Below the pieces are notes generated by a model. The model was not told where the DNA came from. It saw only the letters and a program-made list of their open reading frames with translations, and did no database searches. The translations under genes and the position numbers were made by a program. This document shows positions 1 through 60,000 of a stretch of 60,000 bases of DNA, piece after piece; position 1 is the stretch's first letter, and each line of letters begins with the position of its first letter. This DNA is from Bolinopsis microptera. Taxonomy: Eukaryota; Ctenophora; Tentaculata; Lobata; Bolinopsidae. Where the stretch lies: the NCBI RefSeq assembly GCF_026151205.1, contig NC_087076.1, forward strand, positions 14,123,675 through 14,183,674, written 5' to 3'.

Positions 1-177
1 GTCAGTGCGTGACGGAAATAGCATCGGAATCATATTTTTATTTTATTTTATGATCGTTTAATTAATTCTGTATTTTATAACCGAAACATATTTGGGTTTG
101 ATTTTGTTTTCCAACAAAATATGTCTGATAACTATTATCATGAAGTACCTTTAAAAATTATTCGTTTTTATTATCGT

Positions 178-1369
178 TTATCCCATTCCCATGACTTTGA
201 CCAACCTGGCTAGTGCCTTCTTAAAGTCAGTTAACTCAATAGATAACTTTGTGTTCTCAGCCCTCAACTTCTTGTTCTCCACGTCCATAGAGTCACGTTT
301 CTCCCCGATAGCAGCTCCCAGCTTCTGTGACTCAGTCAGATCACCCACTGTCTTGTTGTGGTCACCGACTAGCTTATCGTGCTCTACCACTAGACTGAGG
401 GTATGTTTATATTAGTCATTTCATTTAAAGTAATGTTATCATGGCGAGACAATTTTGAAAATTTATCATTTGATTAATAGTCGTGATGAAATAATATTCG
501 TTAAAAATATAGAGTATTTTCTTACTGATCAAGCTTTTCTTTCTCCCCCTTGAGATGCTGTATAATCCTCTCCATCTCCGCTTTCTTGGTTTCCAGTTCA
601 GCTAGGTTGGTTTCCAGGTCGGTGCGTGTTGTCTCTAGCTCCTCGATACTGGCACTCTTCAGCTCCAGGTCTGCTCCCCGACTACTGGCACACTTCTCCG
701 ATCGATCTGATGGGTGGTTGATAAGAGTTTAGCTCAGACAAGTGCTGTAAATTTGTGTTTCCGCTAGGGGTACGCCAAATATTATGGTTATTTTCACCAA
801 CATTCTGAATTTTGGGGATTCATCTTCATATTTAAAAAAAAGCATGGGTGGATTCGTACCCAAATTTTCCTCAAGCTCCTGAATTCGAGATTCAAGTCCA
901 GGAATCGTCTTTGCTTCCTTTTCGAATGTCTCTTTTGCACCTTTAACTGTTCTCATGTAGGTTGCTGCCTCAACAAATGCATCTTCCACATCAGGATTAC
1001 CAGTAATCGCCTTTAGGGCGTCAGCTAATTTTGCTTCCTTCATTTCCTTCCTGAAAATGAACAGATTATCAAGTGAACCAAGCATATCTTATCGAGATAT
1101 ATTATCTCATCGCGCCAAATATTTTCAGAGCTGACAAATGAAATCATTCTTTAAACTTACGCTTTCTTAGCAGCTTCAAGTTCTGCAATCATGTCGTTCT
1201 TTTTCGCCAAATCATCATCAATACTATTTTTGAGTCTCTCCATGGCACAAAGTCTATCCTCCAAACTGTTTCTCTCCTTTATAAGATCTGATTTCTCAGA
1301 TCCGTGAATGTTCAGAGCTTCGTCAAGTCTCTTCTTTAGGTTTGTGTTTTCCTCCCTCTTGCACAGAAC
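178..1369 (-). CDS. C-terminal exons of the coiled-coil gene
   Basis: Exons 1369-1161, 1050-860, 706-526 and 394-178 join in matching phases (2, 1, 2). They encode charged coiled coil interrupted by a less regular stretch (ALKAITGNPDVEDAFVEAA) that may be a small globular or hinge segment. The last exon ends ALARLVKVMGMG and TAA at 178-180. The AT-rich 177 bp beyond would be 3' UTR; no clear polyadenylation signal was identified. Confidence 0.8.
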
Positions 1370-4300
1370 CTTATAACAAGCTAGAGTTAAACTTAAATCA
1401 CACTATATTCATTAAACCAGCAGATTATCTCAACATCTACACTTTAATCAAAATTAAGAAACGAATATAAATCTCCGACTTGTCCTTGATAACATCCCAC
1501 ATCATTACCACCATCCTACTAGTACCATCTTCCTTATTTTTATCTCAAAAAAACCGTGTCTACCTTGTTTTGCTCGGACTCGAGCTCATCCTCTAGAGCA
1601 GCGACACGTTTCTCAAACTCTCTAGAGACAGCCGACACTTGTTTCTGGAGCCGGTCTTTGTCGTTGTTCAGAAGGTCGATTGTCTTGTCGGCCCGGCCAA
1701 GGTTCTCTTGACTCACCTAGCATGATTGGCCGATAGCAACAACAAGAATCAAATATATTTATTTTTAAAACAGACAATAATCAAGCTTTTTATTCACTCT
1801 TTGAAGAGAAAGCAGTGTATAAATTATCTAATTTTTTGAACAGACACATAAAGTAGAATAGTAATTATAATACACAGCCTGTTACCTCACTAATATTCTT
1901 GATAGACCGTTCATAATTTCTATTCGCAAATTTTACAAGACTTCCAAACAAAGACATCTCTTACTATACCTTCTTTTCCCCGAGCAGGTGAGAAACTTTG
2001 TCCGTAGAGATGGTCAGCTCATTTCTCATATCATCGCAAGATTGTTCTAGAGCTTTGACTCTGTCCCTGAAACATATAAAACAATAAGAAATCTTGGAAC
2101 ATCTTTGTTGAGATAAACAGGGTCTTTGAGTCACTCTGCCAACAGCAAAACGATCTATATGTTACATTTGTACGAGAGAAACTTGAGCGCTAATTTTTGA
2201 TCATGAAATTTGGACTTGAAGAGTTGTTTTTCTCGTGATACAATATATATTTCCTCCTCAGACCACATTTAGACAAGTCTAGTGCCTACGATGAAGTTGC
2301 CCAATCACTGAAGATAATCACAAAAACTTTCGAATAACAAGTTTCCACTTAAAATACCTCGTGTAGGCATCAAACGCACGGACGTACCAATCCTTACTTT
2401 TTTTTATATCTTTTAACTCATTTGGTGCTACTAAAACCATAATTACAAAAATCGAAAGTCAAACAAAAACTTAATCGCCTGCTCCGATGGAAGTATACAA
2501 CATTGCGACTTCTCTGGCAAGCAAAATGCTTCGTTCGAGATACTATTGCACGTGAGTACAAGTATGTAGGATGTAGGATGTAGGATGTAGGATGATTAAT
2601 TAACGATTGCAGAGCTCTTGGTGTGATGAATTTGTACTTGAGGAATAAACATTACGACTCATTAGATGAACACACACAAGACAAGCATTTCTGTAGCTCG
2701 TAGCTACACTTTGGAACGACCATAATTCGTGGGCTTGGTTATGATGACGCATTGCTCAATTTCAACCATTTAACAAACATTGAAAATCCCAAAAATCTGA
2801 AACATGATCTAAAACTGGGAAAACTCTCCAACACAACCTATTTTCAACATACTATAACATTATTCACGAATACCACCATCTTTATTTATTTAAGTAATTT
2901 GCACTTAAAGTTTATCTACTTGTTGTCCAATAGTTTATACGGTAATTATTGGCACGGAAGAGTGGGTAGATATAAGCCAGTCACTCACCTGCATGCTTTC
3001 ACATCTGCCCTCAATTCAAGACACTCAGCTTGAGCTGCTTCAAGGTCTCTCCCTCCGTTCCACTGAAAATGGTAACATTAGATAAAACTGCGTTCTGAAA
3101 TCATGATTAACAGGATCAAAATAGTTTTTTAAAAATCCATCATACGAAACTTGACAACAAAATGAAATAAGATCTCATCAAAAAAGTTACTTTTTCTTCC
3201 AGGATGGATTTCTGTGTTTCCAGTAGTCTGATCACGTGGAGGTTCTCGTCCTTCTCCAGCAGCAGCTCCCTCACCTCTTCTTGGAGATTTTCACAATCAC
3301 TGCCAGAAAACGATATAAGTTGCGTGATTACATGGCAAAATCTAAAAATAACAAAAACAACATCAAAAAAGGGTGATAAAATTATGCGAAAAATCTCACC
3401 ACAAAAATCAGAGACGAGAGTCTAATTACAACAAATAATATAAGACAGATGCCTTAAAAGAACAAATGAAACTTACGCTCGGAGTTCGTTGTACTTGTCG
3501 AGGAATCTGTTTCTCTCATCGGCCACAACTCCATATTCATCCTTCAGGTCTGTGAGCTCATTCTGGATACGTAGTAGGTCCTCCACAACGCCTAAAAGTA
3601 GTTTAATTAATTAGTAACGATGGGAATATCAATTATGTTCATTTTCGGCCCTAGGTTTGAGGTAATGTCGTATAACCAGCTACTTTAAAATTACTGACCT
3701 TGACGTTCTTGTTCGCTCAAGTTGAGAGAGTCCTCCAGACTTTGAGCTGTGTTCTTCCAATCATCTGCCTTATTCTTGTTGTAGTTCGCCTCCTCTTTCA
3801 ACGCGGCTATGTCCTTATTAAAATTATTTGTATGGTGAAAAAGCATTACTGGAAATATATTTATATTCTAAAATCGTACGAAATTGCAGATTTTTTACTA
3901 AAGTCGTACCAAACAAACCTTCCTTAAGCCTGTATTTTCTTCAGAGACATTTTCCCTCTCCTTCTCTAGCCTTTGAATGTCTTTCTGGAGTATTATAAGA
4001 TATTGTTAACAATAAATTCGAAGCACATGTTCGTCGATTGGATCAATCATCTAGGAGTGCGCGGCGCGCCGGCCATAATTTGACTGCACTGAATGATTTT
4101 GAAGAGTGTTTGATCAATAAAATATGTCTGCGCGTGACATGAACTTATACTTCAATACGTGACCGGCATAAATTCTGTAAATCTTTAAGGTTAATCTCTT
4201 GCATGTCATCCAATTTGCGTCCACTAAGTTATAACAGATTTTGTTTCGTTAGGATGCTAACATACACTGCAAGATATGGGCATTCAAATATCAAAAGGTT

Positions 4301-7300
4301 GTTCAAGAGGGGACATTATCTATGGGTCACCCTAATTGCATTCAAAATTCAACTTGGCTTAAAGGAAATCTCTTTCATTGAATAGAAACATGCGTGAACT
4401 GATGCCTAGACTGCTCATTGATCATGGCCTGATGGTCCGGTGTAATTTTGATCAGATTAAAATTGCAAAAATGTGCAGATGCTTTCTGCTAGCATGATTA
4501 AATGGCACAGGGTGACCAATTTTCTATCCGACAAAAAATGCCGAATTGGTGAAAACATGTTTGGCAACAATTAACGATTGGTCACCCTGTGCTACTTCTA
4601 TACACAGGATACTGCACAGCGCATACCAACACAGTTGCGCAGCACGTGCGCCACGGTGCTGGCATGCGCTGTGCAGGACCCCTATGCCTGGGATAGAAGT
4701 ATGAGAATTACCAGCTTGTGCTCGATAATATCTAGAAATTTGTCAAGTCCCACCTCCAGTTCCTCACACTGTGTCTCCATGTAGTTCTTCTGGGTGTCAC
4801 TGTCGTGTTGCAGCGTGTCCAGCAGCTGGAGAGTAGTACGTATTTACGTATTTATCAAAATGAACGTATTTATCAAAATGAACGTATTTATCAAAATGGA
4901 CGTATTTATCAAAATGAACGTATCTATCAAAATAAACGTATTTAGAGTGTATCGATAAACACACGACATCAAAGGTATGATGACTTTAAAATTATGAAGG
5001 TAAAACTTAAAAAGGCAAACAATTTATGAAAATGTTTACTTGTCGTGTAACACACTATACTCCCCAATCCCCAACTAATTGCCAACAAAGACACTATAAT
5101 TAAATATAAATAATCACCTGCTGAAGCTGCTGTTTTTCCTTCCTGTTATCTTCCTTTTCCTCGTACATCATCTCGTACTCCTGCTTCCTGTCCCCTAAAT
5201 CTATCTTTGTTATCTTTATCTCCTCGTTCAGTTCCTCGTTAAACTGGAAACATTAAGATTATATTTGCTGTGATTTAGCAAAAACAGCTACTTGTTGTTG
5301 CTTTGATTTGCTGTTGCCTAATATCTGTCAGTGTGCCTCTAAATTTAGATCTCTCTTTCAGTGAGCGAGCTACTTATTCTTACTTATATGAGACATGATC
5401 ATCCAATATCGGATAAGAGAATGGCAATTAAGATGGTTTGTAATCTAACCTTATAGGGCCATTTGTAATCTCCAGTTCAATACACAGACAATAACGACAC
5501 TATATTTTCAAGAGTACAATTCAACTCTAAACTAAATATCGGCTGATAATTACTAAATTTGGTATAATCAAGCACTCTGATTCTCACAAAACCTGGTATA
5601 AATATAAGTGAATATCAGAGCTGCTTTCACAAAACTTTTGTTGTGAAATGCAAAATCCTTTCGATCGACTATGTTCATGATATGATGGATCACCTTCTCG
5701 ACACATAATAACCAGAACGGATGACTGGAGGTCATACGCTCAACTCTGCAACGAAGCTTGCAAACATTGGGTGGGCGCCCTGTTATCAAGTGGTGCTGAT
5801 CAGGCTAATGACCGATCTAACACCCCAAATGAGCCCACTTACACGCGTCACATACTTGAAGTGTGTATAATTGCAGCTTCATAATCGGTAGGTAAAGTAC
5901 ATGTACAATACGGATTAGAACTGTACCAGGGCTGTATCCTAACATACCTAGTCAAGTATCTTGCAACTAAACCTCACGGGGGGTTCAATAGTGGGCTCAA
6001 TGGGGTTCAATAGTGGGTTCAATAGTGGGGTTCAATAGCTCCCTATTATAAATACTCCAAATCAGAGCATAAACCTGACTACTTGTTACGTAAAACCTGA
6101 GTCTAAAGACTCACATTGAAGAGATCAGTTTTCTGTGCGGACAGTTCTTGCTTTTCAGTTCTTAGCAGTTCGATAAGGTGCTCACTGTCCATTTTCCCAC
6201 GCTCAGCGTCATCAACTCGGTCCTTCAGGCTGTCGTTTATCTGAAATAAATCCTCTGAATTCTGATGAAAAGTGTGTTGAAGTTACACGTTATTTGATTT
6301 AAATATTTTCAAGTAGATCTAGTTGTCAGTGGCCTGCCAGATCGGTTTAAAATTTGAGGGATAATAATAGCCACCAGTTTGCCTGAAACAGAAATGTGAG
6401 GGCTAATAATGGCCACCAGTTTGCCTGAAACAGAAATGTGAGGGCTAATAATGGTCACCAGTTTGCCGCCAAAATTCTGAAGGTGCTCTCTTATCAGCAA
6501 AGTAACGTAATGCCCACCATTAACAGAATAAGAAACAATTGTGGAGTGTGGTTTACCCAATAAGATGGGAGACTGTAACGGTTGCTCGAGGTAGTGTCAT
6601 CTTGCAGACTAATTATCTAATTAAAGTTCGTGTTTAGATACCATACATCCTAATTGAGCACTTTATTAAAACAGGAGGAAAGTCTTTCTATTTTCCACCT
6701 CACCCAGACCAAAGTGCTAAATTATCAAGTTGTCTTTACTTGTAAAAAGATTGTAAGGCCTGCTTAAAAAGATATACATGAAGATTACATGAAGATTACA
6801 TGAAGATCACGCAACCAATATGAAACTGAAGCTTTACTAGACATAAACAAAAAATAAACAACACTAACAAAAATTAAGATAAAGCCCACCTCTCTAAGGG
6901 TCTTGTTTTCTCTCTGGAGAGCCTCAATCTCCACCAGCCTACTACTCGTCTCCAGATCTTTATTAGATAGGGTCGCTTCTATTGCCTTCGCTTTGCTTCT
7001 CAGTTGCTGGTTCTCCTGAAAGTTATTAGGGTTTAAGATATAAGTTAGTTAAGATATCATTTATATATAAGTTATCACGGTTTAAGATATAATAAAGCAG
7101 ATTTTCTACAGAATGACAATTATTATAACTCTCCAACAACTTTAAAACTTAATAGTAATAATATAATAACTGTGACATATGAAGCTAGGATTATAAAATA
7201 ACATAAAACATTACCTTTTCAGAAAAGTCTCTGATCTCAATCAGTGAGTCTAGTTGTGCCTGCAATTCCATGTTGACTTGGTTTGACTTGGTTAGAGCTT

Positions 7301-10300
7301 CCTGTGTGTCTAATTTGTGTCCAATTACAACACGACGCTCCTGGTGGTAGTAGTGCAATTTAATAATATAACTTAACTAATAACTATAAAACTAATAGCT
7401 ATAAATATAATTATATGACTTACTAATATAACTTAACTAATAACTATAAATATAATTATATGACTTAATAATATAACTCGTTAACACTAAGTAATCAGAG
7501 CGCACAACAATAAAAGGACAAAAGCAACAAACAGACTTACAGATAACTTAACCAAAAAAATGCTGAAGTAAAAATGACAAACTTACAAACATTAGAAACA
7601 CACAAACATTACAAACACACAAACATTACAAACACACAAACATTACAAACACACAAACATTACAAACACACAAACATTACAAACACACAAACATTACAAA
7701 CACACAAACATTACAAACACACAAACATTACAAACACACAAACATTACAAACACACAAACATTACAAACACACAAACATTACAAACACACAAACATTACA
7801 AACACACAAACATTACAAACACACAAACATTACAAACACACAAACATTACAAACACACAAACATTACAATCACACAAACATTACAAACACACAAACATTA
7901 CAAACACACAAACTCTCACCTCTTCAAGTTCGCGACGTTCCCTCTCGCTAATAGCCAGATCACTCTTGAGTTGAGCCAGAGCCGTCTCAGCTTCCTCCAG
8001 CTGTACCTTTAAGTCTTTACCCTTGGAAGACAGAGAATCTCGCTCCTGGAGATAAGGGTTTTGTTTGGAAAATTTCGGTGGAAAAGTGATAATTGAAACT
8101 AAAATTTGTTTAGGGGGCAAGGAAATGATCCCTGTAAATCCGTTGCTGTTTTGTACTCATCAAATGAACAGGTAAATAATCGTATTAACTTGAACTTGAT
8201 AGATGTTATGGTAGTAATAGAGGTTTTAATATTAATGAAGGTTTCAGGAAAAAATCAATTAATCAGCATTGGAAATAAGATCAGCGAAAGTGTTACAGAT
8301 ACAATATACAATGATAATTGATAGACAATAAAATATAAGCGAATTAAAAGAACACATCAATAGAGTGACCAGCACATATCCCCATTACACACAGACACGA
8401 TCACGTGGTACAACAAGATCACGTGGTACAACAAGATCACGTGGTACAACAATATCACGTGGTACAACAAGATCACGTGGTACAACAATATCACGTGGTA
8501 CAACAAGATCACGTGGTACAACAAGATCACGTGGTACAACAAGATCACGTGGTACAACAAGATCACGTGGTACAACAAGATAGGACCACTACCTTCATCA
8601 GAGTCCTTATCAGACCCTGGCTGGCTGTTTCATTCTCAGTATTGAGCGAGTGCTGGCCCATTAGTTCCTTGTCAAGGAGATGACATCGTGCCAGCAGTGC
8701 TTCTCGTGTCTAGAGATTTGAATCGCATTCTCAGATTTGAAAAAAAAGTGACTCAGGTTCAGCTGGTTTAATACTAATTAGCTAATTCAGTGTTGTCCGC
8801 AGCGTAAATTGCAGTTAGTCGGTGGTGTTTTCCAAATGACCCGTCAGCGTTACCTATTGTTTTGATCAGATACTTAATCATGTTTATAATGATCAGTCAT
8901 TTTAAATTTTAAGCACCATCAAGGTTTTTGAACCTGCGTTGCTTATCAATATCAATGGTCTGAAATCAGAAATTTATCACTAACGCAGAATGCAGGATGG
9001 TCCTTACGTAAACCTTTTCAGCTGATTGATATAATCTCTTCTTATCTTACTAGGTTGTTACAATGTCGCTTATAGAGGTGTTTTAAGCGATTTTACCAGA
9101 TATTTTCCAAGCCCGTAGTTTTCACCGCCGTGCTGTAACCAGATGAGGAGAAGGCCGTGATATCCACGACTCTTGAACATAAATGATAACTGACCATCTC
9201 CAATGTTTTTCTTAACAAAAAGGTAGTTTGGGAACAATAACATAACTAATTGTTCAATTAATTTACATTGCAAATTTTAAAACGACAACTGAACATCTTC
9301 TCCATTTTCATAATTGGACATAATAGATCCCGTCACGTGCCCCATGTTTGACGTCATAAACAATTAAACAAGGTAAATTACGTTCTGTTGTCATAGAAAA
9401 CTGTTCGCAAGTGCGCACTAATTGATCGCCTATAGTGGATAAAATTCGGCGGCGTTCAGTGACTGAAAAAAACGTGGCATCGGCGGCGGACAACAACATG
9501 CCAATTCAACAGCCTTTTATTTGGCATTTACAATTTCGGTTTCCTACTACACCTATATTGAAATTTGTGAAGATAGAGCTAAAGTCTAAACTTTATGGCC
9601 ATTTTCCTGCACAACCTGGTCCCCACGTTTCTCATCGGAATTCAGTGCGCTTAATACATAACAGATATCTTAGTATTACTGATGGCGCAGAATGCAGCAT
9701 GAGCAGGCATTATTAATAAACAAATGGCATGCAGTCTATTAATTGCATGCTCATTGCTCATGCTCTTAACCCCTGTATGAGTCATGCCATGTCTGTAACT
9801 ACAAAGTTCTATAACTGTATAAGACCATGCTGGGTGCTGAGGTGCATAACAAAGCAAGAGTTCGTGCTGTTAAATGTGATTTTCAAGAGAGAATTCAAGG
9901 CATAAAACAACAGTTCAAACACAAGGAAATATTTGCGGTCTACCTGTATAAGGTCGTTATTCTGGTCGTTGAGGGAAGCGTTTTGTTGTTCAAGGATGGA
10001 AGCTTGGGACCGGGCTCTATCGTATGTTTCCTGGAGCTTTGCGATTTGGTCTCCGTTATCTGCTGAACTCTGCAGTGTAAAGATTAAACTTCAATATGAT
10101 ATAGTCTCTTATTTGAGGCATTATGTCAGAAACTTGATTTAATCGATTGACAATTGACATGATATCGGTAGGTTTTTATATTCTGTTTCTAGCTTCGATA
10201 ATTGGTATAGTGCTTGTTGTGCACGTAGATTATATACGTACATTAAACCACTGGTTTTCTACCCGTCACCGAACTGAGTGACTGGTCGTAGATTTTTAGA

Positions 10301-13300
10301 TATTTTTTTGCTATTCGTACTCAAACTTGGCATAATGTCTTGGGATCGTTCACATCTTAATTCAGATCTTGGTTACTTTAGACCTCACTCCCCCTCTGTA
10401 TTCTGTGATCACTGTTACACATAGCCATCGTTTATAAATAAATTACACTAGTGATAACATTTCCAAACCCCCTTTCCCTCATAGGCTGGGGGAGGGGGTT
10501 GGGAAATGTTCTCACTCCAACAACGCTGGAGTTTTTAACTTACGTGAATTACTTTCTGTAATTCACGTAAGTTAAAAACTGCAGCGTTTCTTACGTCATA
10601 TATGCGAACAATCCTTTTTTATAGATAACTTTCTGTAATTCACGTAAGTTAAAAACTCCAGCGTTTCTATAGTTCTTAAAAAATGCCGGAGTTTTCAATC
10701 TTTTTCAAACTTGGCGCTTGTTTCCATGGAAGTAATGAAGGTAGTCCTAATATGTGATTCAAAATAAGGAGATTTAGTGCTATGATTCTCGCCAAATCAA
10801 ATTAAGGTTGCTTGTGCGGCAGAGACCAAACAGTTTTGTAACCATAGCAACGATCTCGATCTAGTCAGTATCAATGGATCAGTAAATGGCTCGAACTTGG
10901 AACGAGCTGTTGTTACCATGGCGACTTTTGAAATGTTAATAGGTGTTAATAACACTTAATTTCACACTAGCTAAACCTCATCCCGATTGGGTGAACCGGA
11001 CAAATTTTCTTGGACGGGCGAGTTTTAATAAGAACGTGACAGACATTCTAGAATGCTGCCCCCGAAATTTGAATTGTTTCTGGAAGGATCGCAGTGTGAT
11101 AGAAGATTACTTGTATGTATTCTGGATTGGTTTACTCTCGGTAATACTGCAGGGTCCGAATGGAAACAATTAAACAACTTTTTGAGAGAAAACCAATTCC
11201 AGAATACTACACATTTAAAGAAAAGGTATAAAGTAAGTTTACTGGCTCCGTCCGTTAAAAAATTTAAAAAGCGAAAAAGCGCCACAAAAATCCGAAAAAG
11301 AAGGGTGCAAAATATATGTGTTTGGACCATGTATTCGACCAAAAGTTCGCCACTTGCGCCAAGACTACAAAAAATATAATAACAAATAATAGAGTTATAT
11401 TTACGGGCCATGACTCCTACGCCACATTTTCTGTCGTGGCTGGTTTATCGTCGTCGGCCAAAGTCTCAATTTTAATCTTATCCTCCTGGGCTCTACTCCT
11501 AGCCTGGGCCCTGATCTTATCAAAGTCAATTTCTCTAATCTTATATACCAGTCTTATAGCAGAAAGTTCGTTCTCCAACTCGTTTATCCGATCGTTTTTC
11601 TCCTGACACTGCTTCGTTTTCTCCTCCATTTTGTGTTTCAGTCCTTGGGAAGTTCTCGAGAGTTCCTTCACTTCCTCGTCCAACTCGTCGCACCTGAGGA
11701 ATGTGGGTGATAATTGTCGTCATGGTTACGGGAATGCAAACATGTTTGTGTTTTACTGCGGACTGGAAATCTCCCTACCTGGAGCATTTAAATGTCTGTA
11801 GGGATAAATGATTGATGCTTCACAAATTCCGTCTGTAACAGCCGATCTTTAATAAGCTTTAATATAACGGCCCAATAGTTTGGTTCGCGGCGTTGTACTA
11901 ATAAATAGTTGTAACTCCGCCAAGTCAATTTTGCCGGGTTATTTAAATTGGAGCTCAGATCTTACATAACTTTGGTGTGGAGGCCCTCAAAGTTGGAGGC
12001 AAAATAGGAGCTATTACACAAAGTACAACCCGGATATTAGAGGTTAAGTGATGTAGAGGTATAGTTCCTCAATATCACACAGCTTGATGGTTAAATTCTG
12101 ACAAGTATATATATCTCGGCAGAACGATACCAGGATCCTTAGTTTTCTTTCTGTTTTTAAAACCGATATTTTGATTTATCGACCAAAGTATGAAACTCTA
12201 TTGTTAATTACGATGTACGTGAAATTATATATATTTTAACTATGACATACCGTTGATTCGCCAAGTTAAAAACTTAGTTGCATAAATTCATGGTAACATT
12301 TTTCATTATGCAAATGTACATTGAACAATACGAAATAAATTTTATCACAGATGTCACGAAAAAATATGTTGTGGAGGAGAAGATCTACAAAAAGTTTGAC
12401 AATTTCTCAAATTGTGACGAGATGTGCATCCTCCTCTGGGATAATTTTGTGCTCCTTGGAAGCATCAACAATATGAGTTTTCTTCTTCTTCTCAAAAAGC
12501 TAAGCAACGCGGGGAAAATTGCCAGTAAAATACAGAGTGGTAAAAAAATAGGTTAACTCACAGATTTTATGGCAACGACTTCAATTTCGGACCAACCCAT
12601 TTCATTAAAACTTGACTTAGCCCACAGAGTGGGAGAGTTTACCAACAGATCTACACTCTACAGATGACTGTGACTGTGACTGTGACTGTGGCTGTGACTG
12701 TGACTGTGACTGTGACTGTGACTGTGACTGTGACTGTGACTGTGACTGTGACTGTGACTGTGACTGTGACTGTGACTGTGACTGTGACTGTGACTGTGAC
12801 TGTGACTGTGACTGTGACTGTGACTGTGACTGTGACTGTGACTGTGACTGTGACTGTGACTGTGACTGTGACTGTGACTGTGACAACAGGGGTCGGAGTT
12901 GGGAACTTGTCAGGGAGGAAAGTTCACTCAACTTCCGACCTGTGAACCAGGTATATTGTGCGTTCTCTTTTCAGAATATGTGGAATGTGGAATGATAGAT
13001 TCTGTCGGTAACCACGGTAACCACAGGCCTTAATGTTTCTTGTACCGGAAACCAGCTGAAGAAAATGAAATTCCTTCAACACAGATATCCTAATCTCTGC
13101 CTACTCAAAAACTTTCTTTTGTGGATGATATAGCTGAACTCATGATCCCATATGTTTCCGTGACAAATGTCCATTACAAGGCAAACCTGGTGATCGTACA
13201 TAAAGTAACTCTTAGTCAAAAGTACGAGAAATTGTACGAGAAATTGTGTACGTTCATTTCATGACGAACCAAATTCTTGTAAACTTGGGACACAACTGAC

Positions 13301-16300
13301 ACAAGAACCTGTACATTAATTTAGTGTACTCACTTGCTCTTCATGAGCTTTATTCGGGTTGTCAAGTTCCTCTTTTCATTGTAGCTCTCCTGAAGTTAGT
13401 ATAGTGAGTACTGTCAAGTTATTATAGTGAGTGGAAAATGTTGATCAGAGTATTATAAATTTATGTTAATACTTAACTGCCTGCCATTAGTTTCAGAAAC
13501 TATTTACCCCCAAACATCTAACCATCTCCCAAGTTTGCTCTAATAATGGTACCAGCAACGTATTCATTTCATAAATATTTCACATATTTCCATGCTTCAG
13601 ATGATATAATGTTAGATAAATTGTTTCTCACCTCCTTAGAAAAGTTTAAACTTTCGAGTTCGCCTTTATATCTCTCCTTCTCACCCTTCAAACTCGTAAT
13701 AGTGCTCGCTTGTAGCTGAAAGACAATTTTACTGACTTAATTTAGATTGTATAAATTTGTCAAGTATGACTGGCGCTTACACTTGAAGGTCAGGATAATC
13801 CGTCATACTGTGCCGCGGTTAACCATTAATCAATGTTTTGGTAATCGATGTTTGGTTGCCAGGGGAACGAAGTCTTATCTTAACGGGTCGTGTTACAGGG
13901 GAGTTTGTCAAAAAATGTGCAACGAGCGTTGCCATGGATATTGATACTCCGAGTCTAAATGTTCCGATGGATTTTTGGAGCTGGGTTGACGCCAGATTTA
14001 CTTGTAGGTATGTCTTAATGCAATCACGTGACCTCAGATCGATCATCCTCTTATTGAAGTTAATTTATCACTCAACCAAGAGTCCTCGTTGCTAAGGCAA
14101 CACATTCTCCGGCTGCAAAATCCATCAAGCTTACCGCTTGTTTGCAATCTGCAGATTAGGCGGATTTTCTTTTCAGATTCAAACAACGGAAAGTAAGGAG
14201 AGATGAAATGTTTGTTTTAAAGTTCAAATAGAGGTGTGGCAAAATAAAAGAAAGTTTGTCGTTTGAGTGCATGAAGAAGTAGTCGAGTGTCTTCACTGTA
14301 AGGGATTCTACATCAAAATCTATTAATGAACTAATTTACGGAATTGAAAATAAAAGCTACAAACAGGATGCGTGCCAAAATTGGTGTTATCTTTTTTTGG
14401 ATCAAAATTCTGCTTCACTCCATGAGTACCGTGCAGATGATAAAAATGTAAAACCGATTACCATGTCAAAATGCAAAACACCTTCGGAGATAAATCTAAA
14501 CCGCCTCACCTTAAGGGTATCCTGAGCATCTTTAAGCCGATTAACGAGCAACATTCGGCGCTGCTCGCTCTCTTCAACAGCATCCTGCAACCCTTCCTTC
14601 TCCATCTTGTGCCAAGTGGGCGACTTCAGGGCGGCACCTGGGGAGTAAGCCGTCATTTTAAATATGTTCCTCAAGATTTAGAAAAATGTAAAAAATAATA
14701 TATCATAATTCTCAGTATAGTAGTAGCAGGAACTTAAAGCTAAAGATAAAGATTAGGAGGTTTGCCAACACTTTAACCTGCTATAATATCCTCGATACTT
14801 TTATTAGGGTCTGATACTTCAGGTTTAGCTTTGATTGTAAAACTACTGGTAATGGTGGGTCGACTAGTATTTCCACTTGTTTCCACTGGACTCGAGGCTC
14901 TTTTACTCGAAGTGAGGGTTTCACTAAACTCGACTCTTTTCCGTGGACTACCAGCTTCTGAAACATCACCTAAAATACGTGATATCTCCGCACGGGGCTG
15001 TCGTCGTGGGTTTCTGGTGTTCGCCAGAGAGAGGTCCTGTCTGAAGGCTCGGGTGCTGGGTGAAGCTTCTGATTTGAAGGTACGAGTGGGTGATCTCTGT
15101 CTGATAGATGTGTCTCTGAAAGAACGAGAAGTGGGAGATGTGTCCCTGTATTTGCTAGGAGACCCGTCTCTTTCTGCTCGGTGTTTATACCGACCCATGC
15201 CAGAGTTTTTAGCGTCGTCTGAAGTGATTTGTATCTCCTTTCTGATCTCATCAATACTCTGGAAGATTCTCTGACTAATTGCTGATACCTCGGGGCTGAG
15301 GCGACTGGGACTGGTCCGATTGTTGGAAGGGCTAAGTCTTCCTATATTTTTACTCCGAGGTGGAGAAAGTGGACGATATGAAGTGGCCCGTGTGGCAGAT
15401 GTATCAGATCTGTTTGGGCTTCCTGACTGTCTGATAGGACTGGTTCGGGGTGAGCGGCGAATAGGAGATATGGGCCTAAACGTTGTATCGTCACTAAAAG
15501 TCAACTGTTTTGGTTTGATAGTGTCTACAGTTGTGGAGCTAAGACCATAACTTGGAGAAGTTGGTCGGAAATCAGTGGTTCTAAGACTCTGACCATGGCT
15601 CGGGGACGTTGGCCGGAAGTCAGTAGTTCTAAGAACCGGCCACGGCATGGACCTGTACTTCCTCATGATAAGATCCCCCTGAATAGCAGGGTCCAGCTCA
15701 GCAAGCAGACTATCATTAGCGCTCGGCATCTTTACTACTTCAAACTAAACTGTAGAAAACATGCAAACAGCAACAGCTAAAAGTTCCCGGTACTTTCAAA
15801 CTGGTTAATGAGGCAAGGGGAAAGGGCTAGGGTTACGGTTCAGGTGGCCTGCAGGTGGCACCCTGGATAGCAACGACTGTGGATCGGGTGGCAGACTTTG
15901 ACACTCCGCCAAAGTTGGCCACTTCTATTTCGGGTGAATGCACTGTGTTTTGTTTATTGCTTCTAGAGACACAATTAGTTGTTTTTTTATTATCCTAACA
16001 ATTATTGAGATTAAAAGATTAAATCCTTAATTTGAATTTAATTACCTATCGGAGACTTGTTTATACTGGTTGAAGTGTTGTAGTTGATTGTGTTCTCGAT
16101 TTCAGAGTACCTGGTACCATTGCCCAAGCTCACGCCACTGTCCACGACTGTTCCTGGAGATTTCAATATGCGTGTTGTTGGTCTCGACTTTTTCAATAAT
16201 TTTACATCTATTATAGAATAATGATTTTAACATTGTGGTGGTGAAGAAATCCAAAGTTGGGAAACTTTACTAACCTGACGGAAGTCTTCCAGAGCTAAGG

Positions 16301-17074
16301 TTGTTGGTGCTAACGACTTCAGGCACTCCTTTAGCAGGAGGAGAGGTAGTTCGAAGGTATGTTGGGTTATCTCTCAGGTTTCTCAGACTACTAATGGCAG
16401 ATCTGTATTCCTCGTAGGGGGTGGCAGCTGCAGTGTAGCCAGAGTACCTCAGAGGAATTGGAGATGTAGATCGTGATCTTGGTGATTTGGAGTTTGGAGA
16501 TTTTGGTCTTTTAGGTGATACTGATCTTCTTAAGTTTTTGAGATCTTGATCTCGTTCAGCTTTGATCTGTGTTTCAGCCTGGAGGAAGAATGGTTAAAAA
16601 GAAAAACTGCAGTATTAGTAAGTTCCTGTGTAACTATGTCCTACTTTTACGATAAAATTTCATTGAGGAATTATTTGTCGTATCAAAAAGTTCAATTTTA
16701 AACCTTCATTTGTTCACGGAGGAACAAAGGTGATGAACTCCTGCTATACCGGTCAATTTCAGATTTATCGTCATTTGTATTGCTACTTATGTTGTTTAGA
16801 TACTTTTCGGCACTTTTAGTCGATACGGAGTGTTAGATTTCTGGTACCTGAAAAGTTGCAATTACGAAACCTTTACATTGAAAAGTTTAAATACTGTAGA
16901 AAGTGTTATACGGGGAAATAGATAAAATATAATATAAAAATAGTGAGTAGATTTTGCAAGAAACAAGCGCAGTCATAAATTTAAAGAAAATTGATACCTT
17001 GAAGATGGCCTCCTTTTTGAAGTTGGTGTTTCATAACGCAACTTGGTTCTTAGCTCATAATCAAAATCAGCCAT
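178..17074 (-). CDS. Multi-exon long coiled-coil protein, tentatively rootletin-like
   Basis: I traced about 29 exons by GT-AG borders and phase: 17074-16998, 16812-16704, 16578-16275, 16153-16046, 15737-14778, 14637-14510, 13715-13632, 13389-13334, 11693-11426, 10069-9944, 8709-8593, 8045-7920, 7340-7215, 7015-6890, 6240-6115, 5243-5118, 4825-4712, 3984-3919, 3813-3699, 3591-3477, 3299-3191, 3062-2989, 2430-2358, 2066-1970, 1716-1564, 1369-1161, 1050-860, 706-526, 394-178. The product, near 1,560 residues, starts MADFDYELR. It has a Ser/Pro/Arg-rich head of about 560 residues and then nearly continuous coiled coil, ending VKVMGMG. There is no signal peptide or membrane segment, so a cytoplasmic filament or centrosomal/ciliary scaffold is inferred. 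An SP-rich stretch followed by an 'ESEQRR...LKDAQ' segment recalls rootletin, but coiled coils mislead. Exon structure is well supported; identity is weak. Two doubtful joins (exon 9 end, exon 22-23) have their own entries. Confidence 0.8.
2358..3062 (-). CDS. Exon pair whose phases do not match
   Basis: Exon 3062-2989 (frame WNGGRDLEAAQAE) ends in phase 2 at a good GTGAGT donor. Exon 2430-2358 has its only long open frame (VAPNELKDIKK...DWYVRAFDAYTR) when entered in phase 1, and its phase-2 exit fits the next exon. A microexon of length 3n+2 in the 560-bp intron, an unusual splice site or a single-base error would reconcile them. I could not find the microexon by eye. Confidence 0.5.
2565..2594. 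repeat. 7-bp tandem repeat (GTAGGAT)n
   Basis: About four head-to-tail copies of GTAGGAT lie in the intron between exons 3062-2989 and 2430-2358. Confidence 0.8.
4503..4593. mobile_element. Short foldback element
   Basis: Inverted ends GCACAGGGTGACCAAT (left) and its complement on the right enclose about 55 bp. The arms match over 16 bases or so. This is the form of a tiny MITE or solo foldback. I could not define a clean target duplication. A related GGGTCACCCTA string lies at about 4325. Confidence 0.5.
4846..4943. repeat. 18-bp minisatellite next to a splice acceptor
   Basis: Five to six copies of AACGTATTTATCAAAATG with few changes. On the minus strand they lie only about 20 nt upstream of the exon beginning at 4825, which is the branch-point zone of that intron. 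Confidence 0.85.
5118..8045 (-). CDS. Five consecutive 126-nt, phase-0 coiled-coil exons
   Basis: Exons 8045-7920, 7340-7215, 7015-6890, 6240-6115 and 5243-5118 are each exactly 126 nt, start and end on codon borders, and encode 42 residues, which is six heptads. Exon 10069-9944 has the same size; exon 8709-8593 between is 117 nt (39 residues). Most begin with an acidic or polar start such as ERDSL, ERRVV, ENQQL. Residue identity between them is low beyond heptad pattern, so any origin by exon duplication is old. Symmetrical exons can be skipped without breaking frame, so rod length could vary in 42-residue steps. Confidence 0.8.
6366..6475. repeat. 42-bp tandem repeat, about 2.5 copies
   Basis: The string CCACCAGTTTGCCTGAAACA recurs at 6371 and 6413, with a third partial copy at 6455, giving an exact 42-bp period. 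It lies within an intron and makes a short spurious minus-strand ORF. Confidence 0.8.
7597..7912. repeat. 17-bp minisatellite abutting a splice donor
   Basis: About 18 copies of a 17-bp unit (ACACACAAACATTACAA) run almost without change. In the sense of the minus-strand gene the array starts about 7 nt into the intron after exon 8045-7920. Because 17 is not a multiple of 3, three units are needed to return to frame; the plus-strand ORF here (TNITNTQTLQTHKHY) is a product of the array, not a gene. Confidence 0.9.
8398..8582. repeat. 18-bp minisatellite carrying ten CACGTG E-boxes
   Basis: The unit ACAAGATCACGTGGTACA repeats about ten times, placing CACGTG at 8402 and every 18 nt up to 8564. 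Two units have ATATC for AGATC. The array begins about 10 nt inside the intron that follows exon 8709-8593 on the minus strand. Both strands stay open because 18 is divisible by 3, so the ORFs reading RSRGTT or LLYHVI are artefacts. Confidence 0.9.
8710..9943. other. Intron, no further feature seen
   Basis: Sequence between coiled-coil exons 10069-9944 and 8709-8593. Small ORFs on both strands (for example 9435-9716) have no recognisable domain and overlap each other. I see no convincing repeat. Confidence 0.5.
10455..10668. repeat. Cluster of two hairpins plus a third half-arm
   Basis: Hairpin 1 pairs AACATTTCC-AACCCCCT (from 10456) with AGGGGGTTGGGAAATGTT (to about 10510). Hairpin 2 pairs 10523-10551 with 10559-10587 (core TTTTTAACTTACGTGAATTA) around a 7-nt loop. 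The loop and right arm are then repeated directly at about 10626-10668. This looks like a foldback element with a partial second copy. It lies in the intron between exons 11693-11426 and 10069-9944. Confidence 0.7.
11417..11693 (-). CDS. Coiled-coil exon 9 with an uncertain 3' border
   Basis: The exon enters in phase 2 (completing AAG) and encodes heptad-rich sequence beginning CDELDEEVKELSRTSQ. The frame runs to a TAG at 11417-11419. A phase-0 donor is needed to join exon 10 at 10069. Candidates are GTGGCG after 11426 and GTATAT within the exon; both are weak. Either the exon splices on, or the TAG ends a short isoform, or the region is two genes. The following 1.35 kb of intron shows no better coding continuation. 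Confidence 0.6.
12664..12884. repeat. Hexamer satellite (TGTGAC)n
   Basis: About 37 copies of TGTGAC with one GGCTGTGAC interruption near 12690, inside the intron between exons 13389-13334 and 11693-11426. It produces frame-open Ser-Gln (minus) and Thr-Val (plus) ORFs that are not genes. The rest of this 1.6-kb intron shows nothing I can name. Confidence 0.9.
14778..15737 (-). CDS. Large Ser/Pro/Arg-rich head exon of the coiled-coil gene
   Basis: This 960-nt exon is the largest of the gene and enters and leaves in phase 1. It encodes about 320 residues with repeated 'TTDFRPTSP' and 'RSPxR' motifs, many SP and TSP sites, and one short helical patch (AISQRIFQSIDEIRKEI). It should be an intrinsically disordered, heavily phosphorylatable tail of the kind known from microtubule- or cilia-linked scaffolds; that role is inference. 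An internal methionine at 15729 could be an alternative start, but the acceptor at 15738 joins in phase to the upstream exon, so I treat the exon as internal. The next exon, 14637-14510, begins the coiled coil. Confidence 0.8.
16998..17074 (-). CDS. Likely start exon of the minus-strand coiled-coil gene
   Basis: The ATG at 17074 opens MADFDYELRTKLRYE and then a basic Ser/Arg stretch. The exon ends in phase 2 at a GTATCA donor. The next exon (16812-16704) has a weak acceptor but restores the frame exactly and continues into the Ser/Pro/Arg-rich exon 16578-16275. I chose this start because the frame upstream has no convincing acceptor. A further non-coding 5' exon cannot be excluded. Confidence 0.65.
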
Positions 17075-18195
17075 TCTTAGCAGGAATCAGGGACAAATCA
17101 GTCAGTGTTAATGTAACATAGCTAGTGAATATTGAGATATAGTTAATATTAATACCTGACACAGTAACGTTTTAATCAAGGATTATTATTCTGGCGGGAA
17201 CCAAAACTGGCAAAATGTGCCGGTATCATGACTATACTTGGACTGGGACTAAAACTGGAAATTTGAGCAGTCTTGTTTTCAACATAAATGTTGATTATTA
17301 CAGAAACAAATCACTTAAAGGAACATAAAAACAAAACCCAATGCTCTGCAAAGAACTATGATTGTGTAGTGAATATTGAATGGATGAATATGGATTATAG
17401 AAATATAGGAGAGTCTGAAAAAACCACCATAGACCTCTATAAATCATTAGGGATGAGAACTGCAGTCCCTGAGATTTAGTCCCTGAGAACTGCAGTTTGC
17501 AACTCAAAATGGAAAGCAACCGGGATGCCATATAATGAATTTGGTGGAATTTGAGTCACCTATGTAACAGGTAATAATTTCCATTTGTCAAACTGTGCCA
17601 TTGTCATTCAGGTAATAATGTCTGTTTTCATCTTGTCTCAATCTTAAAGAATGAGCATGAGTGTTGTGACAAGCATCACTGTGACAACCACTCCATAATC
17701 AAGCAAAACTATTTCAACTATTTAGGTCTACCAATCAGTAACTCTATACTCTATGGCTTTTTAAAGTACTATTGGATATATTGCCCTACGAAGCACACCT
17801 CCTGGATGACGAATTTGATGAGTCTTTGCCTCCAAACTTTTCAGACTTGGGACACAGTTTTGAAGCTTTTGTTTTGTTTCTGACCAACAACAGAAACAAA
17901 ACACTCCTTTTTTAAAGATGGGTATCTAATATGTGGGTATTTGAAACTTCTTGTTGCTACAAATACCTTTAAAAACCTAAACATACCTTCAAATATCCGT
18001 CAATACAATGATGAATAATTTCAATCTTAATAAAATACAGTTACAGGCAATATGTCTCAGTTCAGTCGAGGTAAATATATGATAAAACCACGAGACAAAT
18101 AAAAATGTTCTATACTTAAGTTTCCATTTATGTTGAAATGGTATAAAAGCTAAGAAAATGGCTGAAGGTTTTTGACTATACTAGTAATGCAGTGA
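17075..18195. other. Intergenic / 5' flank of the minus-strand gene
   Basis: AT-rich sequence upstream of the start at 17074. It should hold the promoter of the minus-strand gene, but I see no diagnostic core element. The short ORFs are low in information and overlap on both strands. Confidence 0.4.
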
Positions 18196-18199
18196 AAAA

Positions 18200-18870
18200 G
18201 GTGCAGAAGTTACCACCCATTGGCGAAACGACAGCCCCCCTCAGTGCAAGGGGGCAACAATGCAAAGGTCAACAATGCTGATAAGGCTAGGCTCGATATA
18301 TCAGCAAGAGGAGTGTGGAGCACATTTTAGAGGACTTTCTTTGACGTGCTCATTTTCAATCCCAAATCACCTACATATCAAGGAAAGACCATACCACAGC
18401 TCTACACTGTACGAGAATGAAAAAAGAACCAGTACATGAACTGAGTGCTACAATTGGTGCTACAATTGGAGAAAGGGTACCACTATAGGAGGAGTGTCAC
18501 CTGAGGCCGAGCGTTTCATAAGGAGACTTGCTGTGTTGATAGCCACCAAGACCAAGGAGGACTACAGCCAGGTGATGTGTAACATCAGGACATACCTGAG
18601 CATGGATAAGTAAAATACAATTTTAAGTAAAATACAATTTTTATTTTCCACAGAAGAATCAATACATATTGAATTATAAATATCCGATAATTCCATTAAT
18701 AATCATTAAAAGTTGCTTTGTCATTTGTAAAATCAAAAACGAAAAGCCGTACGCTGAACGCGCTCCCCATATAATGAGGAGTGTGCTAGTACCAGTTAGA
18801 GGTGTACATGGGAAGGCAAAGAAGGCATGGACCGCCCTATATCCAATGTTTCCTTCAACCTGATACCTGA
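18200..18870 (+). pseudogene. Decayed transposon-type ORF remnant
   Basis: Broken plus-strand frames read PEAERFIRRLAVLIATKTKE, then NIRTYLSM near 18600 and RAPHIMRSVLVPVRGVHGK near 18760-18820, split by stops and an AT-rich insert. From memory, an 'RT.L.F.L.RS.L...RG.RGK' block occurs in many repetitive invertebrate ORFs of mobile origin. I cannot name the family. The fragments are colinear, which supports one decayed ORF rather than chance. Confidence 0.35.
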
Positions 18871-19966
18871 GGAGAAGAGCTACGTGGGATAGATGATATT
18901 TAATGCTCATGATTTACGCTTGTGCTCTGCCCATTGCATCACTTGATTTAATTTATTGTATATATACTGTTTCTCAGAAATAAATTCTTGAGCTGCTGCC
19001 CCCTGCAGTGCAGGACGTGGTGTCCGATTTGTACAACATCCTATTCAATTGAACATTCAGTCGATGCTAAAAAAATCTTTGGGAGTATAAAATGCTCTCA
19101 GTGGGGGGAGGCTGGTTCACTGGTAGTACCTGTAATTATTTGTTTCAAATATTAGACCTGGCAACTAGACGCAGCTCGGCATGTCCTAAAGCCTTGGGCA
19201 TGCAAAAATAAGGGCGGACCTTCATTATAGGACACTTGATACTGTTGCTAGCCATCAAAATGATGGCTATTGAGCAAGAGCAACCAGGCTGGTCCCGTCG
19301 AAAAGAGTCCTTGGAATGCTGTTGGAATGTGGTGTAGTTTATAAAATCAGGGAAAGTAACAAAGTGACTTAACTTTGGTGCATGCCTATTTGTAGAATGA
19401 GTAGAAAAAACAAAGGAACTAGAAAGGACGAAATTTTAGTTGTATAAATTCTAATGACGAAAGAGCTGCAAATTAAAAAATTTTTCAAAGAAGAGAAACG
19501 TCATTCAAACAATATATACATACAATTAAATCAAGTGATACAATTAGCAGAGCACAATACATTGGTAACGGAAATGGTCCATTGCTACCGATAAAATTTA
19601 AACTTTAAACAATCAAATATACACACACAAATTTTCGAAATACATCATCTACTCCTATCCATCATCTACTCCTTCGCAGAGCAACGACCTCGATGGGTTG
19701 ACACCGTCAATCAAGGTTGTGCGAGACTTTTAAAATAATTTCTATTTAGATAAAATCAGGAAATATGCAGATGAAAAAGTGAAATTTGTTCGGTTCCACA
19801 CAATATGAATGAATATGTTACTTGTTTATGAGGTCTGAGTGCAGAAGTCAAAATCTACAATATTACAATACCGAAGAACTATCAATCAATATAATTCTTC
19901 GATCATGACTGAATTAATCAAGAAACTAAGTTGATTCACAATGTCAATCCTTTGCAGCTCGGCGTA
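18871..19966. other. Intergenic, nothing recognised
   Basis: AT-rich DNA with only short random ORFs. No RNA gene or clear repeat seen. Confidence 0.4.
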
Positions 19967-20001
19967 CTTTGCGAACAATCTTTGCGAGATTGTTCGCAAA
20001 G
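19967..20001. repeat. Perfect 15-bp-arm hairpin
   Basis: CTTTGCGAACAATCT pairs with AGATTGTTCGCAAAG around the loop TTGCG. It lies just before a copy of the GC-rich dispersed repeat that starts at 20029. Confidence 0.8.
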
Positions 20002-20028
20002 CAATAATCTCAAAGGGTTTTAAAGGCC

Positions 20029-20093
20029 GGTGATACTCGTAAAATATTTGTTTCAACTCGGCGCGCGTCCTGGTAGGTTATAAACCTACACAA
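20029..20093 (+). repeat. GC-rich dispersed repeat, copy a
   Basis: Starts GGTGATACTCGTAAAATATT and ends in the GC-rich block AACTCGGCGCGCGTCCTGGT followed by AGGTTATAAACCTAC. Five more copies or partial copies occur at 20684, 20945, 55116, 55355 and 55651. Confidence 0.75.
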
Positions 20094-20394
20094 AGGGTTG
20101 ACATCGTCAATGAACTATAAGTATAACTGTAGAAACTGTAAATATCTTGCTAAAATATTTTATTCCTAACGCCATGTTAATGTAGATGTTTTGGAGGACT
20201 TTGCCGCTTCGACGCGCCGCGCAAACTATCATTTTTGCTTTGCATTGACGAGATCGATCAAAGAAATGATTTAATGGAAACTAGTAAGGTTAAAATCGTC
20301 AATCAAGTAAATGTACTGCTAAATTAAACCAATAACTTCACACTTGTGTCATGTGAATTAAAAACTTTCAAAAAGAATTTTGTCATACTTTGTG

Positions 20395-20660
20395 TGATCC
20401 GCGCCGCGCACGAGCGCACGGCTCCCATGGCCTGTACCGTAATTGTTTGTCATACGTTGTATGACCCGCCGCGCACGAGTGCGCGGCTCCCCCTGTGTCA
20501 TCAGGACCATAGTGAAACGACCGTGGGGGTCGCAACGTGATACAAGTAATTGTAGCGCGATGCGTTACTGTGCCGCGCCGCGCGCACTCAATGAGGCTTC
20601 TCACGCTAGATCGTCGAGATGCGCTACTGTGCCGCGCCGAGCTGCGATGAATTGACATCG
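20395..20660. other. CpG-rich patch with degenerate local repeats
   Basis: A block rich in GCGC and CGCG in otherwise AT-rich DNA, with recurring strings such as CGCGCACGAG and GCTACTGTGCCGCGCC. Frames on both strands are open simply because GC is high. It may be the core of the same repeat complex that flanks it on both sides. Confidence 0.5.
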
Positions 20661-20683
20661 TAAATTAAGTACCGTAATTATAC

Positions 20684-21010
20684 GGGTGATACTCGTAAAA
20701 TATCTGTTACATATATTATATTTGTATTATATTTAGGACCATCAACGAGTCCAACTCGGCGCGCGTCCTGGTAGGTTAAAGTAAAGTCATTCTTTAATTC
20801 AAAGGGTATTAAATATTTGAAGCAAATTGATCATATTTGCTAGCTTGCACCTTTCATAGAAGGCTGATTAATGATTGACTTTGTTGTTTATTGTCACATG
20901 CTTGTTTCTATCACAGACTATGCAAAAACTTAAAGGTGCATAACTTACCAAGACGCGCGCCGAGTTGAACTCGTTGACAGTCTTTGAAACAAATATTATG
21001 TCACCCGTTA
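20684..21010. repeat. GC-rich dispersed repeat, copies b (+) and c (-)
   Basis: Copy b (20684-20777) reads CGGGTGATACTCGTAAAATA ... CTCGGCGCGCGTCCTGGTAG. Copy c (20945-21010) is inverted, with GACGCGCGCCGAGTTGAACT ... TGTCACCCGTTA. The opposed pair frames about 170 bp, giving a foldback geometry like copies e and f near 55.4-55.8 kb. Confidence 0.7.
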
Positions 21011-21059
21011 ATAAGAAACTCAACAATTACGCCGTGCAGAAGGAAAACCGACAAAGCAA

Positions 21060-21088
21060 AATCAAATCAAATCAAATCAAATCAAATA
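21060..21088. repeat. (AAATC)n microsatellite
   Basis: Five to six copies of AAATC directly after the inverted GC-rich repeat. Confidence 0.7.
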
Positions 21089-21199
21089 ACGATGGCATGA
21101 ACATTATTACACGTTTGATATTTATCGAAGATGCTATGATCTCACTCAACAGTGCTCAAAAAATACAAAATGCAATATTTAGTGTGCAGCACAGTTTTT

Positions 21200-22334
21200 A
21201 AAGAGCATCGCTCTAAATCAAATATTTGGATAAGTAATTGCATAAGTGCATATATTTATTCTGAATACACTGCAAAAGATTTGATGCACACAATATTCGG
21301 ATAGCGTACTTTTTGGAGACCTGAACCGTGCCAATTTAATTTATAATTGCGTTAGATATATTTTTATTGCACTTAAATATTTGTGTGCTGATGGCGGTCT
21401 TGACAGAATCACTTGTCTGAATCTCTCATTATTGTTCTGCAATTGCGGTTTTTCGATCACTTGACCGATTTCATCGTTACGTTTGGGTTCTTAAACCTAA
21501 GAAGTTTTTATGACACTTAAGGGATTTGTAGTGGAAAAAGCAATGATTTAATGTGTTCAATCGACAGTCTTATTTGTAGTATTTAATATTTATTCCCCAA
21601 AATGCAGTTAAGCGATGAGTTGTATAAATCACAACACCACTGCAACCGTCTTAACGTTGGAGGTACAACCTGAAGGATGATACGCATATAATTTTATTCT
21701 AAAGCAAAGTGATGCCATATACAATGTAGCGAGTGCTTACTCAGTCCATAATCAAGCATTACACAACGGTTTAACACTTTCAGTTGTTACATTTCTAGGA
21801 TTTTGATTATTAATAATTTACTTGTTCTCTTATTGATTGCAACTTGATGTAAATGGGTGTTAACCTCTGAAATGGCTTAAGCCACCAATCCAAGGACCGG
21901 GTATGCTAAAGACTTCATTGAGTAGATGTGCAATCTCATGTGAGGCAACATCGGGAAATCAGTGATTGAGATTTAAATAAAGAGGAGCGCTACTAAAAGA
22001 TCCCTTTTCTTGTAACCCTCAAGTACACCTACAGTTTTAATACTTGCAACACTAGTATATAACAAATAATTTGAGATCATGAATACGATGTAGTTACATT
22101 GAAACGCTGAGTAAACTCCTTTATTTTCCTAATAAGAGCATTTTTACTTGTCGCAACAACCGGGATAAAGATAATTTTATACAGAATACACACCTACAGT
22201 GTAGTGTACTATTAAATAAAGATACACAATCCTACTCATCATTCTTAAATGCTCATTTTAGATTTCCCCATCAAGAAGTGGCTGAAGATCGTATTACATA
22301 GTGGATTTTAATTGATTTCAGGCGTTTTCTGATG
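21200..22334. other. Intergenic, nothing recognised
   Basis: AT-rich spacer up to the target-site duplication of the hAT element. No convincing gene, RNA or repeat. Confidence 0.4.
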
Positions 22335-22737
22335 GATGAGAACAGTGGCGTAACGAAGGGCCCCGCTGACCCCGCTGTGCAGGGGGGCGCCGTCTTAGGG
22401 GGGCGCCAAATCGTCGTTTGAATGTGGGGGGGGGGGGGGTGTCACGTCCGTCTATGTCCGCTTGTCTCATAGAATCCAAAAAGGACAGGACATAGGCGGA
22501 CATAGGCGGACATAGACGGACATAGGCGGACATAGGCGGACATAGACGGGCATAGGCGGACATAGGCGGACATTAATGGACACCTAAATTGCTAAATAAA
22601 ATGTTCAATTTTTGCTGTTATAGGGGGATCATGTTTTTTGTCCGTTCGGTACCCTATATTTTCAAAACGGACAAAAAATAGAGCGGACAAAAACGGACAA
22701 AAATGGACAAAAACGGACAAAAATGGAAATAACATTT

Positions 22738-23675
22738 AGATGCTTCCTCCTCCTACTCTTCCTCCTCCTCCCCCTGGGTCTTCCTGATCTTCCTCAGTCC
22801 TCTTCCTCCTCCCCTCCTCAGTCCTCCTCCTACTCCTCCTCCTCGTCCTCAGTCCTCCTCATCAGTCCTCAACAGTCCTCCTCCTCCCCAGTCCTCCTCC
22901 TCCTCCTGGGTCCTCCTCCTGGGTCCTCCTCCTCCTCTTCATCCTCCTCCTCTTTCTCCTCAGTCCTCAGTCCTCCTCAGTCCTCCTCCTCATCCTTCTC
23001 CTCAGTCCTCCATCCTCCTCCTCAGTCCTCCCCCAGTCCCCCTCCACCTCCTCCTATTCAGTCCTCCTCCTCCTCCCTCTCAGTCATCCTCCTCAGCCAT
23101 CCTCCTCAGTCCTCCTCAGTCCTCCTCCTCAGTCCTCCTCATCCTGGGTCCTCCTCCTCCTCTTCATCCTCCTCCTCTTCCTCCTCGGTCCTCAGTCCTC
23201 CTCCTCCTGGGTCCTCCTCCTCATCCTTCTCACCAGTCCTCCTCCTCCCCAGTCCTCTCCCAGTCCCCCTCCTTTTCCTCCTCCTATTCAGTCCTCCTCC
23301 TCCTCTTCCTCCTCAGTTCTCCTCAGTCCTCCTCCTCCTCCTGATCCTCCCAAGTCCTCTTCCTCCTCCCCTCCTCAGTCCTCCTCCTACTCTTCCTCCT
23401 CGTCCTCAGTCCTCCTCATCAGTCCACAACAGTTCTTCTCCTTCCCAGTCCTCCTCCTCCTCCTGTGTCCTCCTCCTCCTGGGTCCTCCTTCTCCTCCTC
23501 AGTCCTCTTCCTCCTCTTCTCAGTCATCCTCCTCAGCCATCCTCCTCAGCCATCCTCCTCAGTCCTCCTCCTTCTCAGTCCTCCTCAGTCCTCCTCCTGA
23601 GTCCTCCTCCTCCTGAGTCATCCTCCTCAGTTCTCCTCCTCCTCCTCCTAGGTCCTCCTTCTGGGTCCTCCTCCT
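22738..23675. repeat. TCCTCC/CAGTCCTCC-rich core of element X, left of the LINE
   Basis: An irregular polypyrimidine satellite built from TCCTCC, CAGTCCTCC and CTGGGTCC units. The long plus-strand ORF from 22723 begins [16 protein letters not shown] and then reads Ser/Pro/Leu repeats. The signal-peptide look comes from CTCCTC read as Leu codons, so I do not call it a gene, although the same first residues recur in copy 2. Confidence 0.85.
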
Positions 23676-23860
23676 GACTTCTTAGTAGTACGTTTACATT
23701 TTGCAACGATTTTAATAGCTCTGATATATCTACCGATATAAGCAATATTTGCGTGTAACGTGTGTAAGAGCTTAACCTTCTTATTACACCTGTTATACAC
23801 GGTGTGTATACAAGTGTGCAACACAGTTGTTTTCGAAGGATTATACATATTACTGGATCG

Positions 23861-25227
23861 ATGAGTGTACACGACTTCTCTAGCGATGAACTGCTCATCG
23901 GGAAGATTAAAGCTTTAACTCCAGAAACTGAGATTAAGGTCCTCTTAGATGCATACCAAAGCAACAAGTCCCTTGAGCAAAATGTGGACCTGCTAGGTAA
24001 CTCTAGAACTATCCTTCAGAAACACCTAGCTAATGCGGTAAAGCTTCTCCAGTCTATGGATAGCGACTATCCAGTTCTTGCGGAACGAATTTCTACCCTA
24101 AAGAGCGGAAACCACCTAACCAAGGCGGTAGCTGCTACGGCGATTGTGCAGTTTATCCAAGACGCACGTGCAATTCGCTGTCTGAAGTGCAAGGCCGACT
24201 TTACCCCCTACTCCTCGGACAACTCGCCCAGCGAAGTAATATGCTGTCGTTGTAAGAGACCCGGTCACCGTGGTTGTTATACTGACACGCATGTTGACGA
24301 GGAAATAGGAGTTGTATTTCTGTGCGGCGAGTGTCTCTCCAGCTGGAGTCAACCGTCACCACAGCAAACGGAGCAAATTCTCCCTGTTACTGACCAGAAG
24401 GATGTGATAAGCAACAACATATCTGTTAAGTCCGATGTGCAGGCTGAATCTGATTCTACCATTAATACAGAAACCACTGCTAACGATCTGAAAACTAACA
24501 CGGAGGACAAAGAGATCAAGACTCCAATCAACGAAGTTTACGATCGCAACATACCAGTTTGTCCTTTACTCTTGAAACAGGAATGCCCGCATGGCATTAC
24601 TGGACTTACTGATGGCAAGTGCCAACACTACCATCCCACGTGGTGCAAGCGATTTATGCGGAACGGTCCCGGAGGCAAAGATCGTCGCCGCGGTTGCAAT
24701 CGTGGAGATAGCTGCCGCTACTTCCATACCCAACTTTGCCAAAATGGTCTTGTCTCTAACTTGTGCCTAAACAATGAATGCAAGCTCATTCATATTAGAG
24801 GTGTAAAGCGCATCAGCAGCGACAAACCACCCACTAAACCTGTTCCAACAGGAAAGAAAGGGGATGTCCCTCCTGCTCAAGACAATCACAAGCGCAGCAG
24901 GAACAATACATCAACTTTGAAGCCGCCTCATGAGAAAAATGCTTCGAAATTTTTTAGCAACAAGGATTTTCTCTGGAGCATTTGGACCAGTTGAAAGCGG
25001 ATTGGTCGAAAGAGATGTCGTGCATGATTCAGAAATCACTCGAATCAATGATGGCCTCTCATCTACCTCCGCAAACAAGCCCGAACCCCCAGCTATATCT
25101 TCGTCCGGGTGTTCAGTACTCAACTGCAGTTCAGCAACCCTACCAACAAGCCCCTCATCTTCCCCAGGGCTACCCTGCACAGCACCTGCAACAGCCTGCT
25201 CTCTACCAACCGCTGCTGGGAAAGTAG
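23861..25227 (+). pseudogene. LINE ORF1: PHD-like finger plus three CCCH fingers
   Basis: The frame from MSVHDFSSDELL carries a Cys4-His-Cys3 set (CLKC, CCRC, HRGC, CGEC), which is the PHD pattern known in ORF1 of CR1-clade elements. Near 24560-24820 follow three CCCH fingers (C-x7-C-x11-C-x3-H; C-x16-C-x5-C-x3-H; C-x8-C-x4-C-x3-H). The frame ends at 24994, but a +1 frame (EHLDQLKADWSKEMSCMIQK) continues the protein to a stop at 25225-25227 through a Gln/Pro-rich tail, so a frameshift lies near 24.96 kb. The likely role is RNA binding in the retrotransposition particle. Confidence 0.75.
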
Positions 25228-25229
25228 AC

Positions 25230-28200
25230 CTCAAATCAATACTCCCGATCTCCTCAACATTTCTTCTTAACATACAAGGAATGAATCCTGGGATAAAGAA
25301 CCAGCAATGGAAGTTAAAATCTCTCCACGAGAATTTAGCAACCAGTCCGCTCCACACTCCCTTCTTTATTCTGACTGAGACTCATCTGAAGCCATACCAT
25401 GTTGAAGCAGAGACGTGTATCCCTGGCTACAGTACCATCAGAGCTGATCGAGACAAACGTGCTCAAGGCGGTGTAGCTATCTTCCTACACCACTCTATAC
25501 CTGCTGACACGACAAAAGTGTACTCTAACTCCTATTGTGAAGTTGCAATGGTTCACATCGCTAGCAGTAACTTTCTCCTTGTTGGCGTGTACCGCCCTCC
25601 ACAGGCACCATTCGACAAATTTGATGACTGTCTGTGTGTGATCCAAGACTTTATAGACCACCTCCCTGGCTCTCCTGAACTCTACATTGCAGGCGACTTT
25701 AATTTGCCGTTTGTAGACTGGTCCAGTAAGTCGATCAAACCAAACTCCAGCAAATCGGCTTCCGACACGAACTCGGGACTAGCCTTTATGGAGTTCATAT
25801 CTTCAAACTTCCTAGAGCAGCTAGTCGACGAACCCACTAGGAAGGACCAAAACATCCTTGACCTGATCCTATCCAACAACACCGACTTAATCCACGGTTT
25901 ATCAGTGTCAAAGACGGAGAAATCAGACCACGACATAGTGACCTGTACTCTCCTCCACCCGCAGTTCCTACTTGAGCAACCAGCAAGGAAACAGTACAGT
26001 CCTGCCACAGCACTTGATGACATCAACTTCAATGCTGCTGACTGGGCCTTGATCAACAAGGAACTCACTACTGTAGACTGGTCGACAGTAACCAACCCTT
26101 CAACTAGCCAAGATGCTGCATGGGATATGTTTGAAGGGATCCTTGTGCAGATCTGCAAGAAACACGCACCTTCTCATAGCCACAATCGTCAAGCCGCAGC
26201 ATCTTCAAAAATCCCAAGGTCAAGGGTGGCTCTCCTTAGAAAGAAAAAGCGCCTTAATGCCAGGATCAACTGTATTAAATACAGATTTTGTGGCCCTTCT
26301 CCGCCTCGCAATAATGTCAAGCTTCGCAAGCTGGATGAAGAGAGGGCTGCTGTCGAGATGCTCCTTAAAGCGGACATTAAACAGCAGCGAGCCAGAGAAG
26401 AACTTGTTGCTCTTAGTAAGATCAAGACTAATCCTAAGGCGTTTTATACCTTCGCAAAGAGGTTTAAAACCCCTGCTGCATCTGTCGGACCCCTATTGGA
26501 TAGTGATGACAAGCTCCAGTCTGATCCAGCCACTATGGGTAATATCTTACAGGATCAATATGCGAGTGCTTTCAGTGACCCCAAAAAGGCAAATCTAGCC
26601 GAAGTCCGGACGTCCAAGGTCATTGAGCAACCTCATTCTATCACAGACATCGACTTTAATGAGCAAGATATCCTCGACGCCATCAAAGCGATGAATCGTT
26701 TCTCAGCAGTCGGACCTGACAAGTTCCCAGTCCTAATCCTCAAGGAATGTGGAATTGTCCTAGCTCCTGTGATAACCAAGCTTTGGAAAGCTTCGCTAAG
26801 CTCTGGTGAAATAGCTACAAAATTCAAGAACCAGAGTATTATCCCCCTTTTAAAAAGGGGAAAAGGTCGATTGCTGCCAACTATCGACCGGTATCTCTAA
26901 CATCCAACCTCATAAAGATGTTCGAGAGGGTCGTCCGCGCTAAGCTGGTTGACTACATTGTAGCTCAAGACATCATCAACCACGATCAACACGGCTTTCA
27001 AGCTGGAAGAAGCTGTCTTACTCAACTTCTTCACCACGTCCAAGACATCATGGATGACTTAGATGGTGACGAAAATGCTGATATTCTGTATCTTGATTTC
27101 AGCAAAGCCTTCGATAAGGTAGATCACGCTATACTATTGAAGAAGCTCCATATGTACGGTATCCAGGGCAACGCCCCACCGCTGGCTGGAAAGCTTCCTC
27201 AGTGGAAGAACCCAACATGTCGTTGTCGATGGTATTGAATCTCTCGTCATAATGGTGCTAAGTGGGGTACCACAGGGCACTGTGTTAGGCCCACTGCTAT
27301 TTATTTTGTATATCAACGACCTGTTCCTAGTTGTAAAACATTGCAAAGTAAAAGCGTTTGCTGATGACTCCAAGCTCCACAAAAACATCAGCTCCCCGTC
27401 CGACTGCAAATGTCTCCAGGAAGATCTCTGTGCAGTAGTGCGATAGGCAGTAGCAAACAACATGGAGCTAAACGAAAGTAAGTTCCAACTTCTCCAGCAT
27501 GGTAAGAACCCTGAGCTAAAGAAACCCTACATTTTACCATCTGGTGCATCGATATCTTCTGATGATGTCGTGAAAGATCTCGGTGTGTATGTTGACAGTG
27601 ATCTCTCCTGGCGTCAACACATCACAAGAAAGTCCTCTGAGGCAGCGAGCAAAGCTGGATGGGTACTGAGAACTTTCTCTACCAGAGACAAAGACACGAT
27701 GATGATGCTCTTCAAGACATACGTCCGCTCTATTACCGAGTATTGTTGTGCTCTCTGGTCGCCTCACCTGCAGTGTGACATAATCATGATTGAGTCGATC
27801 CAACGCTCATTCACTGCGAAAATAGCAGGATACAAGCATCTTAGCTACTGGGAGCGCCTGAAGCAGCTTGATCTCTACTCCCTACAGCGCCGTCGCGAAA
27901 GGTACATGATCATCCTTGTCTGGAAAATTTACTACGGTGAGATTCCCAACAGTGTAAACATTTCTTTCCAACACTCTCAAAGAAGAGGAGTTACATGTCT
28001 TCGTCCTCTTGGCGGATCAAAATACAAAAGCATCAACACGATGAGGTTCCATTCTTTCCCTTCAGTGGCCTCTGCTTTGTATAACGTTGTGCCTCACGAC
28101 ATCAAGTCTATCCCAACCTTGCCAAAATTCAAGGCAGCACTTGATCGCTTTCTCCATACCGTCCCCGACACCCCTCCTACCCCTGGATATACAGGGGCTA

Positions 28201-28241
28201 ATGGCAATTCAATCTTGGAATGGGCTGTGAGCAAGACATGA
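25230..28241 (+). pseudogene. LINE ORF2: APE endonuclease and reverse transcriptase, broken
   Basis: The endonuclease part shows NIQGMNPG, the catalytic-type LTETHL, VGVYRPP, AGDFNLP and SDHDIV. The reverse transcriptase shows GPDKFP, NYRPVSL, HGFQAGRSC, LDFSKAFDKVDH (motif A), SGVPQGTVLGPLLF (B) and FADDS (C). The C-terminal part, to 28241, includes ITEYCCALWSP and SFPSVASALYN, usual for CR1/Jockey elements. Frame is lost near 26.86 kb and again near 27.17 kb, and a TAG stands in frame near 27444 where a Trp or similar is expected. The frame can otherwise be followed throughout, so the lesions are few and the insertion is not very old. Confidence 0.85.
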
Positions 28242-29962
28242 TAACGGAGACACCGGTGGTGGAGACGCAAGATGTCTTGGCCTGGGCGTGCTAGCCCGAA
28301 ACGAACCCAAGGTACCCAAGGTAGGTACTCCTCCTCCTCCTGGGTCTTCCTGATCCTTCTCCTCCCTCTCAGTCATCCTCCTCAGTCATCCTCCTCAGTC
28401 ATCCTCCTCAGCCATCCTCCTCAGCCATCCTTCTCAGCCATCCTCCTCAGTACTCTTCAGTACTCTTCAGTACTCTTCAGTCCTCAAAATGTTTGTCCGC
28501 TAATGTCCACCAATGTCCGCTAATGTCCACCAATGTCCATCCAAGTCCGCCAATGTCCGTCCGGGTCCGCCAATGTCCGTCCGAGTCCGCCAATTTCCGT
28601 CCGAGTCCGCCAATGTCCGTCCGAGTCCGCCAATGTCCGTCCGTGTCCGCCAATGTCCCAAAAAAACACGTCCGTTGTCTCATAGAATCCAAAAAGGACA
28701 GGACATAGGCGGACATAGACGGACATGACACCCCCCCCAATGTGGGACAATTTCGAAAACTTAACTAAAGTACTAGCAAAACTGCGCGTTTTGCTCTAGA
28801 TACACACTTTTTTAGAGATTTTACCGGTGTATCCTTTAAAATCACCTAATTTGTTCAATTTTAGGGAGGGGCACCAAAAGGGGAGGGGGCGCCAACAGGG
28901 TGGCGCCTTTTCGGCAGGGGGGCGCCAACAGGCAACGTTACGCCACTGGATGAGAAAGGTATGGCTCATGCATTTTTATCATTCTAGAAATAATTGATAC
29001 AGCTATATTCTTTCCCTTCAGTGGCCTCTGCTTTGTATAACGTTGTGCCTCACGACATCAAGTCTATCCCAACCTTGCCAAAATTCAAGGCAGCACTTGA
29101 TCGCTTTCTCCATACCGTCCCCGACACCCCTCCTACCCCTGGATATACAGGGGCTAATGGCAATTCAATCTTGGAATGGGCTGTGAGCAAGACATGATAA
29201 CGGAGACACCGGTGGTGGAGACGCAAGATGTCTTGGCCTGGGCGTGCTAGCCCGAAACGAACCCAAGGTACCCAAGGTAGGTACTCCTCCTCCTCCTGGG
29301 TCTTCCTGATCCTTCTCCTCCCTCTCAGTCATCCTCCTCAGTCATCCTCCTCAGTCATCCTCCTCAGCCATCCTCCTCAGCCATCCTTCTCAGCCATCCT
29401 CCTCAGTACTCTTCAGTACTCTTCAGTACTCTTCAGTCCTCAAAATGTTTGTCCGCTAATGTCCACCAATGTCCGCTAATGTCCACCAATGTCCATCCAA
29501 GTCCGCCAATGTCCGTCCGGGTCCGCCAATGTCCGTCCGAGTCCGCCAATTTCCGTCCGAGTCCGCCAATGTCCGTCCGAGTCCGCCAATGTCCGTCCGT
29601 GTCCGCCAATGTCCCAAAAAACACGTCCGTTGTCTCATAGAATCCAAAAAGGACAGGACATAGGCGGACATAGACGGACATGACACCCCCCCCCCAATGT
29701 GGGACAATTTCGAAAACTTAACTAAAGTACTAGCAAAACTGCGCGTTTTGCTCTAGATACACACTTTTTTAGAGATTTTACCGGTGTATCCTCTAAAATC
29801 ACCTAATTTGTTCAATTTTAGGGAGGGGCACCAAAAGGGGAGGGGGCGCCAACAGGGGGGCGCCTTTTCGGCAGGGGGGCGCCAACAGGCAACGTTACGC
29901 CACTGGATGAGAAAGGTATGGCTCATGCATTTTTATCATTCTAGAAATAATTGATACAGCTA
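28051..29962. repeat. Recent 956-bp tandem duplication
   Basis: 28051-29006 and 29007-29962 are nearly identical (offset 956). I see only about four differences: one A in an A-run, C-run length, one T/C near 28832, and one T/G in the GGGTGGCGCC block. Each unit contains the LINE 3' end, the right part of element X, the hAT right end with its GATGAGAA duplication, and about 50 bp of flank. The duplication therefore followed all three insertions. The junction has ATT microhomology. Confidence 0.95.
28494..28660. repeat. GTCCGCCAAT-type subterminal array of element X
   Basis: Roughly ten 20-bp-scale units built from CCAATGTCCGTCCGAGTCCG. The same array is at 29450-29620 (tandem copy) and 40065-40225 (element X copy 2). 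The short ORFs here ([10 protein letters not shown]..., VRVRQCPS) are repeat artefacts. Confidence 0.85.
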
Positions 29963-30454
29963 TATTAATTCTCCAATAATTTTGGAAAAAAAGACATTTT
30001 TATTGGTGCTTTCTGTAAGAGTCAGGCGAACACCCTATTTTAGTTACATCAAAATAACTTCTGTGAATCAAAAGAGCATTTTAATTTCAAAGACCTAAAT
30101 TGCAGTGGATCAGAATGTTTTCAATACTGTCTAGTCCATATCGATTGTATGAGAACTTAGTGAGCAATTTCTTGGGATTGGCCATTTTTGGGAACCCTGA
30201 TGGAAATTTGTGCGAACAATAGAATCATGCATACAATAGATTCCTCTGTGCTCAGTTTCTGTCTATGTAGTTTCCTGTCAGTATTCTTACTCGGGATAAG
30301 AACTATATGTCACGTAGACTACTGTAGAGAACATTAAAACAATTTATTTTTGTCTAATCCGTACTGAAATCTAACCAATATCTTACAGTCTAGATATGTG
30401 ATGCAATCTCGAATGGAATTAAAGGAATTAGAAAGCTGGTAGTTTAAATCTCAA
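29963..30454. other. 5' flank of the plus-strand RA/coiled-coil gene
   Basis: About 490 bp between the tandem duplication and the first ATG. It should include the promoter and 5' UTR unless an upstream non-coding exon exists. No core promoter motif is clear. Confidence 0.4.
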
Positions 30455-31104
30455 ATGGCTCATCCAGATGCATCTCCTGGAAAAATCAAGGGGCGGGGAA
30501 CAAAGGCTCGTAAGACGAGAGTGATTAAAAGGGAAACTTATTCACGTCGTGATTTCAAAGGTTTGTTCAAATCAAATTTGTAACACTCTTACTTTAATAT
30601 TGTATTAACTTTACAGTTTATATTCTATCTTTTAATACCTCCAGGATCTTATACTTATCTTGCTTTCAGGATATAAAAGTGGCGAGGAAATATATGATAC
30701 AATAACAAAACTTATTGGTAAGAACTTTATTTTAATGATATTAATAATTTACTGCTAGGATGGATCTAGCTTTAATAGCTGTTTGTTTTATTCTATAGCA
30801 ATAGATACATGCTACCGGTCATGTCTTAACTCTTGTGGTCGACTTGTGGTTGAAACCGATGTAACTTTCATTTCTATTAAATCACACCTTTTACTGCTTT
30901 GTCATGTATCAGGTAACACATACCTGTTACATCCTTTTGTTGGTGTACACTGTATTAATTAACCAGTATTCATTGAATCATACATATCTTCCTTGTAGAT
31001 AACATCCTCTTTTGCAGCGGAAGAAAACATCGAGCCTGGCAAAAGAGAAGGCATCTACTGTACAGTGTACAAACATCTCCAGTCCAATGCCAGAACTTCA
31101 ATGA
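30455..31104 (+). CDS. N-terminal exons of the RA/coiled-coil gene
   Basis: The ATG at 30455 opens [20 protein letters not shown], a Lys/Arg-rich tail resembling a nuclear-localisation or acidic-surface-binding segment. The second exon adds [15 protein letters not shown]. The fourth exon (31018-31104) uses a strong CTCTTTTGCAG acceptor and reads [20 protein letters not shown]. An alternative acceptor at 30998 opens another frame but ends in phase 2 and does not fit the next exon. Exon 30799-30912 (frame [16 protein letters not shown]) is phase 1 to 1, can be skipped without harm, and is Cys- and Leu-rich unlike its neighbours; it may be intron sequence. Confidence 0.65.
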
Positions 31105-34100
31105 GTGAGTTTAACAGATTACATCCAATACCACATCATATTTACCTTTCATTATAATTTAATATATATATTTGTCTGCAAATATGTTAAAAATCATTAG
31201 CTTGTTTAATGTTTAGTATATATATAATATACTAAACAAGCTAATGATTTTTAACATATTTGCAGACAAGCATTAGTGGTAACTACTATCCGATAAACTG
31301 TCTTTTACAATTTTATTTTCCCACACACTATATGACTGTAACTACTGACCGCAGTATTTTCCCATGTGCCCAAACAAGCTATCGTCAAAGCATCATCTCT
31401 TGACACATCTCTCAATGTCTATTTGCATTTCTGACGCTATTTAAAATCCTGACATCTGACTTGTTGAGCTATATTTAGTAACAGACTGTGTTTAGCTAAT
31501 TAACAAGGCATCGTGTGTTATTGTTTATTTATCGTTATTGCACTTTATTACATAACTACGCCAGACTGTTTGAGTATGTAGACAGCAGAAACACCGTTAA
31601 AACCGTTCAAACTACTCAATTTAAAATTGTAAACTGCTCAGAGAAGTAATGTAATAATTAAATAATTTAAGTCAGCTGTTTTAGTAAACTATCCGGCATT
31701 ATCTTGACACGATGCTAATAGTTATAATAGAAATATTTGAAATGTCAAACGACTCTCACCAATCAAGATTATGTACAATTTCGTACAGCTGTTTACACTT
31801 TACTTACAGATTACACAAGGCTGTTTGAAAACTCGTCTAAGTCAAAATATTAAGTTGCTGTTGCCTCCTTGTGGCAGCTTCTGTTTACAGTTCTCCTAGA
31901 GGATTATACAGACCGAGACCCCAAGAGTCTGCGGCTCCTTCATCTATAATGCTTATTAGGGGTCGTACCGTCCTGGCTTGTCACGATTCAATTCTAGGTG
32001 CTGTTGAAAACAACCATAGTGAGATTTGATTTTAAACCGAATATTTCACCTCAGTTCACGACATGACACCGGATCTAGATGGGGCAGCTAATCTGGGAAC
32101 CAAAGAGCTACTCGGAGTTCTCTTATCTATCGCTAGTCGAGACGTTGAAAAGTTGATACGAAACTCAACACACGAGTTGAAGGTTGATGTGTTTATTGAG
32201 TTGAGCGAGGGCGAGTGCGGCTTGGCCAGGTACAGCTTCTTTTTCATCTTGACAGTTACATTTTTCTGTTGAGAGTGGCCTGATTTATTACTCCGTAAAC
32301 TTTGTTAATAGTCAGTAACTGTTTAAATGAAATACTTTGATCATACCCGTGCCCGGCACGTGAAACCTGATTATAATTCACTTAGAGAACTAGAGAAATA
32401 GAGAAACTATTCATCTTATTTTTGGTTCTTCTTGGAAGCTATAACCTAGCTGCATGTGCCCTTATATAATGCTATATGCGTCACAGCAAAATATGCCTGT
32501 AAAATATGTGCTATGTAACAGTTGGTCGAATTCCGCAACATAATATTGTATTTCTAGAAAATTCAAGCTACACACTATTATATACCACATGTAACATAGT
32601 AATTGTGGTAGTAGGTAAGCTGGCTAGTGGCTATAATAGTCACGAGCTTTTGGGATTTTGGAATTTAGTTCAGTATTGTATAAACCCGGTGAGTACTGAC
32701 TATTATTAGTGTTTGGAAACTGTTATTTGAGTTATTTGGAAACTTTCTGGTGTAAATAGAATCTTAATAATGAAATGATGATGAAATAAAAGTACACAGA
32801 TATCATATCAAGTTCCCTGATAACTTTGACATGACATGATCCTCCCAATCAGGTTCCCTGTGCGTTACTACACAACAGCAGAAGATCTTGTCAGCTACGT
32901 TCTCAAAGACAGGGGGGTCGCTGATTCCGCCCTGGACTATCAGCTCTCCGTTGTCAAAACTCCCTTCAAAGGTTTGTAAATACTCTGTACCTGTCTTTAT
33001 CCAGTCTTTACCCAGACATCAAATATTTATCTGGGTTTCAAATTTTGGAGACTATGCTGTCCCACATTTATCTTCCTACCTACGCAACGGAATGATATAA
33101 TATATCTAAGATACAATAAATGTTCTTTAAATAGCATTATCCTTTAGTCACATGAAATTCTTTGCATTTTTCGTGATTTTTACTTGTGAAAAGTAATACG
33201 CATTGTATCATGAAGTACTAATTTGCACCATGTTAAATTGTCAAAACTCACCGCTTACAAAGTATCAAACGCTATAAATCATTCCCACACACGCCTTCAA
33301 ATCTCAATCATAAAAGGTCTATTAATATTCCATGGGCCTCTTTACTTAGCCCCTTTACTGCATCACTCATTACATTATACTACTCCTAAGAGGCACAACG
33401 GTGTGGTGATCACAGTAAGCAAAACTACAGGAGGGATATTTCATATTATGTGGAGGGATATTTCATATTATGTTATACATTCTGCGAGGATAATACACCT
33501 TTATAATACACAGAGTAAACGCTGTGTCCTTATCATGATGTGTTGTGAGGTATATTATAACTGATCCAGATACATGATGAGGTCACGCCTCCAGGGAATT
33601 AAGATTCCTGCAGAGCAGATCACAGAGTTATATACACAGAGGAGGGATCGTTGTTACACGTGACGTCATAGCTGTGGAATGTCCTTTAGGAATGAGTGTT
33701 TAGGAATGTCGTCATTGTTGTTGTTGTTCGTCAGGCATGACATCAGTGGGAGCGGGGAGGTTTGCTCATCAAGGAGTTACGTTGCTTGGTGAGGAGGAGC
33801 ATGTCATTATACAGTGAAGAGTTGAATATTGATTGACTCGGCGTCAAGGTGATTGGGGGTTTGAGTTTAGATTGGATTGGGTGACATGACATAACTTCTA
33901 AGCCTGCACATTGCCATTGGATATTAGCTTTATTATTTAATCAATAGTTTTGTTGGAAGAGTATCTGTCCAACATAATAAGCATTTAAAGATAGTAGCTG
34001 ATTAAAAAAACAGTCGACTAGAAATACAATAACCCTGTTGTAATTGGAATGTTGCAATATTTGTACCGGACCCCTTTAGCTTCCCCAACAGACTATTTTA

Positions 34101-37100
34101 TTCACTGACAGCAGCTATTTAATTCACTGTCGACAGTGGGGCTGTCCTACAACGGGGCTGTTCTACGTCAAGCTGCCCTCCTTCCACCTCGCCCACTAGC
34201 AATGTAAGCAATAACAAGACCTAAATTGGGCAAAACAAAGTTCACGCACTTACGAGTGTTGACGGGTTAAAAGTAGTAAAACCCTCATATTATATTCAAT
34301 CACTGAGTTTAGTCTAGAGCAGTGTGAAAGTTCTCTGGACGATCTCTGTCGACAGCTGACCAGATCCTGGCATGTTGCCCTCTCCCTCTCAATTAACAAT
34401 TTATTGACCGGCTCTATTGTCTGCACGTACTAGCACGCACCTGCGATTGAATGGAGGGATTGTTTTAGAATTCAAGGAATTCAAGGTGAGAGAGTCACAG
34501 AGCTAATAGTTCAAATTTCCCGACATTATTGGCACACATTAACCCACGAGCACGTACTTTGATCCAAGATTGGGTATTCTTACTGGACCTCTAATAATGA
34601 CCCTGGATCAAGAAACCTCACTTTGCCGTGGTATAACACTAGCGTGCTAGTGGTTTGATATTGCCATTACCCATCTTGTACCACCCGGTGCTACGAATAA
34701 CGGAGCTACGAAATGAGCTACCTATACCGTGTTATTAAAGTCATCATGACAGTTTGAGCTGCTGAAGTAGCTACTATCATCTTATATATGGTGTCCGGGG
34801 ATATCTGAGTTCTTGTTACTAATGAGCCATTAGTATTACTAATTATTACTAATAGTAACAGTAAGTGTGTTATATAACACACACATTGAATCCAACGTTT
34901 ACACTACGTCCTTACTCCTTTGTGCTAAATAAGCTTGCTACTTTAACGTTATCATGTTAAGTGTGGAGGATTGCAGGGCTCGACCTACAATCTTGTTTTA
35001 AATTTCTGGAAATCTGTGTCAGAGATCAAACATGTCTGTGTCAGAGATCAAACAGGTCTGTGTCAGAAACCACACAGATTTGTGTCAGAGAGTTTTTTGT
35101 AAAATTGTGCGGTCCAGCTGCTGACGGACTGTTAATAATACGTGTTTGACACCCAATTCTCTGGTCTATGGTATACACTATGGCTGCTGCACGCTACTAT
35201 GTCGTGCTCCCGTTGAAAGAATTTTAGCGTGGAAATGTCCGTCACCACACTGTCATATACGTTTTGTGAGCCCGCATTGGCAGACGCTAAGTAATATGGG
35301 GTGTATGAGAACGGGCGTAAAATGCAAGGTGTTATCATATAAGTACACCACTATTGCAGTATATAAAATATACACCACTATCATATAACAGTTTTCCAGA
35401 GCCAGAGTTAATCTTACAGTTGCCTTGAGTCAAGTTCCATGACAGGAGTAAAAGGTCTTGTGACAGGATGTTTTGCTCTGAAACTGGGTTGGTCCCTGTA
35501 ACTTGCCCTGGTCCGGGTGGAACTCGTGAAGGGTGGGATTATGTAAGTGATAGTGCCACTGTTATCGGTTATCATCACACTATAAGAGAGACAATCACCT
35601 GTCATTATACTGACATTTATTAAGCTTGAATGAATTTGAAAGATTTCGCTGAACAGTTTATACCCCGTGTGTAGTTAAGTGAGGCTATTTACGGTGTGAT
35701 AAACGCTGTAAAGATGAACTGTTTGGCTGTGAAGTATGTCAGCAGTGCGAATTGGAATTCCAAGCATTCAGGAAGCTGGGTCCCACTTTTCCGGATAGGT
35801 TTTAACTCGTCGAAACAGCTAGAAGTTGTAGAACTAGAACAACAGTCGTCTAAAAATACGATGTATAACAGTGTGGGGAGGTGGTGAGTCAGAGCTGGAG
35901 CTGCCTGAAATCCTACCGTTTGACAGCTCCGGACATATTAGCGGAATATAATATCATTCTCTGTTTTCTACAAATGTACACCTGTCAGCGGGGGTTTAAA
36001 GTACAGTCGTGGTTCCAGGACCACTCCCCACTTGTAGCGAGACTGTCTCGCAACAACAACAACAACCTCTCTCCTCCTGCACTGTCTCGATCTTCTTTCA
36101 CAGTTTCTCTCCCCTCCCCTCTCTTGTTACTCGTGTAGTTGCAAACAATTTGTTCCTCGTTTGTGCCTTGCAATTAGCAAACTAGATTTAGAACATTTAT
36201 AGAAGAGGTGCGAGTTCTTACTGGCTTCTTAGTAAAGAGTGGCAACAGCCGACCTCGACCTCACCGCATATATTGCTCTGAGAGCTGTATATTGTAGCCT
36301 CTAACAGTTCCTCTGTAGATTTTGTACTTTCAGTGTAGTATGGAAATCCATCTTTCTCTCTTTGTTGAAGGTTTATAGTGACTGTTTGGTTTGTCTTTTA
36401 GTTTTAACCAGGATGTTTTACGTTTTTTTTCCGTGAATTATCCGCAATTTACCACTCACTATTTTCTTAACATCTGTTTTCGTTTTCACTGCCAGATCTG
36501 GTTACAAACTGTATGATGAGCCACCAGAAAGAAGAAGTGAAATTAGCGCGGCGTTATTTGCGGTGATTGTTTCATTTTATCTGTTTGTAATGGTGGTCCT
36601 TTTCAGGAAAGAACAAGCTGAAGTCTATAATGTGTGCGGTTGGTGTTAACAATCAACACTCCCTTGGTAAGTTATACAAGATATTATATGATTTATCTTA
36701 TATATAATATTGTAAGACTTATTAGAATATTAGTGATAAGATACAGGATTTATCTTTTATTTAATACTAAAAGACTTGGAATAACCAATAGCTATGGCTG
36801 TGCTTTGGGCCATCTGTCATAGTGTCAATTTAACACTAAAACAGTAATTACTATCAGACCAATCCACCCTATGTGCTAACCCATGACACTTGTTACACGA
36901 ATAATTAGAATAATTAGAAGTAATAATTCCAAGTTCGCTTTAAGAGTTCTATAACTCTGGAACATTCCTTTTCGTAAAAATATTCCGGCTGGCACGTGGT
37001 GACAAAAACTAGACCTCAATGTAATTCTCGGAATTCTGTACAGAATCTAAATTAGATAGTGTGTCCCGTCGAGACTGGTCCTGATTTAATTGATGTTTTA

Positions 37101-38795
37101 TTGTAGCTACTTTTTCTATTAAATTCAAAACTTTAGTACATTAATTATATTATCAATAAAAAATAGTTTTAAACAACTGAAAAACGAATTTTACTGATTG
37201 TACATAATTTCTTTATGATGAAACATTCCAGCACGTCCCTGAGTTCATTTTTAACTTCGAAAATTTCTAAACTACTGTATAATATTAATAAGTCAAGTAA
37301 AATAAGTAAATACTCGATTTTCTCTCAAATATCATTTATCAGTGTTAAGTGTTTGTTATCAGTAAGTTATTAGTGTTATTTATAATTGCTCCATCCAGAG
37401 CATAGCTCGCATGACTAAAGCTAGATAAAAATGTCTCTCCGGGCCAGCCAGGGATACGTAAGGTTGAATGTTTTTGGAGAATTTCCAGTGTATTTCATAT
37501 CATTTGTAATCAGGTTTTAGGAGGCTCAGGGGCTCTGCTTACAAATCACAACATACCAATGTATTGAATGTATCAAGTGTCATGTAAAAATATTACGTTT
37601 GTGTAAGCACGCTAGTCAGTATATTAATCTCAGTTCTACTTACTACTACAGCTACTGTCGTGCTATTGTAGCACCACAAATTAATCCTTTGTTGCATTTG
37701 GAGGGAAACACACAATATCAGGCTTAAATTCTTCGTAAAACTACATCATTATTTGTTATCTAGTAGTGCTGAAAGTATTAAAAACTTAAGACATAAACCT
37801 CAAGAGTAGCAGTGCTACTACTGACGTGCTACTGTAGTATATTAATATCAGTAGTAGCACGACATATTATTTGATACAAGACAACCGCTCCCACCATTAC
37901 TCTCGGGCGGGATTGGATTAAGAATCTTCGAACTACATTAAGTATATCACTACACTCCTTTTGTAACATCCAGAATGAATATATTTACAAATTCAATATA
38001 TATTATGACATTGGGCAGCCTGACTGTAATGAAATAATCTCACTGTATAAAAGTAGCTGTCTTCAGTGCTTGTATTTATCCAGGAGAAGTAACTAGGATA
38101 CCTTCAGTGCTTGTATTTATCGTATCCAGGAGAAGTAACTAGGATACCTTCAGTGCTTGTATTTATCATATCCAGGAGAAGTAACTAGGATACCTTAGGA
38201 GAGTAACTAGTAACCGTGTTTTGTAACTTTTAGTGACAGTGACACCCTGTAGTAAATAGTGTATTATATAATATACTATTTCTTCTAGAGGGGGGGGTGT
38301 CACGTCCGTCTATGTCCGCTTGTCTCATAGAATCCAAAAAGGACAGGACATAGGCGGACATAGGCGGACATAGGCGGACATAGACGGACAGAGGCGGACA
38401 TAGGCGGACATAGACGGACATAGGCGGACATAGGCGGACATTAATGGACACCTAAATTGCTAAATAAAATGATCAATTTTTGCTGTTATAGGGGGGATCA
38501 TGTTTTTTGTCCGTTCGGTACCCTATATTTTCAAAACGGACAAAAATAGAGCGGACAAAAACGGACAAAAATGGACAAAAACGGACAAAAATGGAAATAA
38601 CATTTAGATGCTTCCTCCTCCTACTCTTCCTCCTCCTCCCCCTGGGTCTTCCTGATCTTCCTCAGTCCTCTTCCTCCTCCCCTCCTCAGTCCTCCTCCTA
38701 CTCGTCCTCAGTCCTCCTCATCAGTCCTCAACAGTCCTCCTCCTCCCCAGTCCTCCTCCTCCTCCTGAGTCCTCCTCCTGGGTCCTCCTCCTGGG

Positions 38796-38827
<32 letters not shown>

Positions 38828-41800
38828 CTCAGTCCTCAGTCCTCCTCCTCATCCTTCTCCTCAGTCCTCCATCCTCCTCCTCAGTCCTCCCCCAGTCCCC
38901 CTCCTCCTCCTCCTCCTATTCAGTCCTCCTCCTCCTCCTCCTCCTTTTCAGTCCTCCTCAGTCCTCCTCCTCCTCCTCCTCCTCTTCCCTCTCAGTCATC
39001 CTCCTCCTCCTCCTCCTCTTCCCTCTCAGTCATCCTCCTCAGTCCTCCTCCTCAGTCCTCAGTCCTCCTCCTTCCTCCTCCTTCTGGGTCGTCCTCCTCC
39101 TCTTCATCCTCCTCCTCTTCCTCCTCGGTCCTCAGTCCTCCTCCTGGGTCCTCCTTCTCATCAGTCCTCCTCCTCCCCAGTCCTCTCCCAGTCCCCCTCC
39201 TTCTCCTCCTCCTATTCAGTCCTCCTCCTCCTCAGTTCTCCTCAGTCCTCCTTCTCATTTCTCCTAAGTCCTCCTCCTGAGTCCTCCTCCTCTTCCTTCT
39301 GAGTCCTCCTCCTGAGTCCTCCTCCTCCTCCCTCTCAGTCATCCTCCTCAGTCATCCTCCTCAGCCATCCTCCCCAGCCATCCTCCTCAGCCATTCTCCT
39401 CAGTACTCCTCAGTCCTCCTCCTTCTCAGTCATCGTCAGTCCTCCTCCTCAGTCCTCCTCAGTCCTCCTCCTCCTCCTGAGTCCTCCTCCTCCTCCTCCT
39501 GGGTCCTCCTGGGTCTTCCTGATCCTCCCCAGTCCTCTTCCTCCTCCCCTCCTCAGTCCTCCTCCTACTCTTCCTCCTCGTCCTCAGTCCTCCTCATCAG
39601 TCCTCAACAGTTCTCCTCCTCCTCCTCCTGGGGCCTTTTCCTGGGTCCTCCTCCTGGGTCCTCCTCCTCCTGGGTCCTCCTCCTCCTGGGTCCTCCTTCT
39701 CCTCCTCATTCCTTCTCCTCCTCCTCCTCAGTCCTCTTCCTCCTCTTCCTCCTCCTCCTCCCTCTCAGTCATCCTCCTCAGCCATCCTCCTCAGTCCTCC
39801 TCCTTCTCAGTCCTCCTCCTGAGTCATCCTCCTCAGTTCTCCTCCTCCTCCTCCTAGGTCCTCCTTCTGGGTCCTCCTCCTCCTCCTCCTCCTGGGTCTT
39901 CCTGATCCTTCTCCTCCCTCTCAGTCATCCTCCTCAGTCATCCTCCTCAGTCATCCTCCTCAGTCATCCTCCTCAGTCATCCTCCTCAGCCATCCTTCTC
40001 AGCCATCCTCTTCAGTACTCTTCAGTACTCTTCAGTACTCTTCAGTCCTCTAAATGTTTGTCTGCTAATGTCCACCAATGTCCGCTAATGTCCACCAATG
40101 TCCATCCAAGTCCGCCAATGTCCGTCCGGGTCCGCCAATGTCCGTCCGAGTCCGCCAATGTCCGTCCGAGTCCGCCAATGTCCGTCCGAGTCCGCCAATG
40201 TCCGTCCGTGTCCGCCAATGTCCCAAAAAACACGTCCGTTGTCTCATAGAATCCAAAAAGGACAGGACATAGGCGGACATAGACGGACATGACACCCCCC
40301 CCTCTAGAGCAGTCTGGGACTCTGGAAAATGTCAAACTTTCATCACTCAAAAAATCCTGTCTAAAAACGACTAAGAATAGACGTTATTAATTTCCCCCCG
40401 TGTGTGTAAAGTTGTGAAGTCTGGGTGAGCTGTTTGTGGCTGACACCCAGTCCACTGTACCTGTCAAGGAACCGCTGTGTGTCAGTGTAATATCCACAAG
40501 GAACTTCAATATTAATACACGATTAGTGAAGAGTTACTAATTTCCTTGTGAAGTCACGTGGTAGGCAGACAGTCACGTGATCAGCTAAACGTGTAGGTAC
40601 TCTTTGTAATGAAAGTACATTTGATCAGAGACTAGGTAAGTTCTAGTGTTTTGATCGGGGTGTTAGACCTCCAGCGAGCAAAAATACCCAATTTATAGAT
40701 TGTTTGGGAAATCACGGGAGTTTGCCGTGAGCTATTCCTCCTTTGAAGTGAGTTCATTATCAGTAAACCTGCTTTAACAATTAACATTGTGAGGCAACAT
40801 CTTAAGAAATGGGCAGGTTGTAATACAAAACTTCAAATGTAACAATCACTTAATACCATGTACATTGTACAAGTGAACTAGAATATAAGGTAAATGTAAC
40901 GCCACTAATTATTATTTTCCTCTCAGTTCCACCTCCCTCACCAGTTACCCACTTACCCAACTTACCCACTTACCCACTTACCCCAACTTACCCACTTACC
41001 CTTACTTTTCTCCAATTATATAAACACGGTCCACACTAACTCTTTAATAAAGTGAGAGAGTGTACTACACGGCCCAGTGAGCCGTGGTTACCCTCTAAAG
41101 AACACGGTAGTCTAGTTATAGTAGTCCCTAACTCCGTGTAAATTGTACAATACTATTATAGGTAGCAGCCAGTAGGGTGTGTACTGTAAAGTATGTACTG
41201 TTACCCTGAGTACATTGTGTGTAGATTGTACCACTAAAACTAGCAGGTTGTTACCACTATAAAGTACACTCTATGTAGATTGCATGTAGATTGTAGTACA
41301 TGTAGATAGCAGGGTGTGGGGTACTCTCAGTGGTTAACGACCAGTTCTTTACCGCCAGATCCCCTTTGTTCCACAACGACCCCCCACCTACAAATACCAG
41401 ACAAGTTACACGGGGAGTTGGTAGAGGAGGAGTATAAATAGAGAAGAGAGAGAGGGAAGAGAGACTCATTCCTGAACCACAATAATACAGGTTAATGCGG
41501 GTTAATCTAGTGGTGTATTTAGACAGGACTATACCGCTCTGATTATCTTGATATTATCCCCGGATTAGTTGGCAGGGGGATGCTTGCGGAGGGAGGGTGC
41601 CGTAATTACCGCTGTGGTTGGCTGGACTAATTTAGAGCACGTGGTGTCCTCCAATTGTGAGTGTGGTTTCCAGGCGGAGGAGCGGGAGGAGATACATTGT
41701 GATACGTTTAGAAGAGGGGGTTTGATGTGGTGTATTTAATGTGGGGCGGAGTAAGTGTATCTCTGAACAGAGAACTTGGCTTAGCTCTGTGAATAGAAAC

Positions 41801-44800
41801 AAAATGTGGTTCTGTAAGATAAGCAGTGAGCAGGTAAATGTTTCGCGACCATGACTACCTATACCCAGATTGAGTTTTGGTACTGTAAATTGTAGAACTT
41901 TCTCCAGAATCTTATATGCGACTATTCTATAGAACTTATTTAGTGGCATTGACTAGCGCCTAGCAGATCCTAATTCCTACCACGAACTGGATTTTAATGA
42001 GAGATGACGTCACACTGTCGTCAACCTGTCTTAATGACCCGTTAATAAATTAGCCCATTAAAAACCCATTATCTGATTATCATCGACTCCTAATTGTTAC
42101 TCAGTAATGATCTGTAAGTACAGCTCCACTTGAACAATACACAACAAGTGTTGATGCTGTGTAGAAAACAAGAAAGAATGTGTGTATTGGGGTCCGTAAA
42201 GCTGAAGAACATTAAGTTAATGTTACTCAGCTTTATTGTATAAACGTTATGTTCCAGCGCTATTAACTTATTAACAGTCAGTTCTTACAGGATGAAGGGT
42301 AAATGTTGACTTAGAACCGATTGATGTCTTTTATTTTATTATTAAGAAACATGAGTGTAGGTCATTGCCCGGCCCTAACAGTAACCTTAACACTCAATTT
42401 GTGCATGAAAACTGAGGTCGTCACTTAAATCATACCAGCATCTCCAGAAGATTACAATATTATGTAATAATATTACTGGAGATTGAGCAGAGAATAGCGT
42501 ATGATATAACCGGTAGGTATGAAGCATTGGTAATTGTTACCTGAAGAGATGGATCATGATATTAGGATAATATTGAGCAATGTGAAGCCAGACAAAACCA
42601 TCTGTCAACATCACTTGAGCCCGTGTCAGTCTCAGAGAAATGTAGTTACCATAGTTTATTATATAATAAAGGCATCTTGATGTAGTGAGGCATCTCAATC
42701 TTATTAATTGTTAAAATGTGCGAGAAATTGAAGAAGTCTGGTGGCAATTAAAGGTAGTTTAGTAATTTTGGTTTTAATTACTAATTATCTAAAATCTCCC
42801 GCCTGTCTGTTTAATTTTGAGTGATGAACTAAAATGTTTAGATCGACACAAAGCAGTAATTTCCTCTATCTTCCGCTGTTTAAATGAGCCGAAATTAAGC
42901 GTAGATTGAGACATTAAATAGGTTATTCGTCTGAAATGTATGGATTCAAAATGAACACGTGATTAGATTATAGATCATAGTGCTTTCTTCTCGAATCTAT
43001 AATTTGTAAAGCTTGACAAATAAGCGTTGCTTTGTATTCGAGCTTTTCATTTAGAATTAAAACAAGTCCTTCATATTGCTCGGTACTAGCAACTGTTTGA
43101 TCACATAATGACAATACTGAACAGTTCAAAACCAGAACAGCATAACATTCACTGAACCGCGACCAAACCCGTGGTTTTGTTCATTGTTCATTAAAACTTG
43201 TTTCGTGAACTTAAACAATGGATGATAATAACAAGTTGGTACCTTTTACTAATTATTGTAACACTTTAGTACAGTGGTTGTATATCCTGGCTGCTGTTTA
43301 CTTGTACATATTGTATAATACCACGTACCCCTCAATTTTCATAAAAACTCTCTCTCTCTCTCTCTCTCTCCAGTGTATCATACTATAGCAGGTCAACTTA
43401 AATCTAGATAATGCCTGAGCTGTATGAGCAAACGTAAAGCGTGATGGAACAATAAAGTTTAAATTGGTTCTATAGCCCGGCACACTTATTCCAAAATAGG
43501 CAGGTAATGAGAACTCGATATACGTGATATGAGATACCTGGCTTTACTATCAAATAATATTACAGTGATGTAGTGCGGTTATTGAGAGTTATCAGAGCAG
43601 TTAACACTACACGAATCTACTAAAGCATATTAAGTTAGGGAAGTCATACATAATATTATATAAGTTATCAATTTGGTAATCAATATATAATAATAAAAGT
43701 TAGGCGTGTTCGCGACGTGATATTCTTATATTTCTACATACATATGTAGTTGCCTTAAATACTGTAATATGGAATATATTGCAGTTGATAATTGATAAAA
43801 CCATGTAAACTGCCAAGACACCAACTAGAGCCTATTTAAAATAATTTATATAAATTCTTTAAGACATGCTCTCTAGTTGAAGATATTATCCACTCTCATA
43901 ATAATATCTCCTGGCACAAATCCTTGCAGTGTGTGTGCTGTATTTCTACCACCACGCACGCTGTTATCAAGTTAAAACATTAAGCACTCACTTTTTCGCG
44001 TTCAACTATGTCGGGTCGTCCGGTCAGGTTACTTTTTAACACCAGGCTAAATGTTCAACATGTGGTCACTTTCTCTCGAGCTGAGGCAACATATTTGTTG
44101 TATTCTACGCTACCCGTGTCAATTATAAGGTTTCTTTTTACTTTATCTCACGTACAAATAACGTGAAGTATATGGTATCAAGGAAATTCCTTTCTAACAC
44201 TAATCATTATCAGATATTTTTATGCTAGTCAACTATGTGTCCTTGGATTCTATTTGCTCATTTTTGGAGGCTTCTAAACTTACATGACGAAAAAATGTGT
44301 CCTTGGAATGTAAAGCCTGTAGACTACCCTGCTTATCATCAAGTTATCGGGCATATTTCTCCTGTTAAGTAAGACATGTGGTATGTTAAATATGAGATGG
44401 GATAGATGAAGATATAAATGAGGTGATATCATTATATCTGGTAAATCAAGTACAAGTTACAGTAGTAGTAGTAACACTGGGTAATGTTACAGTAATCAGT
44501 GGGTCCTGGGAATCTTAACCAGATCTAAAGATCTGTTTACATGTGACACCTGCTAAAAAAATCTCGCCAAATTTGTTCATTTAGTCATATCAGATGTCAG
44601 ATATTGACGACACAAATTGAAAGAAGATACTAGAAGCATTGAGGGATGAAATAGTTGGGATGTTTGACATATAGCTGACGTCACGTACAAAATTTTGAGA
44701 TTTATCAAGTTCTTGAAAAGCTGTTACATGCCGCTGGTGTCAACAGATCCTTGATCTCTGTACACTGTACCGCTGTTATACAATAGATTCATGACTAACA

Positions 44801-47800
44801 GGGCCCGGTTGAATATCTCCACATCACAGCTTACTCTTACAAACTTTGCAAAGTTGGTATTTTGAGTTTTGGGTATCTGAGTCATGAGTACGTTTTATCT
44901 CTCTGTGTGAAATACCCTCATCTCACTGTCGATTTATTGGCAGAATAAATGAAAATAGATGTGATATATCGCTCTAAGATCCTGTAAATAAATAAAAACC
45001 ACCTAATTTTAACCAAAATAACAAACAATTAACCATAGTATCTATCTCCACAGCTGGCAAGCACACGAAAGTACTGTACCCACACCAGTATCCGCTACAA
45101 GAACTGGGCGAGGCCCCCAAAGTGGAGATGAACAGCAATGATGGCCTCCCACGTGTTACGAACAGCTATTTGTATGTGTCTCCGCGCGACGCCCAGGAGC
45201 TCACTATCTTCTATCGCAGGGTTAGTTTATCAAACTCAATATTCAGACCCTTACGTACTTTGGTTTTGTGCTGTAATTCAAATTCTGAGGGGCAGCAATG
45301 TACTGTGACGTCATAGTTTCAGATTCGTTTGTCAGTATCGAGTTTCGGCTCTGTGACAATAACGTAGCTATAGCCCCTAACAAATACCATGACATAAATG
45401 TGACCCTGTTACATTCCCCCCAGAAAGACGGAAATGTCCAAGAAGAAACACTGTCCCTTCGCCCCAGTGCCACTGCTCAGGAGATAATCGACGAATCACT
45501 CCAGAGTTTTGACGAACTTGATAACGACCCTCTGGCGTACAGACTTATCATGAAGGCTTACGAGTTCGGTAAGAAGTGTTGTTTGTACTGACTGTACTGA
45601 CTGTGGTCTACTGACAACTTACTACTGACTTTTATGTTGCGACAGATTAACTGAGTTCTGCTTTTGTTTACACGGGTCTATGATAACGCCATTTCTTAGT
45701 CGTGATATCACATTAACATAAAGATAAAACCGGGCATTCCATGCTGAAGTGGCAAAACGCGCGCATATGCGCGCGTTTGCGTTACAGTAAATGCTAGCAA
45801 CATCCACTTTTACGCACTTTTGTAATCAAAGTCTTCAATGTTACTTCACTATAAAGACGCGCAAAGTTGCAAATATTCTCACGATAATTCTGTGATGATT
45901 GAGGAATTTGGCTGAGTTCCAGGAAATTCCTGATAGTAAGCACTACACAGTCTATTGTCTGTCTGCGCTGCTATCGACATGCAATTACCAGAAACTGAAC
46001 TGAAATTGCCTGTCGCTTCACAGTTCGCGAAATAAGCTCATTTCAAAAGCTGTCTAGTTTCTGGAAGAGAACAAGTTATCTCCCGGTATTAGGATGGCAG
46101 GTTTCTTTCTGTGGCCGTGGGTCGGTGCTCGACTGGTCGCTATGACCATTGCAAAGTAAGATATAAGAGTCCTATGCTTAGCCCGGTTGAATTCTGTGAG
46201 ATCGGTATGTAGATTGATCGATCAGGTATGGCGAATGGCAGTTGGAAATTTGGACGTGCACGTTAAATTAAAAAATAAGCTTTATTATTAACTGTCGTTA
46301 TAAAAACAGTATTAGCTATAGCATAGTATAGGACTTTAAAGTACACCATGAAATAAAGAAGCCACATCCATAATTTGACGTTGACAATTAACGCGACATA
46401 TTAAAAACTGCCGTTGATAGCGGCCTCGACTTAACTTGTTGACTTGTTCCTTACTGTACAGACCCTTTGTTCGTTTGACAACACTGACAATTTACACCTC
46501 GTGTTTGTTTTGCTATTGTTGTTTGTGTGTTAAAGACCGACGAGACTCGCAACTTAAAGAGACAACTTTGCAGATGAGAAGACGATAGGCTTGGAGGATC
46601 AGCCCCTAGTTCTGTTGGACACTATTGAAGACTGCCAGGAGGGGTACCCTCAAATCTGGATTGAGGATCAGGAGGTAATTGGGTGTTGGAACTATTCTGT
46701 AATCTTAATATTTTATCTCTGTATTGAAATATTTTATTCGTTTGCTTCTTAAAGAAGTCGTGAACTTCATTATTATGAGCATATTTTGTCAACCGCTAGG
46801 AATATCGAAATAAATTCCTCTTATCTCTGCAGATTGCTGAGGTATCTCGATCGAACTCTTTTGTTCGGAAACACTCCTCTCGGCGTGCCTCAAGGAAAAA
46901 GGCTCGGCCCACCGCTGATCCAATAACCTCTACACCAGCGGACACTCAGACAGATATACACAAGGGATCAGTTGAAAAACCTCCTCCCCTTGTATTGGAG
47001 GAAAGCAAGATTCCACGTCTAAATTCCACATCTGAAATATCTAAAATCCAGGTGCGCAATAACATCAGGATGTGGTTTCATTCCGCAGAATCTAAATAAG
47101 TTTTTAATGTACATTATCATGTTGACACAGTATCGCACATAGTTTGCCGTGCTTTTTATAGCACAGTTTTTGTTAAACTTAACTTTTGGATAACTTTGAC
47201 ATGATTATAATGAACAATATTATTTCAGAGTCATCTACACCACACATCACTCCGTCGAAAGACACAGAGTACCAAAAGCGTTGGCGAGATAAAGGCGCAG
47301 GAATCTGATCTAAAGAGCATCCTCATGGAGCAAGAAAAAGTAATCTCCGCTCTGAATAACGCAGTGAGCAATGCGGAGAGCATCAGTCCTCAAAGCAGCG
47401 TCAAGGATGTTTCACCTACTAAGTTGAAGGAAGCACTGGCCGAGAAACAAACTCAGATCTGGGAGTTGGAGGAGAATCAAAACAAAGACAGGGAAGCTCT
47501 ATTGAATCTCACAACAACTTATAAAGTGTTGGAAGGGAAGTTCAAAGACCAAGAAGAGAAATTCAGACAATTCAAACTCTCAGCGAAAAATGAAGTTGAG
47601 ATGGAAAAGCGAGAGAAGCGTGAGGCACAAAAGGAAGTCGAACGACTGAATGCTGAAAAACCTGATGAGCTTGAAGCGCTTTACGATCAAACAGTTGGCA
47701 ATGATGATTTAGAGAACAGAATGTCGGAACTCAAACTTCAAGTTGACAAAGACCAAGAAATTATAGACATTACCACGAACCGCAATGCTGAACTTAAAGA

Positions 47801-50800
47801 CGAAATTAGACATCTTAAAAACACCATTGCTGATCTAAAAGTCTCTAAGGACACCAACAAGTTGGAAGTGGATGGACTCCAACGATCAGGCACTGGTATC
47901 AGTGATAGTATATCTATCAACGACTTCACCGAATGGTCAAAAGATTTAGATGACTTGAAGAAGAGAAACGATCAGCTTCTCTTCAGAAACAAGCAACTCA
48001 GCTCTGACAACATCAAACTCACCGAGCTAATAGACCAGAACAAGTCCACAGTCAAGCAAGCGGCTGAACTAAAAGGAGAAAACAGACAACTTAAAGACGC
48101 TAACGAGGAACTGAATATATCGGTACAGGCAAAAGAAGCGGAGATAGCCAGCTTGAACGAACGTATCCAGAGCTCTCAAGACCAGGATGGTTCGTTCGAT
48201 GAGTATCAAGAAAAGTACTACGATTTGTACGAACAGAATCAGCGCCTTGAATCTGTCATGTCCGGAACGATTGAGAAACTGAGATCAAAGCTGAACGTCT
48301 TAGAGGATGATAAGGTGCAGCTTCAAAACACGATCAATGGTTTGAACACTGGGCTCGAGGGAAAGAAACGACAGCTCAAAGAATACGACTACATGAAGAA
48401 CAGAGTGGAAATGATGGAAATGGAACACACGCATCTCAAGGAGTTTTCATCTCAACTTATTGATGAGAACAAAGCTATTGACGGATTGAACAAGACTGTC
48501 GATGAAAAGGAGCAAAAGATAAGCGAACTCGATGTAGTTATCCAGGACATGCAAACAGAGCTAATCCAGCTTCGAGGACTAGAAAAAGTGAACTGTGCAA
48601 TTCAGGTTGAAGACCCTCGCATTGAAGAACTTGAGTCGAGAGTGGAGGAAGCTCTTGGTAAGATAGAGAGTAGGAACGCTGTTGTTGAGAACATGAATCA
48701 CAAGCTAACTCAACGAGAGGAAGAAGTTTCTAACCTAAAGGGAATGGCTACCGATTTTGAGAACACAAACGAACTGTTGACCGCTGAGATCGATCGTTTG
48801 AAGAAGCACAATGCATCTCTGGAGAGTAAAGGAACCAAGAAAACCGATGAGATTGCAAGTTTCAAGATGATTATTGACGCTTTGAACGAGCAGATTTCAT
48901 CGTCCAAATCTTTGTGTGAAGATGAAAGTTGTCCTAGTGCAATACGGCTTAAAGACGAACATGTTAAGAAGGAAGTGGAGATGGAAAGCCTTCTCAAAGA
49001 TTCTCAAATCAACTTCAACAACTATTCCAGTGTAACAGGCGAGTTGGCAGGTCTTCAATCTAAGTATGATGAACTACAGGACGATTTCAGTATCTTGGAG
49101 GCTGATAAAACTGACGCAGAAGAGACTGTCAAGGCACAAGAGAAATCTATCGAAGAAAAGAGCGAGAAAATAACAGATCTCATGGATCTGAATTCTTCGT
49201 TACGGGATGAAGTAGATCGTGGAAACGAAAAATTCGATATCATAACGTCAAAGAGAGATGAGTTAGCATCAGAGTTAACCCAAGCAAGACTGAAGAAAGC
49301 TGACACAGAATCTGAGTTAAACCAGGTCCAAGACGAAGTTCGAGCCCACCAAAGAAAGGTCAAACAATCAAGAGATCAAGCAGAGTCTCTGCAGAATCTC
49401 AATGATGCACTCACTGCTCAACTTCATGAGATGAAATCAAACGATTGTTCTGAAGGGAAATGTGCCGCTGTTCTCGACCTCTCGAAGACTGTTGAAAGTA
49501 AGGAACAAGAGAAAGCTGAACTTTCTGCTCTGGTTGAAGACTTGAGGGGCCAAAGAAAGGATCTTCAAAATGTTGTAATTAAGTCAAAGAACGACCTCGC
49601 TGAAAGCCAGATCGATTACCAAGAAATGGAAGCCACCTACCTTGAAGCTAAAGAACAAGCTGATTCATTCAAAGGCCAAATCAGGGGATTACAACGAAGG
49701 CTTGATCCCAAGAAGAAGAAAGATCATATCGACAACCTAGAAAACCAGGTAGAGATGTACCAATGCGAAGTCATGAGCTTGAAATCTGTGACAAGAGCGA
49801 TGGAAGACGAAGTCGAGAAAATGTCTATAGCCGAGCAAGACAACACTGATGTTGTCCAGAGGCTGAACAAGAAGAACTCCTCTCTAGAGATACAGCTCGG
49901 TGATGCTAAGGGAGAGATCTATGATCTCGAGCAGCAACTTGAAAAGTTCACGGAAAGTCTCCGATCGAGCCAAGAGGAAAGTGCTACTGTTGAAATGTAT
50001 CTCAGTGAACGTCAGATGCTGAAGGATACTATTGGTCATCTGGAGAAGGAGAACAAGGAACTTTCTGCCGATAGGGATGGTGTGAAATCATCGCTGACTT
50101 CTGTCAAAGAAGAATTGTCCATAGTGAAAGGAGTGAGAGATATTCAAACCCGCGACTCTGCCTCAACCCTACAAACTGCAATGAGATCGAGGAAGACTAT
50201 CGAGGTTAAGGAAGAGGAAATTAACTTCCTAAAAGAAGAAGTCGAAGCCAAAACCAACGAGTGTTCACGCCAAGTTGACATTATTGAACGGCACAGAAAT
50301 CGAACTCGTGATCTTGAAATCGAGTTGAAGGCGGCTAAGAATCAGCTTGTCGGTGGTTTGACCAACGGAATCGAGATAGAATCCCACGTAAAATCTGCAG
50401 CGAACAATGACGATCCAACGCACCACAAACTCGATGGTCTGAATTCAACAATCGCAGATCTGTCCTCCACTTTAAGATCTTTAACCACAGAGAACCTAAT
50501 GCTCGAGACTTCCATCTCCGAAATGAATGAAGAGGAGCAATTACGTCAGAACAAGATCGCAGAATTAGAAGCAAGCTTCCACGAGGAGGTAGAGCATCTG
50601 CACGAGGAATACAAATCAAAGATTTGCACTCAGACTGAAGAAATAAAGAAATGGATCAACCAAAACAAGATTCTAAGCGAGGAGATTCTGATGCTGGAGC
50701 AGGACAAGGAGGATCTGGAGAAAATGAACGCTAGAGGTAATCAGATACCAGATCACGTAGAAATGCAGGATGCTCTTCAAGAGGTCACTAAAGAACTTAA

Positions 50801-51989
50801 CGTTCAGGGTAGGATGGCTCAAAAATCTCAAGCTCAGCTCGAGGAGGCTCAGCAACAAAATGAAAATTTAGAATCTGAAATGATGGCCTTCAAGAAGAAG
50901 TGTGTGGCTGCAGAAAAGACGATAGACGACTTGTCGATGAGGCTTCAAGAAAACGATATAACTGTCGATGAGTACAAGCAGAGGTTTGAAGATTTGCAGA
51001 CAGCAGATGAAAACAAGAGAACTGAGATCAGGTTGTTAAACAAAATGGTCAAGGAATATTCTAACAAAGCTGAAGAATCCGAGCACGATTTTGTTGATTT
51101 GAAAGGAAAGTACAAGGAGAAGAAACACCATATTGAAGAGTTGCAGAAGGAGTTAGTTCTTCTCCGGAGTCAAAATGCTGAGTACGAAAATGTAATTGTT
51201 GCTCTCGAATCAACGAACGCAACAGATACCATCGACAACTCTTCAAAATCACGACGAATTAACGAACTTCAATCACTCTTAACAGAAACCGAGGGTGTAG
51301 CAAACCAAAAAGCCACAGAGCTGGAAACGACAAAACAAGAAATAAGTCGTCTTCATGAAGAAAACGAACAAATGTTGGAGGAAGTGAAAAGTTATCAGGA
51401 CGAATGGAGACGGTTGACGTCACTGCTCAGTAATGTTAACCATACAAATCATGCTAACATGGACTCTTGTAAACGATTGGAAACTAAACTGGACGATATC
51501 GAGTACAAAGTTAGTGAAACAAACGTTCATATTGATGTTTGTCAAGGTGATATGTTCTCAAAAACTGAGGCATTGGTCCGTGAAAATTCTCTTTTGGAAC
51601 AGAAAATCGCCGAGAAGAGTTACAGTATAGAACAAAGTGACAAGTTTTTGAAAGAATCTCACGATAACATATCTTTGTTGCAGAATACAATGGCTGAGCT
51701 CCAGGACCGTATTGAAGAATTGCAGGGGAAACCCTCGACTCCCTCAAATCCGGGCACCGACCCCTCTGATCTCACTGGCCAGATTCAAGCTCTCTCAGAC
51801 GAGCTAGAGGAGAAAAACGAACTTTTACTCGAGGCAAAGATAGAGAAAGAGAGCGATGAATCAGCTTTTAAAGTGAGCTTAGACACTATAGTTCGTAGTT
51901 ACGAGGACAAAGTTGAGTCGCTTATCAGTGAGTCCGAACAGAAAGACAACGAGATTCAGAAACTGAAAATTGAGCTTGAGTCTAGGTAG
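30455..51989 (+). CDS. RA-domain giant coiled-coil protein (cassette A isoform)
   Basis: Exons with matching phases: 30455-30560, 30670-30717, (optional 30799-30912), 31018-31104, 32055-32229, 32853-32971, 36607-36666, 45054-45220, 45424-45568, 46574-46674, 46833-47051, 47229-51989. Without the optional exon the sum is 5,988 nt, exactly 1,995 codons plus stop. In order the protein has a basic N-terminus ([18 protein letters not shown]), an RA/ubiquitin-like fold ([20 protein letters not shown]... [10 protein letters not shown]), a linker, a canonical RA domain across two exons, a Ser/Arg-rich linker and about 1,560 residues of coiled coil. RA domains bind Ras/Rap-type GTPases; linking a GTPase signal to a filament or membrane scaffold is inference. 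I do not recognise an orthologue. Confidence 0.85.
31172..31269. repeat. Long near-perfect inverted repeat
   Basis: TTGTCTGCAAATATGTTAAA... on the left is matched by its complement ending at 31269, with arms of about 40 bp around an AT-rich centre and a 7-nt insertion in the left arm. It lies in the intron between 31104 and 32055. It would form a strong hairpin in the pre-mRNA. Confidence 0.9.
32055..32971 (+). CDS. First RA/ubiquitin-like region (two exons)
   Basis: Exon 32055-32229 reads [19 protein letters not shown] and then [20 protein letters not shown]. Exon 32853-32971 continues [20 protein letters not shown] and ends KTPFK. The pattern of two beta strands, a helix starting TTAEDLV, then DYQLSVV fits an RA or other ubiquitin-superfold domain. 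It is more divergent than the second RA domain, so the family call is tentative. Confidence 0.6.
32972..36606. other. 3.6-kb intron
   Basis: Contains a roughly 24-bp tandem repeat at 35013-35092 (units built on TCTGTGTCAGAGATCAAACA). No gene was recognised among the small ORFs. A spurious exon-like stretch at 36507-36570 is listed under rejected items. Confidence 0.5.
35013..35092. repeat. About 24-bp tandem repeat, three to four units
   Basis: Units of CTGTGTCAGAGATCAAACA with drift in the last one or two, inside an intron of the RA gene. Confidence 0.8.
36667..38060. other. First part of the 8.4-kb intron
   Basis: AT-rich sequence following the 60-nt exon 36607-36666. No coding or RNA feature seen. 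Confidence 0.5.
38061..38196. repeat. About 46-bp tandem repeat, three copies
   Basis: CTTCAGTGCTTGTATTTAT ... CCAGGAGAAGTAACTAGGAT recurs three times. The first copy lacks the CGTAT/CATAT pentamer and is shorter. It lies about 95 bp before element X copy 2. Confidence 0.85.
38291..40302. mobile_element. Element X, copy 2 (without LINE)
   Basis: Begins with a G-run and TGTCACGTCCGTCTATGTCC and ends with the complement followed by a C-run. TCTAGAG is repeated directly on both sides (38284-38290 and 40303-40309). Internally it follows copy 1 block by block: GGACATAGGCGG repeats, CGGACAAAAA block, TCC-rich core of about 1.4 kb, and the GTCCGCCAAT array. It shows the uninterrupted sequence into which the LINE of copy 1 inserted. 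The ORF at 38507-39280 is low-complexity repeat sequence. It sits in the intron between exons 36607-36666 and 45054-45220. Confidence 0.85.
40944..41005. repeat. (CTTACCCA)n array
   Basis: Seven or so imperfect units of ACTTACCC(A/C). Confidence 0.75.
43348..43371. repeat. (CT)n microsatellite
   Basis: About eleven CT dinucleotides. Confidence 0.85.
45054..46674 (+). CDS. Canonical RA domain region, split over exons
   Basis: Exon 45054-45220 leads in ([20 protein letters not shown]...). Exon 45424-45568 holds the first half of the domain: [20 protein letters not shown] and [15 protein letters not shown]. Exon 46574-46674, entered in phase 1 and left in phase 0, holds the second half: [18 protein letters not shown] and [10 protein letters not shown]. 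The order strand, TAQEII helix, 'YRLIMKA' strand, L-x-D-x-x-PL matches the RA domain pattern. A second copy of only the last exon exists at 55992-56107. Confidence 0.8.
45755..45778. repeat. 24-bp perfect palindrome
   Basis: AAACGCGCGCAT followed by its exact complement, with no spacer. It sits in the intron between the two halves of the RA domain (45569-46573). It contains eight CpG steps in AT-rich DNA. Confidence 0.85.
46833..51989 (+). CDS. Cassette A: Ser/Arg linker and 4.76-kb coiled-coil exon
   Basis: Exon 46833-47051 (73 codons) is basic and Ser-rich ([16 protein letters not shown]). Exon 47229-51989 enters in phase 0 and is one uninterrupted frame of about 1,586 codons, almost wholly heptad-type. 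It contains the block [15 protein letters not shown], also found in cassette B, and two CX4C motifs (Cys codons at 48915 and 49446), each preceded by 'ALNEQI' or 'ALTAQL'. A Pro-rich break ([15 protein letters not shown]) lies near 51.73 kb. The TAG at 51987 overlaps a possible donor (CTAG|GTAGCG), but no in-phase acceptor was found, so the stop is preferred. Confidence 0.85.
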
Positions 51990-52117
51990 CGATTTTGAGT
52001 ATTTTGGAGCTCCTTTTTTCTCTCAGACTGTTTCATCTTTCAATCTATAGTCGAGCTCAGTTTCATGCTCCATAGACCATAGAGCGAGTTTTAGGAGTAG
52101 AGTGCAGAGTGACTTTA

Positions 52118-52631
52118 GGGGTCGTTCACATATTACGTAATCAATATTTTAGCGATTTTTACCCCCCCCCCCCCCCCCCCTCCGTAATCAACCGTAATCA
52201 AGATCCAACCCCCCCCCCCCCCTTCCTGACAGCAATATTACGTAATCATAGCCTGACCCCCTTCCCTTGACTTTTTTCCCTAGAAAACACTTTTCTCTAC
52301 GTTTCATGCTACCCTAATGCTATCATGGTGAGCCGAAATAATTGTTATGATATCCGGCCAAGCACCTTCTAAACTACTATTATAGCCGGATATTCGATAA
52401 ATTTCTAAATTTTATCACTATCAGAGTGAAATTGAGTGGAATTTGAATTAAAATATTTTCAAATTGTTGGTTATTCTATGGGTAAAAAAGAAAATTTTGA
52501 TTACGTAATCAACGACCAAACCCCCCCCCCCCCCCCACCCCCCACCCCCCCCCCCCCCCCCCCCCCCGTAATCAACCATAAGCATTTGGAACCCCCCCCC
52601 TCGGCTGATTACGTAATATGTGAACGACCCC
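52118..52631. mobile_element. PIF/Harbinger-like MITE, copy 1, with long C tracts
   Basis: The ends GGGGTCGTTCACATATTACG and complement are flanked by TTA on both sides (52115-52117, 52632-52634). A 3-bp TTA/TAA duplication is the PIF/Harbinger hallmark. The interior repeats CCGTAATCAACCGTAATCA next to C runs of up to about 20. It starts about 130 bp after the cassette A stop codon, so it probably lies in the 3' UTR or just beyond. No transposase. Confidence 0.8.
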
Positions 52632-54046
52632 TTATGTGTGGTTTCCCATCAGAGAATGACATGTTTGTACTGATACTAGTCGAGTGCTGTGTTATATATG
52701 CGAAATCAAACCAATTCATCTTTTAATTTTATCTGAATTATTGGCGTTTTGACAAAGTTTTATAATTTAAAAACAGTTTAATCTGTTACAAATGTTGGTA
52801 ATGGATTTGATTTATGTATTTACAATTTATGTTTTGACTACCGATGGATTGTCGACTTCCCCCGAAAAAGCATGTATTTGAATCACATTTCAATATTTTT
52901 ATATGAGTTTCATCATGATTATATCACTTCATATTTTCAACGTTTTATTTTATGAAAGTTTTAAAAAGTATGATCGTATTCTGACGAATAGAACGCATTT
53001 CTCGTTCGGTTTTCGACTGTATTGTAAATACTGACCTGTTTACAGTTGAGGACCGAACTGATTCGAGATGCTATTTTTATGAAGTATGTTAATCTTTTGG
53101 CTTTAGGTGTTAGGGAATTTTCGTGAGTCTTTTAGTTTTATGTTCCCAGATATAGTAGGCTTCCTGTCGCTATAACAGAGTTTTTAGCGTTTTGTTCACG
53201 CTTGTGGAATGTGGGTTCGTTTGAACATTTGAGTATTTATTTATTGGATTTTGTTGTGATAGGTACTTACCAGCAGCTGAAACACAACTGTCGTTGATGA
53301 CATTTTGCTACTTCGAACTTCAAAAACATTGAGTTTTAGGCTTCGTAATTTAAATAATGATATTTTCAAATAGTTTTTTTTTTCAGAAGAAAACTGTTTT
53401 AGTAGCAATAAGTTTTAACAGAAATGTCCGTTTATTTACAGCGTTGCAACTGCAGCAAGGTTTTGTAGTTCTTTTGGGAACCGATCAAAGCGAACTGTTT
53501 TCTTGCCATTCGTCGTCAGATTTTAAGGGTCGCACCGTCCGATCCGGATTCTGTTCCAAAAGTTTCCTTCAAAATAATTTGTGTTCCATAGACTTTTCTG
53601 GTTATGGTGACTGTTTCAGAAAGGGTTAGTTGTTACTGTTAGGGTAAGGTTCAATTATGTTCAACTTCAAGGCTAGGGTATAGGATTAAGGTCAAAATGC
53701 TTGATACTGATAGCATAGGAAACTCTCAAATCCGGGTGCTAGGAGCTAGGGCAACGTGAACCGAAATTAAAGATGTAGGAATCTTAACCTGCATGCAGGA
53801 ACAAGATCTGAAAACGACAGTGGCAAAAAAGCGGAATGTCCCAAAGATTGCCCTTATCAATATCATGATACAGGTTAAGTTGTGTAAAGATTTTGTTGAT
53901 AATACGGTGGTTTTATTTGTAAAATATCCAAACATGAAAAAGTTAAATCTTTAATAGTCTAATTATCATAACCTCAATCGTGTCTTACACAGTGAACTCA
54001 ATAATTAATCATTCAAGAAAAATTCAGCCATAACAGTGCAAGTTTT

Positions 54047-54145
54047 GGTCAAGGGGACGGCAGAAAAGCTCCTCTTCAAAAATCGTCCAAAATCTCTTTT
54101 TATATTCTGATGATTTTCTGAAGCTTTCTTTAGGAATAGAACTTT
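54047..54145. repeat. About 100-bp dispersed repeat, copy 1
   Basis: GGTCAAGGGGACGGCAGAAA ... AAGCTTTCTTTAGGAATAGA is repeated at 55837-55932 with about 85-90% identity. The second copy ends 60 bp before the duplicated RA half-exon. Confidence 0.75.
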
Positions 54146-54190
54146 GAATAAATCGTGTCTTGTGCCATCGTCAGTGAACTCATTAATTAA

Positions 54191-54735
54191 GGGAGCCTTC
54201 ACATATGACGTCAGCAGGGGAGGAGGGTTTAGAAATGCTGATTGCTGACGGGGGGAGAGGTGTCTGAGCCTTGCTGTCGTCAGCAAAAATACGTGAATTT
54301 TGGCACAAATTTTTGCTTCAAATAAATTTTATTAACAATACAAGATTCCTAATTTCCTTAAAATTAGTACTTGAACTGAACTCTGTTGACCAACTGCTTA
54401 AATCAGTCACACACTAATATTACCTGCCTACAGTTACACCCGGACACTCCCCTCAGCATTTCTATATACCCTTGTATCACGTCGTGACCCCCATTGTCGT
54501 TTCACTTATCGGGGCGAAACACTCGTGCGCGGCTGGCCTACAACGTATGGGCATGGCAACTATACACTTACGTTTTACAGACATACCCCTAACTGGCTGA
54601 CATGATCCTGTCTGCGGGGCTGCGGGGTATGTATTAAGTAAGGGGGCCGGGGGTCGCTCAATGCTGACAGGGGGTAAATTGTAAAATTGGCCTAAATCGA
54701 TTGGCCTTAATCTTGCTGACGTCATTTGTGAACGC
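54191..54735. mobile_element. MITE with TTAA duplication and an empty-site relative
   Basis: The left end GGGAGCCTTCACATATGACG and the right-end complement GCGTTCACAAATGACGTCAG match imperfectly over about 20 bp. TTAA flanks both sides (54187-54190, 54736-54739). A nearby sequence at 53993-54043 (GTGAACTCAATAATTAATCA and following) matches the two flanks joined together, so it is a paralogous empty site. TTAA suggests piggyBac, but the GTTCACA-type end resembles the Harbinger-like MITE at 52118, so the family is open. No protein is encoded. Confidence 0.65.
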
Positions 54736-54919
54736 TTAATCATTCAAAAAAATCAGTCAAAACAGTGACATTTTTGACGGATCATAGTAATAGTAATACC
54801 GCTCCTACTAAATCGCTCGCCCAAATTTTAAGAAAATTCTTGTGAAAACTGAAATCGGTGTATTTTGGACGCTGATTCCGAATCACTCCCATGACGTTGA
54901 CCATTGTTAATGATTTGGC

Positions 54920-55017
54920 CCGGCGCGCGCTACTTCGTAGCACTTGCCATCGATATTTTGAGCACTTGCCATCGATATTTCGAGAAGAAAGCGGTGCGCG
55001 CTACTTCGAAGAAATTT
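54920..55017. repeat. CpG-rich inverted repeat, left arm
   Basis: CGGCGCGCGCTACTTCGTAG, a doubled GCACTTGCCATCGATATTT and CGAGAAGAAAGCGG pair with 55468-55545, where the same strings appear as complements (TTCTTCGAAGTAACGCGCGC, CTTTCTTCTCGAAATAT). The arms enclose the GC-rich repeat copies d and e. Confidence 0.7.
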
Positions 55018-55115
55018 AAACGGTTAACATCCGTCAACCCATGACGTAGGGTATAAAAAATGCTTTTATGTAAAAACCTTTTTGTACGGCTGCAAAACCA
55101 TTGTAGATTTAAGTT

Positions 55116-55183
55116 AATAACCTACGAGGAGTACGCGCGCCGAGTTGGATTAAAACAAATATTTTACGAGTATCACCCGTTAA
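55116..55183 (-). repeat. GC-rich dispersed repeat, copy d
   Basis: Inverted copy: ACGCGCGCCGAGTTGGATTA ... ATTTTACGAGTATCACCCGT. Same family as the copies at 20.0-21.0 kb. Confidence 0.75.
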
Positions 55184-55354
55184 CAAAACTATAAAAACCA
55201 AAGTCACGTGAAATTTTTGGGTGAGCAAATTATATTATTATTTATATTAATAAGACTAAAAGCCGGATAATACTTTACCTGGGGACCTCAGGCTATCATA
55301 TTCACAAACATAAATAGAGATTCGGCGGAATGACAGGCTGAGCGCGGCCCAGTT

Positions 55355-55758
55355 TGTAGGTTTATAACCTACCAGGACGCGCGCCGAGTTGGACTAATAT
55401 TGGACAAATATTTTACTAGTATCACCCGTTAAGGCCCAGTAAGATAATATTTGTCTAATGTCTAAATTTCTTCGAAGTAACGCGCGCCGCTTTCTTCTCG
55501 AAATATTAGCCCGAGGCAAGTTAAGTGCTACGAAGTAGGACATATTCAAAATTTTCATTGTTGTTAGTTGTTTTCAAAGTTGTTAGTTGCATCAAAAGGT
55601 TTTCCGGATATACTGGTTCCAGTACTAATTGATGGTGACTTGAATTGTGTTAACGGGTGATACTCGTAAAATATTTGTTCCAAAGTATATTTGTTCCAGG
55701 ACCGTCGACGAGTCCAACTCTGAACTCGGCGCGCGTCCTGGTAGGTTATAAACCTACA
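55355..55758. repeat. Foldback made of GC-rich repeat copies e (-) and f (+)
   Basis: Copy e (55355-55432) begins TAGGTTTATAACCTACCAGG. Copy f (55651-55758) ends CCTGGTAGGTTATAAACCTA. They are inverted with respect to each other, with GGGTGATACTCGTAAAATAT on the inner sides. The outer ends carry a small palindrome (GTAGGTTTATAACCTAC). This may be a complete foldback transposon of about 400 bp whose single arms occur elsewhere as solo copies. Confidence 0.7.
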
Positions 55759-55991
55759 AGAATTGTGTCACTCTCACCGACCTCACTGATTTAATTGGTC
55801 ATTCATTGTTCATGGTGGAAATTTTAGTCAAATTCCGGTCAAGGGGACGGCAAAAAAGCTCATCTTCCAAATATCTCTTTTTATATTTTGATGATTTTCC
55901 GTTTATCAAAGCTTTCTTTAGGAATGGAACTTGGTCATTGCGAATGAACGTTACATGATATTAATATATAAGCACCCCGTAACATGTTCAG

Positions 55992-58900
55992 ATCACGGAG
56001 AGGAACTAGAAGATAAAGACAGACCACTACACATGACATTGTACGATCCAGAGCAGCACACAGAGGGATACCCACGGATCTATATTGAATCCAGATACCT
56101 TGATAAGGTATACTAGTATAGTGGGAATACTAATCAGTATTTGTATATGAGCTGCTATAATTTAGTGGTGCTTATGTACTAGTAGTACAATACAGTCGTA
56201 GTGAAGTGAGGCGACATGATCACCATGTTTCACGCTGACAAGTATTATACTAAGGGGTCGTTCACATATTAAGTAATCAGCCGAGGGGGAGGGGGTTTCC
56301 AAATGATTACGGTTGATTACGGGAGGGGGGGGGGGGTGGGTAAGTAGTTTGGAAGGTGCTTGGCCGGATATCATAACAATGATTTCGGCTCATAATGATC
56401 ACGGTAGCATGAAACGTAGAGAAGTGTTTTCTAGGGAAAAAAAGGGGGGGGGGGGGGGGGGCCATGATTACGTAATTTTGCTGTCAGGAGGGGTGGGGGT
56501 GGGTCTTGATTACGGTTGATTACGGTTGATTACGGAGGGGGGGGGGGGGGGTAAAAATTGCTACAATATTGATTATTGATTACGTAATATGTGAACGACC
56601 CCTAATTGTTATTTTATGTACAGCACACTGTGTGTCAGTGAATTACTAGCTTAAATGTATGTGTTTCAGGATAATAAATCGTTGCAAAGCACAAGTAAGA
56701 CCAGTTTAAAGTCTAACGGTTCCAAAGTATTCGCCTACTCTGTCTCCAGCAATAAAACCACCCCCGAACCTGATCAGAGCCTCTCCTCCGACAACACAGA
56801 GTCCGCTAAATTCATAACACTCTCCAACAATGTACATGAAGTAGAAGCACTCTTCACCATGAACGACAAGAAGTTGATTCAAGGCAAACAATCCGAAGCA
56901 GAATTAAGACAAAAGTTCAAAAACCTTGTTGTTGCTTTTGAGGAGGAGAAACATTCAAAGGACAAGCTAAGATTAAAAAGAGATAAGATGAAAGCACAGC
57001 TGAAAGAAGCGACAGAGGCTTTACTTGAAGCACAAATGGACAATGGGGAGCTTATCAAACATCTAAAAGATGAAGAATCACAAAAACAGTTCTACCAAGT
57101 GGAATGCACTAGCCTAAAAGATGAAATTGAATTGCTAAAGCGAAAACTTCACGTGTTAGAGTCACTGGAAAAAGAAAGAAGGGAAAAAGTGGACGAGGAT
57201 GCTGACTCAACTGGTCTTCTGCGTTTAGAGAGCCAGCTAAGCATGGATTGTGAAATGAATTATAAAACTCTGTACGATGGAATGTCAACTAGACACCAGG
57301 AGATGGAGGGAATCATGTCAGGAACAATCGAGAGAATGAAGATGGAGCTGAGCGATCTGAAATTAGAAAACTTGGGGCTCCAGACCAAGAACTGTGAGTT
57401 ATCAGAAAAGGTGGAGGTTTTGGAACCTAAGTGGAAGGAGAAGACAAAGGAACTGGACAATATACATGAAATGATAGAAGCTCTGAATATGCAGATTGTT
57501 GAAGTGCAGGAGAAGTGTAGCCAAGGTCTCTGTGTGTCTGGACAACAACTTGAAAAAGAGCTAAAAGAAAAGGATGACATTATGAATACCCTGCAATCTC
57601 AACTGAGCAAATCCAGGATGAAGCGGAAAGAATTAAACAATGCGATGGCTACGCTGGAAAAACAAGTCAGTGAGATGGAGAACTCGAGGAATAAAGCGGA
57701 CGAAAAGTACATCGAGCTAGTAAAGGAAGCCGAGCAGCTAAAATGTAAACTTGTGGATAGGGATGAACTCTGTAACTCCGGTTGCTGCTCAAGTGGAATG
57801 AAATCTGTCAGCAAAGATAGCGAAACAAAGTACATCGTTAAGAACAGAGAAGATACGATCACAACCCTTAGTGCAAAGGTAGAAAAGTTAACTGGAAAGA
57901 AAGATGAGCTGAGAAAAGAATTAGCTGTTTACAAAATGGAGATGATCAACAATGAAAATATCACAAAAGAAACCGAGAGGCTAAACCGAAAACTGACAAA
58001 CGAACTAGCCAGCCTAAAAGAAGAAATTACGATGTCCAGGAGGAGATGTGAAGATGGGAGTTGTCGATCAGGCAGCGCTAAAGAGTCAGAACTGTTAGCA
58101 GAAACCAGAGCAGAGCTCAATATCAGGAGAAAAGAATGTCAGGAGTTTGTGGAAGAAATTGCTGACAATAGGAGGAAACTTTCAGAGCTTTGCAGGACGC
58201 GTGACGATCTGAAGACAAAAGTTAGTGATTTAGAAGCAATGCTGGAAAAAACGAAGACACACAGTAGACTGTTGACAAACGAGACTGTGTCTCTGAGTAC
58301 TCAACTAGCGGATATGGAGAGGAAGCTGGAAGTGGAGACTTCCAAACGAGAGGATAGCGAGCAGAAAGATGTTCAAGCCACGGCAATTGATACTGTGGAG
58401 AAACATGATAAGCTTCTCCCAATCTCAAGGACAAGCTCCCAAGTATCTTCCCTTTCAGATTTCATGCAGCAAATTAGTGGTGGAACTGAAAAGGAGGAAA
58501 ATAGTGTACCAGAGTCTGATGAATTATCAGAAGCACGCAAGAAAATATCGCGGCAGAAAGAGAAGATCAAAAACCTTAAAACAGAATATCTGAATCTAAA
58601 AGACCTGGTTTCAGAAACTAATGCACAGATTTATGATATCATGTCAGGTGAAAAACTCTGCGTCAGACCTTCTTGTAAAGAACTCGGCACAAAGTGGACA
58701 AATCAATGACGGAAATTGATCTCTTAAAGTCAAAATTGGAGCACGTAGAAATGAAAAACATAGATCTTACTGTGGACCTAACCACGACGACAAATAAATT
58801 TTCCAAGAAACGCGAAGACTACACCTCTCTTCAAGGTCTTCTTCGGACAACCTTGGAAAACTGCAAGGAGCTGGAAAGAAAAGTGAAGTCCCAATCTGCA

Positions 58901-59146
58901 GCTCTAGAAGTAGCTAAAGTAAAAGGGTGGGCTGTGACTGTGGAGCCACCATCAGAATATAGGGAGGAAGGTTTGAGGGGAGAGCAAAAACAGTTCGGGT
59001 ACAATAAACAGACGAGAGTACAGTTAGATGAGAATATTCAACAAAACAGTCCAAGAGTAAGAGAGTCAAGGCAAGGCAGAACAGCTCAGAGAGTAAGATC
59101 TCCGTCTCGGAACTTGTCATCTCTAATGGCAAATTTTGAGAATTAA
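55992..59146 (+). CDS. Cassette B: duplicated RA second half plus coiled-coil exon
   Basis: Exon 55992-56107 (phase 1 in, phase 0 out, as in 46574-46674) reads HGEELEDKDRPLHMTLYDPE and YPRIYIESRYLDK, matching cassette A's [13 protein letters not shown] and [10 protein letters not shown]. Exon 56670 onward enters in phase 0 and encodes a Ser/Thr-rich linker, then about 620 residues of coiled coil with QEMEGIMSGTIERMK and four CX4C motifs (57516, 57771, 58047, 58659). The frame stops at 58707-58709, but the overlapping frame from 58679 continues the coiled coil and ends in a basic tail (RVRSPSRNLSSLMANFEN) at 59146. No first-half RA exon or promoter is seen, so it may be used as an alternative 3' cassette of the upstream gene, or be a truncated duplicate. 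Confidence 0.75.
56254..56602. mobile_element. PIF/Harbinger-like MITE, copy 2, inverted
   Basis: Ends GGGGTCGTTCACATATTAAG / complement, flanked by TAA on both sides (56251-56253, 56603-56605). It is the reverse orientation of the copy at 52118-52631 and carries G runs where that copy has C runs. It lies in the intron between the RA half-exon and the coiled-coil exon of cassette B. Confidence 0.8.
58679..58709 (+). other. Frame break inside cassette B coiled coil
   Basis: Frame 1 ends KELGTKWTNQ-stop at 58707-58709. The -1 frame is open from 58679 and has an ATG at 58706 overlapping that stop (ATGA). The sequence after the break (MTEIDLLKSKLEHVEMKN) is clean coiled coil. The simplest reading is a one-base indel or assembly error. 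A spliced microintron, translational frameshift or an intended stop are alternatives. Confidence 0.7.
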
Positions 59147-59587
59147 ATGAAGTACTTTAAAAGCTTAGTACAGAGTTAGAAGTATGACGTATGTTTTTGA
59201 GATATTGGACACAATGGCAGACATTTTGCTGGAAAAATGATTCTTTACTTTTACTGTTGTAGTGATTTCGTATTCATAGTGGCAGTGATATTAAAATGGA
59301 AGCATTACTGTTTTTGGGAAAGACATGTTGTTGTACGACAGTAAGTAATTGTGGATGCTGTGACACTGTGAGAAATATTTACTATTTGCTAATTAAATTG
59401 AAATTGCTCTTTCAATTATTGATAAATCGTATTGCTACTGAAAATGTATCATGATACTTTCAAAAATTTTATTGATAGTCAAAGTTAAGTCGTTTGAGAC
59501 TAAAGTATTCACAGATTTTCGTGTCGATATCAATTTTAGGTTTGTAGGCTTCTAATAAATATGTAGTAATAATTCAAATAATTTCAG
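59147..59587. other. Spacer / 3' flank between cassette B and the next exon
   Basis: AT-rich, 441 bp. An AATAAA occurs in CTAATAAATATG near 59554, very close to the next acceptor at 59587. No other feature. Confidence 0.5.
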
Positions 59588-60000
59588 CGGCAATCGATGC
59601 TGACCAGAAGCGAATCTTGGGACAAACTTCTGCTACCACCAGAAATTCTCCAAGTGCCCCAAGTGGTGACCAACTTCAAACCCGGACACAATCGAAACCC
59701 ATCTGAACTTTCTCACGTTTTCTCCCACAACGAAACGCAACTCTTGGAAGAACTTGAGTATCTGGAACACGCGAACAAATCTCTAGAAAACGAGGTAGAG
59801 AACTTGATCATGTCAGAAAAGTCACTCCAAAGAAAACTTCGTGACGCAAAATTAGAGCTGGAAATGTTGATTGAAAGAGTGGAAACTGTAAAATCTGAGA
59901 AGAAAGCTGTTGAGATAGAACGAGACAAACAAAAGAAGAGTTCGAAGAAGCAGAAGAAGAAAATTCGAGAGTTACAAAAGAAGAAAGATGATATTGAGAA
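59588..60000 (+). CDS. Start of a third coiled-coil exon, runs off the window
   Basis: After the acceptor AATAATTTCAG the phase-0 frame opens RQSMLTRSESWDKLLLPPEI, then a Pro-containing linker (FKPGHNRNPSELSHVFSHNE) and lysine-rich coiled coil (KQKKSSKKQKKKIRELQKKK) to the last base. It is the third phase-0 coiled-coil exon of the locus and again begins with a non-helical linker. It may be the next exon after cassette B (in-phase AGA|GTAAGA donors exist near 59053 and 59092) or a separate cassette C. The visible part has no CX4C motif. Confidence 0.75.

Follow-up and report, generated by a model that had tools for sequence, protein, structure and literature searches.

A ctenophore locus at which two 3' cassettes may complete the same RA domain

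The window analysed here is a stretch of 60,000 nucleotides of the Bolinopsis microptera genome (C5:14123675-14183674), the plus strand of which holds what would be a single gene with a tandem RA front (a weak RA1 and a clearer RA2) and a long coiled-coil rod. The best single reading of the 3' region, one that we hold tentatively and place slightly below an even chance, is that it comprises alternative and mutually exclusive 3' cassettes. The 3' part of the gene, that is the back half of RA2 together with the rod, would have been duplicated in tandem long ago, and the two copies would serve, now or until recently, as mutually exclusive ends: the donor at 45568 would be joined either to 46574, leading to rod A and its stop at 51989, or to 55992, leading to rod B. 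Either cassette would complete the same RA2 fold, retaining the GTPase-facing strands and changing the back face and the rod.

This would amount to a splice choice made within a globular domain: a GTPase-facing half of RA2 common to both forms would be joined to one back half or the other, each bringing its own rod, with a third rod (rod C) as a possible further end, so that one GTPase input would lead to different back-face partners and scaffolds. We regard this fuller proposal as possible, with the chances leaning against it. The reading frames, exon borders and RA scores permit the junction of 45568 to 55992, as the earlier note on this DNA had proposed for its single front half; the splice itself, its regulation and any function we infer from the genomic sequence.

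Gene model and exon structure

The plus-strand gene model consists of exons 32055-32229, 32853-32971, 45054-45220 and 45424-45568, followed by the cassette A exons 46574-46674, 46833-47051 and 47229-51989, and it assumes ATG 32063 as the start and no further exons upstream. Joined in this way, model A is open for 1892 residues from ATG 32063 to TAG 51989, and model B is open for 917 residues, up to a frameshift stop. The first modelled exon (32055-32229) has AG/GT borders, is open in the model, leaves in phase 2, is matched in the own-genome protein search described below and would encode beta1 of the weak RA1; the predicted start codon lies 8 nt past its acceptor. Exon 32853-32971 (phase 2 in, phase 1 out) would supply the remainder of the RA1 front half, and exon 45054-45220 (phase 1 in, phase 0 out) is the proposed source of both the RA1 back half and beta1 of RA2. 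Next comes the shared RA2 front half, beta2-alpha1-beta3, in exon 45424-45568 (phase 0 in, phase 1 out), which is identified by its borders and frame. The earlier note had placed the front half of the RA domain in this exon; it takes in the preceding exon as well, beta1 being at the end of 45054-45220.

The candidate RA2 back halves lie at 46574-46674 (cassette A) and 55992-56107 (cassette B). The phases given for these two exons and for exon 45424-45568 in the earlier note are correct, and all three have AG/GT borders and open frames. Because both back halves run from phase 1 to phase 0, the second cannot follow the first in frame. A simple splice score was applied to the plus strand of the window, where 721 open candidates of this length lead from phase 1 into phase 0; back half B is among the 35 that satisfy both limits of the score, and back half A, with a low-scoring acceptor, is not.

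Each back half had been said to lead into its own giant coiled-coil exon in phase 0. Rods are present in both cassettes, although in cassette A a linker exon (46833-47051, phase 0 in and out, with AG/GT borders and an open frame) comes first, ahead of the rod exon at 47229-51989, which encodes 1586 residues and ends in TAG. The rod exon of cassette B is open over 56670-58709 (679 residues, to TGA), although it carries one frameshift, beyond which a continuation in another frame (58679-59146, to TAA) is indicated by codon score. The third phase-0 coiled-coil exon does open at 59588 as described, with an acceptor and an open, 3.5-residue periodic frame that extends past the end of the window at 60000 to 60958. 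This rod C exon lacks an RA half and has an in-frame ATG 9 nt past its acceptor; its start fits in frame after 46574-46674, after 46833-47051 or after 55992-56107; its membership of the gene is uncertain.

Several other elements were seen in and beyond the window. Tandem simple repeats at 7547-8012 and 12621-12995 read as KHTNITNTQTLQT and Asp-Cys runs. Low-complexity arrays at 22624-23616, 28325-28708, 29281-29637 and 38492-40249 are Ser/Pro/Leu-rich in translation; the arrays of this region (22624-40249) have a very strong GC skew and near-identical tails and are repeated within the window. A reverse-transcriptase-type mobile element occupies 24921-28241, with a Pfam endonuclease domain in 24921-26897, and the open reading frames after 26897, up to 28241, look by eye like the remainder of this element. 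Past rod C, on the minus strand at joined positions 62109-69496, there are frames that by eye resemble an NDR/LATS-type kinase and a REV1-like polymerase.

Either back half would complete an RA domain

Profile searches used the Pfam RA model (PF00788), for which the curated cut-off is 21 bits. The RA2 front half scores 24.0 bits when joined to back half A and 25.0 bits when joined to back half B, compared with 18.1 bits for the front half alone and 17.6 bits for the front half joined to the start of rod C. Two scrambled versions, made by hand and so not exact permutations, score 20.0 and 17.6 bits, and with longer flanks the composites score 22.6 (A) and 25.2 (B) bits. The E-value of back half B was reached by none of 30 exact shuffles, which were taken from a set of 40; on these shuffles and the control composites, a chance RA likeness of back half B was rejected. 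The similarity of the two back halves to each other is modest by phmmer: with back half A as query, back half B was the top non-self match (E 0.034, the next being at 2.5) among 3789 six-frame pieces from 90 kb. A phmmer search of the PDB with the RA2 composites gave one chance-level match for each.

The upstream RA domain is weaker. The stop-to-stop piece around exon 32853-32971 scores 15.4 bits against the Pfam RA model, below the cut-off, and the RA1 front half scores 14.0 bits, rising to 18.8 bits (still below 21) when completed by exon 45054-45220. The whole tandem model shows two RA stretches, with totals of 39.6 bits (A) and 40.6 bits (B). Because RA1 rises to 18.8 bits and the tandem model contains two RA stretches, exon 45054-45220 seems both to end RA1 and to begin RA2. 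Alignment of RA1 with afadin RA1 was no better than alignment of shuffles, 269 of 300 of which equalled it.

The RA1 front half scores 21.3 bits with back half A and 21.4 bits with back half B, in each case above the 18.8 bits reached with its proposed own back half, which counts against this assignment of exon 45054-45220. Its junction to back half B is open for 813 residues. With its exit in phase 1, at 32971, this front half could in principle join cassette B, so the earlier note's count of a single first-half exon needs qualifying: a second copy of exon 45424-45568 was not found in the own-genome protein search at E<=10, although a weaker RA-like front half with the same exit phase lies upstream. 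The RA scores do not assign cassette B to one front half or the other.

The GTPase-facing side of RA2

RA2 aligns with afadin RA1 (PDB 6amb) without gaps over the first 39 residues. The score of this alignment was equalled by one of 300 shuffles for composite A and by three of 300 for composite B; alignment of RA2 with RalGDS was non-significant (150 of 300 shuffles equal), so the strand borders rest on afadin. The 39 aligned residues are presumably beta1, beta2 and alpha1. The swapped exon starts past them, in the beta3-beta4 loop, and we take it to be beta4-alpha2-beta5, on the far side of RA2. By the afadin RA1 alignment, beta1, beta2 and alpha1 are encoded by exons 45054-45220 and 45424-45568, which both cassettes share, and the earlier note's suggestion that the two composites would have different switch-facing strands is thus not borne out.

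Basic residues are a feature of the Ras-facing side of RA domains; they bear on binding and not on the fold, and many RA domains bind weakly. Two afadin RA1 lysines, K18 (in ATK) and K38 (in AEK) in the numbering of the aligned piece, correspond to E and S in RA2, so that strong Ras binding is doubtful for both composites. In the KRas-Rgl2 complex, beta1, beta2 and alpha1 of the RA domain are described as touching Ras in an arrangement like that of HRas-RalGDS (PMC10576006), and across RA/RB domains beta2 contacts are described and two conserved basic positions named (PMC8163975). Since the Ras-contacting elements are encoded by shared exons, the switch-facing surface would be common to both isoforms; what the choice of back half would alter is the rod and, on the domain itself, beta4, alpha2 and beta5 of the back face, leaving the GTPase face as it is.

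The rods

A 3.5-residue periodicity runs through all three rods (for B, through its first frame); in each case none of 500 shuffles reached it. That of the rod B tail is non-significant (23 of 500 shuffles equal). Rods A and B share about 24% identity, with a BLASTP E-value of 6.9e-6 or 2.0e-4 depending on direction, and their local score of 260 was equalled by none of 100 heptad-preserving shuffles, the maximum among which was 255. Together these values relate rods A and B to each other weakly. For rod C no kinship to either emerged, as eight (A) and three (B) of 100 heptad-preserving shuffles equalled the score. Assignment of the rods to known families was likewise set aside, there being no Pfam match above cut-off for rods A and B and the window part of rod C. 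In own-genome protein searches each rod found the query's own place only, at E<=0.001 for rods A (30 of 91 candidates scored) and C and at E<=1e-6 for rod B.

Rod B contains one frame change, its first frame being open over 56670-58709 and the other frame running to 59146. By codon scores trained on rods A and C, the first frame is preferred as far as the windows that start at 58590; the signal is mixed at 58620-58650, turns to the second frame between 58680 and about 59010, and is mixed again beyond. A protein made in the first frame would miss about 145 C-terminal residues. This is the one disabling change seen in rod B over about 2.5 kb, and it might stem from an error in the assembly. That a small intron takes the place of the frameshift was considered and, on inspection by eye, judged unlikely: the one phase-compatible pair would enclose about 48 nt, its acceptor is purine-rich and a CX4C motif would be lost.

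This motif occurs twice in rod A (47229-51989), four times in rod B (56670-58709) and once in rod C (59588-60958). These counts were reached by nine, none and 412 of 5000 shuffles respectively, and so stand above shuffles in rods A and B. The motif might be a metal-binding or turn element. A search of the PDB for CX4C relatives found none, the profile giving a single match at E 0.3.

Copy number, spacer and age of the duplication

Own-genome searches covered 264.65 Mb in 232 contigs. With the 233-residue N-terminal model as query, five places were found, all of them exons of this locus, and no second copy of back half B was detected by protein search at E<=10. A Pfam RA search of the genome returned four other RA places and missed the present locus, the RA exons of which are split, so its silence on a separate front half for cassette B is weak evidence.

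Closer to hand, the 4.0 kb spacer between the cassettes (51990-55991) contains no front half recognisable by local six-frame phmmer and BLAST searches with the known front half, which a very divergent one could escape, and the notion of a front half of B's own within the spacer was dropped on this result. Much of the spacer is repetitive. Within 54030-55940, ranges that match elsewhere in the genome sum to at least about 1.1 of 1.9 kb among the 40 of 6331 candidates scored, and this repeat-like DNA stops about 50 nt short of back half B. A short repeat at 52115-52635, in the spacer after rod A, has a reversed copy in the intron of cassette B (56251-56606); it has inverted ends and begins with GGGGTCGTTCACATATTACGTAATC-like letters. 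It could be that such repeats displaced, or took the place of, an earlier 5' half of B.

The codons of the two back halves give some idea of the age of the duplication. Over 33 aligned codons, 14 of 33 residues are identical, six of these with identical codons; first and second codon positions are alike at 38 of 66 sites, and third positions at 10 of 33, which is near chance. With silent positions near chance and the protein pattern kept, back half B appears to have been selected as protein long after duplication, and so both back halves would have evolved as protein over that time, as far as a sample of 33 codons can indicate. A constrained back half B suggests that it was joined to a front half, as it would otherwise be without evident use. 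This constraint is the best argument for joint use that we can offer from sequence comparison; a recent loss of 5' exons would look alike.

Spliced leaders and possible separate transcription

In the ctenophore Hormiphora a spliced leader is reported on at least 56% of Iso-Seq reads, and gene clusters there appeared to share a first exon owing to the leader (PMC8527503). A search of the B. microptera genome with the end of the Hormiphora leader, allowing three mismatches or fewer, gave 43 matches (31 plus, 12 minus), versus 20 for a reversed control. Eighteen of the 43 end in AATTTGAGGT, six of these at C13:12.81-12.89 Mb. Twelve others belong to one tandem array on C8 and do not end in AATTTGAGGT; this array (C8:7889746-7895419) has its 12 leader-end-like sites in steps of about 513-518 bases and may be another small RNA gene array. 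The C13 cluster of six leader-like sites (C13:12811466-12894453) includes L004, which, of three loci examined, looks like a leader gene, with AATTTGAG followed by GTAAG. The lineage thus probably trans-splices leaders, and separate transcription of cassette B is therefore a real rival to alternative splicing. Rod C, having an ATG just past its acceptor and no RA half, fits a leader-receiving gene of its own well. Back half B could receive a leader too, in which case translation would begin inside beta4.

Weighing the explanations

What favours the cassettes is that joining either back half lifts the front half above the RA cut-off, which it does not reach by itself, together with the shuffles of back half B, the open frames of both models, the codon pattern of the back halves and the failure of the searches to find another copy of the front-half exon, or any front half in the spacer. 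Against them stand the rod B frameshift, the modest match between back halves A and B (E 0.034), RA scores that fit B to either front half and the repeat-like character of more than half of 54030-55940. Had cassette B recently lost 5' exons of its own, the traces would look the same, and it is conceivable, if rather unlikely in our estimation, that B arose as a tandem copy of the gene, was stripped of its 5' exons by deletion or repeat insertion, is now decaying and is not spliced to the shared exons at all. The frameshift, the want of a front half belonging to B, the repeat DNA of 54030-55940 that reaches to about 50 nt before back half B and the short repeat shared by the spacer and B's intron are all as expected of such a duplicate. 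They have to be set against a rod that over about 2.5 kb has suffered a single disabling change and remains open for 679 residues, an RA half that scores as high as that of A, and the chance that the frameshift itself is an assembly error.

Another way of dispensing with the shared exons would be for B, and also C, to be transcription units of their own, B accepting a trans-spliced leader at 55992 or 56670 and C accepting one at 59588, with the RA half of B a leftover. The leader-like gene L004, the frequency of the leader in Hormiphora, where neighbours likewise seem to share a first exon (PMC8527503), and the start of rod C all accord with this, as does the first modelled exon of gene A, which likewise has an ATG shortly past its acceptor. 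For B, however, the first in-frame ATG of 55992-56107 lies inside the proposed beta4, which leaves the kept residues ahead of it unexplained, and back half B bears the mark of constraint; we consider this explanation improbable. Far less credible again is the earlier note's idea that the choice of back half alters the switch-facing strands and so selects the GTPase together with the rod. Both composites do exceed the RA cut-off and a back half could affect binding indirectly, but the contacts described for Ras (beta1, beta2 and alpha1; PMC10576006) fall, by the afadin RA1 alignment, in exons common to both composites, and the afadin lysines of ATK and AEK are replaced by E and S. Mutually exclusive cassettes that share a GTPase face thus remain our preferred, if tentative, reading.

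Comparison with known systems

Afadin's RA pair is followed by FHA, DIL and PDZ domains. In the scanned pieces of model A, no domain other than RA passes the Pfam cut-off, and there is therefore no FHA, DIL or PDZ domain in those pieces. The locus would resemble afadin/Canoe, with its tandem RA1-RA2 (PMC11698047), in a putative pair of RA domains near the N-terminus, of which RA2 aligns with afadin RA1 and RA1 scores below the cut-off; it differs from it in having a long coiled-coil rod and, in the pieces scanned, no FHA, DIL or PDZ. RASSF10 combines one RA domain with two coiled domains (PMC6966473). The order of RA and then coiled coil is common to both, whereas here there would be two RA domains and a far longer rod, and the comparison was made through the general RA model alone. 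In the ctenophore leader clusters, too, neighbouring units appear to share a 5' exon, although the shared piece there is a leader of 35-48 bp (PMC8527503) and here it would consist of coding exons. The literature retrieved on tandem RA domains with coiled coils, and on ctenophore alternative splicing with Iso-Seq, contained nothing on this gene. Iso-Seq reads are reported to have served in annotating Bolinopsis (PMC10232365).

In overall layout the closest parallel is the Drosophila lola locus, at which shared BTB exons are joined to unique C-terminal exons to give at least 20 isoforms (PMC1947980). In both cases common 5' coding exons are followed by several coding 3' ends on the same strand, and at the present locus the phases and open frames let A and B (and C) follow the shared exons. 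The common region of lola contains the whole BTB domain and its unique exons encode zinc fingers, whereas here the candidate switch point falls within a folded domain, two or three rods form the ends and the splicing is predicted.

Should B prove instead to be a trans-spliced unit or a decaying duplicate, the locus would represent an ordinary tandem duplication. If the cassettes are real, the locus would be a counterpart of lola, probably in an animal lineage that branched off very early, and its switch would lie inside rather than between domains; an effector could in this way retain its input surface while swapping scaffold and output side at once. Work on Canoe raises the possibility that RA domains have partners on their back face (PMC11698047), and a front half with two naturally occurring back halves would then allow such partners to be tested. 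A shared start with alternative 3' ends is a kind of arrangement already known; the unusual part would be a switch point that lies inside a folded domain.
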